DNA from: Ralstonia sp. A12
Lineage (GTDB): Bacteria > Pseudomonadota > Gammaproteobacteria > Burkholderiales > Burkholderiaceae
DNA: 64,000 nucleotides
NCBI RefSeq assembly: GCF_000801955.1
Contig: NZ_JSZO01000008.1
Location: forward strand, 229,567-293,566
Direction of reading: 5' to 3'
Part shown: positions 1 through 64,000 of the stretch, piece after piece
Position numbering within the stretch: position 1 is the first letter of the stretch
Layout: each line of letters starts with the position of its first letter
Notes under the pieces: model-generated
Seen by the model: only the letters and a program-made list of their open reading frames with translations
The model's database searches: none
What the model was told of the DNA's origin: nothing
Translations under genes and position numbers: made by a program

Positions 1-1879
1 GTTCGGCCAGCAATGCGGTGACCGTCATGTGCTGGGGCACCCGGTAGACCTTACCGGTGCTCGCGAGCTGCACGTCAAAGGCATGCACGATGGTGGGCTT
101 GCCCACGATGGGCCCGAAGCGTTCGCAATGCAGTTGCTGCTCCGGCCAGCCACGCTGCCGTGCAGCAGCTAGTGCCGCGTTGACGAAGCCCGACGGCCCG
201 CACACATACAGATGCGTACCCGCCGGCTGCCGGTCGAGCACCTGTTCAACGTTGATCCGGTGCTGCACACCGGCATCACTGAAGTGATACGCCACCCGGC
301 GTGCAAACGGCGCCTTCGCAAGCCGCTGCAAGAACGCCGCCCGGGGCCGCGAGCGCGCGCAGTAGTGCATTTCGAACTCCGCCGCGCGGCGCGACAGCCG
401 CTCCGCCATGCAGACAATAGGCGTAATGCCGATGCCGCCGGCCAGCAGCAACGAATGCGGTGCAGACTCGTCCAGTGCGAAGCGGTTGCTGGGCTTGCCG
501 ATCTCAAGCAAGTCCCCTTCGCGAACGTGCCCATGCATCGCAATCGATCCGCCGCGCGATGGGTCGGTCCGCAGCACCGCAATCACATAGCGATGCCGCT
601 CCTGCGGGTCGTTGCACAGCGAGTACTGGCGCACCATGCCATTGCCCATGTGCACGTCGATATGCGCTCCGGCGGTGAACCGTGGCAGCTTTTTCCCTGC
701 CGGGTGCACCAGCTCGAACGCGCAGACGGCGTCGGCTTCCTTCGTCTTCTTCGCAACACGCACCACCAGGCGTGCGTGGTTCGCCCCACTGCGCCGCACC
801 CGGCGCAGGTAATTGCGGATGCCGGTGTAGGCCAGCACGGGCACGCAGAGCGCACCGAATATCAGGAGCAATTTCCCCAACACGCCGCCCACCAGCCCGG
901 TGTGCCATGACAGCAACCAGAAATACAGTTTGTGCCCGAGACTGCTTTGCGTGTACGGAACGTACTTCAGCACCTTCCCCGAGTACGCATCCATGTACAG
1001 CATCGTGCGTGCGTTCGCATGCGGGGCACTACGATCGATCAGGTACATCTCGACCGGCGCCCGTGGTTTTTCCGGGATATGCATCAGCGCATCACGCGGC
1101 TCGGGCGACAACGACTGTGCGGTCTGCCAGAAACGCTCAAGCGGCAGGCGTGTCGCGCCGGTTGATTGCACTTCCGACTTTGGCGGCTTTGCAGGCTCGG
1201 GCGAGCCCACGAGCGCATAGAGACCGTGCGCATACCAGTCAAACGCCTGTGGCAAGCCGCTCAGTACCATCGACAGGAGGATCAGGCCGCCATAAATGCC
1301 AGCCGTCCGATGCAGGCGGTAAGGCGACACCACGCGCGTTGTTCCAGACCTGAGCGAGAACGCATCCCGCCAGCCACCGCGCGTGCGGGGCCACCAGAGC
1401 GCAACGCCGCCGCCAATCAGCAACACGCCGAACAAGATCGCGCTTGTCCCAGTGATCAGGCTGCCGTTCTTCATGAAACGGAAGCGGTGGATTTTCTCGA
1501 TGGTGCCAAGCAGACCACCATAGCGGGCCCGCTCGCCCAGCACCGCTCCGGTACATGGGTTCAGGTAGACGAAATGCTGATCGGTGAACCGGACCATCGC
1601 AGACGGCATGCGCACTGCACCAGGTTCGCCCGCAACCATTCGGATGTAATCGAGCTTGGCATCGGCCCGCAACGCGGCTGCATTGGCCGTCAGCGTATCG
1701 AGAGGCACGCGGCCCGTGCAAGTCGGCACCGTCAGCAGATCGCTATTGAGCACGGGCTCAAGCTCCGGACGGAATGCGATCGATGCGCCCGTCACCGCCA
1801 TCAGTAGGATCACGAGCCCGACCGTCAAGCCGGTATAGCGATGCATCTGAAAGAGACGGGAACGAAATGCGGGGCTCAT
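1..1879 (-). CDS. PepSY-domain membrane flavoprotein reductase (3' end outside window)
   Basis: The gene starts at the ATG read leftwards from 1879 and stays open for 626 codons to the window edge, so the C-terminus is missing. I see a first membrane segment at about residues 14-33, further segments near 143-163, 196-212 and 332-352, and PepSY-type periplasmic loops between them. From about residue 370 the protein becomes an oxidoreductase of the phthalate dioxygenase reductase type: RQYS at 417-420 (flavin binding), GGIGITP at 481-487 and VCGPSGF at 559-565 (nucleotide binding). The last visible residues look like the start of a 2Fe-2S ferredoxin domain. The family is thought to move electrons across the inner membrane, often for ferric or siderophore reduction, but the substrate here is unknown. 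The upstream region shows no Fur box that I can recognise. Confidence 0.85.
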   Translation of the reverse strand, partial: MSPAFRSRLFQMHRYTGLTVGLVILLMAVTGASIAFRPELEPVLNSDLLTVPTCTGRVPLDTLTANAAALRADAKLDYIRMVAGEPGAVRMPSAMVRFTDQHFVYLNPCTGAVLGERARYGGLLGTIEKIHRFRFMKNGSLITGTSAILFGVLLIGGGVALWWPRTRGGWRDAFSLRSGTTRVVSPYRLHRTAGIYGGLILLSMVLSGLPQAFDWYAHGLYALVGSPEPAKPPKSEVQSTGATRLPLERFWQTAQSLSPEPRDALMHIPEKPRAPVEMYLIDRSAPHANARTMLYMDAYSGKVLKYVPYTQSSLGHKLYFWLLSWHTGLVGGVLGKLLLIFGALCVPVLAYTGIRNYLRRVRRSGANHARLVVRVAKKTKEADAVCAFELVHPAGKKLPRFTAGAHIDVHMGNGMVRQYSLCNDPQERHRYVIAVLRTDPSRGGSIAMHGHVREGDLLEIGKPSNRFALDESAPHSLLLAGGIGITPIVCMAERLSRRAAEFEMHYCARSRPRAAFLQRLAKAPFARRVAYHFSDAGVQHRINVEQVLDRQPAGTHLYVCGPSGFVNAALAAARQRGWPEQQLHCERFGPIVGKPTIVHAFDVQLASTGKVYRVPQHMTVTALLAE

Positions 1880-2606
1880 GCGCGGCTCGGATGAAGACGG
1901 TTCATGCCGCCATTCTTGGTTCCCGAACCTGAACGGAAACTGAATCCTGGGAGGGAATCAGGGTAAGTCCTAGGGCAACGGCGAAAAGCACGCAATCCGG
2001 CCTACATGGCGGCCATCCACCACGACAGACCGTGGTCGCGCACCTTGGCCATCTTGGCATTCGAGTATCCAGCGCAGATGTGGAATGCAGCGACGCTGGG
2101 CGAGCGTTGGCAGACAGGCACGCGCCAGATGTGTGCTCCTATTTGTGGAAGGTGAAGCCTTGCATGCGCTGGTGTGCGGGCGCTCTACACTCTGGCCACG
2201 TTGGAAGCCAGCGCCATGCCGCCCGCAGATACGCTGGAAATGTCGGAGATGTTGAAGACGCTTGCCCTACAAAGCGGTTTGCGATCCATCAACGCATTGA
2301 ACGCAGCCTGCGCCAACCTGTTTGGCAGCGAACTCGAGCAGCTGATACCCGCAAACGCAACGACCTCGCACACCGCCGAGCATGCTGGCTCTGCGACCTG
2401 GACCGGCTGGGATCAGCCACTAGCGTTGATGGCCTAGTTATCACAATAGAGGTACACGAAGAATCACTGCCAATGCAGGTTAGACATGGGTTGATCGCAA
2501 CCTTCGATGCTTGCGGTACTGGCAAGCACTTCAGCGAGAACCCGTGCCCCTTCGTGGCGACCAGTTCGGAAAGATCAGCCCTAAACAGCTCAACGCAAGT
2601 TCTGGC
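1880..2606. other. 727-bp stretch without a recognisable gene
   Basis: This gap between two leftward genes holds only short open frames on both strands. The most protein-like is a plus-strand frame at 2174-2437 (87 codons, helical in composition), but it has no convincing ribosome binding site and matches no family I know. Decayed coding sequence is possible. The right end of the gap is simply the downstream side of the methyltransferase gene. Confidence 0.4.
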
Positions 2607-3344
2607 TCAGCAATCCGCCTTGCGAAACAGATTCGCCCGCATCGGCCGCACAAAGCGCGCGCCGTCCTGGCCCATGTGTCGCTCGAATGCTTCGCGCACA
2701 CGCCAGATCAGGGCATCGGTCAGTCCGAAATCGCTGTGTGTGACGTGCATTGCCTTGCGCTCAAAATCGGGAAAATCTCGAAACTGCACCGGAACCAAAT
2801 AGTGAATCTCGCTCGTCTGTGCCCATCTGCCGTCAGCACTGGCGCGCACAAGGGCGTCAAACGCGACCCGTCGCACCACCTGCTCGTCATGGAACAACCG
2901 GATGATCTCGTTCAGCTCCCCTGTGAAAACCGGTTCGGCAAACCAGGCGACCCCACCCGGACGTAGTACCCGATGAATCTCGTCGAGGGCTTGATCCAGC
3001 AGGTCGATGGGAACATGGTGCAACGACTTGAACATCAGTACCGCATCGCACGACTCTGACTTGCAGGGAATGGCCTGCGCGGACCCGGCTTCGTAACTGA
3101 TATTGGTATGAAGGTTGCGGGCCTGGTTGCGCTCCAACTGGATGTGGTCGACCTCCAGGGCGCGAATTTGTACCGTCGGCCATGCGTCGGCAATCTTGCG
3201 CGTCATGTCGCCCGTTCCGCAGCCGATCTCGAGGATGTCCCGCAGCGGAATGCGCAGGGCGGACGGCTGCAGCGCTTCGCGCAGCACGTCCATTTCTTCG
3301 CAGACGGTGTCGCAGCCGGGATCGTGGAGTTGCATCGCAAGCAT
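2607..3344 (-). CDS. class I SAM-dependent methyltransferase
   Basis: The 245-residue protein has the Rossmann-fold methyltransferase motif I (DILEIGCGTGDM, residues 36-47), an acidic motif II region around residues 62-68 and a typical post-I segment followed by HRVLRPGG. The fold matches Methyltransf_11/25 enzymes that methylate small molecules or quinone-like compounds; the acceptor cannot be read from sequence. Its ATG lies just after the stop of the acyl-CoA dehydrogenase gene, so it is probably the last gene of the hydratase-dehydrogenase transcription unit. A second in-frame Met three codons in could also be the start. A methyltransferase is not a standard part of itaconate breakdown, so it may only be a passenger. 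Confidence 0.8.
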   Translation of the reverse strand: MLAMQLHDPGCDTVCEEMDVLREALQPSALRIPLRDILEIGCGTGDMTRKIADAWPTVQIRALEVDHIQLERNQARNLHTNISYEAGSAQAIPCKSESCDAVLMFKSLHHVPIDLLDQALDEIHRVLRPGGVAWFAEPVFTGELNEIIRLFHDEQVVRRVAFDALVRASADGRWAQTSEIHYLVPVQFRDFPDFERKAMHVTHSDFGLTDALIWRVREAFERHMGQDGARFVRPMRANLFRKADC

Positions 3345-3347
3345 GCG

Positions 3348-4520
3348 TCAGAACGACCGCGGCATGCCGAGAATATGCTCGCCCACGTACGACAGGATCA
3401 GGTTGGTCGAGATAGGCGCCACCTGATACAAGCGCGTCTCGCGAAATTTGCGCTCCACATCGTACTCCGCCGCAAAACCGAAGCCGCCGTGGTACTGCAG
3501 GCACGCGTTGGCCGCTTCCCAAGAAGCATCCGCTGCCAGCAGCTTGGCCATGTTGGCCTCGGCACCGCAAGGCTTGTGCGCATCGAACAGGCCCGCCGCC
3601 TTGAAGCGCATCAGGCTCGCCGCCTCAATGTTGACGAACGCCTTGGCGATCGGGAACTGCACACCCTGGTTCTGGCCAATCGGGCGGCCGAACACGACAC
3701 GCTCGTTGACGTACTTGGTCACCTTGTCGATAAACCAGTAACCGTCGCCGATGCACTCGGCCGCAATCAGGGTGCGCTCCGCGTTCAGGCCGTCGAGGAT
3801 GTACTTGAAGCCCTTGCCCTCCTCGCCAATCAGGTTCTCGGCAGGAATCTCCAGATTGTCGAAGAACAGCTCGTTGGTCTCATGGTTGACCATGTTCAGA
3901 ATGGGCTGGACCGACAGGCCGTTACCGATCGCCTGACGCAGGTCGACCAGGAAGATCGACATGCCTTCCGACTTTTTCTTGCACTCGGAAATGGGGGTGG
4001 TCCGCGCGAGCAGAATCATCAGGTCAGAATGCTGCACGCGCGAGATCCACACTTTCTGGCCGTTCACCACGTAACGATCGCCTTTCTTAACCGCCACGGT
4101 CTTGATTCGCGTAGTGTCCGTGCCGGTGGTCGGCTCGGTCACAGCCATCGACTGCAGGCGCAACTCACCGCTGGCGATCTTGGGCAGATACTCGCGCTTC
4201 TGCGCTTCGGAGCCGTGGCGCAGTAGCGTGCCCATGTTGTACATCTGGCCGTGGCACGCACCGGAATTACCACCCGCGCGATTGATCTCTTCCATGATGA
4301 TCGAGGCCTGTGTCAGTCCGAGGCCAGAACCACCGTACTCCTCGGGGATCAGCGCCGCCAGCCATCCGGCAGCCGTCAGGGCATTGACGAAGTCCTCCGG
4401 ATATCCGCGCTGCTCGTCGATCTTGCGGAAATACTCCGCCGGAAATTGGCTGCACAGATCGCGGATAGCTTCGCGGATGTCTTGATATTCGTCGACTCGG
4501 GTGAGCACGTTGGTCTCCAA
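3348..4520 (-). CDS. acyl-CoA dehydrogenase of the itaconate-type locus
   Basis: This 390-residue protein has the usual family length, the flavin/acyl signature MAVTEPTTGTD at 125-135 and QYHGGFGF at 342-349. The helix position where most family members carry the catalytic base (YEGT) reads A-P-I-S here, so that Glu is absent. A Glu at 248 (NAERTL) matches the alternative base position known from isovaleryl- and long-chain acyl-CoA dehydrogenases, so the enzyme is probably active. The gene sits 8 bp after the hydratase gene. A dehydrogenase also flanks the hydratase in the Pseudomonas aeruginosa itaconate locus (PA0878-PA0879), where its role is not firmly set. The substrate is therefore inferred only as a branched or dicarboxylic acyl-CoA. 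Confidence 0.88.
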   Translation of the reverse strand: METNVLTRVDEYQDIREAIRDLCSQFPAEYFRKIDEQRGYPEDFVNALTAAGWLAALIPEEYGGSGLGLTQASIIMEEINRAGGNSGACHGQMYNMGTLLRHGSEAQKREYLPKIASGELRLQSMAVTEPTTGTDTTRIKTVAVKKGDRYVVNGQKVWISRVQHSDLMILLARTTPISECKKKSEGMSIFLVDLRQAIGNGLSVQPILNMVNHETNELFFDNLEIPAENLIGEEGKGFKYILDGLNAERTLIAAECIGDGYWFIDKVTKYVNERVVFGRPIGQNQGVQFPIAKAFVNIEAASLMRFKAAGLFDAHKPCGAEANMAKLLAADASWEAANACLQYHGGFGFAAEYDVERKFRETRLYQVAPISTNLILSYVGEHILGMPRSF

Positions 4521-4528
4521 ATGCGGTC

Positions 4529-5401
4529 TTAATGAATTTCGGCGGTGGCGGTCATAGCCAGCGCCCCATCTTCCTGGCGCACCCAGAGCGAGATCTGGGT
4601 GCCCGTCTTATCGCGCTTGCCGCACACCTGGAATCTCTGGCCTGAAAACGTCGGGCGCACGCCCTTGAACGTGAAACTGCGCACCAGCGCTGTGGGCAGT
4701 TCGCGGTGGACCAGATCCAAAAGCAGCGTGGCCAGCAGCGGCCCATGCACAATCAGGCCTGGATAGTGTTCAACATCGCGGCAATAGTCCGGGTCATAGT
4801 GAATTCGATGGCCGTTGAACGTAAGCGCCGAATAGCGATACAGCAGAACAGGGTCAGCCTCGATGTTGCGAGACCATTCCTCGTCGGTCGGTGCCAGTAC
4901 CGCCGCAGGTGGCGCTGCGTCGGGCGCCGCTGCTTCGCGGTACACGATGTCGTGCTGCTCGGTGATGGCGAGGCCGCGAGCGCTCGCATATTGGTGCTCC
5001 ACCGCCACGAACGCGAGCGAGCCACTCCGACCGCTCTTGGCTGTCACATCCAGAATGCGCGAATGCCGTGACGCCACCTCACCCACGCGCAGCGGCTGGT
5101 GGAATTGCAGTCGTCCGCCAGCCCACATACGGCGCGGCAATGGCACAGGCGGGAGAAATCCGCCGCGTTTCGGGTGGCCATCCTCACCGATTTCCGATTG
5201 GGGAGCGGGCTGTAGGAAGTACAGCCAATGCCAGAGCGGACGCACGGCATCGCCGCGCACAACCGGCGGCAGGCCGAGGTCCAGCGTTGCACCTAGAGCA
5301 CGCACCGGAAAAGCGGTGATCTCATCTTCGAACGATTCCGTACGGCCAATCCATTGGCGCAGCGTATCGATGTCCATGGCAGTTTCGAGAGTGAATTGCA
5401 T
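4529..5401 (-). CDS. ich: itaconyl-CoA hydratase-like MaoC/FAS1-dehydratase protein
   Basis: The 290-residue protein is a double hot-dog hydratase of the mesaconyl/itaconyl-CoA hydratase group. The C-terminal half shows the hydratase segment FNGHRIHYD at 195-203 followed by the YPGLIVHGPL stretch at 213-222, and the N-terminal half is the FAS1-like dehydratase domain. In the known pathway this enzyme hydrates itaconyl-CoA to citramalyl-CoA. Neighbouring CoA-transferase and CitE-like lyase genes complete that route, which supports the assignment; mesaconyl-CoA hydratase is the main alternative. The start at 5401 has a weak GAG upstream; a second Met at 5377 is possible and would put the operator-like site at 5438 the same distance away as at the other promoters. 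Confidence 0.72.
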   Translation of the reverse strand: MQFTLETAMDIDTLRQWIGRTESFEDEITAFPVRALGATLDLGLPPVVRGDAVRPLWHWLYFLQPAPQSEIGEDGHPKRGGFLPPVPLPRRMWAGGRLQFHQPLRVGEVASRHSRILDVTAKSGRSGSLAFVAVEHQYASARGLAITEQHDIVYREAAAPDAAPPAAVLAPTDEEWSRNIEADPVLLYRYSALTFNGHRIHYDPDYCRDVEHYPGLIVHGPLLATLLLDLVHRELPTALVRSFTFKGVRPTFSGQRFQVCGKRDKTGTQISLWVRQEDGALAMTATAEIH

Positions 5402-5437
5402 CGGACTCGACTATGCGCTCGACTCGCAACCCTTCAA

Positions 5438-5476
5438 ATTCCGAAGTTCGGAACACGCACTTCGCTTGTGCCGAAC
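5438..5476 (-). promoter_or_regulatory. operator-like site before the hydratase-dehydrogenase unit
   Basis: This 39-bp segment aligns without gaps to the sites at 8405-8443 and 17823-17861. Shared key bases are AT at 1-2, GAAC at 14-17, TTC at 24-26 and CGAAC at 35-39; I count 23 of 39 positions identical to the 17823 site. It also contains a perfect 7+1+7 inverted repeat (TTCCGAA and TTCGGAA). I infer binding by the LysR protein encoded at 8532-9470. Confidence 0.6.
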
Positions 5477-5584
5477 ACGGGCGGTCTCGCGTAGCGCTGA
5501 ACGGGGCGTTCGGAACTTCCGGATGGTCGCGCCCTCAAGGCTCTGCGACGATAGGGCCATCTGTTTCATCAGTGTTGATTCGGC

Positions 5585-6172
5585 ATGCACGTCCAGCTCC
5601 AATGCCGCACGCCCCTCCTGCTGCAGCGGCTTGTACCAGCCTTCCCGGTAACGCTCACTGCGTCGAATACCGGACATAGCATTCGCCAGCGTGGTTACCG
5701 GAGGTTGCTGCCGGTGGGCCACCCAGTGCGCGTACCCGCGTTCGAACCCTTCGACCTCCAACTTACCGGCGACACGTTCAATGCAACCGGCTGCGCTATC
5801 GAGCTCAACGAAGAAGAAGCCACTTCGCTGGAACCCGCTGCACAGGAGAAGGTATTGCCAGTGCTTGTATCAAGGCTGATTTTCCGAGAGCCGGATACGC
5901 CATGGAATGCGAAGTCCACCGCCACGACCCTAGGGATGGAGCCCGAGCGCCTGCGGGCGCTTTTGTTCGCCCGCGGCGCGGCGCTTAGTCAACTCTGCAG
6001 AACACAGCGCCTCATGCGCGCATTATTTGAATCGGCGCAGACGGAGATGCCGGTTGGGCATCTGAAGCGCCGCATCGGTTGGCCGGAAGCGCGCGACCTC
6101 GAAGTCACCTTCTATGAATGGTTCGGTGTTTCGTTACAAACAGTCGCGCGACTGCGTGAAGGTGGTCTCTGA
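5585..6172 (+). CDS. AraC-like regulator (probable)
   Basis: The plus-strand frame encodes 195 residues; its last 90 resemble the double helix-turn-helix of AraC proteins, with an LGM-ERLRALLFARG stretch, a QRLMRALFES helix and a terminal segment (ARDLEVTFYEWFGVS) matching the second recognition helix. The N-terminal half is not a recognisable ligand domain. The frame opens only six bases before the ATG, which fixes the start. It lies between two leftward itaconate-type genes, so it could be a local regulator of one unit or an inserted gene. No clear ribosome binding site is visible and a minus-strand frame covers part of the region, so confidence is moderate. Confidence 0.5.
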   Translation: MHVQLQCRTPLLLQRLVPAFPVTLTASNTGHSIRQRGYRRLLPVGHPVRVPAFEPFDLQLTGDTFNATGCAIELNEEEATSLEPAAQEKVLPVLVSRLIFREPDTPWNAKSTATTLGMEPERLRALLFARGAALSQLCRTQRLMRALFESAQTEMPVGHLKRRIGWPEARDLEVTFYEWFGVSLQTVARLREGGL

Positions 6173-6289
6173 AGACGGCAACGGGCGACCATGATGGTTA
6201 GCCCGCTCCAGAAGCGCGGGATGCAGATCCCCCACGCTACGGACTGTCTTCATGCTGGACGTACGTAGGATGGGAATCTCGTTCGGCGT

Positions 6290-7105
6290 TCACGGCGCCG
6301 ATTCGCCCGACTGACGCAACAGTTTTTCCGCACGCTGAATCACTGGGGCATCAACCATCTTTCCGTCGAGTTGGAACGCACCCGGGCTGAATTTCGCCTG
6401 TTCAAGCACACGTCGCGCCCACTCGATCTCGACCGGATTGGGGCTGAAAGCCTGGTTGGCCGTACCGACTTGGCTGGGATGAATGCAAAGCTTGGCGCCG
6501 AACCCGAGCCGTCGGCTTCGAACACAGGCAGCTCGCAGCACGTCTTCATTTCCAATTTCGAGCGTCACGCCATCAACCGGCGACTGGATCCCTGCCAGAG
6601 CAGATGCCAATACAAGCTGTGAACGGAACGTCAGCAGCTCCGCATCGTCGCCGTCAATGCCGAGCTCCGTGCGGAAATCGACGGTACCGAACACGAGCCG
6701 GTCCACACCTCGCCCTGCGGCAATCGCGTTGACATTGACCATACCGCGCGCCGTTTCGATCAGGGGCAACAACGGTACTGAGGAGAGGCGCGCACGTACC
6801 GCCGCAACGTCATCTTCAGTACTGGTCTTGGGCACGATTACAGCCTGCACCCCCGGCAGCGTACATAGTCTCAAGTCGTCATCGCACCAAGGTGTTTCGA
6901 GACTGTTGATGCGAACGATGCCGGCCCCTCCGCCAGCAAGGTAGTCGGCCAGATGGTGCCGGGCCGCGTTCTTGGCTTCCATCGACACCGCATCCTCCAA
7001 GTCCAGGATGACCGCATCCGCTCCTGCGGCCTGCGCCTTGGCAAAGCGCTCGGGGCGGTTGGCTGGAACGAAGAGGTAGGACCGGGCTGAGCGTTGATCA
7101 GTCAT
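6290..7105 (-). CDS. ccl: CitE-like (citramalyl-CoA) lyase
   Basis: The 271-residue protein is an HpcH/HpaI-CitE barrel. It has the N-terminal SYLFVPANRPERF segment, a DLEDAV metal/CoA motif near residue 39, IVPKT, LPLIETARG, and a C-terminal FGAKLCIHPSQV block. Family members split citryl-, malyl- or citramalyl-CoA; in the itaconate route the product is acetyl-CoA plus pyruvate. The ATG at 7105 is chosen because family similarity begins there; the frame upstream reads as non-protein sequence. It lies 46 bp downstream of the CoA-transferase gene, probably in the same transcript. The specificity for citramalyl-CoA is inferred from the neighbours. Confidence 0.78.
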   Translation of the reverse strand: MTDQRSARSYLFVPANRPERFAKAQAAGADAVILDLEDAVSMEAKNAARHHLADYLAGGGAGIVRINSLETPWCDDDLRLCTLPGVQAVIVPKTSTEDDVAAVRARLSSVPLLPLIETARGMVNVNAIAAGRGVDRLVFGTVDFRTELGIDGDDAELLTFRSQLVLASALAGIQSPVDGVTLEIGNEDVLRAACVRSRRLGFGAKLCIHPSQVGTANQAFSPNPVEIEWARRVLEQAKFSPGAFQLDGKMVDAPVIQRAEKLLRQSGESAP

Positions 7106-7151
7106 TGCGAGTGATTTCCAGGATGAACTGTGGTGCCGCGAGTCAACGTTG

Positions 7152-8330
7152 TCAGATCGCGCCAGCTTCCGCGAGTCGATCGATCTCGGTCTTGTCGTAG
7201 CCGAGTTCAGCCAGGATGGCCCGGCTTTGCTGGCCAAGAGCTGGCACACCATCCATGCGTGGTGCAAATGCGCCGGGCATGCCGGGCGGGTACAGGGCTG
7301 GGATCTCGCCGACGGGAGACGGAACGCTCGTCCACCGCCCGCGCGCCATGAGCTGCGGGTGGTTCCAGACGTCCTGCATATCGTTCATGCGTGCGTTGGC
7401 GATCTGTGCCCGCTCAAGCCGTTCGACCACGGCCTCGGCCGTCAGCGAAGCAAACGCCTCATGGATGAGCGCCGTCAGTGCCTCGCGGTTCCTGGCTCTC
7501 AGCGAATTCGCTGAGAAGCGCTCGTCGGTAGCCAACGCCGGCTGTTCAAGCACTACGCGGCAGAACACCTCCCATTCGCGCTCGTTCTGCAAGCCAAGGA
7601 TGACAGTCTTGCCATCGCCGGCCTTGAACGGACCATAGGGAAAAATGGTGGCGTGGGACGCACCGGCACGGGGCGGAGGTGCGGCACCCTCGTAGGCGTA
7701 GTACAGCGGGTAGGTCATCCACTCGACCATGCTCTCCAACATCGAGATGTCGATGTGCGCGCCTCGGTTGGTCTGATTGCGCTGCAGAAGTGCGCCCAGG
7801 ATATTCGTGTAGGCGTACATGCCAGCGGCGATGTCAGCAATCGAGCACCCGGCCTTGGAGGGCTGCTCCGCCGTGCCGGTGATCGACACAAAGCCGGACT
7901 CCGCCTGGATCAGCAGGTCATAGGCTTTCTTGTCGCGGTAGGGCCCGTCGTTGCCATAGCCAGAGATGTCACAGACGATCAGGCGTGGGCGAATCTTCGA
8001 CTGCGTCTCGTAGGACAAACCTAAGCGCTCTGCAGCGCCGGGGGCCAGGTTCTGTACCAGCACATCAGCCTTATCGAGCAGTGAATCCAAAATGGTCTGC
8101 GCCTGGGGATGCTTCAAATCCAGCGCAAGGCTTTCCTTCGAGCGATTGGTCCAGGCAAAGTGGGACGACAGGCCGTCCACGCGTTCGTCATACCCGCGCG
8201 CAAAGTCACCTACCTTGGGCCGCTCAACCTTAATGACGCGAGCGCCAAGATCAGCCAGCTGGCGCGTACAAAACGGCGCAGCGATTGCATGTTCGAGCGA
8301 AACTACAGTGATGCCATCGAGAGGACGCAT
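7152..8330 (-). CDS. ict: class III CoA-transferase (itaconate CoA-transferase candidate)
   Basis: The 392-residue protein belongs to the CaiB/BaiF/formyl-CoA transferase family. Similarity starts at MRPLDGITVV, so the start is set at 8330. The segment ADIAAGMYA places the expected nucleophilic Asp at residue 166, in the family position. In itaconate catabolism the enzyme moves CoA from succinyl-CoA to itaconate. It faces the LysR gene at 8532 across a 201-bp control region and leads the transcript that continues into the CitE-like lyase. The gene set resembles PA0878-PA0883 of Pseudomonas aeruginosa and ripABC of Yersinia. The exact acid accepted is inferred. Confidence 0.78.
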   Translation of the reverse strand: MRPLDGITVVSLEHAIAAPFCTRQLADLGARVIKVERPKVGDFARGYDERVDGLSSHFAWTNRSKESLALDLKHPQAQTILDSLLDKADVLVQNLAPGAAERLGLSYETQSKIRPRLIVCDISGYGNDGPYRDKKAYDLLIQAESGFVSITGTAEQPSKAGCSIADIAAGMYAYTNILGALLQRNQTNRGAHIDISMLESMVEWMTYPLYYAYEGAAPPPRAGASHATIFPYGPFKAGDGKTVILGLQNEREWEVFCRVVLEQPALATDERFSANSLRARNREALTALIHEAFASLTAEAVVERLERAQIANARMNDMQDVWNHPQLMARGRWTSVPSPVGEIPALYPPGMPGAFAPRMDGVPALGQQSRAILAELGYDKTEIDRLAEAGAI

Positions 8331-8404
8331 AGCGGGTATGAAGAGTCGAGCAAGGTCTGCGCGGCGGCGCAAGACTAGTCTCGGTTCATCGCTCGCGCTC
8401 GTAA

Positions 8405-8443
8405 ATCTCAAAAATGCGAACCACGCATTCAGCTCTATCGAAC
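8405..8443 (-). promoter_or_regulatory. operator-like site between CoA-transferase and lysR
   Basis: This is the copy of the 39-bp element in the divergent control region, 75 bp ahead of the CoA-transferase start. It matches the 17823-17861 copy at 32 of 39 positions by my count. It contains ATGCG-N5-CGCAT and the GAAC...TTC...CGAAC pattern. Its position between a LysR gene and its likely target is where LysR proteins normally bind. Confidence 0.65.
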
Positions 8444-8483
8444 ATCAGGTGAAGCAAACAGTCCGCACTCTGGTCATTGCCAA

Positions 8484-8512
8484 TTGCGAGCCTTTTCGCA
8501 GCTTGCTACAGT
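8484..8512 (+). promoter_or_regulatory. sigma-70-type promoter of the itaconate-locus lysR
   Basis: TTGCGA at 8484-8489 and TACAGT at 8507-8512 are separated by exactly 17 bp. The ATG of the LysR gene follows at 8532, preceded by GAGG, which implies a very short leader. A near copy of this promoter survives at 17881-17908 without a downstream gene. Confidence 0.6.
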
Positions 8513-8531
8513 GGCGCGCCGAGGAACCCAT

Positions 8532-9470
8532 ATGCACTTCGATTTCGCCGACTTACGATTGTTTTCACGTATCGCCGAGGAGCAGAACCTCTCTCGGGGC
8601 GCCCGGCGCGCGTTCCTATCACCGGCAGCAGCCAGCGCACGCCTGAAAGCATTGGAAGAACAACTCGGCACACGACTTTTCTACCGCGACAACAAGGGCC
8701 TCTCGCTCACGCCCGCCGGGGAAAAGCTACTGCGGCACGCCCGCGTGATCGAGCGCCAGTTCGAGCATGTTCGTAGTGATTTCGAAGAGTTCTCCAAGGA
8801 CGAGGTCGGGCATATCCGCATCTTCGCCAACACCACGGCGGTCACCGAATTCATGCCGGAGGTTCTGGCCACGTTCATGGCCGAGCGGCCCGCCGTGACG
8901 GTTGACCTACAAGAGCGACTGACTCGCGACATCATCCGCGGCGTGCTGGATGGCAGCGCGGACCTTGGCATCATCTCGGGCCCAGTCCAATCCGACGGGC
9001 TTGAAGTGGTGCATTTCAGCACTGACAAGCTCGTGCTCTGTACACCGATCGGGCACCCTCTGGCCACAGCCGATCGCGGCGTCGGATTCGCCGACACGCT
9101 GGACTATCCGCATGTGGGCCTCCACGAAGGCAGCACGCTACATGCGTTCCTCACAGAACTCGTGCGCGACCAGCGGCGCAAGCTGCAGATCCGTATTCAG
9201 GTCCGTAGCTTCGAGGCAATGTGCCGCATGATCGAAACCGGTGTGGGGATCGGTGTGGTGCCACTATCCGCTGCACTGCGGCACCGCAAGACCATGCAAC
9301 TTGAGCTTGTCGAACTGGCCGACGCCTGGGCCGTCCGAGAGCGTGCGGTCATCGCGCGCGATCTCGAGGGGCTTCCTGGTTGTGCGCGTGCGCTGATCGA
9401 TGAGTTGATCAAGGTGGCGCAGGCAGCCGGTGGCAGCGCTTCCATACCGTCGGACACCAGTTCGGATTGA
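8532..9470 (+). CDS. LysR-family regulator of the itaconate-type locus
   Basis: The 312-residue protein begins with a LysR helix-turn-helix (residues 4-62, including LSRGARRAFLSPAAASARLKAL) and continues into a periplasmic-binding-like effector domain (about 90-300). The start at 8532 is chosen because homology begins at MHFDF and GAGG lies upstream. It is divergent from the CoA-transferase gene, the usual layout for a LysR activator and target; itaconate-responsive LysR proteins (RipR/ItcR) are known at equivalent loci. I infer that it binds the shared 39-bp element seen at four promoters and responds to itaconate or a related acid. Confidence 0.85.
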   Translation: MHFDFADLRLFSRIAEEQNLSRGARRAFLSPAAASARLKALEEQLGTRLFYRDNKGLSLTPAGEKLLRHARVIERQFEHVRSDFEEFSKDEVGHIRIFANTTAVTEFMPEVLATFMAERPAVTVDLQERLTRDIIRGVLDGSADLGIISGPVQSDGLEVVHFSTDKLVLCTPIGHPLATADRGVGFADTLDYPHVGLHEGSTLHAFLTELVRDQRRKLQIRIQVRSFEAMCRMIETGVGIGVVPLSAALRHRKTMQLELVELADAWAVRERAVIARDLEGLPGCARALIDELIKVAQAAGGSASIPSDTSSD

Positions 9471-9501
9471 CACTAGTCAGCGCTTCAATGAATGCGCAGC
9501 G

Positions 9502-10395
9502 TTAGTCCACGCCGTCCACCTGGCACAAAATGCGATGGGCCAGGCGCAAGTGGGGTTGATCGATCATCCTGTCGCCCAGTCGAGCAACGCCAGACGCCCC
9601 ACCACTTGAGAACGCCGCCACAACGCTGCGCGCCCACTTGACCTCCTCGTCCTGCGGCAGGAACGCGCGATTGATGGCCTCGATGTGGGAAGGATGTGCC
9701 GCCGCCTTGGCGGTGAAACCGTCGCGCTTCGCCTGAGCGGCTTCCTGCTCGATCTGCTCGGGCATGGACAGACTCGTACTGACAGCATCGATGGCTTCGA
9801 TACCTGCCTGTGCCGCCGCCATCAGGCACATGGTTCGTGCCACGGAAAATGGTGCGGCGAGTTCGCGCCCTGTCTGTGACGAGAATGCCCCTAAATCTGC
9901 AGCCAGATCATCAACGCACCACATCAGAGCCCGCAAGCGCAACGACGCGTTTCTATAAGACGACAGGCCAAACACGCCTTCCGACGACTCTGTGGCCATC
10001 GCGATAATGCTTGTCTGCCACTCGCCGTTCAACATGGCGCACTCGAAGGCGGCCAGAAAATCGCTGAGACGATGGACGTCTTCGACGTTCCTGCATTTCG
10101 GTAGAACAATAGCGTTCGGGCGGTAAGGCATCACTGCCTTCAGGTCTTTCAGCAGGTGCCCGGAAGCCAGCCCATTCACACGTACCAGAAGCGCCGCGTG
10201 CATTGAGGTTCCGTGCGCGTCCAGGAACGTGGTGAGCTTGTGCCGGGCTTCGTCCTTTCCCCTTTCTGGCACCGAGTCCTCGAGATCGAATATCAGCCCG
10301 TCCGCCGGGGACTTCAGAGACGCGGCAAGCTTTCTCTCGCTGTCTGCAGGAACGAATAGCAGCGAGCGAAGGCGGGGTAGTGTGTCTGCGTACAT
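9502..10395 (-). CDS. second CitE-like HpcH/HpaI lyase
   Basis: This 297-residue CitE-family protein has LRSLLFVPADSERK at the N-terminus, FDLEDSV, a central IVLPKC strand and a C-terminal GFTAKAAAHPSHI block. It is clearly diverged from the lyase at 6290-7105 rather than a recent copy. The ATG at 10395 has GGAG about ten bases upstream, whereas the longer frame would need a TTG. It converges on the LysR gene and has its own upstream element at 10460-10498. It may act on the other citramalyl-CoA stereoisomer, on malyl-CoA or on a related thioester; sequence alone cannot decide. Confidence 0.78.
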   Translation of the reverse strand: MYADTLPRLRSLLFVPADSERKLAASLKSPADGLIFDLEDSVPERGKDEARHKLTTFLDAHGTSMHAALLVRVNGLASGHLLKDLKAVMPYRPNAIVLPKCRNVEDVHRLSDFLAAFECAMLNGEWQTSIIAMATESSEGVFGLSSYRNASLRLRALMWCVDDLAADLGAFSSQTGRELAAPFSVARTMCLMAAAQAGIEAIDAVSTSLSMPEQIEQEAAQAKRDGFTAKAAAHPSHIEAINRAFLPQDEEVKWARSVVAAFSSGGASGVARLGDRMIDQPHLRLAHRILCQVDGVD

Positions 10396-10459
10396 GTCGC
10401 TTGTCTCCGGAACTGTCAACGCGGGTCACCTAGTTTCGGGCGGTCACGCGTTCCGGTAA

Positions 10460-10498
10460 ATCTCGAATTTCCGATATAGACATTCACCAGAGCCAAAT
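10460..10498 (-). promoter_or_regulatory. weaker copy of the shared operator-like element
   Basis: The first eight bases (ATCTCGAA) are identical to the 17823 copy and the TTC at 24-26 is kept, but the second half is poor; I count about 20 of 39 matches. It lies 65 bp before the second CitE-like gene, a spacing close to the 60-75 bp at the stronger sites. This is inferred to be a low-affinity member of the same regulon. Confidence 0.4.
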
Positions 10499-10563
10499 AC
10501 GCAGGAGGCTGCTCTGCTGTGGAAGAAGGTGCTTAAGGTGGCTTAGGAAGCCACCCAACCGTC

Positions 10564-11982
10564 TCACCTGTACTCCTCTGCCTTCCCTTGCTTGCCAATA
10601 CGTAGCACGCTGAACAGGCTTGAGCATGCCGCAATTGCCGTGGCCATCCACAGTACGCCATGCATGACGGCGTCGCCGTCGAGTCCCAGGCGCTGCGCAG
10701 GTATAGCCATTGTTGCCATCATGACAGCGACAATGGCCGCCCCCAACGACTGCCCCAGCACCCGCGCGGTGGACAAGATGCCCGATGCTGCCCCGCTCAG
10801 CGACTTGGGCACGCTACTCAGCATCTCCCGGTTATTGGGTGCCTGAAACAGCCCGAAGCCAAGACCGCAGAGGGCGAGCCTCCACAAAATGTCGTGGATG
10901 GCCGGCTGCGCACCGAGGAGCGCGGTGGCTGCCAATCCGATGGCGAAGATCGCTGTGCCGATGCTCGATACGACAGTGCCGTCGAATCTATCAGCCAGCC
11001 GCCCCGCCAGCGGCGCGGCAAACACCACCGTGAGCGGCCACGGTGTAAACAGCAGTGCCGATGCAATCGCACTGCGCCCATACGTCGCCTGAAACAAGAA
11101 CGGCAGCGCGACAAACGCAAGCCCTTGCGCCGTGAACGATGCCAGCGAAGTCACGGCTGCCAACGAGAAGCGACTAGACGCGAAGATGGCCAATGGCAGT
11201 AAGGGTGCGGATGCCGCCCGCTGCGACCGGTAGAACAGCACCCCCGTCAGCAAACTGACCGCAGCCAGCAAACCGACAACCTGACTGGGCCAGCGCCCCG
11301 CTTGGTCGACTGCCGTAACGAGTGCAACCAGTGCGATGGTCGAAAGCACTGCGCCCCTTGCGTCGAACCCGCCGCCAGTTTCGTGATCGGGCGGCAGGTT
11401 GCGCCAAGCCAAGCCGATCGCCAACATGCCAAGGGGCAGATTGACAAGGAAGAGCCAGGGCCAGCCCAGCCCGGTCACGATCACACCACCCACCGTCGGC
11501 CCGGCTACCGTACCTACCGCCACCACGAGTGCATTGATACCGAGAATCGACCCAAGTAGATGCGCGGGGTAGATCCGCCGATACATACCAATACCGATGC
11601 TCACAATCGCGGCATAACAGAGGCCCTGTGCGGCACGAAACGCTACGAGCCACGCTAGCGACCCGGACATGGCGCAACCCAAGGACGTAACGGTGAACAC
11701 AGCCAGCCCCGCTACATAGACCCTCTTGCGGCCGACTACGCCGCCAAAAGCGGCGAAGCTCATCATGGTTGCCGCGCCGGCAATATGGTACGCATTGGCC
11801 ACCCAGATCACGGCCGACACCGACACCTCCAGATCGCGGGCGATGGTCGGCAGCGCCACGTTGACGATGGATGCATCCAGCGCCCCCATGAACACCCCCG
11901 CTAGGATCGCAAGCGCAGCGAACACCCGCTGGGGGACGGGAAGACCATCGAGGGTTGCATCATGGGTCAGAGCGTTGGGCAT
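10564..11982 (-). CDS. MFS transporter, DHA2 (EmrB/QacA) type
   Basis: The 472-residue protein has about fourteen hydrophobic segments. It carries the DHA2 N-terminal signature (LDASIVNVALPTIARDL) and the helix-5 motif-C region (TVAGPTVGGVI). Such pumps export drugs or organic acids using the proton gradient. It directly follows the alpha/beta hydrolase gene and so probably ends the leftward unit that starts with the ThDP decarboxylase. I prefer the ATG at 11982; a GTG at 11991 next to the upstream stop is the alternative. The exported compound is unknown and could be a product or toxic intermediate of this operon. Confidence 0.85.
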   Translation of the reverse strand: MPNALTHDATLDGLPVPQRVFAALAILAGVFMGALDASIVNVALPTIARDLEVSVSAVIWVANAYHIAGAATMMSFAAFGGVVGRKRVYVAGLAVFTVTSLGCAMSGSLAWLVAFRAAQGLCYAAIVSIGIGMYRRIYPAHLLGSILGINALVVAVGTVAGPTVGGVIVTGLGWPWLFLVNLPLGMLAIGLAWRNLPPDHETGGGFDARGAVLSTIALVALVTAVDQAGRWPSQVVGLLAAVSLLTGVLFYRSQRAASAPLLPLAIFASSRFSLAAVTSLASFTAQGLAFVALPFLFQATYGRSAIASALLFTPWPLTVVFAAPLAGRLADRFDGTVVSSIGTAIFAIGLAATALLGAQPAIHDILWRLALCGLGFGLFQAPNNREMLSSVPKSLSGAASGILSTARVLGQSLGAAIVAVMMATMAIPAQRLGLDGDAVMHGVLWMATAIAACSSLFSVLRIGKQGKAEEYR

Positions 11983-11991
11983 CGCTGGCAC

Positions 11992-12645
11992 TCAGATGCC
12001 CGCCGGGGCGGCGCGCTTCATGTGGGCGTAGTCCGTCACCAAGCGGCCAAGAACGCCAAGCTTGCCCGTGAAGAAATGATTGGCGCCCGGCACCACGACC
12101 ACCGGCAGCCCCTGCGGCCGCGCCCAGTCGAATACGGCAGTAGGCGACACGCGCTCATCCTGCTCGCCATGAATCACCAGCGTGTCGGCGGGAACGGGCG
12201 GCGTTTCGTAGGTGCGCTGGCCGTCGACCGTGCCCCAAGGCGTGCCAGCCAGTATCAGGCCATCCTGCGTGACGCTTTCGCGCGTCAAGGCAGCCGCGGC
12301 GTGTGCCATGACGAAAGCGCCGAAGGAAAACCCCGCCAACAGGAGTTGGCCCGCGTACGCCTGCCGGCAGTACCGAATGACTTCAAGCAGGTCTCCAACC
12401 TCGCCTAGCCCGCCATCGTGCACACCTTCTGACCGGCCGACGCCCCGAAAGTTGGGGCGCACCACCACGTAGCCGCAGGCGAGCAGCGCTTTGGCCATCT
12501 GATGCGGCACCTTGTGGCTGGCAGACCCGCCCTGCAACGGGTGCGGGTGGGCCACCACAGCAACACCCAGTGGGGTGTACGCCGGGACATCGATCAATAC
12601 TTCAATGTTTCCTGCCAACCCCGCCAGCAAGGTGGTTTCAGTCAT
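11992..12645 (-). CDS. small alpha/beta hydrolase
   Basis: The 217-residue protein matches the short COG2945-like hydrolases. It has HPHPLQGGS near residues 33-41 (oxyanion region), the nucleophile elbow GFSFG near residues 104-108, an acid in the VIHGEQDE strand and a late His in PGANHFF. All three catalytic residues are present. The gene lies 31 bp after the aldehyde dehydrogenase gene and 9 bp before the transporter start, so it is part of the operon. The substrate is probably an ester or thioester but cannot be named. Confidence 0.8.
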   Translation of the reverse strand: MTETTLLAGLAGNIEVLIDVPAYTPLGVAVVAHPHPLQGGSASHKVPHQMAKALLACGYVVVRPNFRGVGRSEGVHDGGLGEVGDLLEVIRYCRQAYAGQLLLAGFSFGAFVMAHAAAALTRESVTQDGLILAGTPWGTVDGQRTYETPPVPADTLVIHGEQDERVSPTAVFDWARPQGLPVVVVPGANHFFTGKLGVLGRLVTDYAHMKRAAPAGI

Positions 12646-12676
12646 GGATTGAGCTCCGATGCTTGCGCACCGTAGC

Positions 12677-14146
12677 TTATCGGATCGTGAACGGATTGCC
12701 TGTCGCCGCGCCGATGTTCACCCACACGCTCTTCGTTTGCAGATAACTCTGGATAGCGACCATGCCGTTTTCGCGCCCGAGACCCGAATCCTTGTAGCCG
12801 CCGAACGGCGACATGAAGCTCACGGCTCGATACGTGTTCACCCAGACGGTGCCCGCCTCGATGCGCTGAGGCACGCGGAATGCGCGGCCAATGTCGGATG
12901 TCCACACGCCAGCACCAAGTCCATAGCAACTGTCGTTGGCTATCGCAACAGCTTCATCCTCGTCTTTGAATCGCAGAATGGACAGCACGGGGCCGAACAC
13001 CTCTTCCTGTGCAATGCGCATCTTGGGCGTGACGCCGGTGAAGATCGTCGGCTCGACAAACCATTTTCCGCTTTCCGGTGCAGGACGGCCACCGCAGACG
13101 AGTTGTGCGCCCTCTCCCTGCGCGATGCCGATGTAGGAAAGCACCTTCTCATACTGCGCGGGCGTGGTGATGGGGCCCACCTGCGTGTCGGGCTGCGTCG
13201 GATCGCCGCGCTTGGCGGTCTTCGCGAGCGCCAACAAGCGCTCGATGAAGGCGTCATGAATCTCGTCCTGCAGCAGCAGCCGCGATCCCGCAATGCAGGT
13301 TTGTCCAGTGGCAGCGAAGATGCCTGACACCGCGCCGTTGACAGCATCATCCAGATTGGCATCGCTGAAGACGATGTTCGGCGACTTGCCGCCGAGCTCA
13401 AGGCTGACGTGCTTGAACTGCGCCGCGCACTGCTGATTGATGATGCGGCCTGTGGCATCCGATCCGGTGAACGTGACCTTTTTAACCTTGGGGTGGGTCA
13501 CAAGTGCAGAGCCGATGTCTGCTCCAAAGCCCGTTACCACGTTGAAGACGCCCGGCGGAAAGCCGGCCTCTTCGAACAGTTTGGCAAGCTCCAACGTCGA
13601 TGCCGACGTGAACTCGGAAGGCTTGGCCACAACCGTGCACCCGGCTGCCAACGCTGGCGCGATCTTCCAAGCCAACAGCATCAACGGCGAGTTCCATGGC
13701 GTGATGGCCGCGACCACACCGAGCGGCTCCGCGCGGGTGTAATTGAAGTAGCCCTTCTTGTCGAGCGGGATGACGGCGCCTTCAATCTTGTCCGCCAGGC
13801 CGCCGAAGTAGTAGAACCACTGCGGCAGGTAGTTTACTTGCGCGCGCATTTCGGCCAGCAGCTTGCCGTTGTCACGCACTTCGGTTTGTGCGAGGCGTTC
13901 GGCATCGCGCGTGATCAGGTCGCCCAGCTTCCGCAGGAGCGCGCCGCGCTGCGTGCAGGTCAACTCCGCCCACGGACCCGAGCGGAACGCGCGGTCCGCA
14001 GCCTCCACAGCGCGTTCGACATCTGCAGGCGTGGCGCGGGCAACCATCGCCCAGGGCTCGCCCGTGTATGGGTTGTGCGTTTCAAACCAGCGCCCATCGC
14101 TCGCGGGAGCGTGGGCGCCATCGATGAGCATTGGGTACTGCTGCAT
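12677..14146 (-). CDS. NAD(P)-dependent aldehyde dehydrogenase
   Basis: The 489-residue protein has all core aldehyde dehydrogenase parts: the ITPWNSPLML cofactor strand, FTGSDATGR, the general-base segment LELGGKSPN and the nucleophile segment GQTCIAGSR, plus a C-terminal PFGGYKDSGLGRENG. The ATG at 14146 is preferred to an upstream TTG. It sits 31 bp after a two-subunit 2-oxoacid decarboxylase, so the natural reading is that it oxidises the aldehyde made by that enzyme to an acid. Its closest known relatives include betaine-, vanillin- and hydroxymuconic-type aldehyde dehydrogenases, which do not narrow the substrate. Confidence 0.88.
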   Translation of the reverse strand: MQQYPMLIDGAHAPASDGRWFETHNPYTGEPWAMVARATPADVERAVEAADRAFRSGPWAELTCTQRGALLRKLGDLITRDAERLAQTEVRDNGKLLAEMRAQVNYLPQWFYYFGGLADKIEGAVIPLDKKGYFNYTRAEPLGVVAAITPWNSPLMLLAWKIAPALAAGCTVVAKPSEFTSASTLELAKLFEEAGFPPGVFNVVTGFGADIGSALVTHPKVKKVTFTGSDATGRIINQQCAAQFKHVSLELGGKSPNIVFSDANLDDAVNGAVSGIFAATGQTCIAGSRLLLQDEIHDAFIERLLALAKTAKRGDPTQPDTQVGPITTPAQYEKVLSYIGIAQGEGAQLVCGGRPAPESGKWFVEPTIFTGVTPKMRIAQEEVFGPVLSILRFKDEDEAVAIANDSCYGLGAGVWTSDIGRAFRVPQRIEAGTVWVNTYRAVSFMSPFGGYKDSGLGRENGMVAIQSYLQTKSVWVNIGAATGNPFTIR

Positions 14147-14177
14147 GGCGGCGCGGTCCAAAAAAACGATGAACGAA

Positions 14178-14774
14178 TTACAGCGGGGCGAAGCCCAGGT
14201 GTTGACGGAAACGGTTCTTCACGAACACGCCATCGCGCGGCGGCAGTGCACGCTGGCATTCCTCTGACGAGATGTACACCTGCGCGAGCGTCATCCCTTG
14301 GCGACGCTTGATGACTTCTACCAGTTCACCGACCTGCTCTGCGGATGAAATCTCCAGCGTGTTGGGCACGCCGAATGCCTTGGCAGCCGCAGCCAGGTTC
14401 GCACCCAGGCTCGTGTGGCTCTGCTGCATGCCGGTCTCGCCAAAGTGGCCGTTGTCCAGCACGACAACGGCCAGGTTGTCCGGACGCTGAGCAGCCGCGG
14501 TGGCGATGCTGCCCACGCCCATCAGTTGCTCGCCATCGCCGGTGATAGCGATGACCTGTTTGTCCGGCTGGGCAACTGCCAAGCCCAGAGCCACCGAAGT
14601 CGATCCGCCCATAGCGCCCCACAGGTAGAAATTGCTGGGGCGGTCGCCAGCGGCAAACACGTCGTAGGACGGTGAGCCGAGACCAGTCACAACCAGGGCA
14701 TCGGGAAACTGCTTGAGCAGCGCCGCCACGAAGGCCCGGCGGTCGATCGTACGTTGTTGAGTCGAGGTCGTCAT
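14178..14774 (-). CDS. ThDP-dependent decarboxylase, beta (PP-domain) subunit
   Basis: This 198-residue protein is a stand-alone pyrophosphate-binding domain. The ThDP motif runs from GDG at 79-81 to Asn108 in VVLDNGHFGETG, and GAMGGSTSVALGLA precedes it. Its size and pairing with a separate PYR subunit fit sulfopyruvate or phosphonopyruvate decarboxylase (ComE-like), which convert a 2-oxoacid to an aldehyde. The ATG at 14774 begins five bases after the alpha-subunit stop, suggesting coupled translation; a GTG 18 bases upstream is possible. No other genes of sulfonate or phosphonate metabolism are visible nearby, so the 2-oxoacid is unknown. Confidence 0.82.
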   Translation of the reverse strand: MTTSTQQRTIDRRAFVAALLKQFPDALVVTGLGSPSYDVFAAGDRPSNFYLWGAMGGSTSVALGLAVAQPDKQVIAITGDGEQLMGVGSIATAAAQRPDNLAVVVLDNGHFGETGMQQSHTSLGANLAAAAKAFGVPNTLEISSAEQVGELVEVIKRRQGMTLAQVYISSEECQRALPPRDGVFVKNRFRQHLGFAPL

Positions 14775-14779
14775 GATGT

Positions 14780-15313
14780 TCAGCGAATCCACTTTTTACG
14801 GCCAATGAGACTTTGGGAGAGCAGCACAGCCACGCGCTGGCCTGCATCGAATGCGGATACCAAGCCCGCATCAATGATCTCCGCTGCGTCTTCCGGTCGG
14901 TCAACGCGATAGACGGTGATACCCATCAGTTCGAGCGCGCGCTGCGTTGCGAGCCCCATGGGGGCTTGCCACGGGTTGAACTCGGCGTACTCACCGCGCA
15001 TGGTCACGATGGTCATGAACGGAAAGCGGCAGCTATCCAGCAGCGAGAACATGTTCACGCAATTGCCCACCCCACTGCTCTGCATCAGCAGCACAGCGCG
15101 CTGACCGCCGAGCCATGCGCCGCTCACAACGCCTACGCCCTCCTCCTCGGTCGTCAGGACGATGTCTCGAATGTCAGGGTCGGCGATCGCACGCTTGATG
15201 ACATGGGAATGCCCGGCGTCGGGCACATAGGCAACTTGCTCGACGTCGCGCTGCTTCAGTACCTGGAAGATGTCTTCATGCCAGGTCAGATGATCAGATG
15301 TGGGGTGATTCAT
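14780..15313 (-). CDS. ThDP-dependent decarboxylase, alpha (PYR-domain) subunit
   Basis: The 177-residue protein is a stand-alone PYR domain like ComD. It has AYVPDAGHSHVI and TTEEEGVGVVSGAW (the Glu that activates the thiazolium ring is expected among residues 56-58), then an LLMQSSGVGNCVN loop. It needs the following beta subunit to form an active site. It is first in the leftward operon, reading away from the LysR gene at 15438, with a palindrome between them. The decarboxylase-dehydrogenase order suggests conversion of a 2-oxoacid through an aldehyde to the acid one carbon shorter. Confidence 0.82.
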   Translation of the reverse strand: MNHPTSDHLTWHEDIFQVLKQRDVEQVAYVPDAGHSHVIKRAIADPDIRDIVLTTEEEGVGVVSGAWLGGQRAVLLMQSSGVGNCVNMFSLLDSCRFPFMTIVTMRGEYAEFNPWQAPMGLATQRALELMGITVYRVDRPEDAAEIIDAGLVSAFDAGQRVAVLLSQSLIGRKKWIR

Positions 15314-15387
15314 GGCGGTTCAGTGGGTTGATGGAACTGCGGAATGAATCATAGAATTGACTGGCAAGCTTTCTGAAATACAATTAT

Positions 15388-15423
15388 TTGATGGCTCAAT
15401 CACCGCTTGCGATAAGCCATCAA
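15388..15423. promoter_or_regulatory. LysR-type palindrome between decarboxylase operon and lysR
   Basis: Perfect 9-bp arms, TTGATGGCT at 15388-15396 and AGCCATCAA at 15415-15423, are separated by 18 bp in the divergent intergenic region. Part of the right arm with its flank (GATA, GCCATCAA, then GGCT) recurs near 19053-19073 ahead of the binding-protein gene. It is the probable site of the LysR protein encoded at 15438. Confidence 0.55.
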
Positions 15424-15437
15424 GAGGCTCACCCAGC

Positions 15438-16367
15438 ATGGACATCAGGCAATTACGCGCGCTTCTGGCCGTAGCGGAAACGGGCAGCGCCACCAAGGCT
15501 GCAGAGATGTTGCGCATCGTCCAGCCTGCGGTATCACGGCACATCCGGTTGCTGGAGGAGGAGTTCGGCGTCGAGTTGTTCGGCCGCGAGCGGCACGGCA
15601 TGGTGCTGACCGAGGCCGGCAAGACACTGGCGGAATATGGGCGGCGTGCGCTGCAGGAACTCGATCGCGCGCGAGCCGAAATCAAGCCGTCGAGCGGCGC
15701 GATCACCGGCACCGCGTCGCTAGGCTTGTTACCGAGCACATGCGAGCTGCTGGCGCCAGAACTGGTGGCTGCGATCAAGAACAAGCATCCGGCGTTGGTC
15801 GTGCGTCTCACTGCCGGCTATGCCGGCAACCTAGTGCAATGGTTGGAGGCGGGCGATGTGGACGTTGCATTGCTCTACGATGTGAAATCCAGTGCGGGCC
15901 TGCACCTGGAGCCGTTGTTGGATGAACGCCTCTATCTGGTTGGCCCGCCGGGCAGCGTGGCGCTGGACGACGTGCATGATGTCGCAGCGCTGCAAAACCT
16001 GCCGCTGATCCTGCCAAACGCGCCACATGGCCTGCGAACGGTCGTGGAACACGCCTGTGCCGTGGCCGGTATTACGCCAACGGTCGCGGTCGAGACCAAC
16101 TCGCTAAATCTGCAGAAATCCCTCGTAGCCGCTGGCTTTGGCTATACCGTCCTACCCACATCCGCCGTGTCAGAGGAAATCGCCAGCGGCGCGCTCGCTG
16201 CGGCCCCGCTGGATTCGCCGGACCTTTCGCGCCGCATCGTCTTGGCAAAACTCATGACGCGACGGGTGTCGCCAGCGGCCAACGTCGCCTCGTTGGAGCT
16301 TGTGGCGCTTGCGCGGCGACTCGTACTGAGCGGCGCTTGGCCGGGCGCGAGCTGGGTCGGTACGTAG
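15438..16367 (+). CDS. LysR-family regulator of the decarboxylase-dehydrogenase operon
   Basis: The 309-residue protein starts MDIRQLRALLAV, a typical LysR beginning, with the helix-turn-helix around residues 17-40 (SATKAAEMLRIVQPAVSRHI) and an effector domain from about 92. The start is set where homology begins. It is divergent from the ThDP decarboxylase operon across 124 bp holding a perfect palindrome, so regulation of that operon is the simplest inference. It resembles the NAC/CynR-like branch of LysR proteins, but the inducer is not predictable. Confidence 0.87.
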   Translation: MDIRQLRALLAVAETGSATKAAEMLRIVQPAVSRHIRLLEEEFGVELFGRERHGMVLTEAGKTLAEYGRRALQELDRARAEIKPSSGAITGTASLGLLPSTCELLAPELVAAIKNKHPALVVRLTAGYAGNLVQWLEAGDVDVALLYDVKSSAGLHLEPLLDERLYLVGPPGSVALDDVHDVAALQNLPLILPNAPHGLRTVVEHACAVAGITPTVAVETNSLNLQKSLVAAGFGYTVLPTSAVSEEIASGALAAAPLDSPDLSRRIVLAKLMTRRVSPAANVASLELVALARRLVLSGAWPGASWVGT

Positions 16368-16404
16368 CCCGTCGCGCCGGAAAAGCTGTTCGCTCGACCG
16401 TCGG

Positions 16405-17763
16405 TCAAAACAGCCTGAAACGGGTATTCCGCTCAACCTCGCCCGATCCATCCAGATAACCATGCTTGCCCAGATCAGGCAGCGCCACAGAGGCAAGAAA
16501 CCCGACTGCGGCAAGGACCGCGACATACACGAAAAAGTACCACTCGATGTGAGCGGAACGCAACGCTAGTGCAACGTACTCCGCGGTGCCGCCAAACGCG
16601 GCGTTGGCCAAGGCATAGGGCAAGCCGACGCCCAGCGCGCGCACCGAGGACGGAAACAGATCGGCCTTCACTAGGCCGGCAATCGGCGTGTAGAAGCACG
16701 AGATGAGCAGGCCCCCTGTGACCAAGGCAAACGCTGCGTAAGGGTTAGAGACCGACTTGAGCGCAAACAGGATGGGTGCGACCAACACGGATGCCAGCCC
16801 TGTAAACAGCAGCATGTGCGCTCGAATGCCAAGACGATCCGCCAGCATGCCGAACAGTGGTTGGCAGAGCATGAAACAGACCAGTGACGCGGTCATCACC
16901 ACGCTGACGGTCTCGGCGCTCATGCCTGTCGACACCACCAGAAACTTCTGCATGTAGGTTGTGAACGTGTAGAAGTACAGAGAACCACCGCCGGTAAACG
17001 CGAGTACCAGCAGAACTGCCCTCTTGTGCTTGAGCAAACCGCGGATGGAGCCCGCCTCCTTGCTTTTCATGCCGGTTCTGGAGGCTGTCTCGATCATGGA
17101 ACGCCGCAGATAGACCACGACCACCGAACTGATGGCCCCCATGAAGAAGGGGATACGCCAGCCCCACGCCTTCAACTCCGCGATACTCAGTGTGTGCTGC
17201 AGCGTCACGACAGTCAGCAACGCCAGCAGTTGGCCAGCAATGATCGTGAAGTATTGGAATGAGCCGAAAAAGCCGCGGTTTCCCCGTGAGGAGGCTTCGC
17301 TCAAGTAGGTCGCGCCAGCTCCATACTCCGCGCCAACCGACAACCCTTGGATGAGACGCGCCACCACCAGCAAGATCGGCGCAAGCATGCCAATGGACTG
17401 ATACGTCGGCAGCACCGCGATCATCATCGACCCGCCGCACATCATGAAGACGGCAATGATCATCGATATCTTGCGGCCGCGCGTGTCGGCAATCCAGCCG
17501 AACAGCCAGCCGCCTAGCGGCCGCATGAAGAAGCCCGCAGCGAACACGCCCGCGGTCGAAAGCAGCTGGCTCAGTTGATCACCGCTTGGAAAAAACGCAG
17601 ACGCGAAGTAGATCGCGGTGTAGGCGTAGACGAAGAAGTCGAACCATTCCACCAAATTGCCGGAGCATGCTCCGATGATTCCGCGAACACGTTGGGATCT
17701 TTGGGCGGCGGCTGGGCGAGCAGACGCGCCATCGGCGGTAACGCCGATGTCTTCATGCAACAT
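16405..17763 (-). CDS. MFS transporter, metabolite:H+ symporter (KgtP-like)
   Basis: The 452-residue protein has twelve predicted membrane segments and the hallmark N-terminus of the MHS family (GNLVEWFDFFVYAY at about residues 35-48, then FMRPLGGWLFG and DTRGRK). This family imports alpha-ketoglutarate, citrate, shikimate and related acids with protons. The ATG at 17763 has AGGAG upstream. A copy of the 39-bp itaconate-regulon element lies 60 bp before the start, so I infer that it imports itaconate or another C4-C5 dicarboxylate, even though it is 8 kb from the catabolic genes. It converges on the LysR gene at 15438. Confidence 0.85.
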   Translation of the reverse strand: MLHEDIGVTADGASARPAAAQRSQRVRGIIGACSGNLVEWFDFFVYAYTAIYFASAFFPSGDQLSQLLSTAGVFAAGFFMRPLGGWLFGWIADTRGRKISMIIAVFMMCGGSMMIAVLPTYQSIGMLAPILLVVARLIQGLSVGAEYGAGATYLSEASSRGNRGFFGSFQYFTIIAGQLLALLTVVTLQHTLSIAELKAWGWRIPFFMGAISSVVVVYLRRSMIETASRTGMKSKEAGSIRGLLKHKRAVLLVLAFTGGGSLYFYTFTTYMQKFLVVSTGMSAETVSVVMTASLVCFMLCQPLFGMLADRLGIRAHMLLFTGLASVLVAPILFALKSVSNPYAAFALVTGGLLISCFYTPIAGLVKADLFPSSVRALGVGLPYALANAAFGGTAEYVALALRSAHIEWYFFVYVAVLAAVGFLASVALPDLGKHGYLDGSGEVERNTRFRLF

Positions 17764-17822
17764 CACTGTCTCCTGGTCTTTTTTAGTAGGTACCAGTCTC
17801 GGGCTATCGCCCTGGCCGGACA

Positions 17823-17861
17823 ATCTCGAAAATGCGAACCGCGCGTTCGGTGCTACCGAAC
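17823..17861 (-). promoter_or_regulatory. operator-like site before the MHS permease
   Basis: This is the best-conserved copy of the shared element. Inside it CGAAC-N5-GTTCG forms a perfect inverted repeat, and GCGTTCGGT/ACCGAACGC (17843-17851 and 17855-17863, 3-bp loop) is a perfect 9-bp inverted repeat. The likeness to the site at 8405-8443 (32 of 39) links this distant transporter to the itaconate-type locus. Confidence 0.65.
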
Positions 17862-17880
17862 GCGGCATGCCCGGTGCCGA

Positions 17881-17908
17881 TTGCGAGCCCCGCACAGCCT
17901 GCTACAGC
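17881..17908 (+). promoter_or_regulatory. vestigial lysR-type promoter
   Basis: TTGCGA and TACAGC are separated by 16 bp, and the flanking bases also match the real lysR promoter at 8484-8512. No LysR frame follows; the sequence runs instead into the 3' end of the leftward binding-protein gene. I read this as the leftover of a lysR gene once divergent from the permease. Confidence 0.45.
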
Positions 17909-17953
17909 GGCCGCGGAGGTCACCGAGCGGCAACCTCTGAGCCTGACGCCTGT

Positions 17954-18850
17954 TCAGTCGAGCGCCTTGTCGTTCGGGTGTTTCAACAGCGCCTTCATGT
18001 CGTCGGACATCGGGAAGTCGAGGCTGAACCCTTTTGGTGGAACCGGTTGGGTGAACCACTTCGTATACATCGCCTCGATGGTGCCGTCCTTCATCAACCC
18101 GGCGATCACGTCGTCCGCCAGCTTTTTGAACTGCGGATCATTCTGGCGAAGCATGCAGCCATACGCCTCTCTGGACTGAGGCTTACCCACGACAATCCAG
18201 TCCGAGGGGTTCTTAGCCTTCGCACGCTCGCCATACACGAGCGCATCGTCGTTCATGAAGGCGACGGCTCGCCCCGTCTCAAGCGTCAAGAATGACTGTG
18301 CCTGATCCTTGCTGCTGATGATGTTCATGCCGAGCTTGCGCTCATCATTCATCTTGCGCAGCAACCGCTCCGTTGTGCTGCCGGCATTGACCACCACGTT
18401 CTTGCCCTGCAGATCGGACCAATCCTTGATACCGCTGTCCCTCTTGGTCAGCAGGCGCGTTCCGATAATGAAGATGGTGTTGCTGAACGCTACTTGCCTC
18501 TGCCGCTCGAGGTTGTTGGTCGTGACGCTGCACTCCAGATCGATGGTGCCGTTCAGCAGCAGCGGAATGCGATTCTGCGCTGTAAGCGGAACCTCCTTCA
18601 CCTGGAGGTTTGGCAACTTCAACTGCGTCTTGATGGCCTCCACGATCTTGAGGCTGATGTCGTGCGAGTAGCCGACCTGTCGTAGGCCACCCAGGTTGTA
18701 GCTAAACGGAACAGAGCTCTCGCGCACGCCGAGCGAAATCACGCCCGTGTCCTTGATCTTCTGCAACGACGGGCCAAGTTCAGCGCCGATGGCCTGCTGC
18801 GATACCCAATGCGCCGCAAGTGCGACACAGGTCAGAATGACCTTCTTCAT
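17954..18850 (-). CDS. glutamate/aspartate-type ABC transporter substrate-binding protein
   Basis: The 298-residue periplasmic protein starts MKKVILTCVALAAHW and has a cleavable signal ending near AIGA. It then shows the class 3 solute-binding pattern (LQKIKDTGVISLGVRESSVPFSY, DLECSVTTNN, GRAVAFMNDDALVYGERA, EAYGCMLRQNDPQF) typical of GltI. AGGAGGGGAG-like sequence upstream of 18850 fixes the start. It would bind an acidic amino acid or similar anion in the periplasm. No permease or ATPase gene is next to it, so it is an orphan that must work with a system elsewhere. A palindrome at 19050-19068 lies about 200 bp upstream. Confidence 0.87.
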   Translation of the reverse strand: MKKVILTCVALAAHWVSQQAIGAELGPSLQKIKDTGVISLGVRESSVPFSYNLGGLRQVGYSHDISLKIVEAIKTQLKLPNLQVKEVPLTAQNRIPLLLNGTIDLECSVTTNNLERQRQVAFSNTIFIIGTRLLTKRDSGIKDWSDLQGKNVVVNAGSTTERLLRKMNDERKLGMNIISSKDQAQSFLTLETGRAVAFMNDDALVYGERAKAKNPSDWIVVGKPQSREAYGCMLRQNDPQFKKLADDVIAGLMKDGTIEAMYTKWFTQPVPPKGFSLDFPMSDDMKALLKHPNDKALD

Positions 18851-19049
18851 GCTCCCCTCCTCGTGTGGCCAACCCATAAGGTGTCGGTCTTCATGCACTT
18901 GCATTCGAGGCGCTGGCGCGGTTGGGCATGCGCCGCTCTGCTTGGCACCGCCTTGCCCCGTGGTGAGTGTGTGATGACCCTTGGCGAGCCATCCTATATG
19001 GGGGAAGCCACTGACATGAAATACCATTTTCTGATGCACCTATCTTGAA

Positions 19050-19068
19050 CTTTGATAGGCCATCAAAG
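19050..19068. promoter_or_regulatory. palindrome upstream of the orphan binding protein
   Basis: CTTTGAT and ATCAAAG form perfect 7-bp arms around AGGCC. The string GATA-G-GCCATCAA followed by GGCT nearly repeats the right arm of the palindrome at 15388-15423, which suggests that the same LysR protein may act here. The surrounding 18851-19231 gap (381 bp) holds no other gene that I can see. Confidence 0.4.
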
Positions 19069-19231
19069 TGGCTGCGCAACTCAAGGCAGTAACTTTTGAA
19101 AATGGTTTTGGGACGATTGAATGGCTGTCCCCAACCAGCGCCGGCGAGAGTGAGGCAAGCGCGCGTTATTGGCTTACCATGACCTGCAACGAAAAACTTG
19201 AGCACCGCAATCGCTTGTGGCGTCGCTCCAT

Positions 19232-19630
19232 ATGAACGATCTGCCTTACCTGGATTTCCAGCAACTCGAAAACCTGGCTTCACGCTCCGACAGCGTGCAG
19301 ATGCCTTGTGAGTGTTCCAAGACGTCGCTGGCAGGCTGGTCCAGCCTCCCCGTCTCTTTCCCTGAAGAACAGTTGCAGCGCATCGGCACGCTCGTCCAGG
19401 GCAATGTTGACGAAGCTACCTTTGCAGAGTTCCACCCCGGCGGCACGGGGTATTGGTCTGATGATGCACCGATCGCCCCTCGTTATCTTCCGTACAACCG
19501 GAGCGATGTCTGGGAATGCATGGTTTGCGACCGCGTCTTCCTTCGATATACGGAAGGAGGCGGCTATTTTGTCGATCAGCGCATTCGGGCACTGAGCTGT
19601 ACCCTGTTGGTGGACGCTGCACTGCCCTAG
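19232..19630 (+). CDS. conserved hypothetical protein with Cys pairs
   Basis: The 132-residue protein is soluble and has no signal peptide. It contains CEC at residues 28-30 and a CMVC pair in DVWECMVCDRVFLRYTEGGGYF, which may bind a metal or form a zinc-ribbon-like knuckle. I start it at MNDLPYLDF (19232); a start 15 bases upstream is also possible. Composition and the strong terminator right after it support a real gene. I do not recognise the family and cannot give a function. Confidence 0.7.
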   Translation: MNDLPYLDFQQLENLASRSDSVQMPCECSKTSLAGWSSLPVSFPEEQLQRIGTLVQGNVDEATFAEFHPGGTGYWSDDAPIAPRYLPYNRSDVWECMVCDRVFLRYTEGGGYFVDQRIRALSCTLLVDAALP

Positions 19631-19667
19631 CACTACTCCATGCGCACAGGTTTCTGCCGCGCAGAGC

Positions 19668-19700
19668 AAAACGGCCCGGACGATCCGGGCCGTTTTCTTT
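19668..19700. terminator. strong bidirectional Rho-independent terminator
   Basis: A perfect 13-bp stem (19668-19680 and 19684-19696, 3-nt loop CGA) built on CGGCCCGGA is flanked by A and T runs on both sides. It sits between two convergent genes and should stop transcription from both. Confidence 0.9.
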
Positions 19701-21039
19701 AAAGTGCTGCCAACTCTTCTGTGATGGCGAGAAAGCGCACGATGTCCCTAGGCGTATGGCAATGCAGCGGGGATACCCGCACCGCGCCGGAGAGGTTGAA
19801 CGACTTCAACATGCGTCCAGAGTAAAGGCTGGAGGCGACCCGTTCGTAGACAATGACCCCGCGCTTCTCATACTCGCGCACCGCTTCGGTGGGCTCAATA
19901 TTCTGAAAGCCCACGCCAACGATCAGGTCGCGCTGCGTTAGATCAGGATGGTCCCAGTAGACTTCGATGCCACGCATCTGACGCAGACCGCCCTGCCCGC
20001 CATAGCCATCCAGCAACGCCGTAAGTAGCGCTCGTTCATGCTGTTCAATCCGGTGCATACCTTCAACGAACAGCGCGCGGCGGTCGGTCTGATCGCTGAA
20101 ATACCGGCCGATCCACGTCACGTAGTCGACAATCGTGCTGACTACCGCGAATTGCGCCGGCGCAGGGCTGCCCAACTCCCATTCTCCCGGCTGCTTTGCG
20201 CTCAGCCGGTGATGAGGAAGCCCCGCCGCGCGCGGCGAGAGCCATGACATGCCGGAACCACGGCAACCAAAGAATTTGTACGGCGCGAAGTTGATGCCGT
20301 CGACCGGCGTCTTCTTCAGATCAATCACACCGTGAGGGGCGTGCTGTACCGCATCCACAACGATGAACAGCCCTGGCTTCTTCGCACGTGCTCGCTCCAC
20401 GATGGTGGCGATATCGAGCTTCGCGCCGGAGATGTTCGAGGCATAGATCACGCTCAACAGTGTCGTGTCTTTGTCGACGAGCGATAGGATCTCGTCCACG
20501 TCCACGCCACCTGTCTCCGGGTTGCTCCGTGCAACGCGCAGCGTCTTGCCCGTGCGTTCCGCATAGAACACCATCGCATCGTACGAAGACGGGTGCTCCA
20601 GTACGGTGGTCACCGCGTTGGTGCCTGGCACGTTCTCCATGATGGCTCGCACCATGTCGAACATCGCGCCTGATGCCGTTAGTGAAGCATAGATGCTGCC
20701 GCCTTCTGCGTTGAGGATGGTCCGGATGTCGCTCTCACCGCGCGCCTGCACGTCCTGGAGATGGCGCGCGCGCTCATGGATACGCTCAGGGCAATCCGGC
20801 AGTGCATCGATACCCGCATATGCCTCCAGGGCAGCCTTGAGTCGGAACGAACCGCCGGCGTTATCGAAGAACAGTCGTTCGCGCCCGTCCATGTCGCGTT
20901 CGACATGGTGAAACCGCGCGACGATCTCTCGCATCAACGCTTCGGAAAAGAATTCGCCTTTGCTGGCATCCATCTGAATAACTCCGCTGTCTGACTGATG
21001 TCTGATCGCTGCTTGGCGGCGTGCGATCTTGCTGTTCAT
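19699..21039 (-). CDS. PLP-dependent class V aminotransferase (cysteine desulfurase/kynureninase-like)
   Basis: The protein has up to 446 residues. The PLP-fold pattern is clear: FFDNAGGS early, TVLEHPSSYDA, a VVDAVQHAPHGV strand and the cofactor lysine in APYKFFGCRGSG. Family members include cysteine desulfurases, kynureninase and isopenicillin epimerase-like enzymes; this one fits none precisely. The 5' ATG overlaps the stop of the symporter gene (ATGA), which suggests translational coupling. A second Met at 20973 has a better GGAG and may be the true start. Pairing with a glutamate-type symporter suggests an imported amino acid substrate. Confidence 0.83.
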   Translation of the reverse strand: MNSKIARRQAAIRHQSDSGVIQMDASKGEFFSEALMREIVARFHHVERDMDGRERLFFDNAGGSFRLKAALEAYAGIDALPDCPERIHERARHLQDVQARGESDIRTILNAEGGSIYASLTASGAMFDMVRAIMENVPGTNAVTTVLEHPSSYDAMVFYAERTGKTLRVARSNPETGGVDVDEILSLVDKDTTLLSVIYASNISGAKLDIATIVERARAKKPGLFIVVDAVQHAPHGVIDLKKTPVDGINFAPYKFFGCRGSGMSWLSPRAAGLPHHRLSAKQPGEWELGSPAPAQFAVVSTIVDYVTWIGRYFSDQTDRRALFVEGMHRIEQHERALLTALLDGYGGQGGLRQMRGIEVYWDHPDLTQRDLIVGVGFQNIEPTEAVREYEKRGVIVYERVASSLYSGRMLKSFNLSGAVRVSPLHCHTPRDIVRFLAITEELAAL

Positions 21040-22361
21040 GCTTCGAGCGAGGCGAGATAGGCCTCGCCCTTCTTGGCGTCATATTGGCGTTCCCACTTGG
21101 CGATCACGAGCGGTGCCAGTGCATTGCCGACAACGTTGAGTGCTGTGCGGCCCATGTCCATGATGCGGTCCACACCCGCGATGAACGCGAGCCCTTCCAG
21201 CGGCAGACCGGCACTGGCGAGCGTGGCGAGCAGGATCACGAACATGAAGCCGGGTACGCCCGCCGCGCCTTTCGAGGTGACCACCATCGTGAGTGTCAGG
21301 ACAAGCTGCTCCTGCCAGCCAAGATGGATGCCGTACAGCTGCGCGACAAACAGCGTGCCGATGCCGAGATAGATGGATGCGCCGTCCAGGTTGAACGTGT
21401 AGCCCGTAGGGACAACAAAGGCCGTCACGCTCTTCGGTACGCCGTAGTCCTCCATCTTCTTCATGAGCTGCGGCAGCACCGTAGCTGAGCTACACGTGGA
21501 AAACGCGATGATCAGTTCGTCCTTGATGACACGCAACAACGTGAGAATGCGGAAGCCGAATAGACGGGCAGTCACGCCCAGCACCGCAATGACGAACACC
21601 GCAATCGCCAGATAGGTCACGGCAACAAGCTTGAGCAGCGGCAGCAGCGATGCAAAGCCGAAATTGGCCACCGTAACGGCAATCAGTGCACAGACCCCGA
21701 TGGGGGCATAGTGCATCACCATGCCCGTCACCTTGAACATCGCCTCGGCGATACCTTTAAGCGTGGCGACCACCGGCTTGCGGAACTCCTCGGGCACGGA
21801 CTGCAGGCCCAAACCGAACAGCACAGAGAAGAAGATCACGGGCAGCAGGTCACCCTTGGCCATCGAAGCCAGAATGTTGTCGGGAACGATGCTCAGCACC
21901 AGCGCCATGAACCCGTGGTGGCCCTGCACTTGCTGCGTGACCTGCTGGTAACGCGAAATGTCGGTATGCGCTAGTTGTGCCATATCTGTGCCCGCACCAG
22001 GCTGGAACACGTTCCCGATAACGAGGCCCAACACGATCGCTATGGTCGTGATGACTTCGAAATACACCAGCGTCTTCAAGCCGATCCGGCCCAGCGTCTT
22101 GCCGTCGCCCACACCCGCGATGCCGATCACCATGCTTGTGAAGACGATCGGCACCACGATCATCCGGATCAGCTTGATGAACATGTCGCCAGCCGGCTGG
22201 AGCAGCCCGGCAACCACGCCTTCCCGGATCTGCGGGAAGTGATTCAGAGCGAGCCCGACCGCAATGCCGACGGCCAAGCCAATAACGATCTGCCATGCGA
22301 GGCCGATGCGAGGCTTGGGGGATACGCCCTGCAGGGGCGGACTTTCGACTGCGGATTCCAT
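21036..22361 (-). CDS. dicarboxylate/amino acid:cation symporter (GltP/DctA family)
   Basis: The 441-residue inner-membrane protein shows the SDF family marks: the serine-rich hairpin (FSTCSSATVLPQL), the FNLDGASIY segment for the NMDGT motif, the GVPG hairpin and the substrate-binding helix DRIMDMGRTALNVVGNA. The Arg and Asp in that helix fit an acidic amino acid or dicarboxylate. It is first in a two-gene unit with the class V aminotransferase and is divergent from the LysR gene at 22498 across a long perfect palindrome. It probably imports the substrate of that aminotransferase or of the RraA-aminotransferase operon further right. Confidence 0.9.
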   Translation of the reverse strand: MESAVESPPLQGVSPKPRIGLAWQIVIGLAVGIAVGLALNHFPQIREGVVAGLLQPAGDMFIKLIRMIVVPIVFTSMVIGIAGVGDGKTLGRIGLKTLVYFEVITTIAIVLGLVIGNVFQPGAGTDMAQLAHTDISRYQQVTQQVQGHHGFMALVLSIVPDNILASMAKGDLLPVIFFSVLFGLGLQSVPEEFRKPVVATLKGIAEAMFKVTGMVMHYAPIGVCALIAVTVANFGFASLLPLLKLVAVTYLAIAVFVIAVLGVTARLFGFRILTLLRVIKDELIIAFSTCSSATVLPQLMKKMEDYGVPKSVTAFVVPTGYTFNLDGASIYLGIGTLFVAQLYGIHLGWQEQLVLTLTMVVTSKGAAGVPGFMFVILLATLASAGLPLEGLAFIAGVDRIMDMGRTALNVVGNALAPLVIAKWERQYDAKKGEAYLASLEA

Positions 22362-22439
22362 GGTTGTCTCCTCTTGTAGTCATATCCGTCTGCTCAAAGC
22401 AGGCGGCTGGACACAACCATAAGCGTCTTAAATTAGAAC

Positions 22440-22477
22440 AAAAAGCGATTTTTTTGTATGATGAATAATCGCTTTTT
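22440..22477. promoter_or_regulatory. palindrome in the symporter/lysR divergent promoter
   Basis: AAAAAGCGATT (22440-22450) and AATCGCTTTTT (22467-22477) are perfect 11-bp arms with a 16-bp spacer, 21 bp before the LysR ATG. The geometry fits a LysR binding site overlapping its own promoter. Confidence 0.6.
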
Positions 22478-22497
22478 TTCATATATTGGAGCTAACG

Positions 22498-23409
22498 ATG
22501 CTGACGTTCAAGCAGATGGAGGCGCTGTATTGGATTGTTCAGTTGGGCTCTTTCGAAGCCGCAGCGAGTCGGCTTCATGCTACGCAGTCGGCAGTCTCGA
22601 AGCGCGTGCAGGAGTTGGAACGCATCTTCGACATTGAGGTGTTCGACCGCACGCACCGCAGCGCACGGCTCACCGAGAAAGGCTCGGAGATCTTCGAATA
22701 TGCAAAGGAACTGCTGGAGCGGCGCGATCAGATTGTCGAGCAGATCAGCTCAAAGGATGTACTGGTCAAGCAGGTGCGAATTGGCGTCACCGAACTGACG
22801 GCGCTCACGTGGCTTCCTCGCCTGATCTCCGCGATACAGGCCGAATACCCGAAGGCCAAGGTGGAAGCCGAGGTGGATCTGACAGCGACACTCCGTGAGC
22901 GCCTGGCAGCCGACACCATCGATCTCATCGTGGTTCCGCAGACCCACGGCACGGAATCGTTCGCCACGACTCAGGTTGGCGAGGTGGAAAACGCCTGGAT
23001 GTGTTCACCGGCGCTTGGGCGCAAGAAGGCGAGCATCGCGCTAGCCGAGATTACGCAGTTTCCGCTGATCTTGCAGGGCACGCAGTCTGGAACGGGCTAC
23101 CTGTACATGCGCTTTCTTCAGGAACAAGGCATCGGTACGCCGCGCATTCTGGCAAGCAACAGCTTGATCGCGCAATTGGGCCTGACACTCTCAGGTCTTG
23201 GCGTCAGCTATCTTCCGAAGGCGTGTCTGGGTCATATGGTTGCGCGTGGCGCACTTTCGATCATCCGTACACAACCTGCCTTACCGCCGGTTCGGTACGT
23301 TGCCCTGCACCGCCCCAGCACGCCGCAGGCATTGGTTGCCGTGATTGCCCGGTTGGCAGCACAGACATGCGATTTCAGCTCGAACCTTCTCGACCCAGGC
23401 AGCGACTAA
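22498..23409 (+). CDS. LysR-family regulator next to the symporter
   Basis: The 303-residue protein starts MLTFKQMEALYWIV and carries a LysR helix-turn-helix (FEAAASRLHATQSAVSKRV) and an effector domain. TTGGAG at 22486-22491 is six bases before the ATG at 22498, which decides the start. It is divergent from the GltP-type symporter gene and converges on the hydrolase gene at 23429. Control of the symporter-aminotransferase unit is inferred from the palindrome between them. Confidence 0.87.
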   Translation: MLTFKQMEALYWIVQLGSFEAAASRLHATQSAVSKRVQELERIFDIEVFDRTHRSARLTEKGSEIFEYAKELLERRDQIVEQISSKDVLVKQVRIGVTELTALTWLPRLISAIQAEYPKAKVEAEVDLTATLRERLAADTIDLIVVPQTHGTESFATTQVGEVENAWMCSPALGRKKASIALAEITQFPLILQGTQSGTGYLYMRFLQEQGIGTPRILASNSLIAQLGLTLSGLGVSYLPKACLGHMVARGALSIIRTQPALPPVRYVALHRPSTPQALVAVIARLAAQTCDFSSNLLDPGSD

Positions 23410-23428
23410 AACGCTCTTGCGGAAGGTT

Positions 23429-24262
23429 TCAACGCGTACCCGCGTGAAACGCGGCAATCGCCTTCCACATCAGCACCGGATTCGAATACATAGGAAAGTG
23501 TCCGCACTCCGGAATCTCAGCCAACACGACGCCCTGCTCGCGGATGTGGCTCAGGTATGAAAGCGAAGCGTTCTGCGCCCCATACATGAACATGCGCGGG
23601 AATGGCAGGCCGAGAAACTTGCGCATCAGATCGCCGTTGTCGGACAGGTCGACCATCGAGCGGAAGATACCGCCCACTGCCCCGGCCCGGACCTTGTGAC
23701 GCAGGCTCGCGGCGTATAGCGCGCTTGCATAGGCCGGTGCATGCCGGGTGCGCTCGATGAAATCGTCGAAGAACCGCTCGGCGTCTTCCCGCGGGTGGTC
23801 GACGATCTGCCGGCTGAGAAAACAATCCTCGGGCGCAATGTTGCCTTCAATATCAACAAAGCTGAGCACCCGCTCGGGATGCCGGTGCGCGAGCATCAAC
23901 GCGGTCAGGCCGCCCATCGAGTGTCCGATCAGATGAAAACGCTCGAAGCCGATGCGCTCCAGTACAGCCAGCGCCGTGTCGACCAGGAACTGGATGCTGA
24001 TTCTCGACAGATCGGCACAGCGGGTTTCGCCGCAGCCGGGCGCGTCATACGCAACGAAAGGATGGCCGGCGAATTCCGCATGGCGAAGGATATCGGCGTA
24101 GTCCTCTTTGGTGGAACCGAAGCCGTGCAGAAACACGATCGGCGCCTTTTCACCATCGCGATGGATGGCAGCGATGTCCACCGCCGCACCATCGATGATG
24201 AAAGCAAACTGCGATTTGACGAACTCCTGAGGCATTGAACTCACGCTCCCGAGTGCACTCAT
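23429..24262 (-). CDS. alpha/beta hydrolase
   Basis: The 277-residue protein has the canonical fold marks: VFLHGFGSTKEDY (oxyanion), the nucleophile elbow GHSMGG, an acidic strand after VLSFVDIEG and the catalytic His in PECGHFPMYSNP. The ATG at 24262 overlaps the aminotransferase stop as ATGA, indicating coupling; a Met nine codons further in is possible. It is last in the five-gene leftward operon with three RraA-like aldolases. A lactonase or esterase role for an upstream intermediate is plausible but not shown. Confidence 0.82.
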   Translation of the reverse strand: MSALGSVSSMPQEFVKSQFAFIIDGAAVDIAAIHRDGEKAPIVFLHGFGSTKEDYADILRHAEFAGHPFVAYDAPGCGETRCADLSRISIQFLVDTALAVLERIGFERFHLIGHSMGGLTALMLAHRHPERVLSFVDIEGNIAPEDCFLSRQIVDHPREDAERFFDDFIERTRHAPAYASALYAASLRHKVRAGAVGGIFRSMVDLSDNGDLMRKFLGLPFPRMFMYGAQNASLSYLSHIREQGVVLAEIPECGHFPMYSNPVLMWKAIAAFHAGTR

Positions 24263-25476
24263 GCAATGAGCGCGCGACAGAAATCCTGAATGGCTGTGCA
24301 CGCTTGCCGCAAGGACGCATCATCAAGCGCATAGGCAATGCGAATGTACGACCCAAGCCCAAACGCACTGCCGTGCACGGTCGCCACACCTGCTTCGTCG
24401 AGCAACGCGTTGACCACAGCCTCGTCGCTGTCCAGGCGTGTACCCGCCAAGGTCGTCTTGCCGATCAGGCCTTGGCAGGATGCGAAGGCGTAGAACGCGC
24501 CTTGTGGCACTACGCAGTGCAAGCCCTGCGCCTGATTGAGCAGTTCGACCACCATATCGCGTCGGCGCTGGAACACCGCGCGAGACTGCTCAATGAAGTC
24601 CTGCGGCCCCGTCAACGCTGCCAAGGCCGCGTGCTGGGAGATCGTGCCTGCACCCGAAGTCTGCTGGCCCTGCAGCTTCTCCATTGCCTCAATCAGCCAG
24701 CTAGGCCCAGTGCCAAAGCCGATACGCCAGCCCGTCATCGCATAGGCTTTGGAGACACCGTTCATCGTCAGCACGCGCTCGCGCAGCCGGGGCTCGACCT
24801 GGGCGATGGTGAAGAACGCCAGATCGTCGAAGATCAGGTGCTCGTAAATGTCATCGGACAACACCAGCACGTCAGGATGATCAAGCAGGACACCCGCCAG
24901 CGCGAGAAGCTCCTCGCGCGTGTACACCGCCCCGGTCGGGTTGGAAGGCGAGTTCAGGATCAGCCAACGCGTTTTGCGCGTCAGTGCCTGCTCCAGCGCC
25001 TGCGGGGTCAGCTTGAAACCTGTCTCCGCACCGCACTCCACGATCACCGGGCGTGCGCCACAGAGTTGCACGATCTCGGGGTAGCTCACCCAGTACGGCG
25101 CTGGGACGATGACTTCGTCGCCTTCATTGAGCGTGGCCGCCAGCGCATTGAAAATCACCTGCTTGCCGCCGCTGCACACGAGCGTGTTACGCCAGTCGAC
25201 GTCCAGGCCATTCTCGCGCTGGAACTTGGCAGCGATCGCCTCGCGCAGCGCGCGCAGCCCTGCCACCTGCGTATAGCGGGTGTGGCCGGCACGGATGGCC
25301 GAGATACCGGCCTCACGCACGTGCTCGGGTGTATCGAAGTCCGGCTCCCCGGCACTCAGCGAGATGACGCTGGCACCGCTGGCACGCCGTGCCGCCACGC
25401 GATCCATCACGCGGTACGTGGCCGACGGTCGTGCGGCAGCCAGGAAGCGGTTCAATCCGTAGGCGGGATCGGTCAT
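24259..25476 (-). CDS. class I pyridoxal-phosphate aminotransferase (AspC-like)
   Basis: The 405-residue protein belongs to the aspartate/aromatic aminotransferase group (subgroup I-gamma). It has SAGEPDFDTPEH near the start, LNSPSNPTGAVY for cofactor contacts, the Schiff-base lysine in NGVSKAYAMTGWRIGFG and a C-terminal GSYIRIAYA with the carboxylate-binding Arg. It would convert an amino acid to its 2-oxoacid. Its stop and start overlap both neighbours, so it is tightly co-translated with an RraA-like aldolase gene upstream. That pairing suggests the 2-oxoacid made is cleaved by the aldolases. Confidence 0.88.
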   Translation of the reverse strand: MTDPAYGLNRFLAAARPSATYRVMDRVAARRASGASVISLSAGEPDFDTPEHVREAGISAIRAGHTRYTQVAGLRALREAIAAKFQRENGLDVDWRNTLVCSGGKQVIFNALAATLNEGDEVIVPAPYWVSYPEIVQLCGARPVIVECGAETGFKLTPQALEQALTRKTRWLILNSPSNPTGAVYTREELLALAGVLLDHPDVLVLSDDIYEHLIFDDLAFFTIAQVEPRLRERVLTMNGVSKAYAMTGWRIGFGTGPSWLIEAMEKLQGQQTSGAGTISQHAALAALTGPQDFIEQSRAVFQRRRDMVVELLNQAQGLHCVVPQGAFYAFASCQGLIGKTTLAGTRLDSDEAVVNALLDEAGVATVHGSAFGLGSYIRIAYALDDASLRQACTAIQDFCRALIA

Positions 25477-26117
25477 TGCGCTGTCCTCCAGCTCGTGAGG
25501 CCCATCAGTTCCAGCGTGCTCTTGCCTTGCTGCAAGGCACTCATCATCTTTGCCTCCTTGTCGGCGCGGACCTGACCTTGGGTGAGCGTCTGCGCGACGT
25601 GATCTGCGGGAATGACGAGCACGCCATCGTCGTCTGCCACCACCAAGTCACCGACGGCGACCGGTGTGCCAGTAAAGCTGATCGGCTGGCCGACTGACGG
25701 TGCGCTGGCCTTGATCGTGCCGCGCATGGAGATGCCACGGCTAAACACTGGAAAGCGTCGCGCGGTAAGTGCAGCGATGTCGCGCACGCCGCCATCAATG
25801 ACGAGGCCAACCACGCCGGCCGCCTCTGCTGCAACCGTCAGCACTTCGCCCCAATAGCCCGCGACGAAGCCGCCAGTCGAAATGACGAGCACGCTGCCGC
25901 GCGATACGCGCTCCATGGCAATGTGGATGGACAAGTTGTCGCCCGGCGAACATTCCAACGGGTAGGCCGGGCCAGCAATCGATGCGCCAGGCCATACCGT
26001 ACGGACGGCCGGATCGACCGCGCTCGTAGACAAGCCTGACGCTTCGAACAGCGTCGAGGTGCCGAGTTTGCGCGCCCGCTCCAGCAGCGCCGCGTCGTAG
26101 GTCTTGATCGTGCTCAT
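25473..26117 (-). CDS. RraA-like 4-hydroxy-2-oxoacid aldolase/decarboxylase (paralogue 1)
   Basis: The 214-residue protein belongs to the RraA/HMG-CHA aldolase family. The metal and substrate motif is intact (VVGLVIDGGVRDIAAL, with the Arg-Asp pair), and YWGEVLTVAA supplies the upstream glycine-rich loop. Family enzymes split 4-hydroxy-4-methyl-2-oxoglutarate or 4-carboxy-4-hydroxy-2-oxoadipate to pyruvate and often decarboxylate oxaloacetate. It is followed by the aminotransferase with a 4-base overlap. Kept active-site residues argue for a catalytic role, but the precise 4-hydroxy-2-oxoacid is unknown. Confidence 0.82.
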   Translation of the reverse strand: MSTIKTYDAALLERARKLGTSTLFEASGLSTSAVDPAVRTVWPGASIAGPAYPLECSPGDNLSIHIAMERVSRGSVLVISTGGFVAGYWGEVLTVAAEAAGVVGLVIDGGVRDIAALTARRFPVFSRGISMRGTIKASAPSVGQPISFTGTPVAVGDLVVADDDGVLVIPADHVAQTLTQGQVRADKEAKMMSALQQGKSTLELMGLTSWRTAQ

Positions 26118-26120
26118 GGT

Positions 26121-26807
26121 TCAGGCCTTGGATTGCAGCGTGTGATAACCCAGCGCAGCGCGGGCCTCGCCCAGCGCTTTGCCCTGTGCGATCTGCTCGC
26201 GGATGTGCGATTCGACTTCCTCAATCTGGCGGGCGATCTGCGCGACTTCGCGGGCACGGGCGCGCGGCACGATGACAACGCCGTTTGCGTCCGCAACTAC
26301 GATGTCGCGCGACGCGACACGCACGGTGCCGATACCGACCGTTGCGTTCACCGACTCGACCTGCACGCGGTCCTTACCGGTACGCATGAAGCGGCCTGCC
26401 GTGAACAGCGGGTAGTGATCGCCCAGCGCCTTGTTCACGTCGCGGCAGACGCCGTCAATCACCGTGCCGGCAATGCCGCGCAGCCCTGCGTACTGGGTCA
26501 TGATGTCGCCCCAGACCGTGCAGTCGGTGCGGCCGTCGTTGTCGATCACGACGACATCGCCCTCGGCCACGTCGTCGATGAAATCACCGACGGTGCCCGC
26601 CGGGACGCTGGCCGGCACGTACTTGACCGTGAAGGCCGGCCCGACCACGACCTGCGTGTAGTCGGCCAGCGGCATGATGCCCAGCGCCTGACCATGCAAG
26701 CCGAGCTTGTCCATGGCGTCCGAGACGCCGGGTGTGTCGAGGCCAGCAAACAGCGCGACCAGTTCCTGGTCCTCCGCGCGGGCCTTCTGTGGATTCGTCA
26801 TGTGCAA
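26121..26807 (-). CDS. RraA-like aldolase (paralogue 2)
   Basis: At 228 residues it is diverged from both neighbours but carries the same core: VWGDIMTQYAGLRGIAGTVIDGVCRDV, with the DG...RD residues that hold the metal, and a PAFTVKYVP strand. It lies 3 bp after paralogue 1 in map order and 30 bp from paralogue 3. Three adjacent paralogues may form a mixed oligomer or act on different stereoisomers. I see no loss of key residues. Confidence 0.82.
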   Translation of the reverse strand: MHMTNPQKARAEDQELVALFAGLDTPGVSDAMDKLGLHGQALGIMPLADYTQVVVGPAFTVKYVPASVPAGTVGDFIDDVAEGDVVVIDNDGRTDCTVWGDIMTQYAGLRGIAGTVIDGVCRDVNKALGDHYPLFTAGRFMRTGKDRVQVESVNATVGIGTVRVASRDIVVADANGVVIVPRARAREVAQIARQIEEVESHIREQIAQGKALGEARAALGYHTLQSKA

Positions 26808-26837
26808 CTCTCCAATCGAAGCATGTCTGTTGTCTGA

Positions 26838-27497
26838 TCAGCGGACCGCGATGGCCTCGAATTCCTTGTCGTGCATGACCTCGGCCACGGAGCGGCCGGC
26901 ACGCACGGCGGCCACCATGCCGTCCTGACGGCGCGCAATGCGCTCACCAAGGTCGAGCACCTCTTCGATGCGGACAGCAGGTACGAAGACCGTGCCGCAG
27001 CGGTCAGCGATCACGTAGTCGTTTTCGTGCACGGTGACGCCGGCCATCTGCACCGGCTTGCCGGAGTCGATCTGGATCACCCGGTTACGCGCGCTGATCA
27101 TCGTGATGCCGCGGCCATAGACCGGGTAGCCGATCGATTCGCTGCCCTCGATGTCGCGGCTCAGGCCATCGATGACCGAGCCGCGAACCTTCCTGGCAGT
27201 GGCCGCGTTGGCCAGGATGTCGCCCCAGCAGGAAATGCCATCCGCACCGCCGGCGATCACCAGTACGCGGTCGTCTGTCTCGATGGCATCAATGACAGGC
27301 GAAATCAGGTGCACCGTGGGCTTGGCATCCGCCTTGGGGCCGAGTTGGATGGTGCTCGCACGGCCGACGATCTTCGGGCAGTCCCACAGCGGGCGCAGGC
27401 CAACCGTTGCGCCCGGCAGGCCAAGAAAATCGAGCGCATCCGACACCGTGTTGGTATCGAGCGATGCGAGGCGTTCAAGGAGGGAGGTCTGGGTCAT
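26838..27497 (-). CDS. RraA-like aldolase (paralogue 3), first gene of the operon
   Basis: The 219-residue protein starts at MTQTSLLERLASLDT (27497); the longer upstream frame runs through the promoter and reads as non-protein. It has CWGDILANAATARKVRGSVIDGLSRDI, again with the catalytic DG...RD. As first gene after the divergent LysR promoter it should be the most strongly transcribed of the three. The substrate is unassigned. Confidence 0.82.
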   Translation of the reverse strand: MTQTSLLERLASLDTNTVSDALDFLGLPGATVGLRPLWDCPKIVGRASTIQLGPKADAKPTVHLISPVIDAIETDDRVLVIAGGADGISCWGDILANAATARKVRGSVIDGLSRDIEGSESIGYPVYGRGITMISARNRVIQIDSGKPVQMAGVTVHENDYVIADRCGTVFVPAVRIEEVLDLGERIARRQDGMVAAVRAGRSVAEVMHDKEFEAIAVR

Positions 27498-27564
27498 CAC
27501 GCTGGTTTCCGATCGCAGTGAGGCAATCGTGGTCTCAGCGGTCTGATATGTAAATTTCTCATTA

Positions 27565-27581
27565 CGTATCTGTCTGATACG
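27565..27581. promoter_or_regulatory. LysR box in the RraA-operon/lysR promoter
   Basis: CGTATC and GATACG flank TGTCT, a perfect 6-bp inverted repeat that also fits the classical T-N11-A LysR box. GTCTGATA occurs both here and at 27541-27548. The site lies 68 bp before the RraA operon start and 53 bp before the LysR ATG. Confidence 0.6.
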
Positions 27582-27633
27582 ATTTCCAGAACAGAGAGAA
27601 CACACCGCCATCCAGCAAGGAGACACATCCCAG

Positions 27634-28542
27634 ATGAGCAACGCGATTGACTTCAGGCTGATACGGCAGTTGTGGATGTTTCTCGTCGTGGCCGAGGAGC
27701 AGCACTTTGGGCGGGCGGCGAAGCGTCTGAACATGTCGCAACCGCCGCTCACCGAGCAGATCAAGGTGCTGGAGCAGTCGCTCAAGCTGCAACTGTTCTA
27801 TCGCTCCCGACGCGGGACCCAGCTCAGCCCTGCAGGCGCGGCCATCCTGCCTGCAGTCCGCCAGTTCGTGGGCCAGGTCGAGCGCCTGGAGCGCGTCGTG
27901 CGGGAAGTGGCCGCCGGCCAGTCCGGCGTGCTGCACGTCGGGGCCATTACGTCTGCGATGCTGGATACCGTCCCGCCCCTGCTGAACGCACTCAAGCGCG
28001 CGCATCCGAACCTGACGGTATTCGTGAGCGAAATCGATAGCGTCGAGGCCATTCCCGCCCTGGAAGCGGGCGAACTGGATATCGCCTTCGTCCGCCTGGA
28101 TGGTGAGCTAGGGAGCGGCATGGCGACGATGCCGCTGGCTGAAGACCGCCTCGCCGTGGCGCTGCCCAAGGACCATGCGCTGGCCGCGCTGCCAAGGGTG
28201 CGCCTGCAGTCGCTTGCTGATGAGCAACTGGTGATGTCGTCCCGACAGGTCAGCCCGGTCTACTTCGACATGCTGACCTCCATCTGCCGCTCGCACGGCT
28301 TGACGCCTCGCGTGATGCGCGAAGTGCGTTCGGTCACATCGCAGATTGCCTACGTCGGTTGCGGCCAGGGCGTCGCGCTGGTACCGGCGTCCATGCGCAA
28401 GCTGGCACCGGAGAACGTCGTCATTCGGCCATTGAAAGAGAAGGTGATGGTGCTGACAGCCGCGGCTGTCTGGAATACGAACCGCCACCATCCCATGGTC
28501 GATGAAGCGGTTTCGTGGTTGAAGCAACAGCACGGATGCTGA
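27634..28542 (+). CDS. LysR-family regulator of the RraA-aminotransferase operon
   Basis: The 302-residue protein begins MSNAIDFRLIRQLWMFLVV, with the helix-turn-helix in FGRAAKRLNMSQPPLTEQI and an effector domain from about residue 90, in the BenM/CatR-like style. AAGGAG lies about 12 bases before the ATG. It is divergent from the RraA operon, with a clear LysR box between. The inducer is probably the operon's substrate or a 2-oxoacid intermediate. Confidence 0.88.
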   Translation: MSNAIDFRLIRQLWMFLVVAEEQHFGRAAKRLNMSQPPLTEQIKVLEQSLKLQLFYRSRRGTQLSPAGAAILPAVRQFVGQVERLERVVREVAAGQSGVLHVGAITSAMLDTVPPLLNALKRAHPNLTVFVSEIDSVEAIPALEAGELDIAFVRLDGELGSGMATMPLAEDRLAVALPKDHALAALPRVRLQSLADEQLVMSSRQVSPVYFDMLTSICRSHGLTPRVMREVRSVTSQIAYVGCGQGVALVPASMRKLAPENVVIRPLKEKVMVLTAAAVWNTNRHHPMVDEAVSWLKQQHGC

Positions 28543-28801
28543 GGCGTGAACAGTTTGGTTGGGGTACCGAAAGGGGGCGCCTAGGACAAAGTGCTAAGCG
28601 TCGCTCGCGCAACGTCCGCGCACCACCAAAGCCGCTCTGAAGAAGCGATAGACTGCAGCGACGAGGTCGATGAACAGGACGTGACTTCCTGACGGCGAGG
28701 TTCCACATTCGTGCCCTTGCGACATCTGATTGAGTGGAGTGTTCAACGGGTAGGCATCCGCGCAAGCAAAGCCTTTTGCTGTGGCGGATCACGCCAGGAA
28801 A

Positions 28802-29542
28802 TCATGCGCCGTGCCACTCGCACAAGGCTTTGTTGACAAGTTCCTTCGGCAAGAACTCTTGTTCCAGGCGCCCCCTCTCTTGCGTCAGGAGATAAGCAAA
28901 GAAGGCTCCCTCGTCCAGAGTGAGCCCGTCGGGTATCCCGCCATCCACCGGAACCGGCTCGCACACCGCCAATTCCGGCGCGTATTGGTCAAAACAATCC
29001 TGGTCCATGAGCAATGCTGTCACGGATGGGATCGCCAGGCGCACCCTTGCAAGCATGCTCAGGCCCCAGGTGTCCATATCACCCCAATACGCTACCCGCT
29101 TACTGGTCAGCCACGCATCATGCACCCACCCCAGGCTCAATCCGGCGCCCAGAATCGCTACCGCGCCGGACAACTCCGGTAGCTGATGAAGAGATCGCTC
29201 GTTCTCGACAATGACAACATGACTTGCAACCGCGGCAAGCTGAAACAGTTCACTCGCCCTCACGCGCTGCTGGCGAAACGGCAACAACGCATCGCGCTGC
29301 TTGCGCGCAATCTCCAACTCCTGTCGGATCTGGGCGAGCGTATCGAACTCGGATGCAACCTCCAAAGCCCGCTGGAAGGCCGACCGATCGTCGAGCACCA
29401 GATCGCGGAACAGATCATCGATGCTGTTGAGCTGCTTCAGGCCCGCAGCGCGATTGAGCAGCGTAAAAGCATTCTCACCGACTTCAAAGAGGCGGCGCAG
29501 CTCGCCGATAAACGCCAAGCGTAAGCCGAAGCTTATCTGGAT
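28802..29542 (-). pseudogene. fused remnant of Wadjet subunits JetC and JetD
   Basis: One open frame joins two unrelated pieces. Its first half (GELRRLFEVGEN, SIDDLFRDLVLDD, RALEVASEFDTLAQI, ARKQRDALLPF) resembles the segment of the SMC-like subunit JetC/MksB after the ATPase head. Its second half (VVIVENERSLHQLP, AYWGDMDTWGLSMLARVR, ALLMDQDCF) is the Toprim-like DUF2220 domain of JetD/MksG, with the acidic metal ligands kept. The JetC head and coiled coil and the JetD N-terminus are missing, and the only start is a TTG, so an internal deletion is likely. Wadjet normally cleaves plasmid DNA; this piece cannot do so alone, though a residual nuclease activity is conceivable. Confidence 0.65.
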
Positions 29543-29657
29543 TCATCACAATAGCGAGATAGTCGACCCGTTCAACGGCGACGAGACCCAAGAACCGAAT
29601 GTTACGTGGGGATCGGCATTTGGTGGTAGGTGGAATCTGTGTGGTCCGACACGAGAA

Positions 29658-29738
29658 TTTCGTCTTCTGCAGGTGGTCGATCGACTTGTCGATTTCATCG
29701 ATCGCTGTCTGGAAGCGCCTGGAGGCAAGGTCGCCCGC
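29658..29738 (-). pseudogene. DUF2130-like C-terminal fragment
   Basis: In a different minus-strand frame from its neighbours, about 27 codons read SRRFQTAIDEIDKSIDHLQK, which matches the conserved coiled segment near the end of DUF2130 phage/island proteins. The reading quality drops on both sides. It is a short broken piece with no start of its own. Confidence 0.45.
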
Positions 29739-30232
29739 ATTGCACTTGCAAGCATGAGGTCAATCTTCAGCTTCTGGATTGGCTCACGGAGATTGCTTAA
29801 CAAGCTGTGGGCTTCTTCGAGCTTCTTCAGGGCTGGTCGGATACGAGGCAGTACTCGGTATCCATCGTTGGTACCAGCTTGCTCCAACAATGCTTTCGCG
29901 TGCTTCTGCTGATGGCGGTCAGCCGTTTGCAGGTTTGCGTTGGCTTGCTCCAGCGCCTCCTGTGCAAAGACGGGAATATGCCTAGCCCTGGTCCGGCGGC
30001 GCGCCGGCACGACTTCTGTCGCCGCGACCGTAGGTTGTTCTGCCGACCGGGATTCGGGCTCGTCCTCCCTGACCTCAGCAAGGTCCACTTTGGCGTGTTC
30101 GGCAGCATCAAGGGCCGTATACGTGGTCGACGGGACGAGTAGCTCCCATGATGCCGGACTGCGCAGTACGGCAAGCTCCCTCAAAGGAACAAATCCAGGT
30201 GGGTACTCCGGTGGCTTTCGGGGAGCGGTCAA
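29739..30232 (-). pseudogene. N-terminal fragment of an AAA-ATPase-like protein
   Basis: About 165 codons read as a charged, helical N-terminal region ending LREPIQKLKIDLMLASAMRA. That resembles the stretch just before the Walker A strand of Lon-like AAA ATPases found in mobile islands. The Walker motif never arrives: the frame switches into out-of-phase sequence near 29740. No ATG or ribosome binding site is evident at 30232, where only TTG is available. I call it a truncated pseudogene; the family assignment is tentative. Confidence 0.4.
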
Positions 30233-30540
30233 GATGTTTCTCCATACGCGAACTGGCGGCGTGTCGCCGCAGATGTCAGACCGGGTAAAGCCGGGACAAA
30301 TAGGGGCTGGGAATCAGCGCGCTATTCGCGTACGAGTTCGTCCAGACGGAACGAACGTGCGGCTGCCGAAACCGACCGCTAGGGTCGATTGGTGACGGCG
30401 AATGTCCTTGGCAGCCATGGAGATATGAGCGGTTGAGTCGATTCGTGCTATTACACAGTCAAACCATACACCATCGGGCGTTTGTGTGGTCCGCCGAAGA
30501 TGTGCAAAACTGAGAAAACCGAAGAGTTCGCGATGCATGC

Positions 30541-30876
30541 CTACCGAAGATCATCCCACGCGCGGCAGCGCTCTCCGACGGCTGGCTGGTACATGAACTC
30601 GTGGTCGCGCTCTTCCGGAAGCAGGCGCACCGCGTAGAACTTCGCACTCTCGAAGTCGCACCTAATGCTGATCGTGCTTCCGTGATGTAGTGAAACTTCC
30701 AGCTTCTTGGCCGCTTCATGGAAGAGCAGCCCTTTCACCTCACCTTGATCGAGCACAAAGTCAAAGCCACTCTGCACGGCCCGAAAAACGATCTTGCCGC
30801 CCTCGAATCCGATCCGCAACTCGCAAGCACTACACCCAGACTTACCGGTCGATCGATTCCGGCCACGAGACTTCAC
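30541..30876 (-). CDS. hypothetical protein
   Basis: The 111-residue frame has a basic start (KSRGRNRSTGK), a Cys pair (CSAC) and a beta-rich middle (GKIVFRAVQSGFDFVLDQGEV, broken by loops) ending near CRAWDDLR. I do not recognise a family. It lies within the fragment-rich segment and faces away from the XRE regulator at 30988 with a 111-bp gap, so it could be that regulator's target. The 30233-30540 stretch to its left has no supported gene. Confidence 0.45.
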   Translation of the reverse strand: MKSRGRNRSTGKSGCSACELRIGFEGGKIVFRAVQSGFDFVLDQGEVKGLLFHEAAKKLEVSLHHGSTISIRCDFESAKFYAVRLLPEERDHEFMYQPAVGERCRAWDDLR

Positions 30877-30940
30877 TGTACTCCCCCAAACTAACCGTAG
30901 CTATTGAGGCTCGACATCTTGCATGCCGAATGGATATGCC

Positions 30941-30970
30941 AATCATAGTATGTAGAATCATAGTGTGCAA
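30941..30970. repeat. two tandem 15-bp repeats before the XRE gene
   Basis: Units at 30941-30955 and 30956-30970 begin AATCATAGT and agree at 12 of 15 positions. They overlap the expected promoter of the XRE gene 18 bp downstream, which fits an operator for autorepression. Confidence 0.5.
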
Positions 30971-30987
30971 CGGCCGACATTTGCCGC

Positions 30988-31224
30988 ATGTCCGTTGCGC
31001 CACAGAACTGCCGTCTCGTCACCATATTCGCCGACAATGTTCGGCGCGAACGTCTTGCGCTCGGGCTGTCTCAAGAGGAACTTGCCGAGAGGGCCGGAAT
31101 ACATCGGACCTACGTTGGCATGCTTGAGCGCGCAGAAAAGAATGTGACCATCTACAACATTGAGCGCATCGCCGTCGCACTGAAAGTCGAGCCCTCGACT
31201 CTCCTGCAAAAACACCGGCTATAG
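30988..31224 (+). CDS. XRE-family DNA-binding regulator
   Basis: The 78-residue protein is a single Cro/C1-type helix-turn-helix: NVRRERLALGLSQEELAERA, then GIHRTYVGMLERAEKNVTIYNIERIAVALKV. It closely resembles controller proteins of restriction-modification systems and small island repressors. No restriction or methylase gene is beside it, so it looks stranded in a decayed island. Tandem repeats just upstream are the probable operator. The hypothetical gene at 30541 reads away from it and is the only intact neighbour. Confidence 0.85.
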   Translation: MSVAPQNCRLVTIFADNVRRERLALGLSQEELAERAGIHRTYVGMLERAEKNVTIYNIERIAVALKVEPSTLLQKHRL

Positions 31225-31580
31225 CATCTGGTATGCCGCGCCGCAGGTGTGCGCTGCTTCACCCTAGTTCTGAGTTGCTGCCGGCAAGGCAGCCTTAACA
31301 AGTAGCCCCGTCGTTTCTCCCCCCTCTCGCCAACCGTCCCTTTCCCAAGGGCAGCCAATTGATGTTGGAACACCCCAACGTCAGTCGACGGTTCATCGAC
31401 AACTCTGTAAGTAAACAACCCAACACCGCTCTTCACTTCAATAGTGATACTCAGTCCAAGAGAAGCGGCCATCCGCATCAACGGTTGATACCATCCCTCC
31501 GCGCTTAGGTGTCACATGGAGAGACATTGGCACCAGATTTGGAGAGCAGACTGGTGCCGACAGCCCTCCAATCCGCGGTT
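31225..31580. other. 356-bp stretch without a supported gene
   Basis: Two overlapping minus-strand frames (31152-31481 and 31438-31677) give protein-like words in places, for example ITIEVKSGVGLFTYRVVDEP, but neither has a start or family match. They may be pieces of one frame-shifted gene. Nothing else is visible. Confidence 0.35.
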
Positions 31581-31660
31581 GGTACAGACATTTTTGTACA
31601 GGTACAAACTTTTTTGTATTGGTATGGACTTTTTTGTACAGGTCCAGACTTTTTTGTACT
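31581..31660. repeat. four 20-bp tandem repeats with phased T-tracts
   Basis: Units start at 31581, 31601, 31621 and 31641. Each begins GGT and has the core ACWTTTTTGTA, so runs of five or six T recur every 20 bp, close to two helical turns. Such phasing predicts intrinsic curvature. The array ends 20 bp from the RidA stop codon, at the junction between the decayed island and the anthranilate operon. Confidence 0.8.
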
Positions 31661-31680
31661 CCGTCAGCAGAGATCATCGG

Positions 31681-32073
31681 CTAGTCCGGCACGACAGCCG
31701 TCACTTCAATCTCCACCTTCGCCCGATCCTCCACCAGCGCCGCCACCTCCACCGCCGTCATCGCAATGCTGAAACTGCCGATCAAGTCGCGGAAGGCCCG
31801 GCCGATTTCCGGATAGGCCTCAACGTAGGCCTTCTTATCGGTCACGTACCACGTCATGCGCACGATGTGCTCGGGCTTGGCACCGCCTTCGGCCAGCACC
31901 TCGACGATGTTCTGCAGCGCCTGGCGTACCTGGCCGCCAAGGTCATCGGTATGGAACACGCCCTGCGCATCCCAACCGATCATGCCTGCGACGAAGACCA
32001 TGCGCCCGCGCGCGGATACGCCATTGGCGTAGCCTTTCGGGCGCGGCCAGCCGGGAGGAAGCAGTACTTGCAT
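31681..32073 (-). CDS. RidA-family enamine/imine deaminase of the anthranilate operon
   Basis: The 130-residue protein starts at MQVLLPPGWPRPKGYANGV (32073) and has the YjgF/RidA pattern: GVSARGRMVFVAGMIGWDAQG, a QVRQALQNI helix and a C-terminal VEIEVTAVVP strand. RidA proteins hydrolyse enamines and imines to ketones and ammonia. Here it is last in an operon whose key enzyme produces an amino-substituted, non-aromatic CoA ester, so release of that amino group as ammonia is a specific and reasonable role. The longer upstream frame is not protein-like. Confidence 0.83.
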   Translation of the reverse strand: MQVLLPPGWPRPKGYANGVSARGRMVFVAGMIGWDAQGVFHTDDLGGQVRQALQNIVEVLAEGGAKPEHIVRMTWYVTDKKAYVEAYPEIGRAFRDLIGSFSIAMTAVEVAALVEDRAKVEIEVTAVVPD

Positions 32074-32086
32074 GATTGGGTTCCTT

Positions 32087-32503
32087 TTATTGTTGAACGC
32101 ACTCGCCCAGCGCCTGCCGCACATCCGGCGGCACCGCAATGGCGCGATGCGTATTGAGATCGGTAAACACCAGCACCTGCTGCGAGCGCACGCGCTGTTC
32201 ATCCCCCGCCCAGCAGTCGAGCGACAGTGACAGCGATTTGCCACCCAGCCGGTCCAGCCTCAGCTTGAACTGCACGTCGTCGCCCATGCGGCTGATGGCG
32301 CTGAACTCGCAGCCCAGCTTGACGATGGGCAGGCCGATGCGGCGCGGCCCCAGCATCTGCGCATATGAGATGCCCAGGCCATCGGTAAACCAGTCTTCGA
32401 CCAGCCCGTTGAACAGCACGAGGTACTGCGGAAAGTACACAATGCCGGCCGGGTCGCAGTGAGCAAAGCGGATGCGCGTCGTGCGCTCAAAGTGATACGT
32501 CAT
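32087..32503 (-). CDS. 4-hydroxybenzoyl-CoA-type thioesterase
   Basis: The 138-residue hot-dog protein has the motif RIRFAHCDPAGIVYFPQY, where the Asp of CDPAG is the expected catalytic residue in the 4-hydroxybenzoyl-CoA thioesterase family. The start at 32503 overlaps the ligase stop (ATGA). In this operon it may hydrolyse dead-end aromatic CoA esters to free CoA, or act on a pathway intermediate. Confidence 0.85.
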   Translation of the reverse strand: MTYHFERTTRIRFAHCDPAGIVYFPQYLVLFNGLVEDWFTDGLGISYAQMLGPRRIGLPIVKLGCEFSAISRMGDDVQFKLRLDRLGGKSLSLSLDCWAGDEQRVRSQQVLVFTDLNTHRAIAVPPDVRQALGECVQQ

Positions 32504-34128
32504 GGTTTGGTGTTCTCGCGCAGGCGGTAGCGCAGCAGCTTGCCGACTTCACTGCGCGGCAGGGCCGAGCGAAACTCGATGGCACGCGGGTACTTGTACG
32601 GCGCCACCGTCTGCTTGACGAAATCCTGCAGCATCTTGACCATCTCCGGCCCTGGCTCATGGCCCGGATGCAACACCACGAACGCCTTGACGATCTGGCC
32701 GCGCTCTTCATCCGGCACGCCGATCACACCGCACTCGGCCACGGCCGGATGCTGCATCAGCGCGTCTTCCACTTCCGGCGAGGCGATGTTGTAGCCCGAC
32801 GAGATGATCATGTCGTCGGTGCGCGAGTGGTAGTGAAAATAGCCCTCGTCGTCCATCACGTAGGCGTCGCCCGTGAGGTTCCAGCCGTCGCGCACGTAGG
32901 CGCGCTGGCGGTCGTCGGCAAGGTAGCGGCAGCCGGTCGGGCCCTGCACCGCCAGACGGCCCACCGTGCCCGGCGGCACAGGGTTGCCTTGGTCATCCAC
33001 CACGCGCGCAACGTAGCCGGGGACGGCCTTGCCGGTGGCGCCGGGGCGCACATCGGCATCGGCGGCGGAGATGAAGATGTGCAGCATCTCCGTCGCACCA
33101 ATACCGTCGATCAACTCGATGCCAGTGGCGTGCTTCCACAGCGTGCGCGTGGCCACGGGCAGCGCTTCGCCCGCCGACACACAGCGTCGCAGCGGCGTGG
33201 CGCGCAGTTCTTCACCACGCGCGGCGATGGTGCGGTACGTGGTAGGCGCGGTGAACAGCACGGTGGCACCAAAGGTACGGATACCTTCCACCAGTTCATT
33301 GGGCGAGGCCTTCTCCAGCAGTACCGTCGACGCCCCCACGCTCATCGGAAACAGCAGCAGGCCGCCCAGTCCGAACGTGAACGCCATCGGCGGACTGCCG
33401 ATGAAGATGTCGTCGGCACGCGGCTGCAGCACATGCGGAGGCCAGCACGCGCAGATGGCCAGGATGTCACGGTGGAAATGCATCGTCGCCTTCGGCACAC
33501 CGGTCGTGCCCGAGGTGAAGGCAAGCAGGCAGGTGTCATCGGCGGCCGTGTCGACATTGGTGAACGTGGTTGGCTGGCGCGCCATCGCGGCCTCCAACCC
33601 TTCTGGCGTGTCATCGTGAAAGTGCAGAACCCGCACCGGCTTGGCCGCCTGCATATCGGTCGCATTAAGCGCATCGTTCAGCTCGTCGATCAGCCGTGCA
33701 TCGCACAGTGCAAAGCCGATCTCGCCCTTGGCAATGATCTGCCCCAGCTCCTTGGCGCGCAGCAGCGGCATGGTCGCCACGGCAATCGCGCCCACCTTCA
33801 TCACCGCAAACCAGCATGCCGCCAGCATCGGGCTGTTGGGCGAGCGCAGCAGCACGCGGTTGCCCGGCACCACGCCCATCTCGTTCACCAGTACGTTGGC
33901 GATGCGGTTGGCGTGCTCCTGCAAATCCGCATACGTCCAACGGATGCCGGGGGCCTGGATGCAGAGACGGCCGCCCTCGCCTGCCGCTACGCGACGGTCG
34001 AGCAGTTGGGTTGCGCAGTTGAGCTGCGCCGGAAACTGCAATGCCGGCAAGTCGAAGCGATACACCGGTTGCAGCTCCGCCGGCGGCAGCCGGTCGCGGG
34101 CGAAGGTGTCGATATGGGCGCTGGGCAT
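32500..34128 (-). CDS. 2-aminobenzoate-CoA ligase (benzoate-CoA ligase family)
   Basis: The 542-residue protein is an acyl-CoA synthetase of the ANL superfamily: phosphate loop LLAFTSGTTGVPKATMHFH, then GATEMLHIF, TGDAYVMDDEGYFHYHSRTDDM with the hinge Asp, and a C-terminal lysine in LPRSEVGKLLRY. It resembles benzoate- and 2-aminobenzoate-CoA ligases. Start at 34128 follows homology; sequence upstream is non-protein. Together with the monooxygenase/reductase at 37572 it supports anthranilate rather than benzoate as substrate, making anthraniloyl-CoA from ATP and CoA. Confidence 0.85.
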   Translation of the reverse strand: MPSAHIDTFARDRLPPAELQPVYRFDLPALQFPAQLNCATQLLDRRVAAGEGGRLCIQAPGIRWTYADLQEHANRIANVLVNEMGVVPGNRVLLRSPNSPMLAACWFAVMKVGAIAVATMPLLRAKELGQIIAKGEIGFALCDARLIDELNDALNATDMQAAKPVRVLHFHDDTPEGLEAAMARQPTTFTNVDTAADDTCLLAFTSGTTGVPKATMHFHRDILAICACWPPHVLQPRADDIFIGSPPMAFTFGLGGLLLFPMSVGASTVLLEKASPNELVEGIRTFGATVLFTAPTTYRTIAARGEELRATPLRRCVSAGEALPVATRTLWKHATGIELIDGIGATEMLHIFISAADADVRPGATGKAVPGYVARVVDDQGNPVPPGTVGRLAVQGPTGCRYLADDRQRAYVRDGWNLTGDAYVMDDEGYFHYHSRTDDMIISSGYNIASPEVEDALMQHPAVAECGVIGVPDEERGQIVKAFVVLHPGHEPGPEMVKMLQDFVKQTVAPYKYPRAIEFRSALPRSEVGKLLRYRLRENTKP

Positions 34129-34160
34129 GGAGAGCTCTCCGTCTCTGGCGTAGGGCGTGT

Positions 34161-35345
34161 TCAGGGCTTGGCGGGTGCCGCCGGGCTGACGTTCCGCAAC
34201 AACTCGCGCGCGATGATGAGTTGCTGCACTTCGGTCGCACCTTCGTAGATACGCAGCGCGCGAATCTCGCGGTACAGGCGCTCCACAGGTTGCTCGCTCA
34301 CCACGCCCAGGCCACCCCACATCTGCACGGCGGCGTCGATCACCTGCTGCGCGTTCTCGGTGGCGGTCATCTTGGCCATGGCGGCTTCGCGCGTCACGTT
34401 GCGGCCCTGGTCACGCTGCCACGCGGCGCGGTAGGTCAGCAGCGCGGCGCTGTCGATGGCGGTGGCCATCTGCGCGAGCTTGGCCTGCGTGAGCTGGAAG
34501 TCAGCCAGCAAGCCGTTGAACATCTTGCGGGTGGTGGCGCGTGTCAGTGCTTCGTCCAGTGCGCGGCGCGCGAAGCCCAGCGCTGCGGCAGCCACGGAGG
34601 TGCGGAACACATCGAGCGTGCGCATCGCCACCTTGAAGCCCTCGCCCGCCGCGCCCACGCGTTGGCTGGCCGGGATGCGGCAGTTGGTGAAGCGCAGGCG
34701 CGCAAGCGGGTGCGGCGCAATCACGTCGATGCGCTCGGCAATCTCGAAGCCCGGCGTACCGGCCTCGACGATGAACGCGCTGATGCCGCGCGCGCCCGGT
34801 GCCTCGCCCGTGCGCGCAAACACCACGTAGAAATCCGCAATGCCGCCGTTGGAGATCCACGTCTTCTCGCCGTCGAGCACGTAGTCGGTACCGTCTTCGC
34901 GCGCGGCGCAGGCCATGGCGGCCACGTCGGAACCGGCTTCGGGTTCAGACAGCGCAAAAGCGGAGATCGCCTCACCGCGCGCCACCTTCGTCAGATAGCG
35001 CTCACGCTGCTCCGGCGTGCCGTGCAGCGAGATGGCGCCCGAGCCCAGCCCCTGCATCGCAAAGGCGAAGTCAGCCAGGCCGGAATGGCGCGCCAGCGTC
35101 TCGCGGATCAGGCAGATGGCGCGTGTGTCGATGGTCTCGCCCGCGCCACCGTGCGCCGTGCCGCCCACTGCGTGGCGCAGCCAGCCGCCTTGGCCGAGCA
35201 GCTTCACCAGCGCGCGGCATTCGGCATCCACATCGGGGCCGTGGTCGTGCGGGATGTGCTTCGTGGCCCAGGCATCCAGCTCGGCTTCGAGTTGGCGGTG
35301 CTTGTCGTCAAAGAACGGCCACTGCAGGTAGTCCTTGTCGCTCAT
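34161..35345 (-). CDS. acyl-CoA dehydrogenase of the anthranilate operon
   Basis: The 394-residue protein has [16 protein letters not shown], the [13 protein letters not shown] strand, a Gly-rich QMWGGLGV and the catalytic base in [13 protein letters not shown], so unlike the dehydrogenase at 3348 it keeps the standard Glu. Start at 35345 (MSDKDYLQW) lies 1 bp from the hydratase stop. It probably oxidises a ring-opened or cyclohexenyl acyl-CoA during later beta-oxidation of anthranilate carbon. Confidence 0.88.
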
Positions 35346-35346
35346 G

Positions 35347-36198
35347 TCAGTTGCCCTCGAATACCGGTTTTTGCTTGGCGACGAACGCGTGGTACGCACG
35401 CGAGAAGTCTTCGGTCAGCATGCAGATGGCCTGCGCTTGCGCCTCGGCCTCGATTGCCTGGTCGATCGTCATCGTCCATTCCTGATGCAGCATCGTTTTG
35501 GTGATGCCATTGGCGAAGGTCGGGCCGGCGGCCACGTCGGCGGCCAGCGCTTGCGCCTGCGCCAGCACCTCGGCCGGTTCGCACAGGCGGTTGAAGAAGC
35601 CCCAGCGCTCACCCTCTTCGCCGCTCATCGAACGGCCGGTGTAGAGCAATTCGCTCGCGCGGCCCTGGCCGATGATGCGCGGCAGGATGGCGCACGCGCC
35701 CATGTCGCAGCCCGCCAGGCCGACGCGGTTGAAGAGGAAGGCCGTCTTGCTGCGCACGGTGCCCAGGCGCAAGTCCGATGCCATCGCCAGGATGGCCCCA
35801 GCGCCAGCACACACGCCATCAATGGCAGCAATGATCGGCTGCGGACACGCGCGCATCGTTTTCACCAGCTCGCCCGTCATGCGCGTGAACATCAGCAGCT
35901 CGGGCGCCTTCAGTTGCACCAACGGGCCGATGATCTCGTGCACATCACCGCCGGAGCAGAAGTTGTCGCCCGCGCCCACCAGCACGATAGCGTTCACGTC
36001 ATCTGCCCATTTGAGCTGGTGGAACAGGTCGCGCAGCTCGGCATACGAATCAAACGTGAGCGGGTTCTTGCGCTCGGGCCGGTTGAGTGTGATGGTGGCA
36101 ACGCCGCCTTCCACGCTCCACTTGAAATGCGTCGCTTTGTAGCCCGCGAGCGGGCGGCGGTTGCCGGCCAACAGGGCCGGGTCAATGCGGTCGGTCAT
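35347..36198 (-). CDS. enoyl-CoA hydratase/isomerase
   Basis: The 283-residue crotonase-fold protein has [14 protein letters not shown] for the oxyanion hole and [24 protein letters not shown] for the second catalytic loop. The start at 36198 overlaps the MarR stop (ATGA). It would hydrate, or possibly hydrolytically open, an unsaturated acyl-CoA made after ring reduction. Some crotonase-fold enzymes catalyse ring cleavage, so that option stays open. Confidence 0.87.
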
Positions 36199-36791
36199 GA
36201 TTTGGTCGTGTTCGTTTGAAGTTGATCGTCGCGGGCGTCCAGCTCGGCCTCGCGCTGTGCGAGATGCACGCGCAGGTGGCCGAGCTGCGCATACAGCGCG
36301 TCTTTGTTGGTCATACCCAGGCCTTCGAACATTTCGATCAGCCAACGTTCATGTTCGGCAGCCATCTCGGCGAAATGGCTACGGCCCGCCTCTGTCAGCA
36401 GCACGCGGAAGGAGCGGCGGTCATCCGGGTCCGACTCGCGTTTGACCAGACCTTCCTTCTCCAACTGATCAGTCAGGCCGGTGACGTTGCCGCCGGTCAC
36501 CATCAGGTAGCGCGACAGCACGTTCATGCGCAGGCCATCCGGGTGGCGATCAAGCTGCGCCAGATAGTCGAAGCGCGGCAGCGTGGTGTTGAAGCGCGTG
36601 CGCAGGCGCTGGCGGATCTGCTGTTCGATCTGCGTGCTGCAGGCCAAGAGGCGCAACCAGATCTTCACGTCCACGTGGTCATCCACATGCGCTCGGGCTT
36701 CCAGGCCGATGTGTTCATCGCCCAGCGCTTGTGCGACGGCGTGGTAGCCAGACACGCGCGTGGCGAGTGCGGTCTTGCGCGGCTTGCTCAC
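36195..36791 (-). CDS. MarR-family regulator inside the anthranilate operon
   Basis: The 198-residue protein has a winged-helix MarR core ([20 protein letters not shown], then [27 protein letters not shown]). A GTG at 36791 overlaps the SDR stop (GTGA) and has GGAGG five bases before it, so I use it as the start. MarR proteins in aromatic CoA operons usually repress and are released by the aromatic acyl-CoA; the gene lies inside the operon it probably controls. A candidate operator lies in the AT-rich segment at 39971-40012. Confidence 0.87.
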
Positions 36792-37570
36792 ATCACCTCC
36801 CCACCGGAGACCGAGATGGCCTGCCCAGTGATGGACGATGCGCCATCCGAGCACAGCCACACCACGGCATTCGCCACTTCATCGGGCGTGATCAACCGGC
36901 CTTGCGGATTGCCCTTCACCAGCTCGGCCAGCGCTTCTTCTGTGCTGCGGCCGGTGCGGGCGACGATGCGGTCGATGCTCTCGCGCACGATGTCGGTTTC
37001 GGTATAGCCGGGGCACACGGCATTGACGGTGACGCCGCGTGCGGCCAGCTCCAGCGCCAATGAGCGCGTGAGGCCGATCACCCCATGCTTGGCCGCCACA
37101 TACGCTGACACATATGCATAACCGCGCTGTCCCGCCGTGCTGGCAATGTTGACGATGCGGCCGTGGCCTGCTGCCTGCACATCCGCCAACGCCGCCTGCG
37201 TGCACAGGAACGTGCCCGTCAGGTTCACGGCCAGCATGCGCTGCCATTGGTCGAGCGTGGTCTTGGCAAACGGTGCGCTCTCGGCCTGGCCCGCGTTGTT
37301 GACGAGGATGGAGATCGGGCCAAGGCCGGCGCGCGCCGATTCGAATGCCGCCGACACACTCGCCGCATCCGCCACATCGCATGTGACGACCTGCGCGCGG
37401 GCGCTATCCGGCAACGTCTTGGCGGTCGCCTCCAACACAGCAGCGTTTCGCCCCATCAGCGTGAGCGTGGCGCCTTGCGCCGCGAGTTGCGCGGCAATCG
37501 CAGCGCCAATCCCCCGGCCTGCGCCGGTGACGACGGCATGGCGGCCCGCGAGCATCGCTGGTGTCGGCAT
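36788..37570 (-). CDS. SDR-family 3-hydroxyacyl-CoA dehydrogenase-like protein
   Basis: The 260-residue protein has the SDR cofactor motif VTGAGRGIGAAIA, NNAG, and the catalytic YVSAYVAAK (Tyr and Lys) after a Ser in IVNIASTAG. It ends in [12 protein letters not shown]. It lies one base after the monooxygenase/reductase gene and overlaps MarR. In this operon it most likely oxidises the 3-hydroxyacyl-CoA made by the hydratase. Confidence 0.87.
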   Translation of the reverse strand: MPTPAMLAGRHAVVTGAGRGIGAAIAAQLAAQGATLTLMGRNAAVLEATAKTLPDSARAQVVTCDVADAASVSAAFESARAGLGPISILVNNAGQAESAPFAKTTLDQWQRMLAVNLTGTFLCTQAALADVQAAGHGRIVNIASTAGQRGYAYVSAYVAAKHGVIGLTRSLALELAARGVTVNAVCPGYTETDIVRESIDRIVARTGRSTEEALAELVKGNPQGRLITPDEVANAVVWLCSDGASSITGQAISVSGGEVM

Positions 37571-37571
37571 C

Positions 37572-39944
37572 TCAAACCCCTTGCATGCGGTTGGCCTGCT
37601 CCAGCGGAGACAACCCCGCCGCCTGCGCCGCCATGGCGCGCTCGCGCTCCAGGTTGCGTTCGAGCTGCAGCTTGCCCGCGCGGTACTGCTTGGGCCACGC
37701 CACGTCGAGGTAACCGATGCGCGCGGCTTCGTTCAGCGTCCAGGCCGGGTTGGCCAGGTGCGGGCGCGCTACGGCGCACAGGTCGGCACGGCCGGCAGCG
37801 ATGATGCTGTTGACGTGGTCCGCCTCGGAGATGGCACCCACGGCAATCGTGGCGATGCCTGCCTCGTTGCGCACCCGGTCGGCAAACGGCGTCTGGAACA
37901 TGCGGCCATACACCGGCTGCTCCTTCTTGCTGACTTGGCCCGACGAGCAGTCGATCATGTCTGCGCCCGCCGCCTTGAAGACGCGCGCGATTTCCACCGC
38001 ATCGTCCGGCGTGATGCCGCCTTCCACCCAGTCGTGCGCGGAAATGCGCACCGACATCGGCTTGCTTTGCGGCCACACCTCGCGCACCGCATGGAAGACT
38101 TCGAGCGGGAAGCGCAGCCGGTTTTCCAGCGAGCCACCGTACGCGTCATTGCGCTGGTTCGTCAGCGGCGAGATGAACGACGACAGCAGATAGCCGTGCG
38201 CGCAGTGCAGTTCCAGCCAATCGAAACCCGCCTCCGCAGCCATGCGCGCCGAGTTGACGAAGTCGTCGCGCACGCGGTCCATGTCGTCACGCGTCATGGC
38301 GTGCGACCACTGGCTCACGCCATCCAAATACTGCTGCGGGGATGCGGAGATCAGCGGCCAGTTGTGGCCGTCTTCCAGCGGCAGATCAATGCCGTCCCAC
38401 GCCGCGCGGGTCGAGCCCTTGGCGCCTGCGTGGCCGAGCTGGATGCCGAGCTTCGCATCGCTGTTGGCATGCACGAACTGCACGATGCGCGCCCAGCCGT
38501 CGCGGTGTTCGGTGTTCCACAAACCCGGGCATGCCGGGGTGATGCGCGCATCTGGCGACACGCAGGTCATCTCGGCCATCACGAGGCCCGCGCCGCCCAT
38601 GGCGCGCGCGCCCAGGTGCACGAGGTGGTAATCCGCGGGCTGACCGTCTTCGCACGAGTACTGCGCCATGGGCGACACCACCACGCGGTTTTTGAGCGTG
38701 ACGCCGCGCACGGTAAAGGGCGTGAACATCGGCGGCACCGGGCCGTAGTCAGGTGCGCGGCTTCTGCTGGGTAGACCGGCCTGCTCAGCAATCCAGTCTT
38801 CAAACGATTCGAGATACCGCTTGTCGCGCTGGCGCAGGTTTTCGTGGCTGATGCGCTGGCTGCGCGTGAGCAGCGAATACGCAAACTGCTCGGTCGGCAG
38901 GTTGGCGTAGCGCGACACGTTTTCGAACCACTCGGTCGAGTTGCGCGCCGCGTTCTGAATGCGCAGCACTTCCACACTGCGCACAGACTCATAGTGTTCC
39001 AGCGCACCGCGCAGATCGCCGGGGTACTGGCTGATGCTGCGTGCGAGTTCAATCGAATCTTCCAGCGCCAGCTTGGTGCCCGAGCCGATCGAGAAGTGCG
39101 CCGTGTGCGCAGCATCGCCCATCAACACCACCGGCGTGTTGTGTTCATTGGTATGCACCCAATGCCCGCACACCACGCGCGGGAAGCGAATCCACTGCGC
39201 CGAGCCCCGCAGGTGCGTGGCGTTGGAGATCAGCTTGTTGCCGTCGAGGTACTTGGCGAACAGGCGCTCGCAGTAGGCGATGGCGTCTTCCTTCTCCATC
39301 GTCTCCAGCCCTGCCGCGCGCCACACCTCTTCGGGCGCCTCGACGATGAAGGTGGAGGTCTCATCATCAAAGCGGTACGCATGCGCCTGAAACCAGCCGT
39401 GCTCGGTTTCTTCAAACGCAAAGGTGAAGGCCTCGAACAGCTTGTGCGTGCCGAGCCAGACAAAGCGGCAGCGGCGCGTGTCGATATCGGGTTGATACGT
39501 GGCGGCGTACTTGGTGCGGATGCGGCTGTTCAGGCCGTCGCTGGCGATGACGAGGTCGGCGTCGGCATAGGCCGTGTCATCTTGCACATCGGTTTCGAAG
39601 ACAAGCTTGACGCCCTCTTCCTCGCAGCGCGCCTGCAGGATGTTCAGCAGGCGCTTGCGCCCGATGCCGCAGAAGCCGTGGCCGCCCGAGCGCACCACCT
39701 GGCCGCGGATGTGGACTTCAATGTCGTCCCAGTGGTTGAAGGCGTCGAGGATCTGCGCGGCGCTCTTGGCATCCGCCCGCTGCAGGTTGCCCAGCGTCTG
39801 GTCTGAGAAGACCACGCCCCAGCCGAAGGTGTCATACGGCCGGTTGCGCTCCACGACCGTGATGTCGTGCGACGGGTCCTGCAGCTTCATCAGCAGGGCA
39901 AAGTACAGGCCAGCCGGCCCACCACCAATACAGACGATCTTCAT
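37572..39944 (-). CDS. 2-aminobenzoyl-CoA monooxygenase/reductase (two-domain flavoenzyme)
   Basis: This 790-residue fusion defines the operon. Residues 1 to about 380 form a flavin monooxygenase like salicylate hydroxylase ([16 protein letters not shown] at the start, [18 protein letters not shown] for FAD). From about 400 it is an Old Yellow Enzyme/2,4-dienoyl-CoA reductase barrel ([33 protein letters not shown], a C-terminal [16 protein letters not shown]). The same order is known for Azoarcus evansii 2-aminobenzoyl-CoA monooxygenase/reductase, which hydroxylates and then reduces anthraniloyl-CoA to a non-aromatic product without ring-cleaving dioxygenases. It is first in the leftward operon. 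Salicylyl-CoA 5-hydroxylase is a related alternative but lacks the reductase half. Confidence 0.88.
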
Positions 39945-39970
39945 GACAACGGCTCCGCGTTCGATGCGGT

Positions 39971-40012
39971 ATTACATTAGTCATGAATAGTTTAGTTGTA
40001 AAGTAATTTGCT
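39971..40012. promoter_or_regulatory. AT-rich promoter/operator region of the anthranilate operon
   Basis: In an otherwise GC-rich window this short stretch, 27-68 bp before the monooxygenase/reductase ATG, is rich in A and T. It starts ATTAC and holds AGTAATTT near the right end, with several TTAGT/CATTAG words. MarR operators are usually AT-rich imperfect palindromes, so it is a candidate, not a demonstrated site. Confidence 0.35.
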
Positions 40013-40080
40013 CGGATGGAGGCCCCGGGGTTTACACCAGACGAGCGGCGCCGGGCGCACAGCAGTAGGTGAGTCCCCAC

Positions 40081-40893
40081 TCAGGCCAGGCGCTGTTGGA
40101 AGAACGCCAGAATCTCGTCGCGGGCCGCCAGCGTGGGTTCCCCGGCTGCGTCGATCAGGTGGGCAGTGACGACGCTGTGCGGGCAAGGCACATGCTGGGC
40201 AAAGAACGACGGCGGGTTCGGGTGCGCGGCGCTGTCGGGCAGCACTCGCGCCACGAACCGATCACCCAGCGCCTCGGCATAGGCCGCGAAGCGCTGGGCG
40301 CGGCAGAAGCGGTCGCCCTCAAACCGATAAGCCAGCACGGTCAGGTCTTCGCGCTCCAGCCGCTGGCGCACGGCGGCCACCTCCTCCGGCGCAATCTCGA
40401 TCCCGCCCGGTGCGTTCAACGGTAACGACGGCTGGCACAGCACCGGCGCCAGCATGGCCGGCTCCAACATCATCGTCAGCGCAAAATTGCCGGTGAAGCA
40501 CATGCCGATGGCGCCCACGCCGGGACCACCGCACTCCGCATTGGCCAGCCGCGCCAGCGTGCGCAGCCACTGCGTGACCGGGCTCGACTGGTTGGCCGCA
40601 AACGCGCGGAACTCCGCACTCACGCACGCGTGCCGGAAGACCTCCGCACCGGCGTCCGCCTCGGGCACCGCGCCGTCGCGGCCGAACAAGGACGGCATGT
40701 AGACCGTCAGCCCCGCATCGCGCACCCAGCGCGCGAACCGCGCCACGTGCGGGCTGATGCCGGGCATCTCGGCCATGACGATCACGCCCGGGCCAGTGCC
40801 GGCCACGTACACGGTTTTGGTCGTGCCATCCAACGTGATCTGGCGGCGCGCGAAGTCTTCCAGGCGGTCGTCTTGAGGGCTGGGCGGTGTCAT
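40081..40893 (-). CDS. dienelactone hydrolase-family protein
   Basis: The 270-residue protein shows the DLH fold: GVIVMAEMPGISPHVARFARW near the N-terminus, the nucleophile elbow GAIGMCFTGNFAL with Cys as in dienelactone hydrolase, and a late PHSVVTAHLIDA region with a possible His. I start it at MTPPSPQDD (40893); an ATG 27 bases upstream is possible. It lies 137 bp upstream of the anthranilate operon on the same strand and is divergent from the GlxA-like regulator. The substrate could be a lactone or ester and is not determined. Confidence 0.8.
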   Translation of the reverse strand: MTPPSPQDDRLEDFARRQITLDGTTKTVYVAGTGPGVIVMAEMPGISPHVARFARWVRDAGLTVYMPSLFGRDGAVPEADAGAEVFRHACVSAEFRAFAANQSSPVTQWLRTLARLANAECGGPGVGAIGMCFTGNFALTMMLEPAMLAPVLCQPSLPLNAPGGIEIAPEEVAAVRQRLEREDLTVLAYRFEGDRFCRAQRFAAYAEALGDRFVARVLPDSAAHPNPPSFFAQHVPCPHSVVTAHLIDAAGEPTLAARDEILAFFQQRLA

Positions 40894-40990
40894 GCGGGCG
40901 GCCTTGCGTGTGGTGGGCATGCCTGCATTGAACGCCCGCGGCCGCTACACTTCGAGTGTCGATTTCGACATCTTTCAGGCAAATTTGGCC

Positions 40991-41962
40991 ATGGCGGATT
41001 TCACCATCCTCGTACTCTCCGGCGCGTATGCCACCAGCGTAGCAGCCACGTTGGATGTACTGCAGGCAGCGTCGACACTGGCGCCGCGCGTAAAGGCGGC
41101 ACGCCCCACGTGGCGTGTGCTGTCAGCCGACGCACCCAGCGTACGGTTGAGCAGCGGCATGCAGGTTGACGCAACCGCCTTGCCCAAGCGACCCCGCCCC
41201 GATGGCAGCACGTGGGTTGTGCCTGGGCTCGGCATTGATGATGTGGGCGCCCTTGCCGCACGCCTGGCGCGTGAGGATGCGCAGCGGGCAGCGCGCACCC
41301 TTGCCGCGCAGGTGGCAGCGGGTGGGCAGGTGGCGGCATCGTGCTCGGCAGTCTTTCTGTTGCAGGCAGCGGGGCTGCTGCCAGAGCGCCGGGTGACGAC
41401 CTCGTGGTGGCTGGCTGCCACGCTGCAGCAGCGGGAACCTACCTGCACGGTCGACGCCGATCGCATGGTCTGCGCAGACGGCCCGGTCAGCACGGCAGGC
41501 GCCGCCTTTGCACAAACCGATTTGATGCTGCATCTGCTACGCACGCGCTTTGGCGTGGCGCTTGCCGATGCCGTCGGGCGCGTGTTGCTGATCGACGGGC
41601 GCCACGCGCAGGCACCGTTTGTCGTGCCCGCCATGCTGGCCAACGGCAACGCATTGATCGGCCGCCTGGTGGCGCATATCGAAGCCGCACTACCCAACCC
41701 GCCCAGCGTGCAGGCACTGGCCGATGCGTTTGCGATGTCGCAACGCACGCTGTCGCGGCACGTGCAGGAAGCCACCGGCAGAAGCACCCTGGCACTGGTG
41801 CAGAGCGTGCGCCTGAACCGCGCCCGCATGCTGATCGAATCCAGCCGCATGACCATCGACCGCGTGGCCGAAGCCGTGGGTTATGAAGATGCCACCGCGC
41901 TGCGGCGCCTGATGCGCAAGGTGTCGGGCACCAACCCCAGTCAGTACCGCCCCGCTGCCTAG
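40991..41962 (+). CDS. GlxA-like AraC-family regulator (DJ-1/PfpI domain + HTH)
   Basis: The 323-residue protein starts MADFTILVLSGAYATSV; residues 1 to about 200 form a DJ-1/PfpI-like domain with the elbow ASCSAVFLLQAAGLL, and the C-terminus has a double helix-turn-helix (LADAFAMSQRTLSRHVQEATG, then MTIDRVAEAVGYEDATALRRL). Members usually regulate an adjacent catabolic gene. The divergent dienelactone hydrolase gene, 97 bp away, is the obvious target. Confidence 0.85.
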   Translation: MADFTILVLSGAYATSVAATLDVLQAASTLAPRVKAARPTWRVLSADAPSVRLSSGMQVDATALPKRPRPDGSTWVVPGLGIDDVGALAARLAREDAQRAARTLAAQVAAGGQVAASCSAVFLLQAAGLLPERRVTTSWWLAATLQQREPTCTVDADRMVCADGPVSTAGAAFAQTDLMLHLLRTRFGVALADAVGRVLLIDGRHAQAPFVVPAMLANGNALIGRLVAHIEAALPNPPSVQALADAFAMSQRTLSRHVQEATGRSTLALVQSVRLNRARMLIESSRMTIDRVAEAVGYEDATALRRLMRKVSGTNPSQYRPAA

Positions 41963-42064
41963 GGTTACAGGCCGTTACACAAGAACCTGCCCGGCTTTAA
42001 TTTTCGTTTAAGACTTCGCCCCTAACTTGGTCACATCGCACCCACCCCAATAGGAAACCGCGCC

Positions 42065-42754
42065 ATGTCCCCGCAAGAACAGCAAGCCCTGGAAAACTTC
42101 CTGGCCCAACTGACGCAAGCACGCGCCGGGGCAAAAGACCCGCAGGCCGAAGCCCGCATTCTGGAAGCCGCCGCCCGCCAGCCGGATGCCGCTTACCTGC
42201 TCGTGCAGCGCGCCATGCTGCTCGACCAGGCGCTGGCATCGGCCCAAACGCAGATCACATCGCTACAGAGCCAGTTGCAGGCGGCACAAGCCAGCCGCAG
42301 CACGTCGTTCATGGATTCGGCCAACAACTGGGGCGGCCACGGCACCAGCGCCGCGCCCAACCCCGCATACGCTCCGCAGCAGGCCGCCCCCATGCAGATG
42401 CCGCCGCAGGCCCAATCGCCCCAACAGGCCCCGGCGCAACCCGTGCGCTCGGGCTTCTTTAGCGGCGGCCTGGGCAGCACGCTCGGCAGCGTTGCCACCA
42501 CAGCGGCGGGCGTGGCAGGCGGTGCACTCCTGTTCCAGGGCATCGAGAACATGTTCCACCACAACAGTGGCGGTGGCGGCTTCTTTGGTCAGCAGCCGTT
42601 GATGGGCGGCACCACGGAAACGGTGATCAACAACTACTACGACGGCGACAGCGGCAATCGCAACACGGCCTCGCGTGACGATAGCCTTGGCCTGATCGAT
42701 GACAGCGACTTGGGCGGCAGCGATTATTCGGATGATGATTCGACCCTGATCTAA
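42065..42754 (+). CDS. DUF2076 family protein
   Basis: The 229-residue protein starts MSPQEQQALENFLAQL, the hallmark of DUF2076. It has an alpha-helical N-terminal half, a Pro/Gln-rich linker (about 110-140), a Gly-rich hydrophobic stretch (GGLGSTLGSVATTAAGVAGG) and an acidic Asp/Ser tail. Such proteins are thought to be peripheral to the periplasm or envelope; no function is established. It stands alone between a regulator and a convergent LysR gene whose stop is adjacent. Confidence 0.85.
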   Translation: MSPQEQQALENFLAQLTQARAGAKDPQAEARILEAAARQPDAAYLLVQRAMLLDQALASAQTQITSLQSQLQAAQASRSTSFMDSANNWGGHGTSAAPNPAYAPQQAAPMQMPPQAQSPQQAPAQPVRSGFFSGGLGSTLGSVATTAAGVAGGALLFQGIENMFHHNSGGGGFFGQQPLMGGTTETVINNYYDGDSGNRNTASRDDSLGLIDDSDLGGSDYSDDDSTLI

Positions 42755-43660
42755 TCAGGGCGAGGGCACAACATACCGAAGCGCCTCAACAATCAACGCA
42801 AAGGCCGGTGACGTTTGCCGCCGGCCTGCGTAGTACAGGTGATAGCCGGGCACTGTCGGGCACCATTCTTCGAGCACGCTCGACAGTCGCCCCTTGGCCA
42901 GATGCGGTGCAGCCAGGTCGTGCGGCACATAGGCCAGTCCGTATCCTTCCAGCGCTGCCTCAAGCATCTGAGGCGTTGTGTTGAAGATCAGTTGACCGTG
43001 CACGTTCACGTGCAAGGCTTGACGCTTCTTGGCGAACTCCCAGGCGTACAAACCACCGCGCGTGGGAAGCCGCAGGTTGATGCACTGATGCGCCGCCAGA
43101 TCACGCGGCGTGGCCGGCCTACCGTTCGACACCAGATAGTCGGGTGAACCCACCACCGCCATTTTGAAATCCGGACCGATACGCGTGGCAATCATGTCTT
43201 GCGCGATCAGGTCGCCGCTGCGCACACCAGCGTCGAAGCGCTCCGCGACGATGTCGACCATGCCGTAGTTGATGTTGATCTCGACCGAGATGTCGGGGTA
43301 GTTCCGCAGCACCGCCTTGAGCTTTGGCCAGAGGATGGTATCGGCCGCATGATCGTGGGCCGAGATGCGGATCAACCCGGCCGGCTTGTCCCGCAGCACA
43401 CTCAGCGACTCCAGCTCCGCCTCGATCCCCTCGTAGTACGGCCCGACGTTCAACAACAGACGTTCGCCGGCCTCGGTCGGGGAAACGCCACGGGTCGTCC
43501 GCGTCAGCAATCGCAACCCGATCCTCTCCTCCAGACCCCGCATCGAATGACTCAGCGCGGATTGCGACACGCCAAGCTGCGCCGCCGCCCGGGTGAAGCT
43601 GCGCTCGCGCGCGACCACAAAAAATGCCCGCAAAACGTTCAGATCAATGGTCGACATCAT
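42755..43660 (-). CDS. LysR-family regulator divergent from the cupin operon
   Basis: The 301-residue protein has a LysR helix-turn-helix ([19 protein letters not shown]) and an effector domain like those of PcaQ/DsdC-related regulators. Two adjacent ATG codons at 43660 and 43657 can serve as start. It is divergent from the cupin-tautomerase-SDR genes; ATCGGT/ACCGAT arms at 43674-43679 and 43707-43712 lie between them and may be part of its operator. It probably controls those three genes. Confidence 0.87.
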
Positions 43661-43768
43661 GAATCTGGCTCATATCGGTTTGCGAAGTATAGCGACTACC
43701 AGGGGGACCGATCTGTCCGTAAAGTTCACCCATCGGTTGCGTTGCACACGTCAAAACAGGAGCCAGAA

Positions 43769-44185
43769 ATGGAAATCGAAATCAAGCGTTGCGGGAGCGT
43801 GTCTTCCATCAAGGGACCGGGCGATTGGTTCACGGGCAGCGTTCGGGTGGACCCACTGTTCCCGGCCAACGACACGGCGCGCGCCTCGGGTGGCAGCGTG
43901 ACATTCGAGCCGGGTGCACGCACCGCGTGGCATGAACACCCGCTCGGCCAGACGTTGATCGTCACCGCCGGCTGCGGCTTTGTGCAGCGTTGGGGCGGCC
44001 CGCTCGAAGCAATCCGCCCGGGCGATGTGGTGTGGATTCCCGCTGGCGTCAAGCATTGGCACGGCGCGTCTGCCGACACATCCATGACCCATCTCGCGAT
44101 CCAGGAAGCGCTCGACGGCAAGGTTGTCGACTGGCTTGAACACGTCAGCGACGCGCAGTACCCCGGCGCGATTGCATCGCACTGA
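43769..44185 (+). CDS. cupin-fold protein
   Basis: The 138-residue protein starts [16 protein letters not shown] with AGGAG upstream. It is a single-domain cupin: motif 1 is [19 protein letters not shown] (His residues as metal ligands) and motif 2 is [17 protein letters not shown]. Similar proteins are annotated as carboxymuconolactone decarboxylase-associated cupins or small isomerases. First in a three-gene operon with a tautomerase and an SDR. Confidence 0.83.
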
Positions 44186-44203
44186 TCACGACAGGAAGCA
44201 ACG

Positions 44204-44440
44204 ATGCCGCACGTCATCGTGAAGTGTTGGCCGGGCAAGTCGGAGCAGCAGAAGCAGCAGCTTTCCGACGAGATCACGCAGGCCGTCACCCGCACCCTCG
44301 GCTATGGAACAGCGTCTGTTTCCGTGGACATTGAAGTCGTCCAGCCGTCCGCCTGGGTCAAGGATGTGTATCAACCCGACATCCTCGACAAGTGGGACAC
44401 GCTGTACCAAAAGCCGGGCTACGACCCGTCACACCTTTAG
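44204..44440 (+). CDS. 4-oxalocrotonate tautomerase-family protein
   Basis: The 78-residue protein starts [13 protein letters not shown], so after Met removal the catalytic amino-terminal Pro is exposed. The length and the [12 protein letters not shown] segment fit the PptA/4-OT group. It is 18 bp after the cupin gene. It would interconvert keto and enol forms of a small organic acid. Confidence 0.85.
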
Positions 44441-44461
44441 GAAATTGGAGCGATTGCCAAA

Positions 44462-45196
44462 ATGGACAACATCAAAGACAACGTGGTCGTCATCACCGGG
44501 GCGAGCAGCGGCCTCGGTGAGGCGGCTGCCAGACAGCTTGCGGCGCTCGGCGCCAAGCTCGTGTTGGGTGCAAGGCGTGTAGACAGGCTGGAAAACCTGG
44601 CACGCGACATCGGCCCCAGCAACGCAGCCATCGTCCAAACCGATGTCACGCGCCGCGCTGATGTTCAGCGCCTCGTCGATCACGCCGTGAAACTGCACGG
44701 CCGCATCGACGTCCTGATCAACAACGCGGGGCTCATGCCGAGCTCCATGCTGGAGAAGCTTCACGTCGATGAATGGGATCGCATGATCGATGTGAATATC
44801 AAAGGCGTGCTCTATGGCATTGCAGCCGCGCTGCCGCACATGATTCGGCAAAAGCACGGGCACATCATCAATGTGTCGTCGGTTGCCGGCCACAAGGTCG
44901 GCCCAGGGGGTGCGGTCTACGCGGCAACGAAACACGCTGTCCGGGCGATTTCCGAAGGACTGCGCCAGGAAGTGAAACCGCACAATATCCGCACGACCAT
45001 TGTTTCCCCCGGCGCCGTGGCAACCGAACTCACGCAGACGATCACCGACCCCGACGTCGCGGCCGGCGTGCATGCGGTGTACGAACGGGCCATTTCACCC
45101 GATTCGTTTGCACGCGTGGTGGTGTTTGCGATGAGCCAACCTGAGGCCGTTGACATCAACGAGGTGCTGTTTCGGCCGACCAGTCAGGTGTACTGA
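44462..45196 (+). CDS. SDR-family oxidoreductase
   Basis: The 244-residue protein has [18 protein letters not shown] (cofactor), NNAG, a Ser in INVSSVAG and the catalytic [11 protein letters not shown]. It matches clavaldehyde-dehydrogenase-like/YdfG-type SDRs widespread near LysR genes. It closes the cupin-tautomerase-SDR operon. Substrate unknown. After it, 45197-45381 shows no gene. Confidence 0.87.
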
Positions 45197-45381
45197 TGCT
45201 GCGTTGATCGACGCTTTGACGTTGATCGAGGCCATTGCAAAGCCAAGCCGCCCACCGCAGGCGACTTCGCGCCTGCCGCGTGGCCGTTCTCACGAGCGAT
45301 TCAAACACCTGACTTCACACCTCATCCCTAGGGCATATGGATGAGACGTAGACGTCTCAAGGTTGCGCGCACCAGACCGAT

Positions 45382-45416
45382 AAACCCCGAGAGAACACAA
45401 AACACGAACGGGGTTT
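45382..45416 (+). promoter_or_regulatory. stem-loop directly before the GH18 start codon
   Basis: AAACCCCG (45382-45389) and CGGGGTTT (45409-45416) are perfect 8-bp arms around a 19-nt loop, and the ATG follows three bases later. No ordinary ribosome binding site is visible, so the hairpin may control translation or mRNA stability. Confidence 0.45.
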
Positions 45417-45419
45417 CAA

Positions 45420-46496
45420 ATGAAGGTTGTCGGTCTGATCAGCGCGGCGTGCGCCGCACTTCTGCTATTTGGTTGCGGAGGAGGCGACGGAGCCGCGACC
45501 ACGGGCAGCTCCACGCCTGCCGCCACCACCCCAACGTCCGCCAAAACCACCGCGGCGGCGCCCAAGGTATTGCTTGGGTTCGCGCTCGGCAGCACCACTT
45601 CGATGGCATCGGCCATGAGTGCCGCCACGCCCGTCAACGCCATTTCGGTGGACGTGATTCGCGTTGATGTCAACGGTGGCTTGACCGGCACACTGCCCGC
45701 GACACTGCTCTCGAACAACCAGGCAGCCGGCAAACTTTCGTATGCCTGCATCACCAACTTCGGCACAGACTTCGATCCGGCCATCGCACACGGCGCACTC
45801 GTCACCAACCGGGCGGCAACGTTGCAGAACATCATTGCGCTGGCCAAGACGCAAAACTTGGCCGGCATCAACCTCGACTTTGAAGGCCTATACACAACGG
45901 ATCGTGACGCCTACACCAGCTTCGTCGCGGATCTGGCTGCGCAACTGCATGCCAACCATTCCACGCTCATGTTGAGCCTGCCAGCCAAGACCGCAGACTC
46001 CATCGGCAACACCTGGACGTGGCCGTACGACTACGCCGCACTTGGTCAGAGTGCCGACTTCATCCAGGTCATGACCTACGACGAGCACGTGCCGAGCGGT
46101 CACCCCGGCCCGGTTGCCGGCAGCGACTGGATGCTCGCTTCGCTGCAATACGCCGTGGGCGTCGTGCCTGCAACCAAGCTGCTGCTTGGCCTACCCGCTT
46201 ATGGTTATGACTGGAATCGCACACGGAACACTGGCACCTCGGTTGCGTTCAAAGACATCCCTGCGTTGATCACCACCACGGGTGCGACAACCCAGTGGGA
46301 TGCCACCACGCAATCGGCCCACTTCAACTACACCGCCGCCGACGGCAGCGCGCACGAAGTCTGGTACGAAAGCGCGCAAGGTCTGCAGACCAAGGCCGCC
46401 ATGGCCAACACGCTGAACCTGGCTGGTGTATCGATGTGGGTGCTGGGCGCGGAGAACGCCAGCTTCTGGAGCGCCATCACGGCTGTGATCCACTGA
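45420..46496 (+). CDS. GH18-family glycoside hydrolase lipoprotein
   Basis: The 358-residue protein has a lipoprotein signal (ALLLFGC at about 13-19, Cys acylated), a Thr/Ala/Ser-rich linker to residue 50, then a GH18 barrel. The catalytic strand reads LAGINLDFEGL, keeping the Asp and acid Glu of the DxxDxE motif but with Asn at the first acidic place. FIQVMTYDEH and a late WVLGAE also fit. It is most like YaaH/SleL N-acetylglucosaminidases. It converges on and overlaps the 3' end of the GH16 gene by 20 bp, which suggests it may trim the same amino-sugar polymer. Confidence 0.83.
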   Translation: MKVVGLISAACAALLLFGCGGGDGAATTGSSTPAATTPTSAKTTAAAPKVLLGFALGSTTSMASAMSAATPVNAISVDVIRVDVNGGLTGTLPATLLSNNQAAGKLSYACITNFGTDFDPAIAHGALVTNRAATLQNIIALAKTQNLAGINLDFEGLYTTDRDAYTSFVADLAAQLHANHSTLMLSLPAKTADSIGNTWTWPYDYAALGQSADFIQVMTYDEHVPSGHPGPVAGSDWMLASLQYAVGVVPATKLLLGLPAYGYDWNRTRNTGTSVAFKDIPALITTTGATTQWDATTQSAHFNYTAADGSAHEVWYESAQGLQTKAAMANTLNLAGVSMWVLGAENASFWSAITAVIH

Positions 46497-47214
46497 GTGG
46501 ACGGCTGCCCCCTGCCGCACTTGGCGTAAAGCGGAACGCCCGCACCATGAATTCCACCGGTTGCCCGTTCTGCGGCGGCTTGCCTTGGAACAGCCACAGG
46601 TTCAGTTGGATGCGCGCGTCGCCCACCTCGGGCACTCCCGCTGTGCGGGACCAGTGCTGCAGTACCGTGCCATCGGCTGCGGTGGCACTGAACTCCGCCA
46701 GCCCCCGCTCCCAACGGATGCGATACGTCACCCGCCCGTGATTGACGTTGAACCGACGCAAGGTGTCCGGGCTGCCAGAAGGCTGCACGACAAACTGGGC
46801 GTTGTTTGATTCGCCTTCGCGGCCCCAGTACGACAGCTCGACGTCCAGCTCGCGATGCGCCTGCTCCGGCGCACTGCTGTAGCTGAAAAAGCCGAACACC
46901 ACCTGACGGTCCATGCCGAACGGATTGGTCTCCACATCCAGCGCATAGGTGCCGTAGCCCAACGGTCGGGAAAGCGTCACCTCGGCGGAATGCCAGCCCT
47001 GCGCAGCTTTGACGATCGCCATGTGCAAGCGCCCTTGCTCATCAACACGCACGGCATCCAGACCATCCGAGAACACGTTGGGACCCGGCCCGCTCAGTTG
47101 CCCGCCTGACGAGCGCACCACCCAGCGTTGGCCGGAAAACTCGATCTCCCGGGCGGTGGCTACCGTACATGCGCATGCGAGGCAGGCCAACAAGCAAAAC
47201 AGACGACGTAGCAT
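46477..47214 (-). CDS. secreted GH16-like glycoside hydrolase of the polysaccharide locus
   Basis: The 245-residue protein has a signal peptide (MLRRLFCLLACLACACTVATA) and a beta-sandwich with RELDVELSYWG, matching the GH16 ExDxE catalytic site. GAGG eight bases before the ATG at 47214 decides the start; a GTG overlapping the previous stop is the alternative. Synthase-dependent polysaccharide operons (alginate, cellulose, PNAG) nearly always include a periplasmic hydrolase or lyase, and this gene takes that place here. The bond cut is unknown. Confidence 0.78.
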   Translation of the reverse strand: MLRRLFCLLACLACACTVATAREIEFSGQRWVVRSSGGQLSGPGPNVFSDGLDAVRVDEQGRLHMAIVKAAQGWHSAEVTLSRPLGYGTYALDVETNPFGMDRQVVFGFFSYSSAPEQAHRELDVELSYWGREGESNNAQFVVQPSGSPDTLRRFNVNHGRVTYRIRWERGLAEFSATAADGTVLQHWSRTAGVPEVGDARIQLNLWLFQGKPPQNGQPVEFMVRAFRFTPSAAGGSRPLSGSQP

Positions 47215-47222
47215 GGCGGGCC

Positions 47223-48287
47223 TCACAGAAGCAGCGGTTTGCGGCCGAAGAAGACCACGCGGCTGGTGCTCGACGCCGGATCGTTAAAGATCACCTCCAC
47301 CAGCTTGCCCTTGAGGTCGTAGCGGAACAGCGGGTGCTTGGCATATTCCTCGGCTTCGTAGGTGGCGGCGACCTTGCCCACCTGCTTGCACAGGAAGATC
47401 TGCAGGACGCAGTCATAGACCGGCTCACCCGCCTTGGCACGCTCCATGTTTTCGTACGGCACAAAGGCCACCGACACCGGTTGCGTGAGCGCCTTGTAGT
47501 ACGGCGAGCGCATCGCCACCGTCAGAATGCGCTCCGACTCTTTGATGCTCGCCCCCAGCACGACCAGGTTTGCCTGGGCCGAATCAATCTCGGCCTTGAG
47601 CTGCATGCGCGAGAAGATCATCTGTTGTGTCTGCGCCAGCGTGGTCATGGTTTGCAGATCATCCGCCGCGCCGCCCAACGTCGACATCACCGCGCGGCTC
47701 TGCGTCGAGTTCACGCCCACTTGCACCGCGGCGATCTTCGAATCCGTTAGCGCGTTGGCGGAAGACTGCAGCGTCACCATGCGCGCCGCTGCGTCTTCTT
47801 TAGAGATCAGGCCCGCACGCAGCTCTGCGTCGGTCGAGGCCATCATGCTCCTGAGCTGCGTGTGCGCGCGCTCGCTGTCAGCAATGTCGACAGACTTGAG
47901 GCTCACCAGGCGCCCGAGATTTTTCGACACATGCGACATGTTCTCGATCTGGCGTTGCTGCGCCTCAGTGGTGCGGGCAATCAGTGCATCAAGCGCCTGC
48001 AACCCCTCCTTCTTGACCGCGAGCTGCGCTGTAAGGTCAGCCAGATCGGCACGTTGCTTGTCGAGCTGCGCCCGCAGTTGCGCCACCTGCGGTTGATAGG
48101 AGAGCACGCGCTCCTGGGCGGGCGAGATCACCAGCGGCGCGCCCCAGCTTGTGCTCTGCAAGTAGAAGAACAGCAGCGCGATGTAGCCGAAGATGCCGCC
48201 AATGATGGCAATCAGCACGAAGAAGGAGGCCAGCCGATAGACAACAAGCATCTTCGACTGAAAGTAGTTGGAGAAGGCGGCAATCAT
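47223..48287 (-). CDS. inner-membrane HlyD-like periplasmic protein (Alg44-like)
   Basis: The 354-residue protein has one N-terminal membrane helix (about 19-43), a long coiled coil (about 65-260) and a C-terminal beta domain, the plan of membrane-fusion proteins. It lacks a clear PilZ domain, unlike Alg44, so cyclic-di-GMP control is not evident. It follows the TolC-like gene by 32 bp and overlaps the GH16 gene's alternative start. Together they could bridge the periplasm for polymer export. Confidence 0.75.
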   Translation of the reverse strand: MIAAFSNYFQSKMLVVYRLASFFVLIAIIGGIFGYIALLFFYLQSTSWGAPLVISPAQERVLSYQPQVAQLRAQLDKQRADLADLTAQLAVKKEGLQALDALIARTTEAQQRQIENMSHVSKNLGRLVSLKSVDIADSERAHTQLRSMMASTDAELRAGLISKEDAAARMVTLQSSANALTDSKIAAVQVGVNSTQSRAVMSTLGGAADDLQTMTTLAQTQQMIFSRMQLKAEIDSAQANLVVLGASIKESERILTVAMRSPYYKALTQPVSVAFVPYENMERAKAGEPVYDCVLQIFLCKQVGKVAATYEAEEYAKHPLFRYDLKGKLVEVIFNDPASSTSRVVFFGRKPLLL

Positions 48288-48319
48288 CTGAGGTGCCCCG
48301 CAGGTTGGTGAAGTCGGAA

Positions 48320-49384
48320 TCAGTTGAAGTCGGGATTGGCCTTGAGCCAGGCGTCGATGTCATGAATGCGCGCATTGCTGGCGGCAAGCTCTGCCGAGGT
48401 CGTCAGGCTCTCTACCGACATGTTGCGCAGCAGGCGGCGCGAGGCGTTGGTATCGACGTCCTGGGTACGTTCGATCATGGTGTGGATGGCCGTGTTGCGC
48501 TGTTCCAGGCTGCGCTGACGCAGCATCTCGGCATGCAGCACGCCTTCCAGCGACTGCCGCATGCGCTGGACCTGCTGGTACGCGCCGTCGCGCTGCTCTG
48601 CAACCAGCTTGGCTGTGAGCTCACCCACGCGATCGGACGCGCGCACCGAAGCGTCATAGCCAAAGCTGCGTGACGCCGTGAGCCCGACGAACGGTGACTG
48701 CGATCCCGACGTGAAATCGTGGCGCATGCCGGCCAGGATCGTCACATCCCAGCCTAGCGTGGCACTCACGCGCGAAGCCAGTTGCGCGGCACGCGCCTGG
48801 GCGGTGGCGTTCTGGCTCACCAGCTCGCGCAACGGCTGCCGTGCCGGCTCGGCGGCGGTGGCAAGTTCTGCCTCACGCTGGCGCAGTGCAGCCAAGTCCA
48901 TCGCAATACCGTCGCGCAGGCGCAGCGCAGTGGTGAAATCGGCCAGCGTGGCGTCGTTGCTCGCCAGCAGGGTCTGCTCCGTGGCAAGGTTGCGCTCGGC
49001 AGATTGCAGCGCTTGCGCCAACCCCTGCTGCCGCGCTGCTAGCGAGCGCAGTTCAATCTTCGCGGGCACACCGTCCACCGATTCCTTGAGCGCCAGGCCC
49101 GAGCGATAGGCCTCGCATTCAGCCGCCGCCCGCTCGTGCACCAACCCCGCACGGCGTGCCTGCGACAGGCTCTTGCTCACGCCGGCTGACACAACCTTGT
49201 TCGAGATGGACGGGTTGCCCACGTTGACAAACGCATAGGGGGCGTCAAGCACCTTCGATTCCGCATCGGCCTGCACGCCCGATAGCTCGCAGAACAGATC
49301 GGCCTCGCCCGCCGAGGCGAGCATCGGCAACACCGATAGCGCAAGCAACACCGCGCCCTTCCAGCGCATTGAACGATGAGACAT
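48320..49384 (-). CDS. TolC-like coiled-coil outer-membrane/periplasmic protein
   Basis: The 354-residue protein starts MSHRSMRWKGAVLLALSVLP, a signal peptide ending near ASAG. It is mostly helical with a short beta segment, GWDVTILAGMRHDF then FVGLTASRSFG, like one TolC repeat. It is shorter than a full TolC (about 450). The GGGGGAG upstream fixes the start at 49384. I infer an outer-membrane exit or periplasmic scaffold for the polymer; a stricter fold assignment needs structure prediction. Confidence 0.65.
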   Translation of the reverse strand: MSHRSMRWKGAVLLALSVLPMLASAGEADLFCELSGVQADAESKVLDAPYAFVNVGNPSISNKVVSAGVSKSLSQARRAGLVHERAAAECEAYRSGLALKESVDGVPAKIELRSLAARQQGLAQALQSAERNLATEQTLLASNDATLADFTTALRLRDGIAMDLAALRQREAELATAAEPARQPLRELVSQNATAQARAAQLASRVSATLGWDVTILAGMRHDFTSGSQSPFVGLTASRSFGYDASVRASDRVGELTAKLVAEQRDGAYQQVQRMRQSLEGVLHAEMLRQRSLEQRNTAIHTMIERTQDVDTNASRRLLRNMSVESLTTSAELAASNARIHDIDAWLKANPDFN

Positions 49385-49448
49385 GGTCTGAGCTCCCCCG
49401 GGCCGCCTCTCTCGTGAGGTCGGTCCGTTCGATTTGTTTTTGTATGTG

Positions 49449-50744
49449 TCAGCCCTGCTGCGGCTGCATGCCTTCAATTGCGGCGCCGTCCTCCGCGGTA
49501 CCTGCAGGTTCTTCCGGTTGCTTGGAAACGCGTGTGCCCCAACTGCTTGAGTCCATCGTGAAAATGGCCATCATTGCGCAGGTGACGGTGCCCGCCAGCG
49601 CCCACGCCGCGATGAACGGCAGCAATGGCAGCGGACCACCCTCCACCGCCTGATCGGGCGCACACCGCTTGGCCCAGAAATGCACACCCATCAAGAACGG
49701 GGCGAACACGGTGTACGTGAACACCTGGTGCGACACGATCCACTCCAGCGCGTTGCCCGATGCCAGCGCAAAGACGAAGGTGAACAGCATCAGGTAGTTC
49801 ACGGTCTCGGGCAGGATCAGGTTCATGGCTGAAAGCGGATGCACGTTGCGCGCGTGCCGACCCAGCGAACGCAGCGTCAGCAGGTAGTCCTGCGTGCCAC
49901 TGCGGCGCCAGCGCCATTGCTGTGTGAAGAACTTGCGGAAGGTGGTCGGCACCTCGGTCCAGCAGATGGCATCGAGGTTCACCGCGGTCTGGTACCCGCG
50001 CAGCATCAGCAGGTGCGTCATGTAGCGGTCTTCGCCGGCAGAGAACTTGGCGCCGAGGAAGTTGCAGGCCTTGACGTCTTCCTCGATCTCGAAGAACGCA
50101 TCACGCCGGATGGCAAACAGGCAACCGCTGATGCACGTCACGTTGCGCAGGCGGTTCTGGAACATCTTCATCACCTTGTAGGCGTAGAAGTACACCGTTG
50201 CCTGGGTCTTGGTGACGAGGTTCTCGTTGACGTTGCTCACGCGCACATGCCCGCCCACGGCGGCAATCCTGTCCGAGGTGAACGACGCCACCAACTCGCG
50301 CACCGCATCCTGGTGGAAGGTGCAATCGCTGTCGATGCAGATGAAGATCTCTGCATCGGCTGCGATGTTGGCCGCACGGTTCAGCGCCTCGTACTTGCCT
50401 TTGTTCACGGGCTGCCGATAGGCGGCGATATTCACTGCGCCAGAGAAGTCGCGCTGCGCTTTCTGAATCCACTCCCAACTGTCGTCGGTGGAGTGGTCAT
50501 CCACGGCAACGATCTCCAGCAATCCGGCGGGATAGTTCGACTCGCTGATGCTCTTAATCGTGTCGTAGGCGTGCGGGCCTTCGTTAAAGCAAGGCAGCAG
50601 CACCGACACGCGGCGCTGCACGGCGTAATCCGTCGCAAGAAACGTCTCCTTGCGCCAAAAAATCACGCACAGCAGCGGAACCAGATACAACAGGGCCGAC
50701 AGCACCCAGCCGAGCGAAAGCGTCAGCAGCAGATAGGCATCCAT
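49449..50744 (-). CDS. membrane glycosyltransferase family 2 (hyaluronan synthase/NodC-like)
   Basis: The 431-residue protein has a membrane helix at the N-terminus (about 4-28), a cytosolic GT-A domain and membrane helices from about 310. Processive-synthase residues are all present: VAVDDHST, the DSD of CIDSDCTFH, GEDRYM and the QQWRWRRSG signature. This set is shared by hyaluronan synthase, NodC and PgaC. It should polymerise a UDP-sugar and extrude the chain. It is directly downstream of a UDP-aminosugar dehydrogenase, so an aminuronic or uronic acid is the likely building block. The C-terminal 40 residues are polar and unlike those relatives. Confidence 0.85.
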   Translation of the reverse strand: MDAYLLLTLSLGWVLSALLYLVPLLCVIFWRKETFLATDYAVQRRVSVLLPCFNEGPHAYDTIKSISESNYPAGLLEIVAVDDHSTDDSWEWIQKAQRDFSGAVNIAAYRQPVNKGKYEALNRAANIAADAEIFICIDSDCTFHQDAVRELVASFTSDRIAAVGGHVRVSNVNENLVTKTQATVYFYAYKVMKMFQNRLRNVTCISGCLFAIRRDAFFEIEEDVKACNFLGAKFSAGEDRYMTHLLMLRGYQTAVNLDAICWTEVPTTFRKFFTQQWRWRRSGTQDYLLTLRSLGRHARNVHPLSAMNLILPETVNYLMLFTFVFALASGNALEWIVSHQVFTYTVFAPFLMGVHFWAKRCAPDQAVEGGPLPLLPFIAAWALAGTVTCAMMAIFTMDSSSWGTRVSKQPEEPAGTAEDGAAIEGMQPQQG

Positions 50745-50783
50745 GACAGGCGAACCACGAAAGGAAGAAACGAAAGACCGAAG

Positions 50784-52154
50784 TCAGGGACGCCACAGCA
50801 CTGCGCGATCCGGGCACGTATCCCGGTCGAGCACGGCCTTGAGATCGCTCACCACGAATGGCGCACCAGGCCTGGCGAGCGATTCCACCAGCGCCCACCC
50901 GCCCTCGCGGTACTCCGTGTGTGGCACGGCCAGCACGATGGCATCGGCCGGCTTAGCATCGGCCAGTCGCGTGAGGCGGAAGCCGTATTCGTGCGCCACC
51001 TCGTCGCTGTTGGCAAAGGGGTCGACAACCTGCGCGCGAATGCCCAGCGCGCCGAGCTTCTTCACGATGTCGGCCACCTTGGAATTGCGGATGTCCGGCA
51101 CGTCTTCCTTGAAGGTGGTGCCGAGGATGGTGACGACGGTCTGCGGCCCGAGCAGATGACATTGCGTCATGCGCCGCATGAGCTGGTCGACCACGAACTG
51201 CGACATGCTGTCGTTGGTTTCACGTGCGGCCAGGATCAGGCTCGCATTAAAGCCGCACGACGCCGCCTTGTGCGTCAGGTAATACGGATCGACCGAGATG
51301 CAATGCCCACCCACCAGACCCGGGCGGAAGTCGAGAAAATTCCATTTGCTGCGCGCAGCAGCCAGCACGTCGTGCGTGTCCACGCCCAGCGCCGCCAGCA
51401 ATTGCGATACCTCGTTCATCAACGCGATGTTGACGTCGCGCTGCGTGTTTTCCAGCACCTTGGCGGCCTCCGCCACCTTGATGCTCTTGGCCGGATGCAC
51501 CTGCGTCACCGCGCCATATAGGCGCACCAGCGCGTCAAGCGTCTCGGGTGTGTCGCCGGCCACGATCTTGGTCATCGTGGTCAGGGTGTGCACGCGGTCC
51601 CCAGGGTTGATGCGCTCGGGCGAATAACCGACGTGGAAATCCTTCAGATGCTTCAGGCCACTGTGGCGCTCCAGCAGCGGAATGCAGATCTCCTCCGTCA
51701 CGCCAGGGTAGACCGTGCTTTCGTAGACGACGAGCGCACCACGCTTCATGTGCTTGCCCACCGAAATGGACGCCTGCATCACGGGGTTGAGGTCGGGCAC
51801 GCGGGCGTGGTCCACCGGCGTGGGCACCGTCACGACAATCACGTCGGCCTGGCCCAGCACAGTGGCATCCGTGGTGAAGCGCGCAGCAGCTTCCAGCAGT
51901 TCGTTGCTGGTCAGCTCATTGGTGCGGTCGTGTCCTTCGCCCAGCTCGGCCACGCGTGCGGCATCGATATCGAGCCCGGACACCGCAAAGTGCCGCGAGA
52001 ACGCCACCGCCAGCGGTGCACCGACATAGCCCAGACCCACCACCGCGATCTTGACCCTTGCCAGCTCTATCGCCGGCGCAACCGGTTCCGGCCAGCGTGG
52101 TGCCGGCTTGATGAACAGGCTCTCCCCAAACGTCGACTCGCCACGCAGTGACAT
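50784..52154 (-). CDS. UDP-N-acetylhexosamine 6-dehydrogenase (TviB/WbpO-like)
   Basis: The 456-residue protein has VKIAVVGLGYVGAPLAVAF (NAD), VYESTVYPGVTEE, KVAEAAKVLENTQRDVNIAL with the catalytic Lys, and the nucleophile Cys in GLVGGHCISVDPYYLTHKA. The long first 30 residues and the PERINPGDRVH segment place it with TviB/WbpO dehydrogenases that oxidise UDP-GlcNAc or UDP-GalNAc rather than with UDP-glucose dehydrogenases. It is first in the leftward operon and would supply the precursor to the glycosyltransferase. Confidence 0.85.
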   Translation of the reverse strand: MSLRGESTFGESLFIKPAPRWPEPVAPAIELARVKIAVVGLGYVGAPLAVAFSRHFAVSGLDIDAARVAELGEGHDRTNELTSNELLEAAARFTTDATVLGQADVIVVTVPTPVDHARVPDLNPVMQASISVGKHMKRGALVVYESTVYPGVTEEICIPLLERHSGLKHLKDFHVGYSPERINPGDRVHTLTTMTKIVAGDTPETLDALVRLYGAVTQVHPAKSIKVAEAAKVLENTQRDVNIALMNEVSQLLAALGVDTHDVLAAARSKWNFLDFRPGLVGGHCISVDPYYLTHKAASCGFNASLILAARETNDSMSQFVVDQLMRRMTQCHLLGPQTVVTILGTTFKEDVPDIRNSKVADIVKKLGALGIRAQVVDPFANSDEVAHEYGFRLTRLADAKPADAIVLAVPHTEYREGGWALVESLARPGAPFVVSDLKAVLDRDTCPDRAVLWRP

Positions 52155-52520
52155 CGTCTGCTCCCCTCGTAGATCCAGACCGGCTACCCGAAGGCCGTTC
52201 CGTTGTGATGGTTCACGCAGACGCAGTTCCGGCAGCGGCTGGTGACCATTTTTATGGGGAGCAATTCTGCAAAGAGCGTGCCACGGACGATGGCAACATC
52301 ATCTAAATCAGATGTAACCGTTGTCGCATAAGGCGTTGCGGGTCGCCAAATCTGACAAGATTGTCACGAAAAAGCGCTGTATCAAGCGCTTGAAAACGTT
52401 TCGCGTTACGTAACGTCCGGCCGGCAAAACATGCGCTCCGTGAAGAAGATCACGAAATTCGCATAATTAAGAAGAGACGACGAGCGGGCAGAAATGGTGA
52501 AAACAGGGGAGCCCAACAGG
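52155..52520. promoter_or_regulatory. promoter region of the polysaccharide operon
   Basis: No gene lies here. I see a perfect palindrome TGACAA-GA-TTGTCA at 52353-52366, another (GTTACGTAAC) near 52406-52415 and AAGCGCTT near 52386. Such dense palindromes suggest several regulators upstream of the dehydrogenase gene. No sigma-54 or riboswitch pattern is evident. Confidence 0.45.
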
Positions 52521-52940
52521 TAACCGCAAGCGTCTCTCTGCTCAGTGGTCGAAGAAACGCGCGGGCGCTACGATCTATCCTCACAGTCCGTTTCTTCGCT
52601 GTCGAAGCCCTCCTCAATGCCACGTCACCACCACCACGTCTACGTCGTCGAACTCTCGCGGCAAGTGCTGACCGAAGCGCGCTTCAGGAAGGCCAATCCC
52701 GATTACCTCGGCGACAAGCCTTGCGTTTATGTCGGCATGACAGGACAGTCACCGGACGTGCGCTTTGACAAACACAAGGCGGGGCTGAAAGCGAACCGGT
52801 TTGTACGGGAGTACGGTTTGCGGCTGGTACCGGAGCTGTACGAGTGCTTCAACCCGATGCCTTACGAGGCGGCGCGGGAAATGGAAGTGGAACTGGCGAT
52901 CGGATTGCGCGAGGAAGGGTATGCGGTGTGGCAAGCGTAA
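52521..52940 (+). repeat. direct duplication, copy 1 (GIY-YIG gene plus leader)
   Basis: This segment is nearly identical to 60739-61159, including about 95 bp before the gene. The clearest differences are an extra His codon here and small indels in the leader near 52590. The copies lie in direct orientation about 8.2 kb apart, so recombination between them could delete the genes between. Confidence 0.8.
52617..52940 (+). CDS. GIY-YIG-like small protein, copy 1
   Basis: The 107-residue protein starts MPRHHHHVYVVELS. Its core fits a minimal GIY-YIG nuclease: HVYVVEL for GIY, CVYVGMTGQSPDVRFDKHKAG for YIG plus the Arg, and a Glu-rich helix (EAAREMEVELA) with the metal-binding Glu candidate. 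It is about the size of a bare catalytic domain and has no DNA-binding module. Function unknown; repair-type or domesticated roles are possible. Confidence 0.72.
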   Translation: MPRHHHHVYVVELSRQVLTEARFRKANPDYLGDKPCVYVGMTGQSPDVRFDKHKAGLKANRFVREYGLRLVPELYECFNPMPYEAAREMEVELAIGLREEGYAVWQA

Positions 52941-53052
52941 GTCAGTGACGGGTGGTGCTGTGTACGCCTATGGCCATCGCGCAAACCAGCACTGACGTCC
53001 GCGCACGGCGCATGACAATTGCAAATGGCTCGACGAGCAGGGAGGAATGTCC

Positions 53053-53514
53053 ATGTTTCGCAAACTCGTGATTGGCGCGCTAGGCGCCATGGCTGCCTTG
53101 TCCTCGACTACGGCATTTGCGCAAGGTACTGCGGCGGACGCTCAGGTCATGCTTAAGAAGACGGTTGCGGCCATCAAAGCCGATCCGGCCAAGACGCTCG
53201 ACCAGATCAACAAGGGCGAAAACGGCTTCCTTGTTGGTGACCTCTATCCGTTCTGCTTCAACCTCAGCGACGGTCTCCTCGTCGCGGTCGGCAATCCCAA
53301 CGTTAAGGGGTTGCTCGGCAAGGATGTGAGGACATTCAAGGACCCCACGGGCGACGTGTACGGCCCAAGGCTCTATGACGCGGCGAAAGAGGGCCAGGTC
53401 AGTGAAGTCAGCTACATGTCTCCCAAGGCCGGCGCTGAAAAGACGTGGGTGCCGAAGGCGAGCTTCGTTACCGCGGTCGCCGGCCTGGGATGCGGCGTCG
53501 GTTACTACAAGTAG
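53053..53514 (+). CDS. secreted single-Cache domain protein
   Basis: The 153-residue protein has a signal peptide (to FAQG near 25) and a Cache_2-type sensor fold: AAIKADPAKTLDQINKGE, DLYPFCFNLSDGLLVAVG and LLGKDVRTFKDPTG. GGAGG at 53041-53045 is seven bases before the ATG at 53053, so I prefer it to the ATG two codons earlier. Free-standing Cache proteins sit in the periplasm and may bind small ligands; no sensor kinase or chemoreceptor is adjacent. Confidence 0.82.
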   Translation: MFRKLVIGALGAMAALSSTTAFAQGTAADAQVMLKKTVAAIKADPAKTLDQINKGENGFLVGDLYPFCFNLSDGLLVAVGNPNVKGLLGKDVRTFKDPTGDVYGPRLYDAAKEGQVSEVSYMSPKAGAEKTWVPKASFVTAVAGLGCGVGYYK

Positions 53515-53572
53515 TCTTTAGCGTACGTTGAGGCCTACCGTAGTTGCTGAGAGAAATCAGCCCAGCATCGCA

Positions 53573-53602
53573 TGTCCGCTTCCGGCCAAGAGCGGCCGTT
53601 CG
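53573..53602. repeat. dispersed short repeat, copy (TGTCCGCT-CGGCC-type)
   Basis: Reads TGTCCGCT, then CCGGCC, AAGAGCGGCCGTTCG, after the Cache gene and before a small gene. CGGCC and GGCCG form a small hairpin. Related copies occur near 55711, 56368, 56412, 60611, 61575 and 63886, always between genes. Confidence 0.6.
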
Positions 53603-53668
53603 ACATACCGCCGAGAATCGTCACAATCGGGGCAAACGCCTTCGCCTACAACGGGAAATAGCAGGCGG

Positions 53669-53923
53669 ATGGCAACATTCAAAAAATGTCCGGCTGATCA
53701 GGCCGAGCGGGTCAAGCAAGTAATCAGCAATGATTTTCCGCCTAAGGTGGTCGTGCAGAGCTTGGACGAACTTTCGGCGCTGACCAAAGGTGATCTCGAG
53801 AAGGTCTATCAGGCCTGGGGGGCAGTTACAGCAGCACTTTTCTTGGGCTGCTCGACGGAGGCTTCGCTTGAGGAAATTAAGCTATATCTCGATCGACAAG
53901 GCTGGGTCTCATCGACTGACTAG
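53669..53923 (+). CDS. small hypothetical protein
   Basis: The 84-residue protein starts MATFKKCPADQAERVKQV. It is helical and acidic with a hydrophobic GAVTAALFLGCST segment near the middle that may be an amphipathic helix. No family is recognised. A dispersed repeat lies just upstream. Confidence 0.55.
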   Translation: MATFKKCPADQAERVKQVISNDFPPKVVVQSLDELSALTKGDLEKVYQAWGAVTAALFLGCSTEASLEEIKLYLDRQGWVSSTD

Positions 53924-54081
53924 TGCATCGGCGTGGTCGCTTTGAGTCGTTCCCGCCAATTGCATCCGACTGCGCTCGGACAGAAACGGCCGGCCGAATC
54001 CCGGGCCAATCCAAACACCGTGCTCGACCGAGGATGCGTTACAGTGCCCAATGCCATGTGTGGACATAGCCGCGAATCCAA

Positions 54082-54924
54082 ATGAACAGTAACAGTGCGC
54101 CCCTTACGGCCAAAGAGAGAATAGCGCCGACGTTCTGGCGCGATGAAACGCTGCCGTTTATCGAGGCTCGTTCAATACAAGGCGGTCACCAGATTTGCTA
54201 CGCTAAACACGCGCATGACACGTTCTCAATCGGTGCGATCACGGGTGGCCACAGTACATATCTCAACGGGCGAGTCCAGGAGCAGGTTGGGGCCGGCGCG
54301 GTGGTTGTCATTAACCCGGAAGATGTCCACGCCTGCAATCCAATCGATCATCAGCCATGGTCATATCGCATGTTCTATGTGGACGCTTCTTGGCTGATGG
54401 ATCTTCAGCATGAACTCGGCTTCAGTCATGGCTGCGGTTTTCGTGCGTTCTCGACCACCATGACGACGCGGCCTGACCTGTATGCTGGGTTGAATCGCCT
54501 ATACGCCATCTGCACCGACGAGCGCGCAGATCATCTGAGAAAACATAGTGCAGCGCTCACCTTCTTTTCGGAAGTGCAGCAAACGCTGGACCCGGCCCCT
54601 GCAGTGGCTGGGAGCCCAAATAGAAAGCTCGTCCGGGCGGCGGACTACATCCGAGAAAACTGCACGCGCTCGCTGAAGCTGGCGGAGATTTGTGCAGCAG
54701 CAGATCTCTCTGCTTCCTATCTGATCCGCTCGTTTAAAGATCGCTACGGCATGACGCCTCACGCGTACCTGATCAATTGCCGTATCGAATACAGCCGGTC
54801 AGAGCTCAGGCGGGGGCGAGCTATTGCCGACGTCGCCATTGAAGCGGGATTCTCTGATCAGGCCCATCTGCAACGAACTTTCCGGCAATTTGTTGCGGCT
54901 ACGCCTCGCCAGTATCGTGGTTGA
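54082..54924 (+). CDS. AraC-family regulator with cupin-like N-terminus
   Basis: The 280-residue protein has an AraC ligand domain (residues 20-160, KHAHDTFSIGAITGGHSTY and GAVVVINPEDVHAC) and a C-terminal double helix-turn-helix (LKLAEICAAADLSASYLIRSF, then IADVAIEAGFSDQAHLQRTF). It resembles regulators paired with LysE exporters. The convergent LysE-type gene 27 bp away is the probable target. Confidence 0.87.
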   Translation: MNSNSAPLTAKERIAPTFWRDETLPFIEARSIQGGHQICYAKHAHDTFSIGAITGGHSTYLNGRVQEQVGAGAVVVINPEDVHACNPIDHQPWSYRMFYVDASWLMDLQHELGFSHGCGFRAFSTTMTTRPDLYAGLNRLYAICTDERADHLRKHSAALTFFSEVQQTLDPAPAVAGSPNRKLVRAADYIRENCTRSLKLAEICAAADLSASYLIRSFKDRYGMTPHAYLINCRIEYSRSELRRGRAIADVAIEAGFSDQAHLQRTFRQFVAATPRQYRG

Positions 54925-54951
54925 GCCTCAGGGCATGGCCGAGCCTGCCGC

Positions 54952-55539
54952 CTACGCCAGAAGTAGGTACACGGCGCTGCCCACAAGCAACAGCGCCATC
55001 AGGCGATTGAATAGCCGGACCCGCTTGGGGTCGCTCAAGTACTGACGCAAAAATGATCCTGCGTATGCCCAGCAGGCAATCGATCCATAGCAGATCACGA
55101 AATAGACTACCGTGAACTGCCAGACCAATATGCGGTCGCCGTTTGCTGCGTATGCCCCCATGCCCGCAACGGACGCTAGCCATGCTTTCGGATTCAGCCA
55201 CTGCATCGCTGCTCCGGAGATCAACGACGGACCATCTGTCGCCTCCTCCGCTCCGAGTCGCCCGTCATCGACAGCGAGCTTGTAGGCCATGTAAAACAGA
55301 AACGCTACCCCGGCCAACTGAATTAACTTCGTCAGATTTGGCCAATGACTTTGGATTTCGTGTAATCCCAACCCTGTCAGCAAGAGCAACAACGTAAAAC
55401 CCAAGGTCGCGCCAGTAACATGCCGCATGCTGGCACGCAGTCCATGCTGAGCGCCTGTACTCAACGCAACGATGTTGACGGGTCCGGGAGAAATCGATGC
55501 AGCCAGGGCAAAGGCGCTCATGGAAAGAAGATGGCTCAT
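54952..55539 (-). CDS. LysE/RhtB-family amino-acid exporter
   Basis: The 195-residue membrane protein has about six hydrophobic segments and the family N-terminus (AASISPGPVNIVALSTGAQHG), then a GATLGFTLLLLLTGLG helix. LysE/RhtB proteins export amino acids or homoserine lactones. It is convergent with the AraC-type regulator, a common pairing. The substrate cannot be read. Confidence 0.87.
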   Translation of the reverse strand: MSHLLSMSAFALAASISPGPVNIVALSTGAQHGLRASMRHVTGATLGFTLLLLLTGLGLHEIQSHWPNLTKLIQLAGVAFLFYMAYKLAVDDGRLGAEEATDGPSLISGAAMQWLNPKAWLASVAGMGAYAANGDRILVWQFTVVYFVICYGSIACWAYAGSFLRQYLSDPKRVRLFNRLMALLLVGSAVYLLLA

Positions 55540-55710
55540 CTATTGCCTTCGATACGCTCGTTGGGAAATCACAGCGCTCGAAGGTATAGCGTGATGGGAC
55601 CGCACGTATTGAAGGAAATTACCCTTTGCTTTCCGTTGATCGCCCGCTTTTTGCAACTCTGGCAGCCTGTTTCGGGTCGGAAGCGGTCGTTGATCTCCTG
55701 CCTCACGAGT

Positions 55711-55740
55711 AGCAGCTACCGGCCAGAAGCGGCCGTTCGA
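55711..55740. repeat. dispersed short repeat, copy
   Basis: Reads AGCAGCTACC, GGCCAGAAGC, GGCCGTTCGA, between the LysE and a hypothetical gene; a weaker partner (GGTCGGAAGCGGTCGTTGA) lies at 55675-55693. This belongs to the same family as the copy at 53573. Confidence 0.6.
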
Positions 55741-55785
55741 TAACATAGGGATACCCATCGGGTTCTGTTTGGGAGGCTGCACCGT

Positions 55786-56349
55786 ATGCTTTCACTCGAC
55801 GAGATGGCTCGGCAGCACAACGTTTCCATAGATCGCTTGCGAGCACTTGAGGTCGCGACTATTCCAGTCGAGTGCACCAAGCGAGTCGACGTGGGGTTCT
55901 ACGCAAAAGAGAAAGCGCGACTGATAAACCCGCTGTCCTTTCTTACGAAGGTAGAAATCCGCCCCGGGCTCTTCGCGTATGGCAAACAAGCACCCAGCCT
56001 TGCGCAAGCCGTCGCGGCGGACGGCGAACTTTGCCGTGCTCTGGATACGTTGCTTAAGAACTATGCATGGGCGCTCGAATGGAATGATGGGGCCCTGCAG
56101 GCGCGCGTGAATCTCTGGAAAGCAACGATTGACGGCGACTCGACTGGCGGCGAAAGATTTTTGTCCAATCTCGAAACTGTTGCCAGACGCCTCGGTGACA
56201 TCAGCAACGGACGCAGTCAGGTAGTGGCAAATCTTTCACCAGTGGCATTCGGCCCAACTTGGTTCCGCAACCGGAAAATGTTCGGAGGATTCTTGGCGGG
56301 GCTGGTCATTGTCGTCCTGCTCCTCTTCGTGATTGGCCGTGTTCGCTAG
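55786..56349 (+). CDS. hypothetical protein with C-terminal membrane anchor
   Basis: The 187-residue protein starts MLSLDEMARQHNVSIDRLRA and is soluble and helical until a single membrane helix at about 167-184 (FLAGLVIVVLLLFVIG), so it would be tail-anchored with the bulk in the cytoplasm. I recognise no domain. Dispersed repeats flank it on both sides. Confidence 0.65.
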   Translation: MLSLDEMARQHNVSIDRLRALEVATIPVECTKRVDVGFYAKEKARLINPLSFLTKVEIRPGLFAYGKQAPSLAQAVAADGELCRALDTLLKNYAWALEWNDGALQARVNLWKATIDGDSTGGERFLSNLETVARRLGDISNGRSQVVANLSPVAFGPTWFRNRKMFGGFLAGLVIVVLLLFVIGRVR

Positions 56350-56367
56350 TTGCTAGTCAGCGCTCTG

Positions 56368-56438
56368 CCTCCTCCCGGCCAGAAGCGGTCATCGGGGTTC
56401 GGCATTTGGCCTGTCGCTTCCGGCCGCAAACGGCCCTT
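56368..56438. repeat. two dispersed short repeats in tandem
   Basis: CCTCCCGGCCAGAAGCGGTC (ending near 56390) and TGTCGCTTCCGGCCGCAAAC (starting 56412) are two variants of the local repeat family, downstream of the hypothetical gene ending at 56349. Confidence 0.55.
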
Positions 56439-56590
56439 GCGACTTCAATCCGCTTTTTTCCGTGGGCGGACGCGCATTCTTCTTGTGCGCTCGGATGCAG
56501 ACAGTATGTTTATGCTATCGAGCCAGGCATCTCAGATCTGCTGCCCCGGTGCCTCCACCGAGGACACCTTTCCTGTTTGGAGCATTCGCG

Positions 56591-57091
56591 ATGACCAAAG
56601 ACACATCCACGCTTGAGCCAATCACAATTGGTGGCCTGACAGTGCGCTATCTCATAGACGGTTCCGCCACGCAGGGCATGGGCGTCTTCGAGTTGACGAT
56701 CGCCCCGGGAGCAAACGTTCCGCCGCCACATAGCCACACCCACAATGAAGAATGCATATACGCCTTGGAGGGGCTCATCCGCTATTCGGTTGACGGCGTT
56801 GTCAGGGATCTGGCGCCGGGGCAGTGGATGCATACCCCCAAAGGCTCCATCCATGCGTTCAGCAACCCTCATCAAGCCACAGCCAAGGCACTAATCGTCC
56901 TTACCCCTGACCTGGGTGCGCAGTATTTTTTGGATGTACAGGGCGTGGTGAATGCCGGCGGGCCACCAGACCGCCAGAAGTTGTTGGCAGTCATGTCCCG
57001 CTACGGGCTCGTTCCTAGCGCCCCGATTCCAGCAGTCGCCCAACAATCGATTGAAGAGGATGTGCCCGAGTCGGGGCGCCCTTTGACCTAA
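56591..57091 (+). CDS. cupin-domain protein
   Basis: The 166-residue protein starts MTKDTSTLEPITIGG. Cupin motif 1 is PPHSHTHNEECIYALEGLIRY and motif 2 GQWMHTPKGSIHAFSNP, with three His and a Glu ready for a metal. It resembles quercetin-dioxygenase-like or auxin-type cupins without known substrate. It is about 190 bp before a WYL-type regulator on the same strand. Confidence 0.82.
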   Translation: MTKDTSTLEPITIGGLTVRYLIDGSATQGMGVFELTIAPGANVPPPHSHTHNEECIYALEGLIRYSVDGVVRDLAPGQWMHTPKGSIHAFSNPHQATAKALIVLTPDLGAQYFLDVQGVVNAGGPPDRQKLLAVMSRYGLVPSAPIPAVAQQSIEEDVPESGRPLT

Positions 57092-57279
57092 GCGCTGAAA
57101 GGCAGTTTAGGGTTGGAAGCTGCCGTTCGAAAACGGCCGCATTCGGCCAGTTTGAGACGTTCGACAAAGCCGCATAGATTGCCAACCATGCAACTCCTTC
57201 CCGAGCGCGCCTATTGCGCTCGGCCTGAAGTCACCGATCGCGTCGTTGATTGCCTTCGATGTCGATACAGGATTCACGT

Positions 57280-58002
57280 ATGTCCCGCGCCGAACGCCTC
57301 CTCCAGCTCCTGCAAGTGCTACGTCGTTATCGACGTCCCGTGAGCGGCAAGGCCCTCGCTGATGAGCTCGGCGTAAGCATCCGCACGCTATACCGGGACA
57401 TCGCCAGTTTGCAGGCGCAAGGCGCGATGATCGAGGGGGAGCCAGGCATTGGCTACATGATGAAGCCGGGCTTCATGCTGCCGCCCATCATGTTCCGCTC
57501 AGAGGAACTCGATGCCTTGGTGCTCGGCATGCGCTGGGTGGTCGATCGCGGCGACAAGACGCTGTCGGCCGGCGCGCTCAGCACACTTGCGAAGATCGCC
57601 GCCGTACTGCCCACTGAGTTGCGTCGCGAACTGGAGGAGTCTTCGCTGCTGGTCGGCGCGCCATTGAAGAGGCCTACCCACATCGTCTCGCCAGACCTTC
57701 TGCGTGCCGCGGTGCGTGCGGAGCAAAAGCTCGATATGACTTACGTGGACGGCAACGGTATTCAATCGCGGCGTGTCGTCTGGCCCTTTGCCCTGGTGTA
57801 TTTCGACCAGGCGCGTGTGCTGATGTGCTGGTGCGAGCTTCGCGCTGATTTTCGAAACTTCCGTTCGGATCGGATCTTGAGCGTCGAGCAACTGGAGGAG
57901 CGCTACCCAAAGCGGCGTTCCACACTGCTTCGTGAGTGGCGCAAGCTCAATCAGGTCGACGGTCGCACGATACTGCCAGAATCTGACAGTATCGACCAAT
58001 AG
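57280..58002 (+). CDS. YafY-type HTH/WYL transcriptional regulator
   Basis: The 240-residue protein starts MSRAERLLQLLQVLRRYRRP, an HTH_11 winged helix (GKALADELGVSIRTLYRDI), and continues into a WYL domain with the conserved RVVWPFALVYFDQARVLMCW and an ADFRNFRSDRI tail. WYL proteins sense nucleic-acid or nucleotide ligands in some cases. The VOC gene 32 bp downstream is very probably co-transcribed, a common pairing. Confidence 0.87.
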   Translation: MSRAERLLQLLQVLRRYRRPVSGKALADELGVSIRTLYRDIASLQAQGAMIEGEPGIGYMMKPGFMLPPIMFRSEELDALVLGMRWVVDRGDKTLSAGALSTLAKIAAVLPTELRRELEESSLLVGAPLKRPTHIVSPDLLRAAVRAEQKLDMTYVDGNGIQSRRVVWPFALVYFDQARVLMCWCELRADFRNFRSDRILSVEQLEERYPKRRSTLLREWRKLNQVDGRTILPESDSIDQ

Positions 58003-58034
58003 ACTGAAGCTCCTTTCTTAACGAGGAGCTCAAA

Positions 58035-58409
58035 ATGAAGTTCGCATCGGTTCGTGTTGTGACCCCGGATGTCGACAGGCTGGTCATGTTCTATCAGAAG
58101 CTTTCCGGCATCGATGCGGTACGGCTGGCCGATGGCTTTGCCGAAGTACGATTCGAGTGCGCGACGCTTGCGATTTCATCTGAGCGCCTGATCAAGCTTT
58201 TCAATGTGGGTGCTGCCACTGCTGCTGCCAATCAATCGGCAATCCTGGAGTTCGAGGTGGACGACGTTGACGCGGTGTTCGAACGGATGAATGCATCCGG
58301 AACCAACATCGTGATGCCGACGACAGTGATGCCTTGGGGCAATCGCTCGCTCCTGCTGCGCGACCCGGATGGGAATCTCGTCAACGTGTTTTCTCGACCT
58401 GGGCGTTGA
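58035..58409 (+). CDS. VOC/glyoxalase-fold protein
   Basis: The 124-residue protein has the paired beta-alpha-beta-beta-beta units of the VOC superfamily (FASVRVVTPDVDRLVMFYQK, then ILEFEVDDVDAVFERMNASG and LLLRDPDGNLVNVF, with a Glu/Asp metal-ligand pattern). AACGAGGAG lies before the ATG. Possible roles include resistance or glyoxalase-like activity. It is co-transcribed with the WYL regulator. Confidence 0.85.
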   Translation: MKFASVRVVTPDVDRLVMFYQKLSGIDAVRLADGFAEVRFECATLAISSERLIKLFNVGAATAAANQSAILEFEVDDVDAVFERMNASGTNIVMPTTVMPWGNRSLLLRDPDGNLVNVFSRPGR

Positions 58410-58684
58410 GAAAGCCCGCCGCCACGGTGCTCGGCCCTTCCCTGTTCGTTCATTCTTGAATGGCCGCTTCGGGAAGACGCGAATGTCTCGTGAGGCTCGG
58501 GAGCGTACGCTGATCACTGAAGTGTCCGCTGCCCAAGCGGGTATCGCTCTTGGTCCGGAACTCGCCAATGTGAGCACCTAGAGCGCGTCTTTCTTCATCT
58601 TCTCGGTTTCCATGGCGGCGACCATCCACTATGACCAGCCGCATGTTTGACGCGCGCACGACCATGCGCGGAAGACGAAAAAAA
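58410..58684. other. intergenic stretch without a supported gene
   Basis: Open frames here are short and match nothing. A weak member of the local repeat family (ATGGCCGCTTCGGGAAG) sits near 58459. Confidence 0.4.
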
Positions 58685-58705
58685 AAACCCCGCGTGGCGG
58701 GGTTT
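58685..58705 (-). terminator. Rho-independent terminator of the cold-shock gene
   Basis: AAACCCCGC (58685-58693) and GCGGGGTTT (58697-58705) form a perfect 9-bp stem with loop GTG. On the minus strand a run of T follows (poly-A at 58678-58687 on the plus strand), as expected for an intrinsic terminator 22 bp after the cold-shock gene. Confidence 0.9.
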
Positions 58706-58726
58706 CTTCCTGGCGGGCGCGATTGA

Positions 58727-58930
58727 TCAGATGGCTTGAATCTTGGTCGCGACCGGGCCTTTCTGGCCTACGCCTGACACAAAGCTGACCTTCTGCCCCT
58801 CTTGAAGCGACTTGAACCCATTGCCCTGAACCTCAGAGAAATGCGCGAACAGATCGTTGCCGCCTGCGTCAGGGGTGATGAAGCCGAAGCCCTTGGAGTC
58901 GTTGAACCACTTGACGATACCGGTTTCCAT
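58727..58930 (-). CDS. cspA: CspA-family cold-shock protein
   Basis: The 67-residue protein has both nucleic-acid binding motifs, KGFGFITP (RNP1) and LFAHFS (RNP2), in a five-strand OB fold. It should bind single-stranded RNA and melt structure. The sequence with [14 protein letters not shown] start is typical of Ralstonia and relatives. AAGGAATCC is just before the ATG. The leader region to the right (58931 on) is long enough for the structured 5' UTR seen in cold-shock genes, but I see no defined cold box. Confidence 0.93.
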
Positions 58931-59544
58931 GTTGGATTCCTTAAAACGTTCTGGATGAGCCCATGCTCACCAGGCATGACGATCAAGGAAGGAACAAAGA
59001 GAAAAAGGTGTCGCTTGGTATGACAACCCAAAACATCGGAGTAACTGCTTGAAAAGCCTGCGGCGCAAGGTGTACCGGCATCGCAAGGTTCTGTCAATCA
59101 AAAGGGCGATAAACCCAGAAATAACCCATGAATGTGGATGCAGCCTCTCTTTGCGGTCGCTCCATGTCGTCCATACATCGCAACCGCTGCATATCAAAGC
59201 AGGCCAGCACGAAACAGCGGTTGCGAGAAGCTGTTACCATGCGCCACCTTTGCCCGTTGTCGAATCGATCGGGCCGGGTGCCGAGCAAGTCAACACGAGA
59301 CGCGCCGGCCACCCATCGGGCGTACACCCGCATCATCCTGGGCCATGCAGCCCATCACTTACCTGACCGGCGGGTTCGTCCGCTCCGTATCCGACACGCA
59401 TGTACTAGGCGTGCCAGCCTACGCAAGTACGGTCACCTCGTCGCCAATGGCTTGCGCCATGCACCTACATGCATGACACACAGGCATCGGCCTTATCCAT
59501 CGCGGCGCACCTCATCTGCAGGAAGTGGCTTGCCTAGCCGCACC
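58931..59544. other. 614-bp stretch, cspA leader and unexplained sequence
   Basis: The left part is the cold-shock promoter and leader. Between about 59128 and 59476 there are overlapping plus-strand frames with no family match; one (59345-59476, 43 codons) has its own ATG but no ribosome binding site. I do not call a gene. Confidence 0.4.
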
Positions 59545-59814
59545 ATGCCTGTGATCAGCCTTCGCCCGAAACCTAGTAGTGTATTGAACCAACTCGACTC
59601 CCCCTACACAGTGTCCGTGTACCCGATTCAGCAAGAACCAGGCGTCTGGTTTGCCACCTATCTCATCAGTGAGTACAGGGAAGGCGCAGAACGCATCCTC
59701 GCCAACGTCTCGATGCGCCACAACGTACATGGCACGGAAGCACTTGCAAAGAATGCGGCCCGGCTCGCTGGAAGAGTGGCCATTGCACGTCTGGTGCATC
59801 GTCACAAGAACTGA
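59545..59814 (+). CDS. small hypothetical protein
   Basis: The 89-residue protein starts MPVISLRPKPSSVLNQLDSP. It has a beta-rich first half (YTVSVYPIQQEPGVWFATYL) and a helical, Ala/Arg-rich end. The composition is coding-like. It opens a run of small plus-strand genes. No family is recognised. Confidence 0.6.
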   Translation: MPVISLRPKPSSVLNQLDSPYTVSVYPIQQEPGVWFATYLISEYREGAERILANVSMRHNVHGTEALAKNAARLAGRVAIARLVHRHKN

Positions 59815-59895
59815 ACCGCGCAAGCCGCCTGGCGCGGCTTTCCCGCGCGCTGCAACGGCGCGCGCCACCCCAAATTCAACGAGAAGGAAATCGTC

Positions 59896-60150
59896 ATGTC
59901 TGTTTGCGATGAATGGGAAGAACTGCATCTGACGCCCGAAGGCTGGAAGGATGGCAGCTACCGGCATGAGCCGGGTGATGCCGTCATCATCGAACCGCCG
60001 GCCAATGACGTGCTGACGGTGCGCAGGCATGTGGCTGCTGTGTATGGTGGTCCGTCACGCGTGATAGAAGACCGGACGCCGCGCACCGATGACATGGGTC
60101 AGATCGAGCAGTTGCTGTTGAAGTTTGGCGCGCCCGTCTTTGGCGTCTAG
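59896..60150 (+). CDS. small hypothetical protein
   Basis: The 84-residue acidic protein starts MSVCDEWEELHLTPEGWKDG and has GAGAAGGAAA before the ATG, a good ribosome binding site. It contains RVIEDRTPRTDDMGQIEQLL. No family is known to me; similar short proteins occur in Ralstonia and Burkholderia. Confidence 0.65.
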   Translation: MSVCDEWEELHLTPEGWKDGSYRHEPGDAVIIEPPANDVLTVRRHVAAVYGGPSRVIEDRTPRTDDMGQIEQLLLKFGAPVFGV

Positions 60151-60219
60151 ACCGAAGACGATCCGGACGAGCGCATCGTTACCCAGCACGGGTCCACGTT
60201 ACTTGAGAAAGGAATTGGC

Positions 60220-60432
60220 ATGACACTCTGCAGCGCTTGCCTTGCCATTGAAGTCCATCGACTTGGTGCGTCAGGCCATCCCCTCTTAAGAATCACCGAC
60301 ACGCAACGCATCAAACGATCCAAGGCCGCGGCCGCCACGGTGAGTACGTTTACATGCCGCACATGCGGCGCGCACTGGACCTACCGCGAAGAGAAAAATG
60401 TGCCCAATCAAGGATGGTCGCTTGATCAATAG
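60220..60432 (+). CDS. small zinc-ribbon-like protein
   Basis: The 70-residue protein has CSAC at residues 4-7 and CRTC at 46-49 (TFTCRTCGAHWTYREE), spaced as in a zinc ribbon. GAGAAAGGA precedes the ATG. It may bind nucleic acid or protein; it follows the 84-residue gene by 69 bp and could share its transcript. Confidence 0.65.
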   Translation: MTLCSACLAIEVHRLGASGHPLLRITDTQRIKRSKAAAATVSTFTCRTCGAHWTYREEKNVPNQGWSLDQ

Positions 60433-60738
60433 GCGCCCTCGTTGCCAGAGCCTTATCCGATCGCCGCATTGCCGTGGCTGTACGCAAGGCTTGCGATAGA
60501 CAGCGGTAGTATTGGCACGCTCACCATGTCGCTCGTGCTGTCGGTTTCCCGTGCCGGCGGCTGAGCGTGTCAGTCAGGTGTTGTCGGTCAAGTGACTTGT
60601 TTTGATTGGGGGCTCCCGGCCAGGAAGCGACGTTCGGATGCGTGGCTCAATCAAGATAGCGTCTTCCGGCCAAGACCCGCGTTTCAACGCGTCGAAGTCT
60701 TCCGGCGCTAGCCTGAGGGGGGCTGTCTCAGACTGCGC
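60433..60738. other. 306-bp stretch with dispersed repeats only
   Basis: No gene is visible. Two variants of the local repeat lie at 60611-60635 (GGCTCCCGGCCAGGAAGCGA) and about 60663-60690 (TCTTCCGGCCAAGACCCGCG). Confidence 0.5.
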
Positions 60739-61159
60739 TAACCGCAGGCGTCTCTCTGCACAGTGGTCGAAGAAACGCGCGAGCGCTACGATCTATCCTC
60801 ACAGTCCGTCCGCCTCTTCGCTGTCGAAGACTTCTTCAATGCCACGTCACCACCACGTCTACGTCGTCGAACTCTCGCGGCAAGTGCTGACCGAAGCGCG
60901 CTTCAGGAAGGCCAATCCCGATTACCTCGGCAACAAGCCTTGCGTTTATGTCGGCATGACAGGACAGTCACCGGACGTGCGCTTTGACAAACACAAGGCG
61001 GGGCTGAAAGCGAACCGGTTTGTGCGGGAGTATGGTTTGCGTCTGGTACCGGAGCTGTACGAGTGCTTCAACCCGATGCCTTACGAGGCGGCACGGGAGA
61101 TGGAAGTGGAACTGGCGATCGGATTGCGCGAGGACGGGTATGCGGTGTGGCAAGCGTGA
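60739..61159 (+). repeat. direct duplication, copy 2
   Basis: This is the partner of 52521-52940. The coding part differs by one missing His codon and a few substitutions (for example Asn for Asp in LGNKPC and Asp for Glu in REDGY), so both copies remain under similar constraint. Confidence 0.8.
60839..61159 (+). CDS. GIY-YIG-like small protein, copy 2
   Basis: The 106-residue protein is almost the same as the one at 52617-52940, with the same HVYVVEL, CVYVGMTGQSPDVRF and EMEVELA features. The start is placed at MPRHHHVYVV. The leader sequence upstream is also duplicated and stays open in frame, but homology and the duplicate support this start. Confidence 0.72.
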   Translation: MPRHHHVYVVELSRQVLTEARFRKANPDYLGNKPCVYVGMTGQSPDVRFDKHKAGLKANRFVREYGLRLVPELYECFNPMPYEAAREMEVELAIGLREDGYAVWQA

Positions 61160-61282
61160 ATCAGTGAAGGATGAGGTCACCGCCAGCAGCGTCGCCAACA
61201 GTCCCCTCTCTTGTAGTCGAGTCCGTGACGTTTCACCGTCGATACACTCTCCAAAAAATAAATAGTTGGGGGGTAACGAGCC

Positions 61283-61573
61283 GTGCCTTATTTCTCCGTC
61301 ATGCTAGATGTTACGGGTTTATCGCTCAATGACGCTGCATCGGGAAGCGGCAAGTACTACGGCTGTTTTTGCACAAGATTTGTGGTCGCCGAAGATACTG
61401 CGACAGCCGTTAGCTCAGCAAAGCTTTTGGTTCTCGACGAGCTACACCGCAAGGGTATTGCCTGCTTGATCGAACAGTTGGCAACTGAGTCTGTAGAGCA
61501 GATTTCTGATTCGATGTACGCACGTCGCACACCTGGCACCGGCTTCACCTTCTATCCGATGGAGACGAGGTGA
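61283..61573 (+). CDS. small hypothetical protein (GTG start)
   Basis: The 96-residue protein starts at a GTG with a G-rich ribosome binding site (GGGGGG at 61268-61273). Sequence MPYFSVMLDVTGLSLNDAAS leads into a mixed alpha/beta protein with KYYGCFCTRFVVAED. No family recognised. It ends two bases before a dispersed repeat copy. Confidence 0.6.
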   Translation: MPYFSVMLDVTGLSLNDAASGSGKYYGCFCTRFVVAEDTATAVSSAKLLVLDELHRKGIACLIEQLATESVEQISDSMYARRTPGTGFTFYPMETR

Positions 61574-61574
61574 A

Positions 61575-61603
61575 TGTCCGCTACCGGCCAGAAGCGGTCG
61601 TTC
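61575..61603. repeat. dispersed short repeat, copy
   Basis: TGTCCGCTACCGGCCAGAAG then CGGTCGTTC follows directly after the stop of the gene ending at 61573. This is one of the best-preserved copies. Confidence 0.65.
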
Positions 61604-61676
61604 CGGTATCCCTCTTGTTGAGTCCCGCGACTGAGCATGCGCTAGACTGAGCTACCCCAAACCGCTCTCATCAATC

Positions 61677-62099
61677 ATGCAATGCACCGCCAGAAGGCTG
61701 GCTATGATCGGCATGCTCTTGTTGTCGGGCGCTGCATTGGCTCATCAGCCGTCGCAGGCAGACAAGCCCAGCGAATCATCGCATCGGGCGGGGCCGAATG
61801 GTCTTGAAGGTTGGACGGTGATCTATCCGTCTCCGGACGGTCGGGGCTACCCCACCACCTTGGTTATCGCCCAGTGGGGGCACGTTATCCGTCGAATCCA
61901 AGGAGATCCATTGGTGTGGAAATGGATGTTTTGGGAAAGCGGAAACCAGGTCGCCTATCAGACTGGATCGTTGCACTTCAACATGGGGTGCGTGCTAGTC
62001 GATATCGCCAGTGGTCGACAACTGGCGAATCTTGATTGCTATCGCGAACTTGCCGAGGATGCCCCTGCATGGATGAAAGCCTTGCAGGGCGCGCAGTAA
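61677..62099 (+). CDS. secreted hypothetical protein
   Basis: The 140-residue protein has a signal peptide (MLLLSGAALAHQ at about 13-24) and a mature part with WTVIYPSPDGRGYPTTLVIA and WMFWESGNQVAYQTG, rich in aromatic residues, and two Cys near the end (CVLVDIASG, LDCYREL) that could form a disulfide. Family unknown. Presumably periplasmic. Confidence 0.68.
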   Translation: MQCTARRLAMIGMLLLSGAALAHQPSQADKPSESSHRAGPNGLEGWTVIYPSPDGRGYPTTLVIAQWGHVIRRIQGDPLVWKWMFWESGNQVAYQTGSLHFNMGCVLVDIASGRQLANLDCYRELAEDAPAWMKALQGAQ

Positions 62100-62101
62100 A
62101 T

Positions 62102-62245
62102 TGGCGGTCAATGCAACGTACTGATGGAATCGTTCCGCTGGCGTATCGAAGTTTAGAGTCTTGCGCGGACGTTCGTTGAGCCGTCTGGCGACGGCATTGA
62201 GCTTAGCCTGCGAACTGAGTCCGTCGCTTTGCGTTGAATCGCCTC
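62102..62245 (-). pseudogene. IS30-family transposase C-terminal remnant
   Basis: Read leftwards the sequence gives SSQAKLNAVARRLNERPRK, then TLNFDTPAERFHQYVALTA, the well-known end of IS30-family transposases. The rest of the gene and both inverted repeats are gone, so it is a footprint of an old insertion. Confidence 0.75.
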
Positions 62246-62343
62246 TAGCATGGCGTGGTCCTCGTCTCCGACTACAGCAATATCCCAGCCCGGATGGTTC
62301 GATACGCTCGAAATGGCCCGCCGCCCCTCAGTCTTTCAGACCG

Positions 62344-63597
62344 TCAGCTAAACTTGCGCGCCGCATCGCGCGCCAGGCCAGAACCGATCCCTCCGAACAG
62401 GTCGCCTTCGACGCGCTGCGCCGACGGCAGCACTTGCGCCAGTTGCTCGCGCAGCAACGGCACCCCGCTGGAGCCGCCGGCGAAGAGAATGGTATCGACC
62501 GATTCCGCTGCGACGCCCGCGGTCTTCAGCATCGCCTGTACCGTCGAGACCGTCTTGCCGACCAGCTTCCCAATCGACTGGTCGAAGTCCTCGCGCGTGA
62601 CGGGCTGCTTCAACTCGGGCGCGATGCGCTGCAGGTCGATCTCCGCCACCGGAGCGTCCGACAGCGCGATCTTCGCGCCTTCCACCTGGATGGCCAGCCA
62701 GTGGCCGGCGCGCTCGCGGATCAGGCGGATTAGGCGGTCGAGTTTTTCGGTGTCGGCGACATCTCGGTAATTGTCCATCACCACCGCCCACGCCTTGCGC
62801 GTGTACACGTGGTTGATGGTGTGCCAGCTCGCCAGGTCGAAATACTGGCCGGACGGCATCGCCTTGCCGTTGCGCAGCGTGCTGTTCAGGCCCAGTAGCG
62901 GCATCACGCTGGCCAGGCTCAATGCGCGGTCGAAGTCGGTGCCACCGATGTGAACGCCGCCGTTGGCAAGGATGTCATCGCGGCGGTCAGGGCGTTTCGC
63001 GCGGTCGGGCGACAGGCGCACCAGCGAGAAGTCCGACGTACCACCGCCAATGTCTGCCACCAGCACAAGTTCTTCACCGCTGATGCCGGCCTCGTAGTCG
63101 AACGCGGCGGCGATGGGCTCGTACTGGAAGGCGATCTCGTCGAAGCCGGCGTCGCGCGCGATTTCCGACAGCGTGTCTTCAGCGAGCTGGTCGGCCTTGG
63201 GATCTTCGTCGATGAAGAACACCGGGCGGCCCAGCACGGCGCGGCGGAATTCATGGCCGGCGGCGCGCTCGGCGCGCCTCTTGAGTTCGCCGATGAAATG
63301 CGCCAGCAGCTTGCGGAAGGGCATGGCCTGGCCCATGACCTCGGTGCTGTCGTCCATCATCGACGTGCCGAGCAGGCTCTTGAGCGAGCGCATCAGGCGG
63401 CCCTCGTAGCCGGCAAGATAGTCGGTCAGCGCGGCACGGCCATAGCTGACCAACGGGTCTTCGGCGTGAAAGAAGATGACGGAAGGCAGCGTAACCTTGC
63501 CGTCTTCGAGCGGCAGCAGGGTGGGTGCGTCCGAGCGCAGCCAGCCGACGGTGGAGTTGGACGTGCCGAAATCGACGCCGCAAGCGTTTGACATCAT
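62344..63597 (-). CDS. yegD: Hsp70-family protein (YegD-like)
   Basis: The 417-residue protein has an actin-like ATPase fold: CGVDFGTSNSTVGW (phosphate 1), YEPIAAAFDYE, ADIGGGTSDFSL (phosphate 2) and ILFAGGSSGVPLLREQL (adenosine). It lacks the substrate-binding half of DnaK, as YegD proteins do. Two adjacent ATG codons at 63597 and 63594 can start it. Role as a chaperone-like ATPase is inferred; YegD function is poorly known. It stands alone after the IS30 remnant. Confidence 0.88.
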   Translation of the reverse strand: MMSNACGVDFGTSNSTVGWLRSDAPTLLPLEDGKVTLPSVIFFHAEDPLVSYGRAALTDYLAGYEGRLMRSLKSLLGTSMMDDSTEVMGQAMPFRKLLAHFIGELKRRAERAAGHEFRRAVLGRPVFFIDEDPKADQLAEDTLSEIARDAGFDEIAFQYEPIAAAFDYEAGISGEELVLVADIGGGTSDFSLVRLSPDRAKRPDRRDDILANGGVHIGGTDFDRALSLASVMPLLGLNSTLRNGKAMPSGQYFDLASWHTINHVYTRKAWAVVMDNYRDVADTEKLDRLIRLIRERAGHWLAIQVEGAKIALSDAPVAEIDLQRIAPELKQPVTREDFDQSIGKLVGKTVSTVQAMLKTAGVAAESVDTILFAGGSSGVPLLREQLAQVLPSAQRVEGDLFGGIGSGLARDAARKFS

Positions 63598-64000
63598 AGG
63601 ATTGTGGCTTCTCGAGTGCAGCGGGAGGCATGCGCCTGCAGGGGATATCAGGAGCGGGCGCCACCAGCGAAGGGGCGCTATTGTAGTGGCTTTGTGCGAC
63701 GGATCCCCTCACGGCGCCCGCTGTTATGCGCCGTCATGCGTCAGCGGGCTCGCGACCTGTGATGCTAGTGGGGCAAAGAGAGGCAGGACCGCGAAATGAA
63801 ACGCAGAGTTCAGCTCGATGCTGGGCTCCGCGTTCCAATGTGAAAGGCTAAGGGCAAGCACGACGTTGGTATGTGAAGAAGGTTAGTCCGCTCCCGGCCA
63901 AAAGCAGTCACTGACATAACGGCGGCATGCCATGCCGTCGGCTACCCTCGAACAGATCGTCACGTCGTATGAGAAATATTTTGAAGGGGGGGGGGGGGGA
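63598..64000. other. 403-bp stretch to the window end
   Basis: No gene is supported. It contains the upstream region of the Hsp70-type gene, another repeat copy at 63886-63911 (GTCCGCTCCCGGCCAAAAGC) and a run of 14 G at 63986-63999. Confidence 0.5.

What the first reader, a model, noticed from the sequence alone, without database searches (positions are those of the whole stretch)
5438..17861. One 39-bp element marks four promoters and ties a distant permease to the itaconate-type locus
Sites at 5438, 8405 and 17823 align ungapped over 39 bp (32/39 between the last two, 23/39 for the first against 17823), and a weaker copy lies at 10460 (about 20/39). All point the same way and lie roughly 40-75 bp before leftward genes: the hydratase, CoA-transferase, second lyase and MHS permease. 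Shared GAAC, TTC and CGAAC words fall at fixed spacing. This defines a candidate regulon including a probable itaconate importer located 8 kb away, with unrelated genes between.
Basis: partly seen in the sequence, partly recalled or inferred. Interest (0 to 1): 0.72.

Follow-up and report, generated by a model that had tools for sequence, protein, structure and literature searches.

The report
One operator marking swapped acid importers
In a Ralstonia genome, five copies of one 39-bp DNA element sit before itaconate-type breakdown genes, a small regulator-like gene and a transporter gene more than 7 kb away, and in related bacteria the same element sits before unrelated transporters; it is likely the docking site of one regulator, and those transporters would be the importers of the same kind of acid.

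Summary
In detail: 32/39, 23/39 and 20/39 are exact. There are five sites, not four: 5486-5524 (minus) faces a divergent HTH gene. In the 6.1-Mb genome only these five stand clear of chance. The element lies upstream of itaconyl-CoA hydratase genes in 63 of 63 held-out loci that have one, at fixed spacing to a -10-like xAxxxT in 68 of 76 unique sites. It is most likely the operator of the P. aeruginosa-type ItcR LysR regulator. It marks different transporters: an MHS permease here, TTT binding proteins in four of six Cupriavidus loci seen, an MFS carrier in Pseudomonas insulae, and in Pseudomonas the TRAP binding protein of the known itaconate importer. Corrections: the permease promoter is a duplicate of the regulator's divergent promoter, so those two sites are not independent; the genes between are not unrelated, since ALDH/TPP/LysR genes recur beside this pathway. 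Binding, inducer and transported substrate are untested. Ordinary as a LysR regulon; of interest because it names testable itaconate importers where print says none is known.

The parts
5438..5476 (+). Element 1, before the leftward hydratase and acyl-CoA dehydrogenase genes; -35-like TTTGAA 5433-5438, -10-like CATAGT 5410-5415 (read on minus strand)
5486..5524 (-). Element 5 (new), inverted, 9 bp from element 1, faces rightward gene 5585-6172; -35-like TGGTCG 5524-5529, -10-like GACGAT 5547-5552
   Evidence: equivalent site in R. soli L004:2828-2866 minus
8405..8443 (+). Element 2 between the divergent LysR and CoA-transferase genes; -35-like TTTACG 8400-8405, -10-like GAGACT 8377-8382 for the leftward gene
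10460..10498 (+). Element 4 (weakest) before second lyase; -35-like TTTACC 10455-10460, -10-like GAAACT 10432-10437
17823..17861 (+). Element 3 before MHS permease, near-perfect 17-bp palindrome GTTCGGTAGCACCGAAC read on the minus strand; -35-like TTGTCC 17818-17823, -10-like GAGACT 17795-17800
8484..8512 (+). Predicted rightward promoter of the LysR gene, TTGCGA N17 TACAGT
   Evidence: sequence; conserved block; block also in R. soli
17881..17908 (+). Likely relic of the LysR promoter (TTGCGA N16 TACAGC) beside the permease, pointing at no rightward gene
   Evidence: 47-column second block, 0 of 2963 random window stretches score as high
8532..9470 (+). LysR-type regulator, P. aeruginosa ItcR type (65.5% to the P. 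aeruginosa protein beside the hydratase gene)
7152..8330 (-). Class III CoA-transferase (Ict-like)
6290..7105 (-). CoA ester lyase (Ccl/RipC-like; best NCBIfam NF038242, below its cut-off)
4529..5401 (-). Itaconyl-CoA hydratase-like (PDB 8khg, E 4e-77)
3348..4520 (-). Acyl-CoA dehydrogenase, methylsuccinyl-CoA dehydrogenase-like (79% to the P. aeruginosa counterpart)
   Evidence: function of PA0879 from PMC9875883 passages
5585..6172 (+). 195-aa protein with weak AraC-type HTH
   Evidence: below cut-offs
9502..10395 (-). Second CoA ester lyase
   Evidence: start from sequence
16405..17763 (-). MHS-type permease, KgtP-like (NF007710 582 bits, cut-off 550; 60% to E. coli kgtP)
12677..16367 (.). 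Aldehyde dehydrogenase, two-subunit TPP decarboxylase and second LysR gene: recurring neighbours of the pathway

Best explanation
The 39-bp element is likely the operator of the adjacent P. aeruginosa-type ItcR regulator (LysR family), and through it one inducer would switch on the itaconate/methylsuccinate breakdown genes and the MHS permease that likely imports the same acid. Shown: five copies in the window; a 17-bp palindromic part (GTTCRGC-N3-GCYGAAC in Pseudomonas) at the gene-distal end; a fixed -10-like hexamer 17 bp past a -35-like hexamer that overlaps the gene-proximal end; recurrence at the same genes in Ralstonia, Cupriavidus and Pseudomonas; different transporter types marked in different lineages. 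Inferred: the LysR protein binds as a tetramer, the palindrome being its recognition site and the gene-proximal half its activation site; the inducer (itaconate, mesaconate or similar) shifts it to touch RNA polymerase at the -35; the permease is an itaconate/branched C5-dicarboxylate proton symporter; it came under control when the regulator's divergent promoter was copied in front of it.
For: Window: five sites, gap to the next best place, leave-one-out statistics, genome-wide uniqueness. Conservation: the five-site window matrix finds 58 sites of at least 14 bits in 44 of 80 loci against a mean of 1.56 (maximum 13) for 100 column-shuffled matrices; of 75 hits of at least 12 bits, 72 precede a hydratase (35), TRAP binding protein (24), CoA-transferase (5), TTT binding protein (4), the HTH gene (2), second lyase (1) or MFS carrier (1). 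In 64 loci not used for the 30-site matrix: upstream of the hydratase in 63 of 63, of the TRAP binding protein in 27 of 54, and in 0 of 61 each of CoA-transferase, lyase and dehydrogenase; 104 hits against a mean of 1.5 (maximum 12) for 60 shuffled matrices. Geometry: xAxxxT at one offset in 68 of 76 unique sites, 30 of 37 after thinning (next best offset 7), 5 of 5 in the window. Regulator: present in 80 of 80 loci by construction; the HTH protein in only 4 of 80 and LysR2 in 4 of 80 at set bit thresholds, so neither can be the common binder. In 150 family genomes the 3 with the regulator have 4, 2 and 3 sites at E up to 0.01; of the other 147, 8 have one and none has two. Known importer marked: in P. 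aeruginosa the element precedes the hydratase gene (20 bits) and the TRAP binding-protein gene (15 bits), whose product IctP belongs to the proven itaconate importer (PMC12599236, abstract and passages). A genome scan hit outside the cluster in Cupriavidus sp. LEh25, not used in training, lies before a second TTT binding-protein gene. Permease linkage independent of the element: the orthologue is inside the cluster in Cupriavidus sp. IDO (79%) and in Haematobacter (67%).
Against: No binding, expression or transport data. Site 10460 alone is within chance for a whole genome. The five-site matrix finds nothing of 12 bits in 25 of 80 loci, and the five-site profile R1 missed both P. aeruginosa sites at E up to 1; the 30-site profile finds them at E 3.8e-5 and 0.097. 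Of the 104 held-out hits 14 are neither before a hydratase nor a TRAP gene, 5 of those overlapping another site. In Cupriavidus sp. IDO the permease orthologue has no element before it at 14 bits or within E 1. In the stretches of two further Cupriavidus records (L145, L146) no TTT gene is marked and only TTT homologues of about 34% are seen. R. soli has the regulator and sites, but its only other hit (E 0.31) is near no transporter by eye. A 78% permease orthologue sits in G082 with no regulator orthologue at E 1e-110 and no other locus gene within its 3.5-kb locus. Half (27 of 54) of the held-out TRAP genes lack the element and are presumably read from the hydratase promoter. Eight regulator-free genomes have a single site at E 0.003-0.009, more than the 1.5 expected. 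The window regulator is only distantly similar (51 bits) to the ItcR whose itaconate-bound structure is known.
Confidence: 0.82

Rival explanations
1. The permease carries the element only because its promoter was copied by segmental duplication; the copy need not be functional and the permease need not carry the pathway's substrate.
For: The permease upstream region matches the LysR/CoA-transferase intergenic region over 69 aligned positions (54 identical) plus a second block with the LysR promoter.
Against: The copied operator half is the best palindrome of the five (7 of 8 pairs; the others 3, 4, 4, 2), the -10/-35 spacing is kept, and permease orthologues sit in itaconate-type clusters in Cupriavidus sp. 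IDO and Haematobacter without a marked promoter.
Confidence: 0.12
2. Another regulator binds the element: the 195-aa HTH protein at 5585 or LysR2 at 15357.
For: Both are in the neighbourhood; the HTH gene itself carries a site.
Against: HTH gene in 4 and LysR2 in 4 of 80 loci, while the element is widespread in Pseudomonas loci that lack both.
Confidence: 0.05
3. The permease serves the ALDH/TPP group (importing a 2-oxo dicarboxylate) and not itaconate uptake; shared control reflects a pathway feeding into itaconate or methylsuccinate.
For: KgtP-like sequence; in Haematobacter the permease is next to the LysR/TPP/ALDH group as well as the CoA genes.
Against: In the window the permease carries the operator of the CoA-pathway genes and no element is found before the TPP/ALDH genes; the P. 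aeruginosa importer under the same element is a proven itaconate importer (PMC12599236).
Confidence: 0.2
4. Chance similarity in G+C-rich promoters.
For: 10460 alone is not significant genome-wide.
Confidence: 0.01

Closest known systems
P. aeruginosa itcR with the PA0878-PA0886 itaconate/methylsuccinate cluster (PMC9875883, PMC8526614, PMC12290011; passages seen)
   Same: Orthologous regulator (65.5%), hydratase (48%), CoA-transferase (71%), dehydrogenase (79%), lyase (46%); same element before the hydratase and TRAP binding-protein genes
   Different: One catabolic operon plus a linked TRAP importer there; here five separately marked promoters and an MHS permease away from the core genes. 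The passages of these papers that I saw describe no operator
IctPQM TRAP itaconate importer (PMC12599236)
   Same: Binding-protein gene carries the same element (15 bits)
   Different: A TRAP system, not of the MHS permease or TTT families marked here
E. coli KgtP, alpha-ketoglutarate permease
   Same: 60% identity over 84% of the query; NF007710 above cut-off (that this model is the KgtP subfamily is recalled)
   Different: The own genome has another, 58% identical gene of this kind elsewhere; the window gene's close orthologue is linked to itaconate-type genes
C. necator itaconate cluster with adjacent TTT binding protein of unknown function, E6A55_22575 (PMC12290011, section 6 read)
   Same: TTT binding-protein genes carry the element in the four Cupriavidus loci
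   Different: The gene E6A55_22575 itself was not examined
ItcR with solved itaconate-binding domain (PDB 7w06-7w08; PMC9636186 passages) and Salmonella RipR (PMC9637912 passages)
   Same: LysR regulators of itaconate genes
   Different: Only 51 bits to 7w06; RipR was found to bind isocitrate

Membership tests
LysR-type regulator operator | LysR-type gene next to and divergent from a target, site in between | tested here: met
   8405-8443 between 8330 and 8532; Pfam PF00126 and PF03466
LysR-type regulator operator | Palindromic recognition site with T-N11-A | tested here: met
   T-N11-A in 4 of 5 window sites (not 5486; read from the sequences printed); mean 5.1 of 8 palindromic pairs over 37 thinned sites, the highest at any of 40 offsets. 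The label is recalled knowledge
LysR-type regulator operator | Activation half next to -35, fixed distance to -10 | tested here: met
   sequence only, no start site mapped
LysR-type regulator operator | Protein binds and activates with inducer | not testable with these tools
   needs gel shift or reporter
P. aeruginosa-type ItcR | Orthology and synteny with the regulator beside the itaconyl-CoA hydratase gene | tested here: met
   65.5% over 95% of the query; hydratase directly divergent in P. aeruginosa
P. aeruginosa-type ItcR | Responds to itaconate | not testable with these tools
   reported for P. aeruginosa itcR in PMC8526614 (passage seen)
ItcR of PDB 7w06-7w08 | Close sequence relationship | tested here: not met
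   51 bits, ranked behind 14 other LysR-family sequences
Itaconate/methylsuccinate degradation cluster | CoA-transferase, itaconyl-CoA hydratase, citramalyl-CoA lyase and methylsuccinyl-CoA dehydrogenase homologues | tested here: met
   homology only:
Itaconate/methylsuccinate degradation cluster | MmgE/PrpD methylsuccinate isomerase | not tested
   not searched for
KgtP subfamily of MHS permeases | NCBIfam NF007710 above cut-off | tested here: met
   582.1 against 550; the model's link to KgtP is recalled
Itaconate importer | Transports itaconate | not testable with these tools
   inferred from shared operator and linkage

The most novel reading that the evidence does not exclude
One operator acts as a movable address: across Ralstonia, Cupriavidus and Pseudomonas it has captured four different transporters of three unrelated kinds (MHS permease and another MFS carrier, TTT system, TRAP system) for one class of acid. 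In the Ralstonia/Cupriavidus/Haematobacter form the pathway is larger than known: the KgtP-like permease imports a branched 2-oxo dicarboxylate such as 4-methyl- or 4-methylene-2-oxoglutarate, the two-subunit TPP enzyme and aldehyde dehydrogenase turn it into methylsuccinate or itaconate, and the CoA pathway finishes it.
Probability: 0.15. Interest if true: 0.7.

Novelty: new member of a known kind. Interest (0 to 1): 0.5.

Why it matters
[quoted passage not shown] necator has no homologue of the P. aeruginosa importer and that its neighbouring TTT binding protein has no known function (PMC12290011). The operator gives a sequence rule that picks out likely importers in several lineages and could help find further ones. 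It also predicts that the P. aeruginosa importer genes have their own regulator-dependent promoter; one study predicted a single PA0878-PA0886 operon (PMC9875883), another two (PMC8526614).

Tried and rejected
The 2018 itaconic-acid biosensor paper is not held, so what it says of the operator was not seen. Plasmid collection for a Ralstonia match to name the species: none in the rows and tallies shown. Element in Haematobacter L147, which has the same gene set with other regulators: none at E up to 1, best place 11 bits.

Considered and rejected: chance; HTH195 or LysR2 as binder; the lone site 10460 as proof. The own-genome places below the five were taken as chance: C16:16722 with E 1.2 and six with E 0.18-3.05, one of them the reverse twin of the fifth site; four of these loci were compared with the locus proteins, the others not. 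Of 24 hits with E below 0.01 in 12 genomes, 21 lie in the regulator loci (many were used to build the model) and 3 elsewhere: one before a second TTT gene (L113), one before a LysR paralogue with 49% identity (L114), one (G154:C171:125684) not examined. Nor were the 8 single hits in regulator-free genomes examined; they may be operators of paralogues such as the one at L114.

Dropped before a count: three hits (L005:6849, L007:16896 minus, L018:9956 minus, taken as opposite-strand or shifted readings of other sites) before the 76 unique sites; 16 loci that supplied training sites before the held-out test. The held-out loci are relatives of the training loci (nearly all Pseudomonas and Stutzerimonas), so they are not independent samples.

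Literature searches behind 'operator not seen in print': open-licence papers only, listings plus the passages cited.
Full report
What was checked. A matrix scan of both strands finds a fifth site, 5486-5524 on the minus strand, 9 bp from the 5438 site and facing the divergent gene 5585-6172. Exact background statistics put four of the five leave-one-out scores beyond chance for the window, while 10460 is marginal (0.06 expected).

Genome-wide test. A 39-position profile of the five sites, searched in the own 6.1-Mb genome, gives the five (E 3.4e-6 to 1.1e-4) and then E 1.2 (150 of 822 candidates scored). A 30-site profile gives the same five (E 4.8e-5 to 0.04) and then E 0.18 (150 of 2156 scored). 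The element is not spread at random frequency. The five were used to build both models, so the informative part is the gap below them.

Organism. G010, which holds a 90% identical regulator on a contig as long as that of Ralstonia soli L004, is in the same genus as the window genome, so the window is Ralstonia. The regulator occurs in 2 of 16 genomes of the genus, the own one included: a patchy, accessory locus.

Anatomy. Read toward the gene, each site is a 17-bp palindromic part (GTTCGGTAGCACCGAAC at the permease; T-N11-A in four of five window sites), then 22 bp ending in a half-site whose last base begins a -35-like hexamer; 17 bp further is xAxxxT. Over 76 unique sites from the window and relatives this -10-like pattern is at that one offset in 68; after thinning to 37 sequences, in 30, with the next best offset at 7. 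The palindrome score is highest at this register of 40 tried; individual window sites keep 7, 4, 4, 3 and 2 of 8 pairs. This is the layout expected of a LysR regulator (general knowledge), and it puts the whole promoter, not only a 39-bp word, under conservation.

Conservation. Eighty loci were fetched with an alignment of the regulator (Ralstonia soli, four Cupriavidus, Pseudogulbenkiania, one unnamed gammaproteobacterium; the rest Pseudomonas and Stutzerimonas). The five-site window matrix finds 75 places of at least 12 bits in 55 of 80; 72 of 75 precede a hydratase (35), TRAP binding protein (24), CoA-transferase (5), TTT binding protein (4), HTH gene (2), second lyase (1) or MFS carrier (1); the other three are two reverse-strand or shifted twins and one hydratase site assigned to another frame. 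Twenty-five loci have no such place. Column-shuffled matrices give 1.56 hits at 14 bits against 58. A 30-site matrix tested on the 64 loci that gave no training site finds the element before the hydratase in 63 of 63, before the TRAP binding protein in 27 of 54, and before CoA-transferase, lyase and dehydrogenase in 0 of 61 each; 14 of its 104 hits lie elsewhere, 5 of these overlapping another site.

Which protein binds. The regulator at 8532-9470 is in 80 of 80 loci by construction; the HTH protein is in 4 of 80 and LysR2 in 4 of 80, so only the former can explain the element in Pseudomonas. Many residues of its N-terminal DNA-binding domain are invariant in a 16-sequence alignment whose other members are 64-95% identical to the first. 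Among 150 genomes of the family, the three with the regulator hold 4, 2 and 3 sites at E up to 0.01; of the other 147, eight hold one each and none two (stricter filters, at most 44 candidates scored in a genome). Its P. aeruginosa counterpart is 65.5% identical and lies beside the hydratase gene; the regulator upstream of that operon, itcR, is reported as inducible by itaconate, mesaconate and aconitates (PMC8526614, passage). The window regulator is only remotely similar to the ItcR of known structure.

The permease. It is KgtP-like. A 79% orthologue lies inside the itaconate-type cluster of Cupriavidus sp. IDO, and a 67% one in Haematobacter massiliensis between ALDH/TPP/LysR genes and dehydrogenase/CoA-transferase/hydratase/lyase genes. 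Its upstream region is homologous to the LysR/CoA-transferase intergenic region over 69 aligned positions (54 identical) and again over a 47-column block that contains the regulator's predicted promoter, here pointing at no gene. So the operator probably reached the permease by duplication of the divergent promoter, and 8405 and 17823 are not independent sites. Counter-examples: the orthologue in Cupriavidus sp. IDO has no element of its own, R. soli has no marked transporter that I could see, and G082 has an orthologue without the regulator.

Swapped transporters. The element precedes TTT binding-protein genes (PF03401) in the four Cupriavidus loci and, in a genome scan, a second such gene on another contig of Cupriavidus sp. 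LEh25. In the stretches of two further Cupriavidus records (L145, L146) no TTT gene is marked. It precedes DctP-type TRAP binding proteins (PF03480) in Pseudomonas, P. aeruginosa included, where this is the proven itaconate importer (PMC12599236 abstract and passages); the P. aeruginosa sites are found by the window matrix (20 and 15 bits) and the 30-site profile (E 3.8e-5 and 0.097) but not by the five-site profile. It precedes an MFS carrier in P. insulae. TTT orthologues of at least 86% exist in all four of these Cupriavidus genomes and, at E up to 1e-90, in none of the window genome, R. soli, P. insulae, Pseudogulbenkiania, P. fluorescens PS723 or S. stutzeri 24a13. MHS orthologues near 79% exist only in the window genome and Cupriavidus sp. 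IDO among the same ten; the others have at most 60%. The operator is thus kept while the transporter changes.

The genes between. They are not unrelated: ALDH, two TPP subunits and LysR2 flank the regulator in the four Cupriavidus loci and in two further Cupriavidus records, and homologues stand with the permease in Haematobacter. The TPP subunits resemble sulfopyruvate decarboxylase below the curated cut-offs. No element is found before them. A feeder pathway into methylsuccinate or itaconate is my inference.

Comparison with print. PMC12290011 (abstract, passages and section 6 seen) shows that the five-gene cluster serves methylsuccinate as well and says the function of the TTT protein beside the C. 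necator cluster is unknown. PMC9875883 (passages seen) assigns the P. aeruginosa genes and predicted one PA0878-PA0886 operon with a 112-bp gap; the element sits in the corresponding gap of the P. aeruginosa record. PMC8526614 (passages seen) shows PA0884-PA0886 as a separate predicted operon expressed like the catabolic genes. I found no operator for this regulator in the open-licence papers searched (listings and passages only); the 2018 biosensor paper could not be read.

Verdict. As a kind it is a LysR regulon; its interest is the rule that it gives for finding the importers.

Noticed in passing
window 12677-16367; L005-L008, L145, L146, L147: Aldehyde dehydrogenase, two-subunit TPP decarboxylase and second LysR gene recur beside the itaconate-type cluster in Ralstonia, Cupriavidus and the alphaproteobacterium Haematobacter: a possible feeder pathway.
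   Followed up: partly
L004:4235-7771, L145:8241-11690, L146:8129-11578: A 1149-1178-aa ORF that looks like pyruvate carboxylase (read by eye) lies between the HTH gene and the first lyase; pyruvate is a product of the pathway. The window has no room for it there.
   Followed up: no
L008:6087-7628, L146:6340-7908: A large ORF that looks like citrate lyase alpha/CitF (read by eye) follows the HTH gene in Cupriavidus, so element 5 may drive an operon there.
   Followed up: no
L114 (G156:C30): A strong element copy precedes a LysR paralogue with 49% identity, facing an enoyl-CoA hydratase-like ORF (by eye); perhaps a related operator.
   Followed up: partly
L144:5926-5964: In P. aeruginosa an element sits between the lyase and TRAP binding-protein genes, suggesting a separate promoter for the importer genes.
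   Followed up: partly
L146:11620-14908 and 18643-20111: Lyase, CoA-transferase, LysR and ALDH matches in Cupriavidus sp. EM10 come in several frames, as if the record had frameshifts.
   Followed up: no
window 19699-22361: Class V aminotransferase-like gene next to a GltP glutamate/aspartate symporter, beyond an ABC glutamate-type binding-protein gene at 17954-18850.
   Followed up: no
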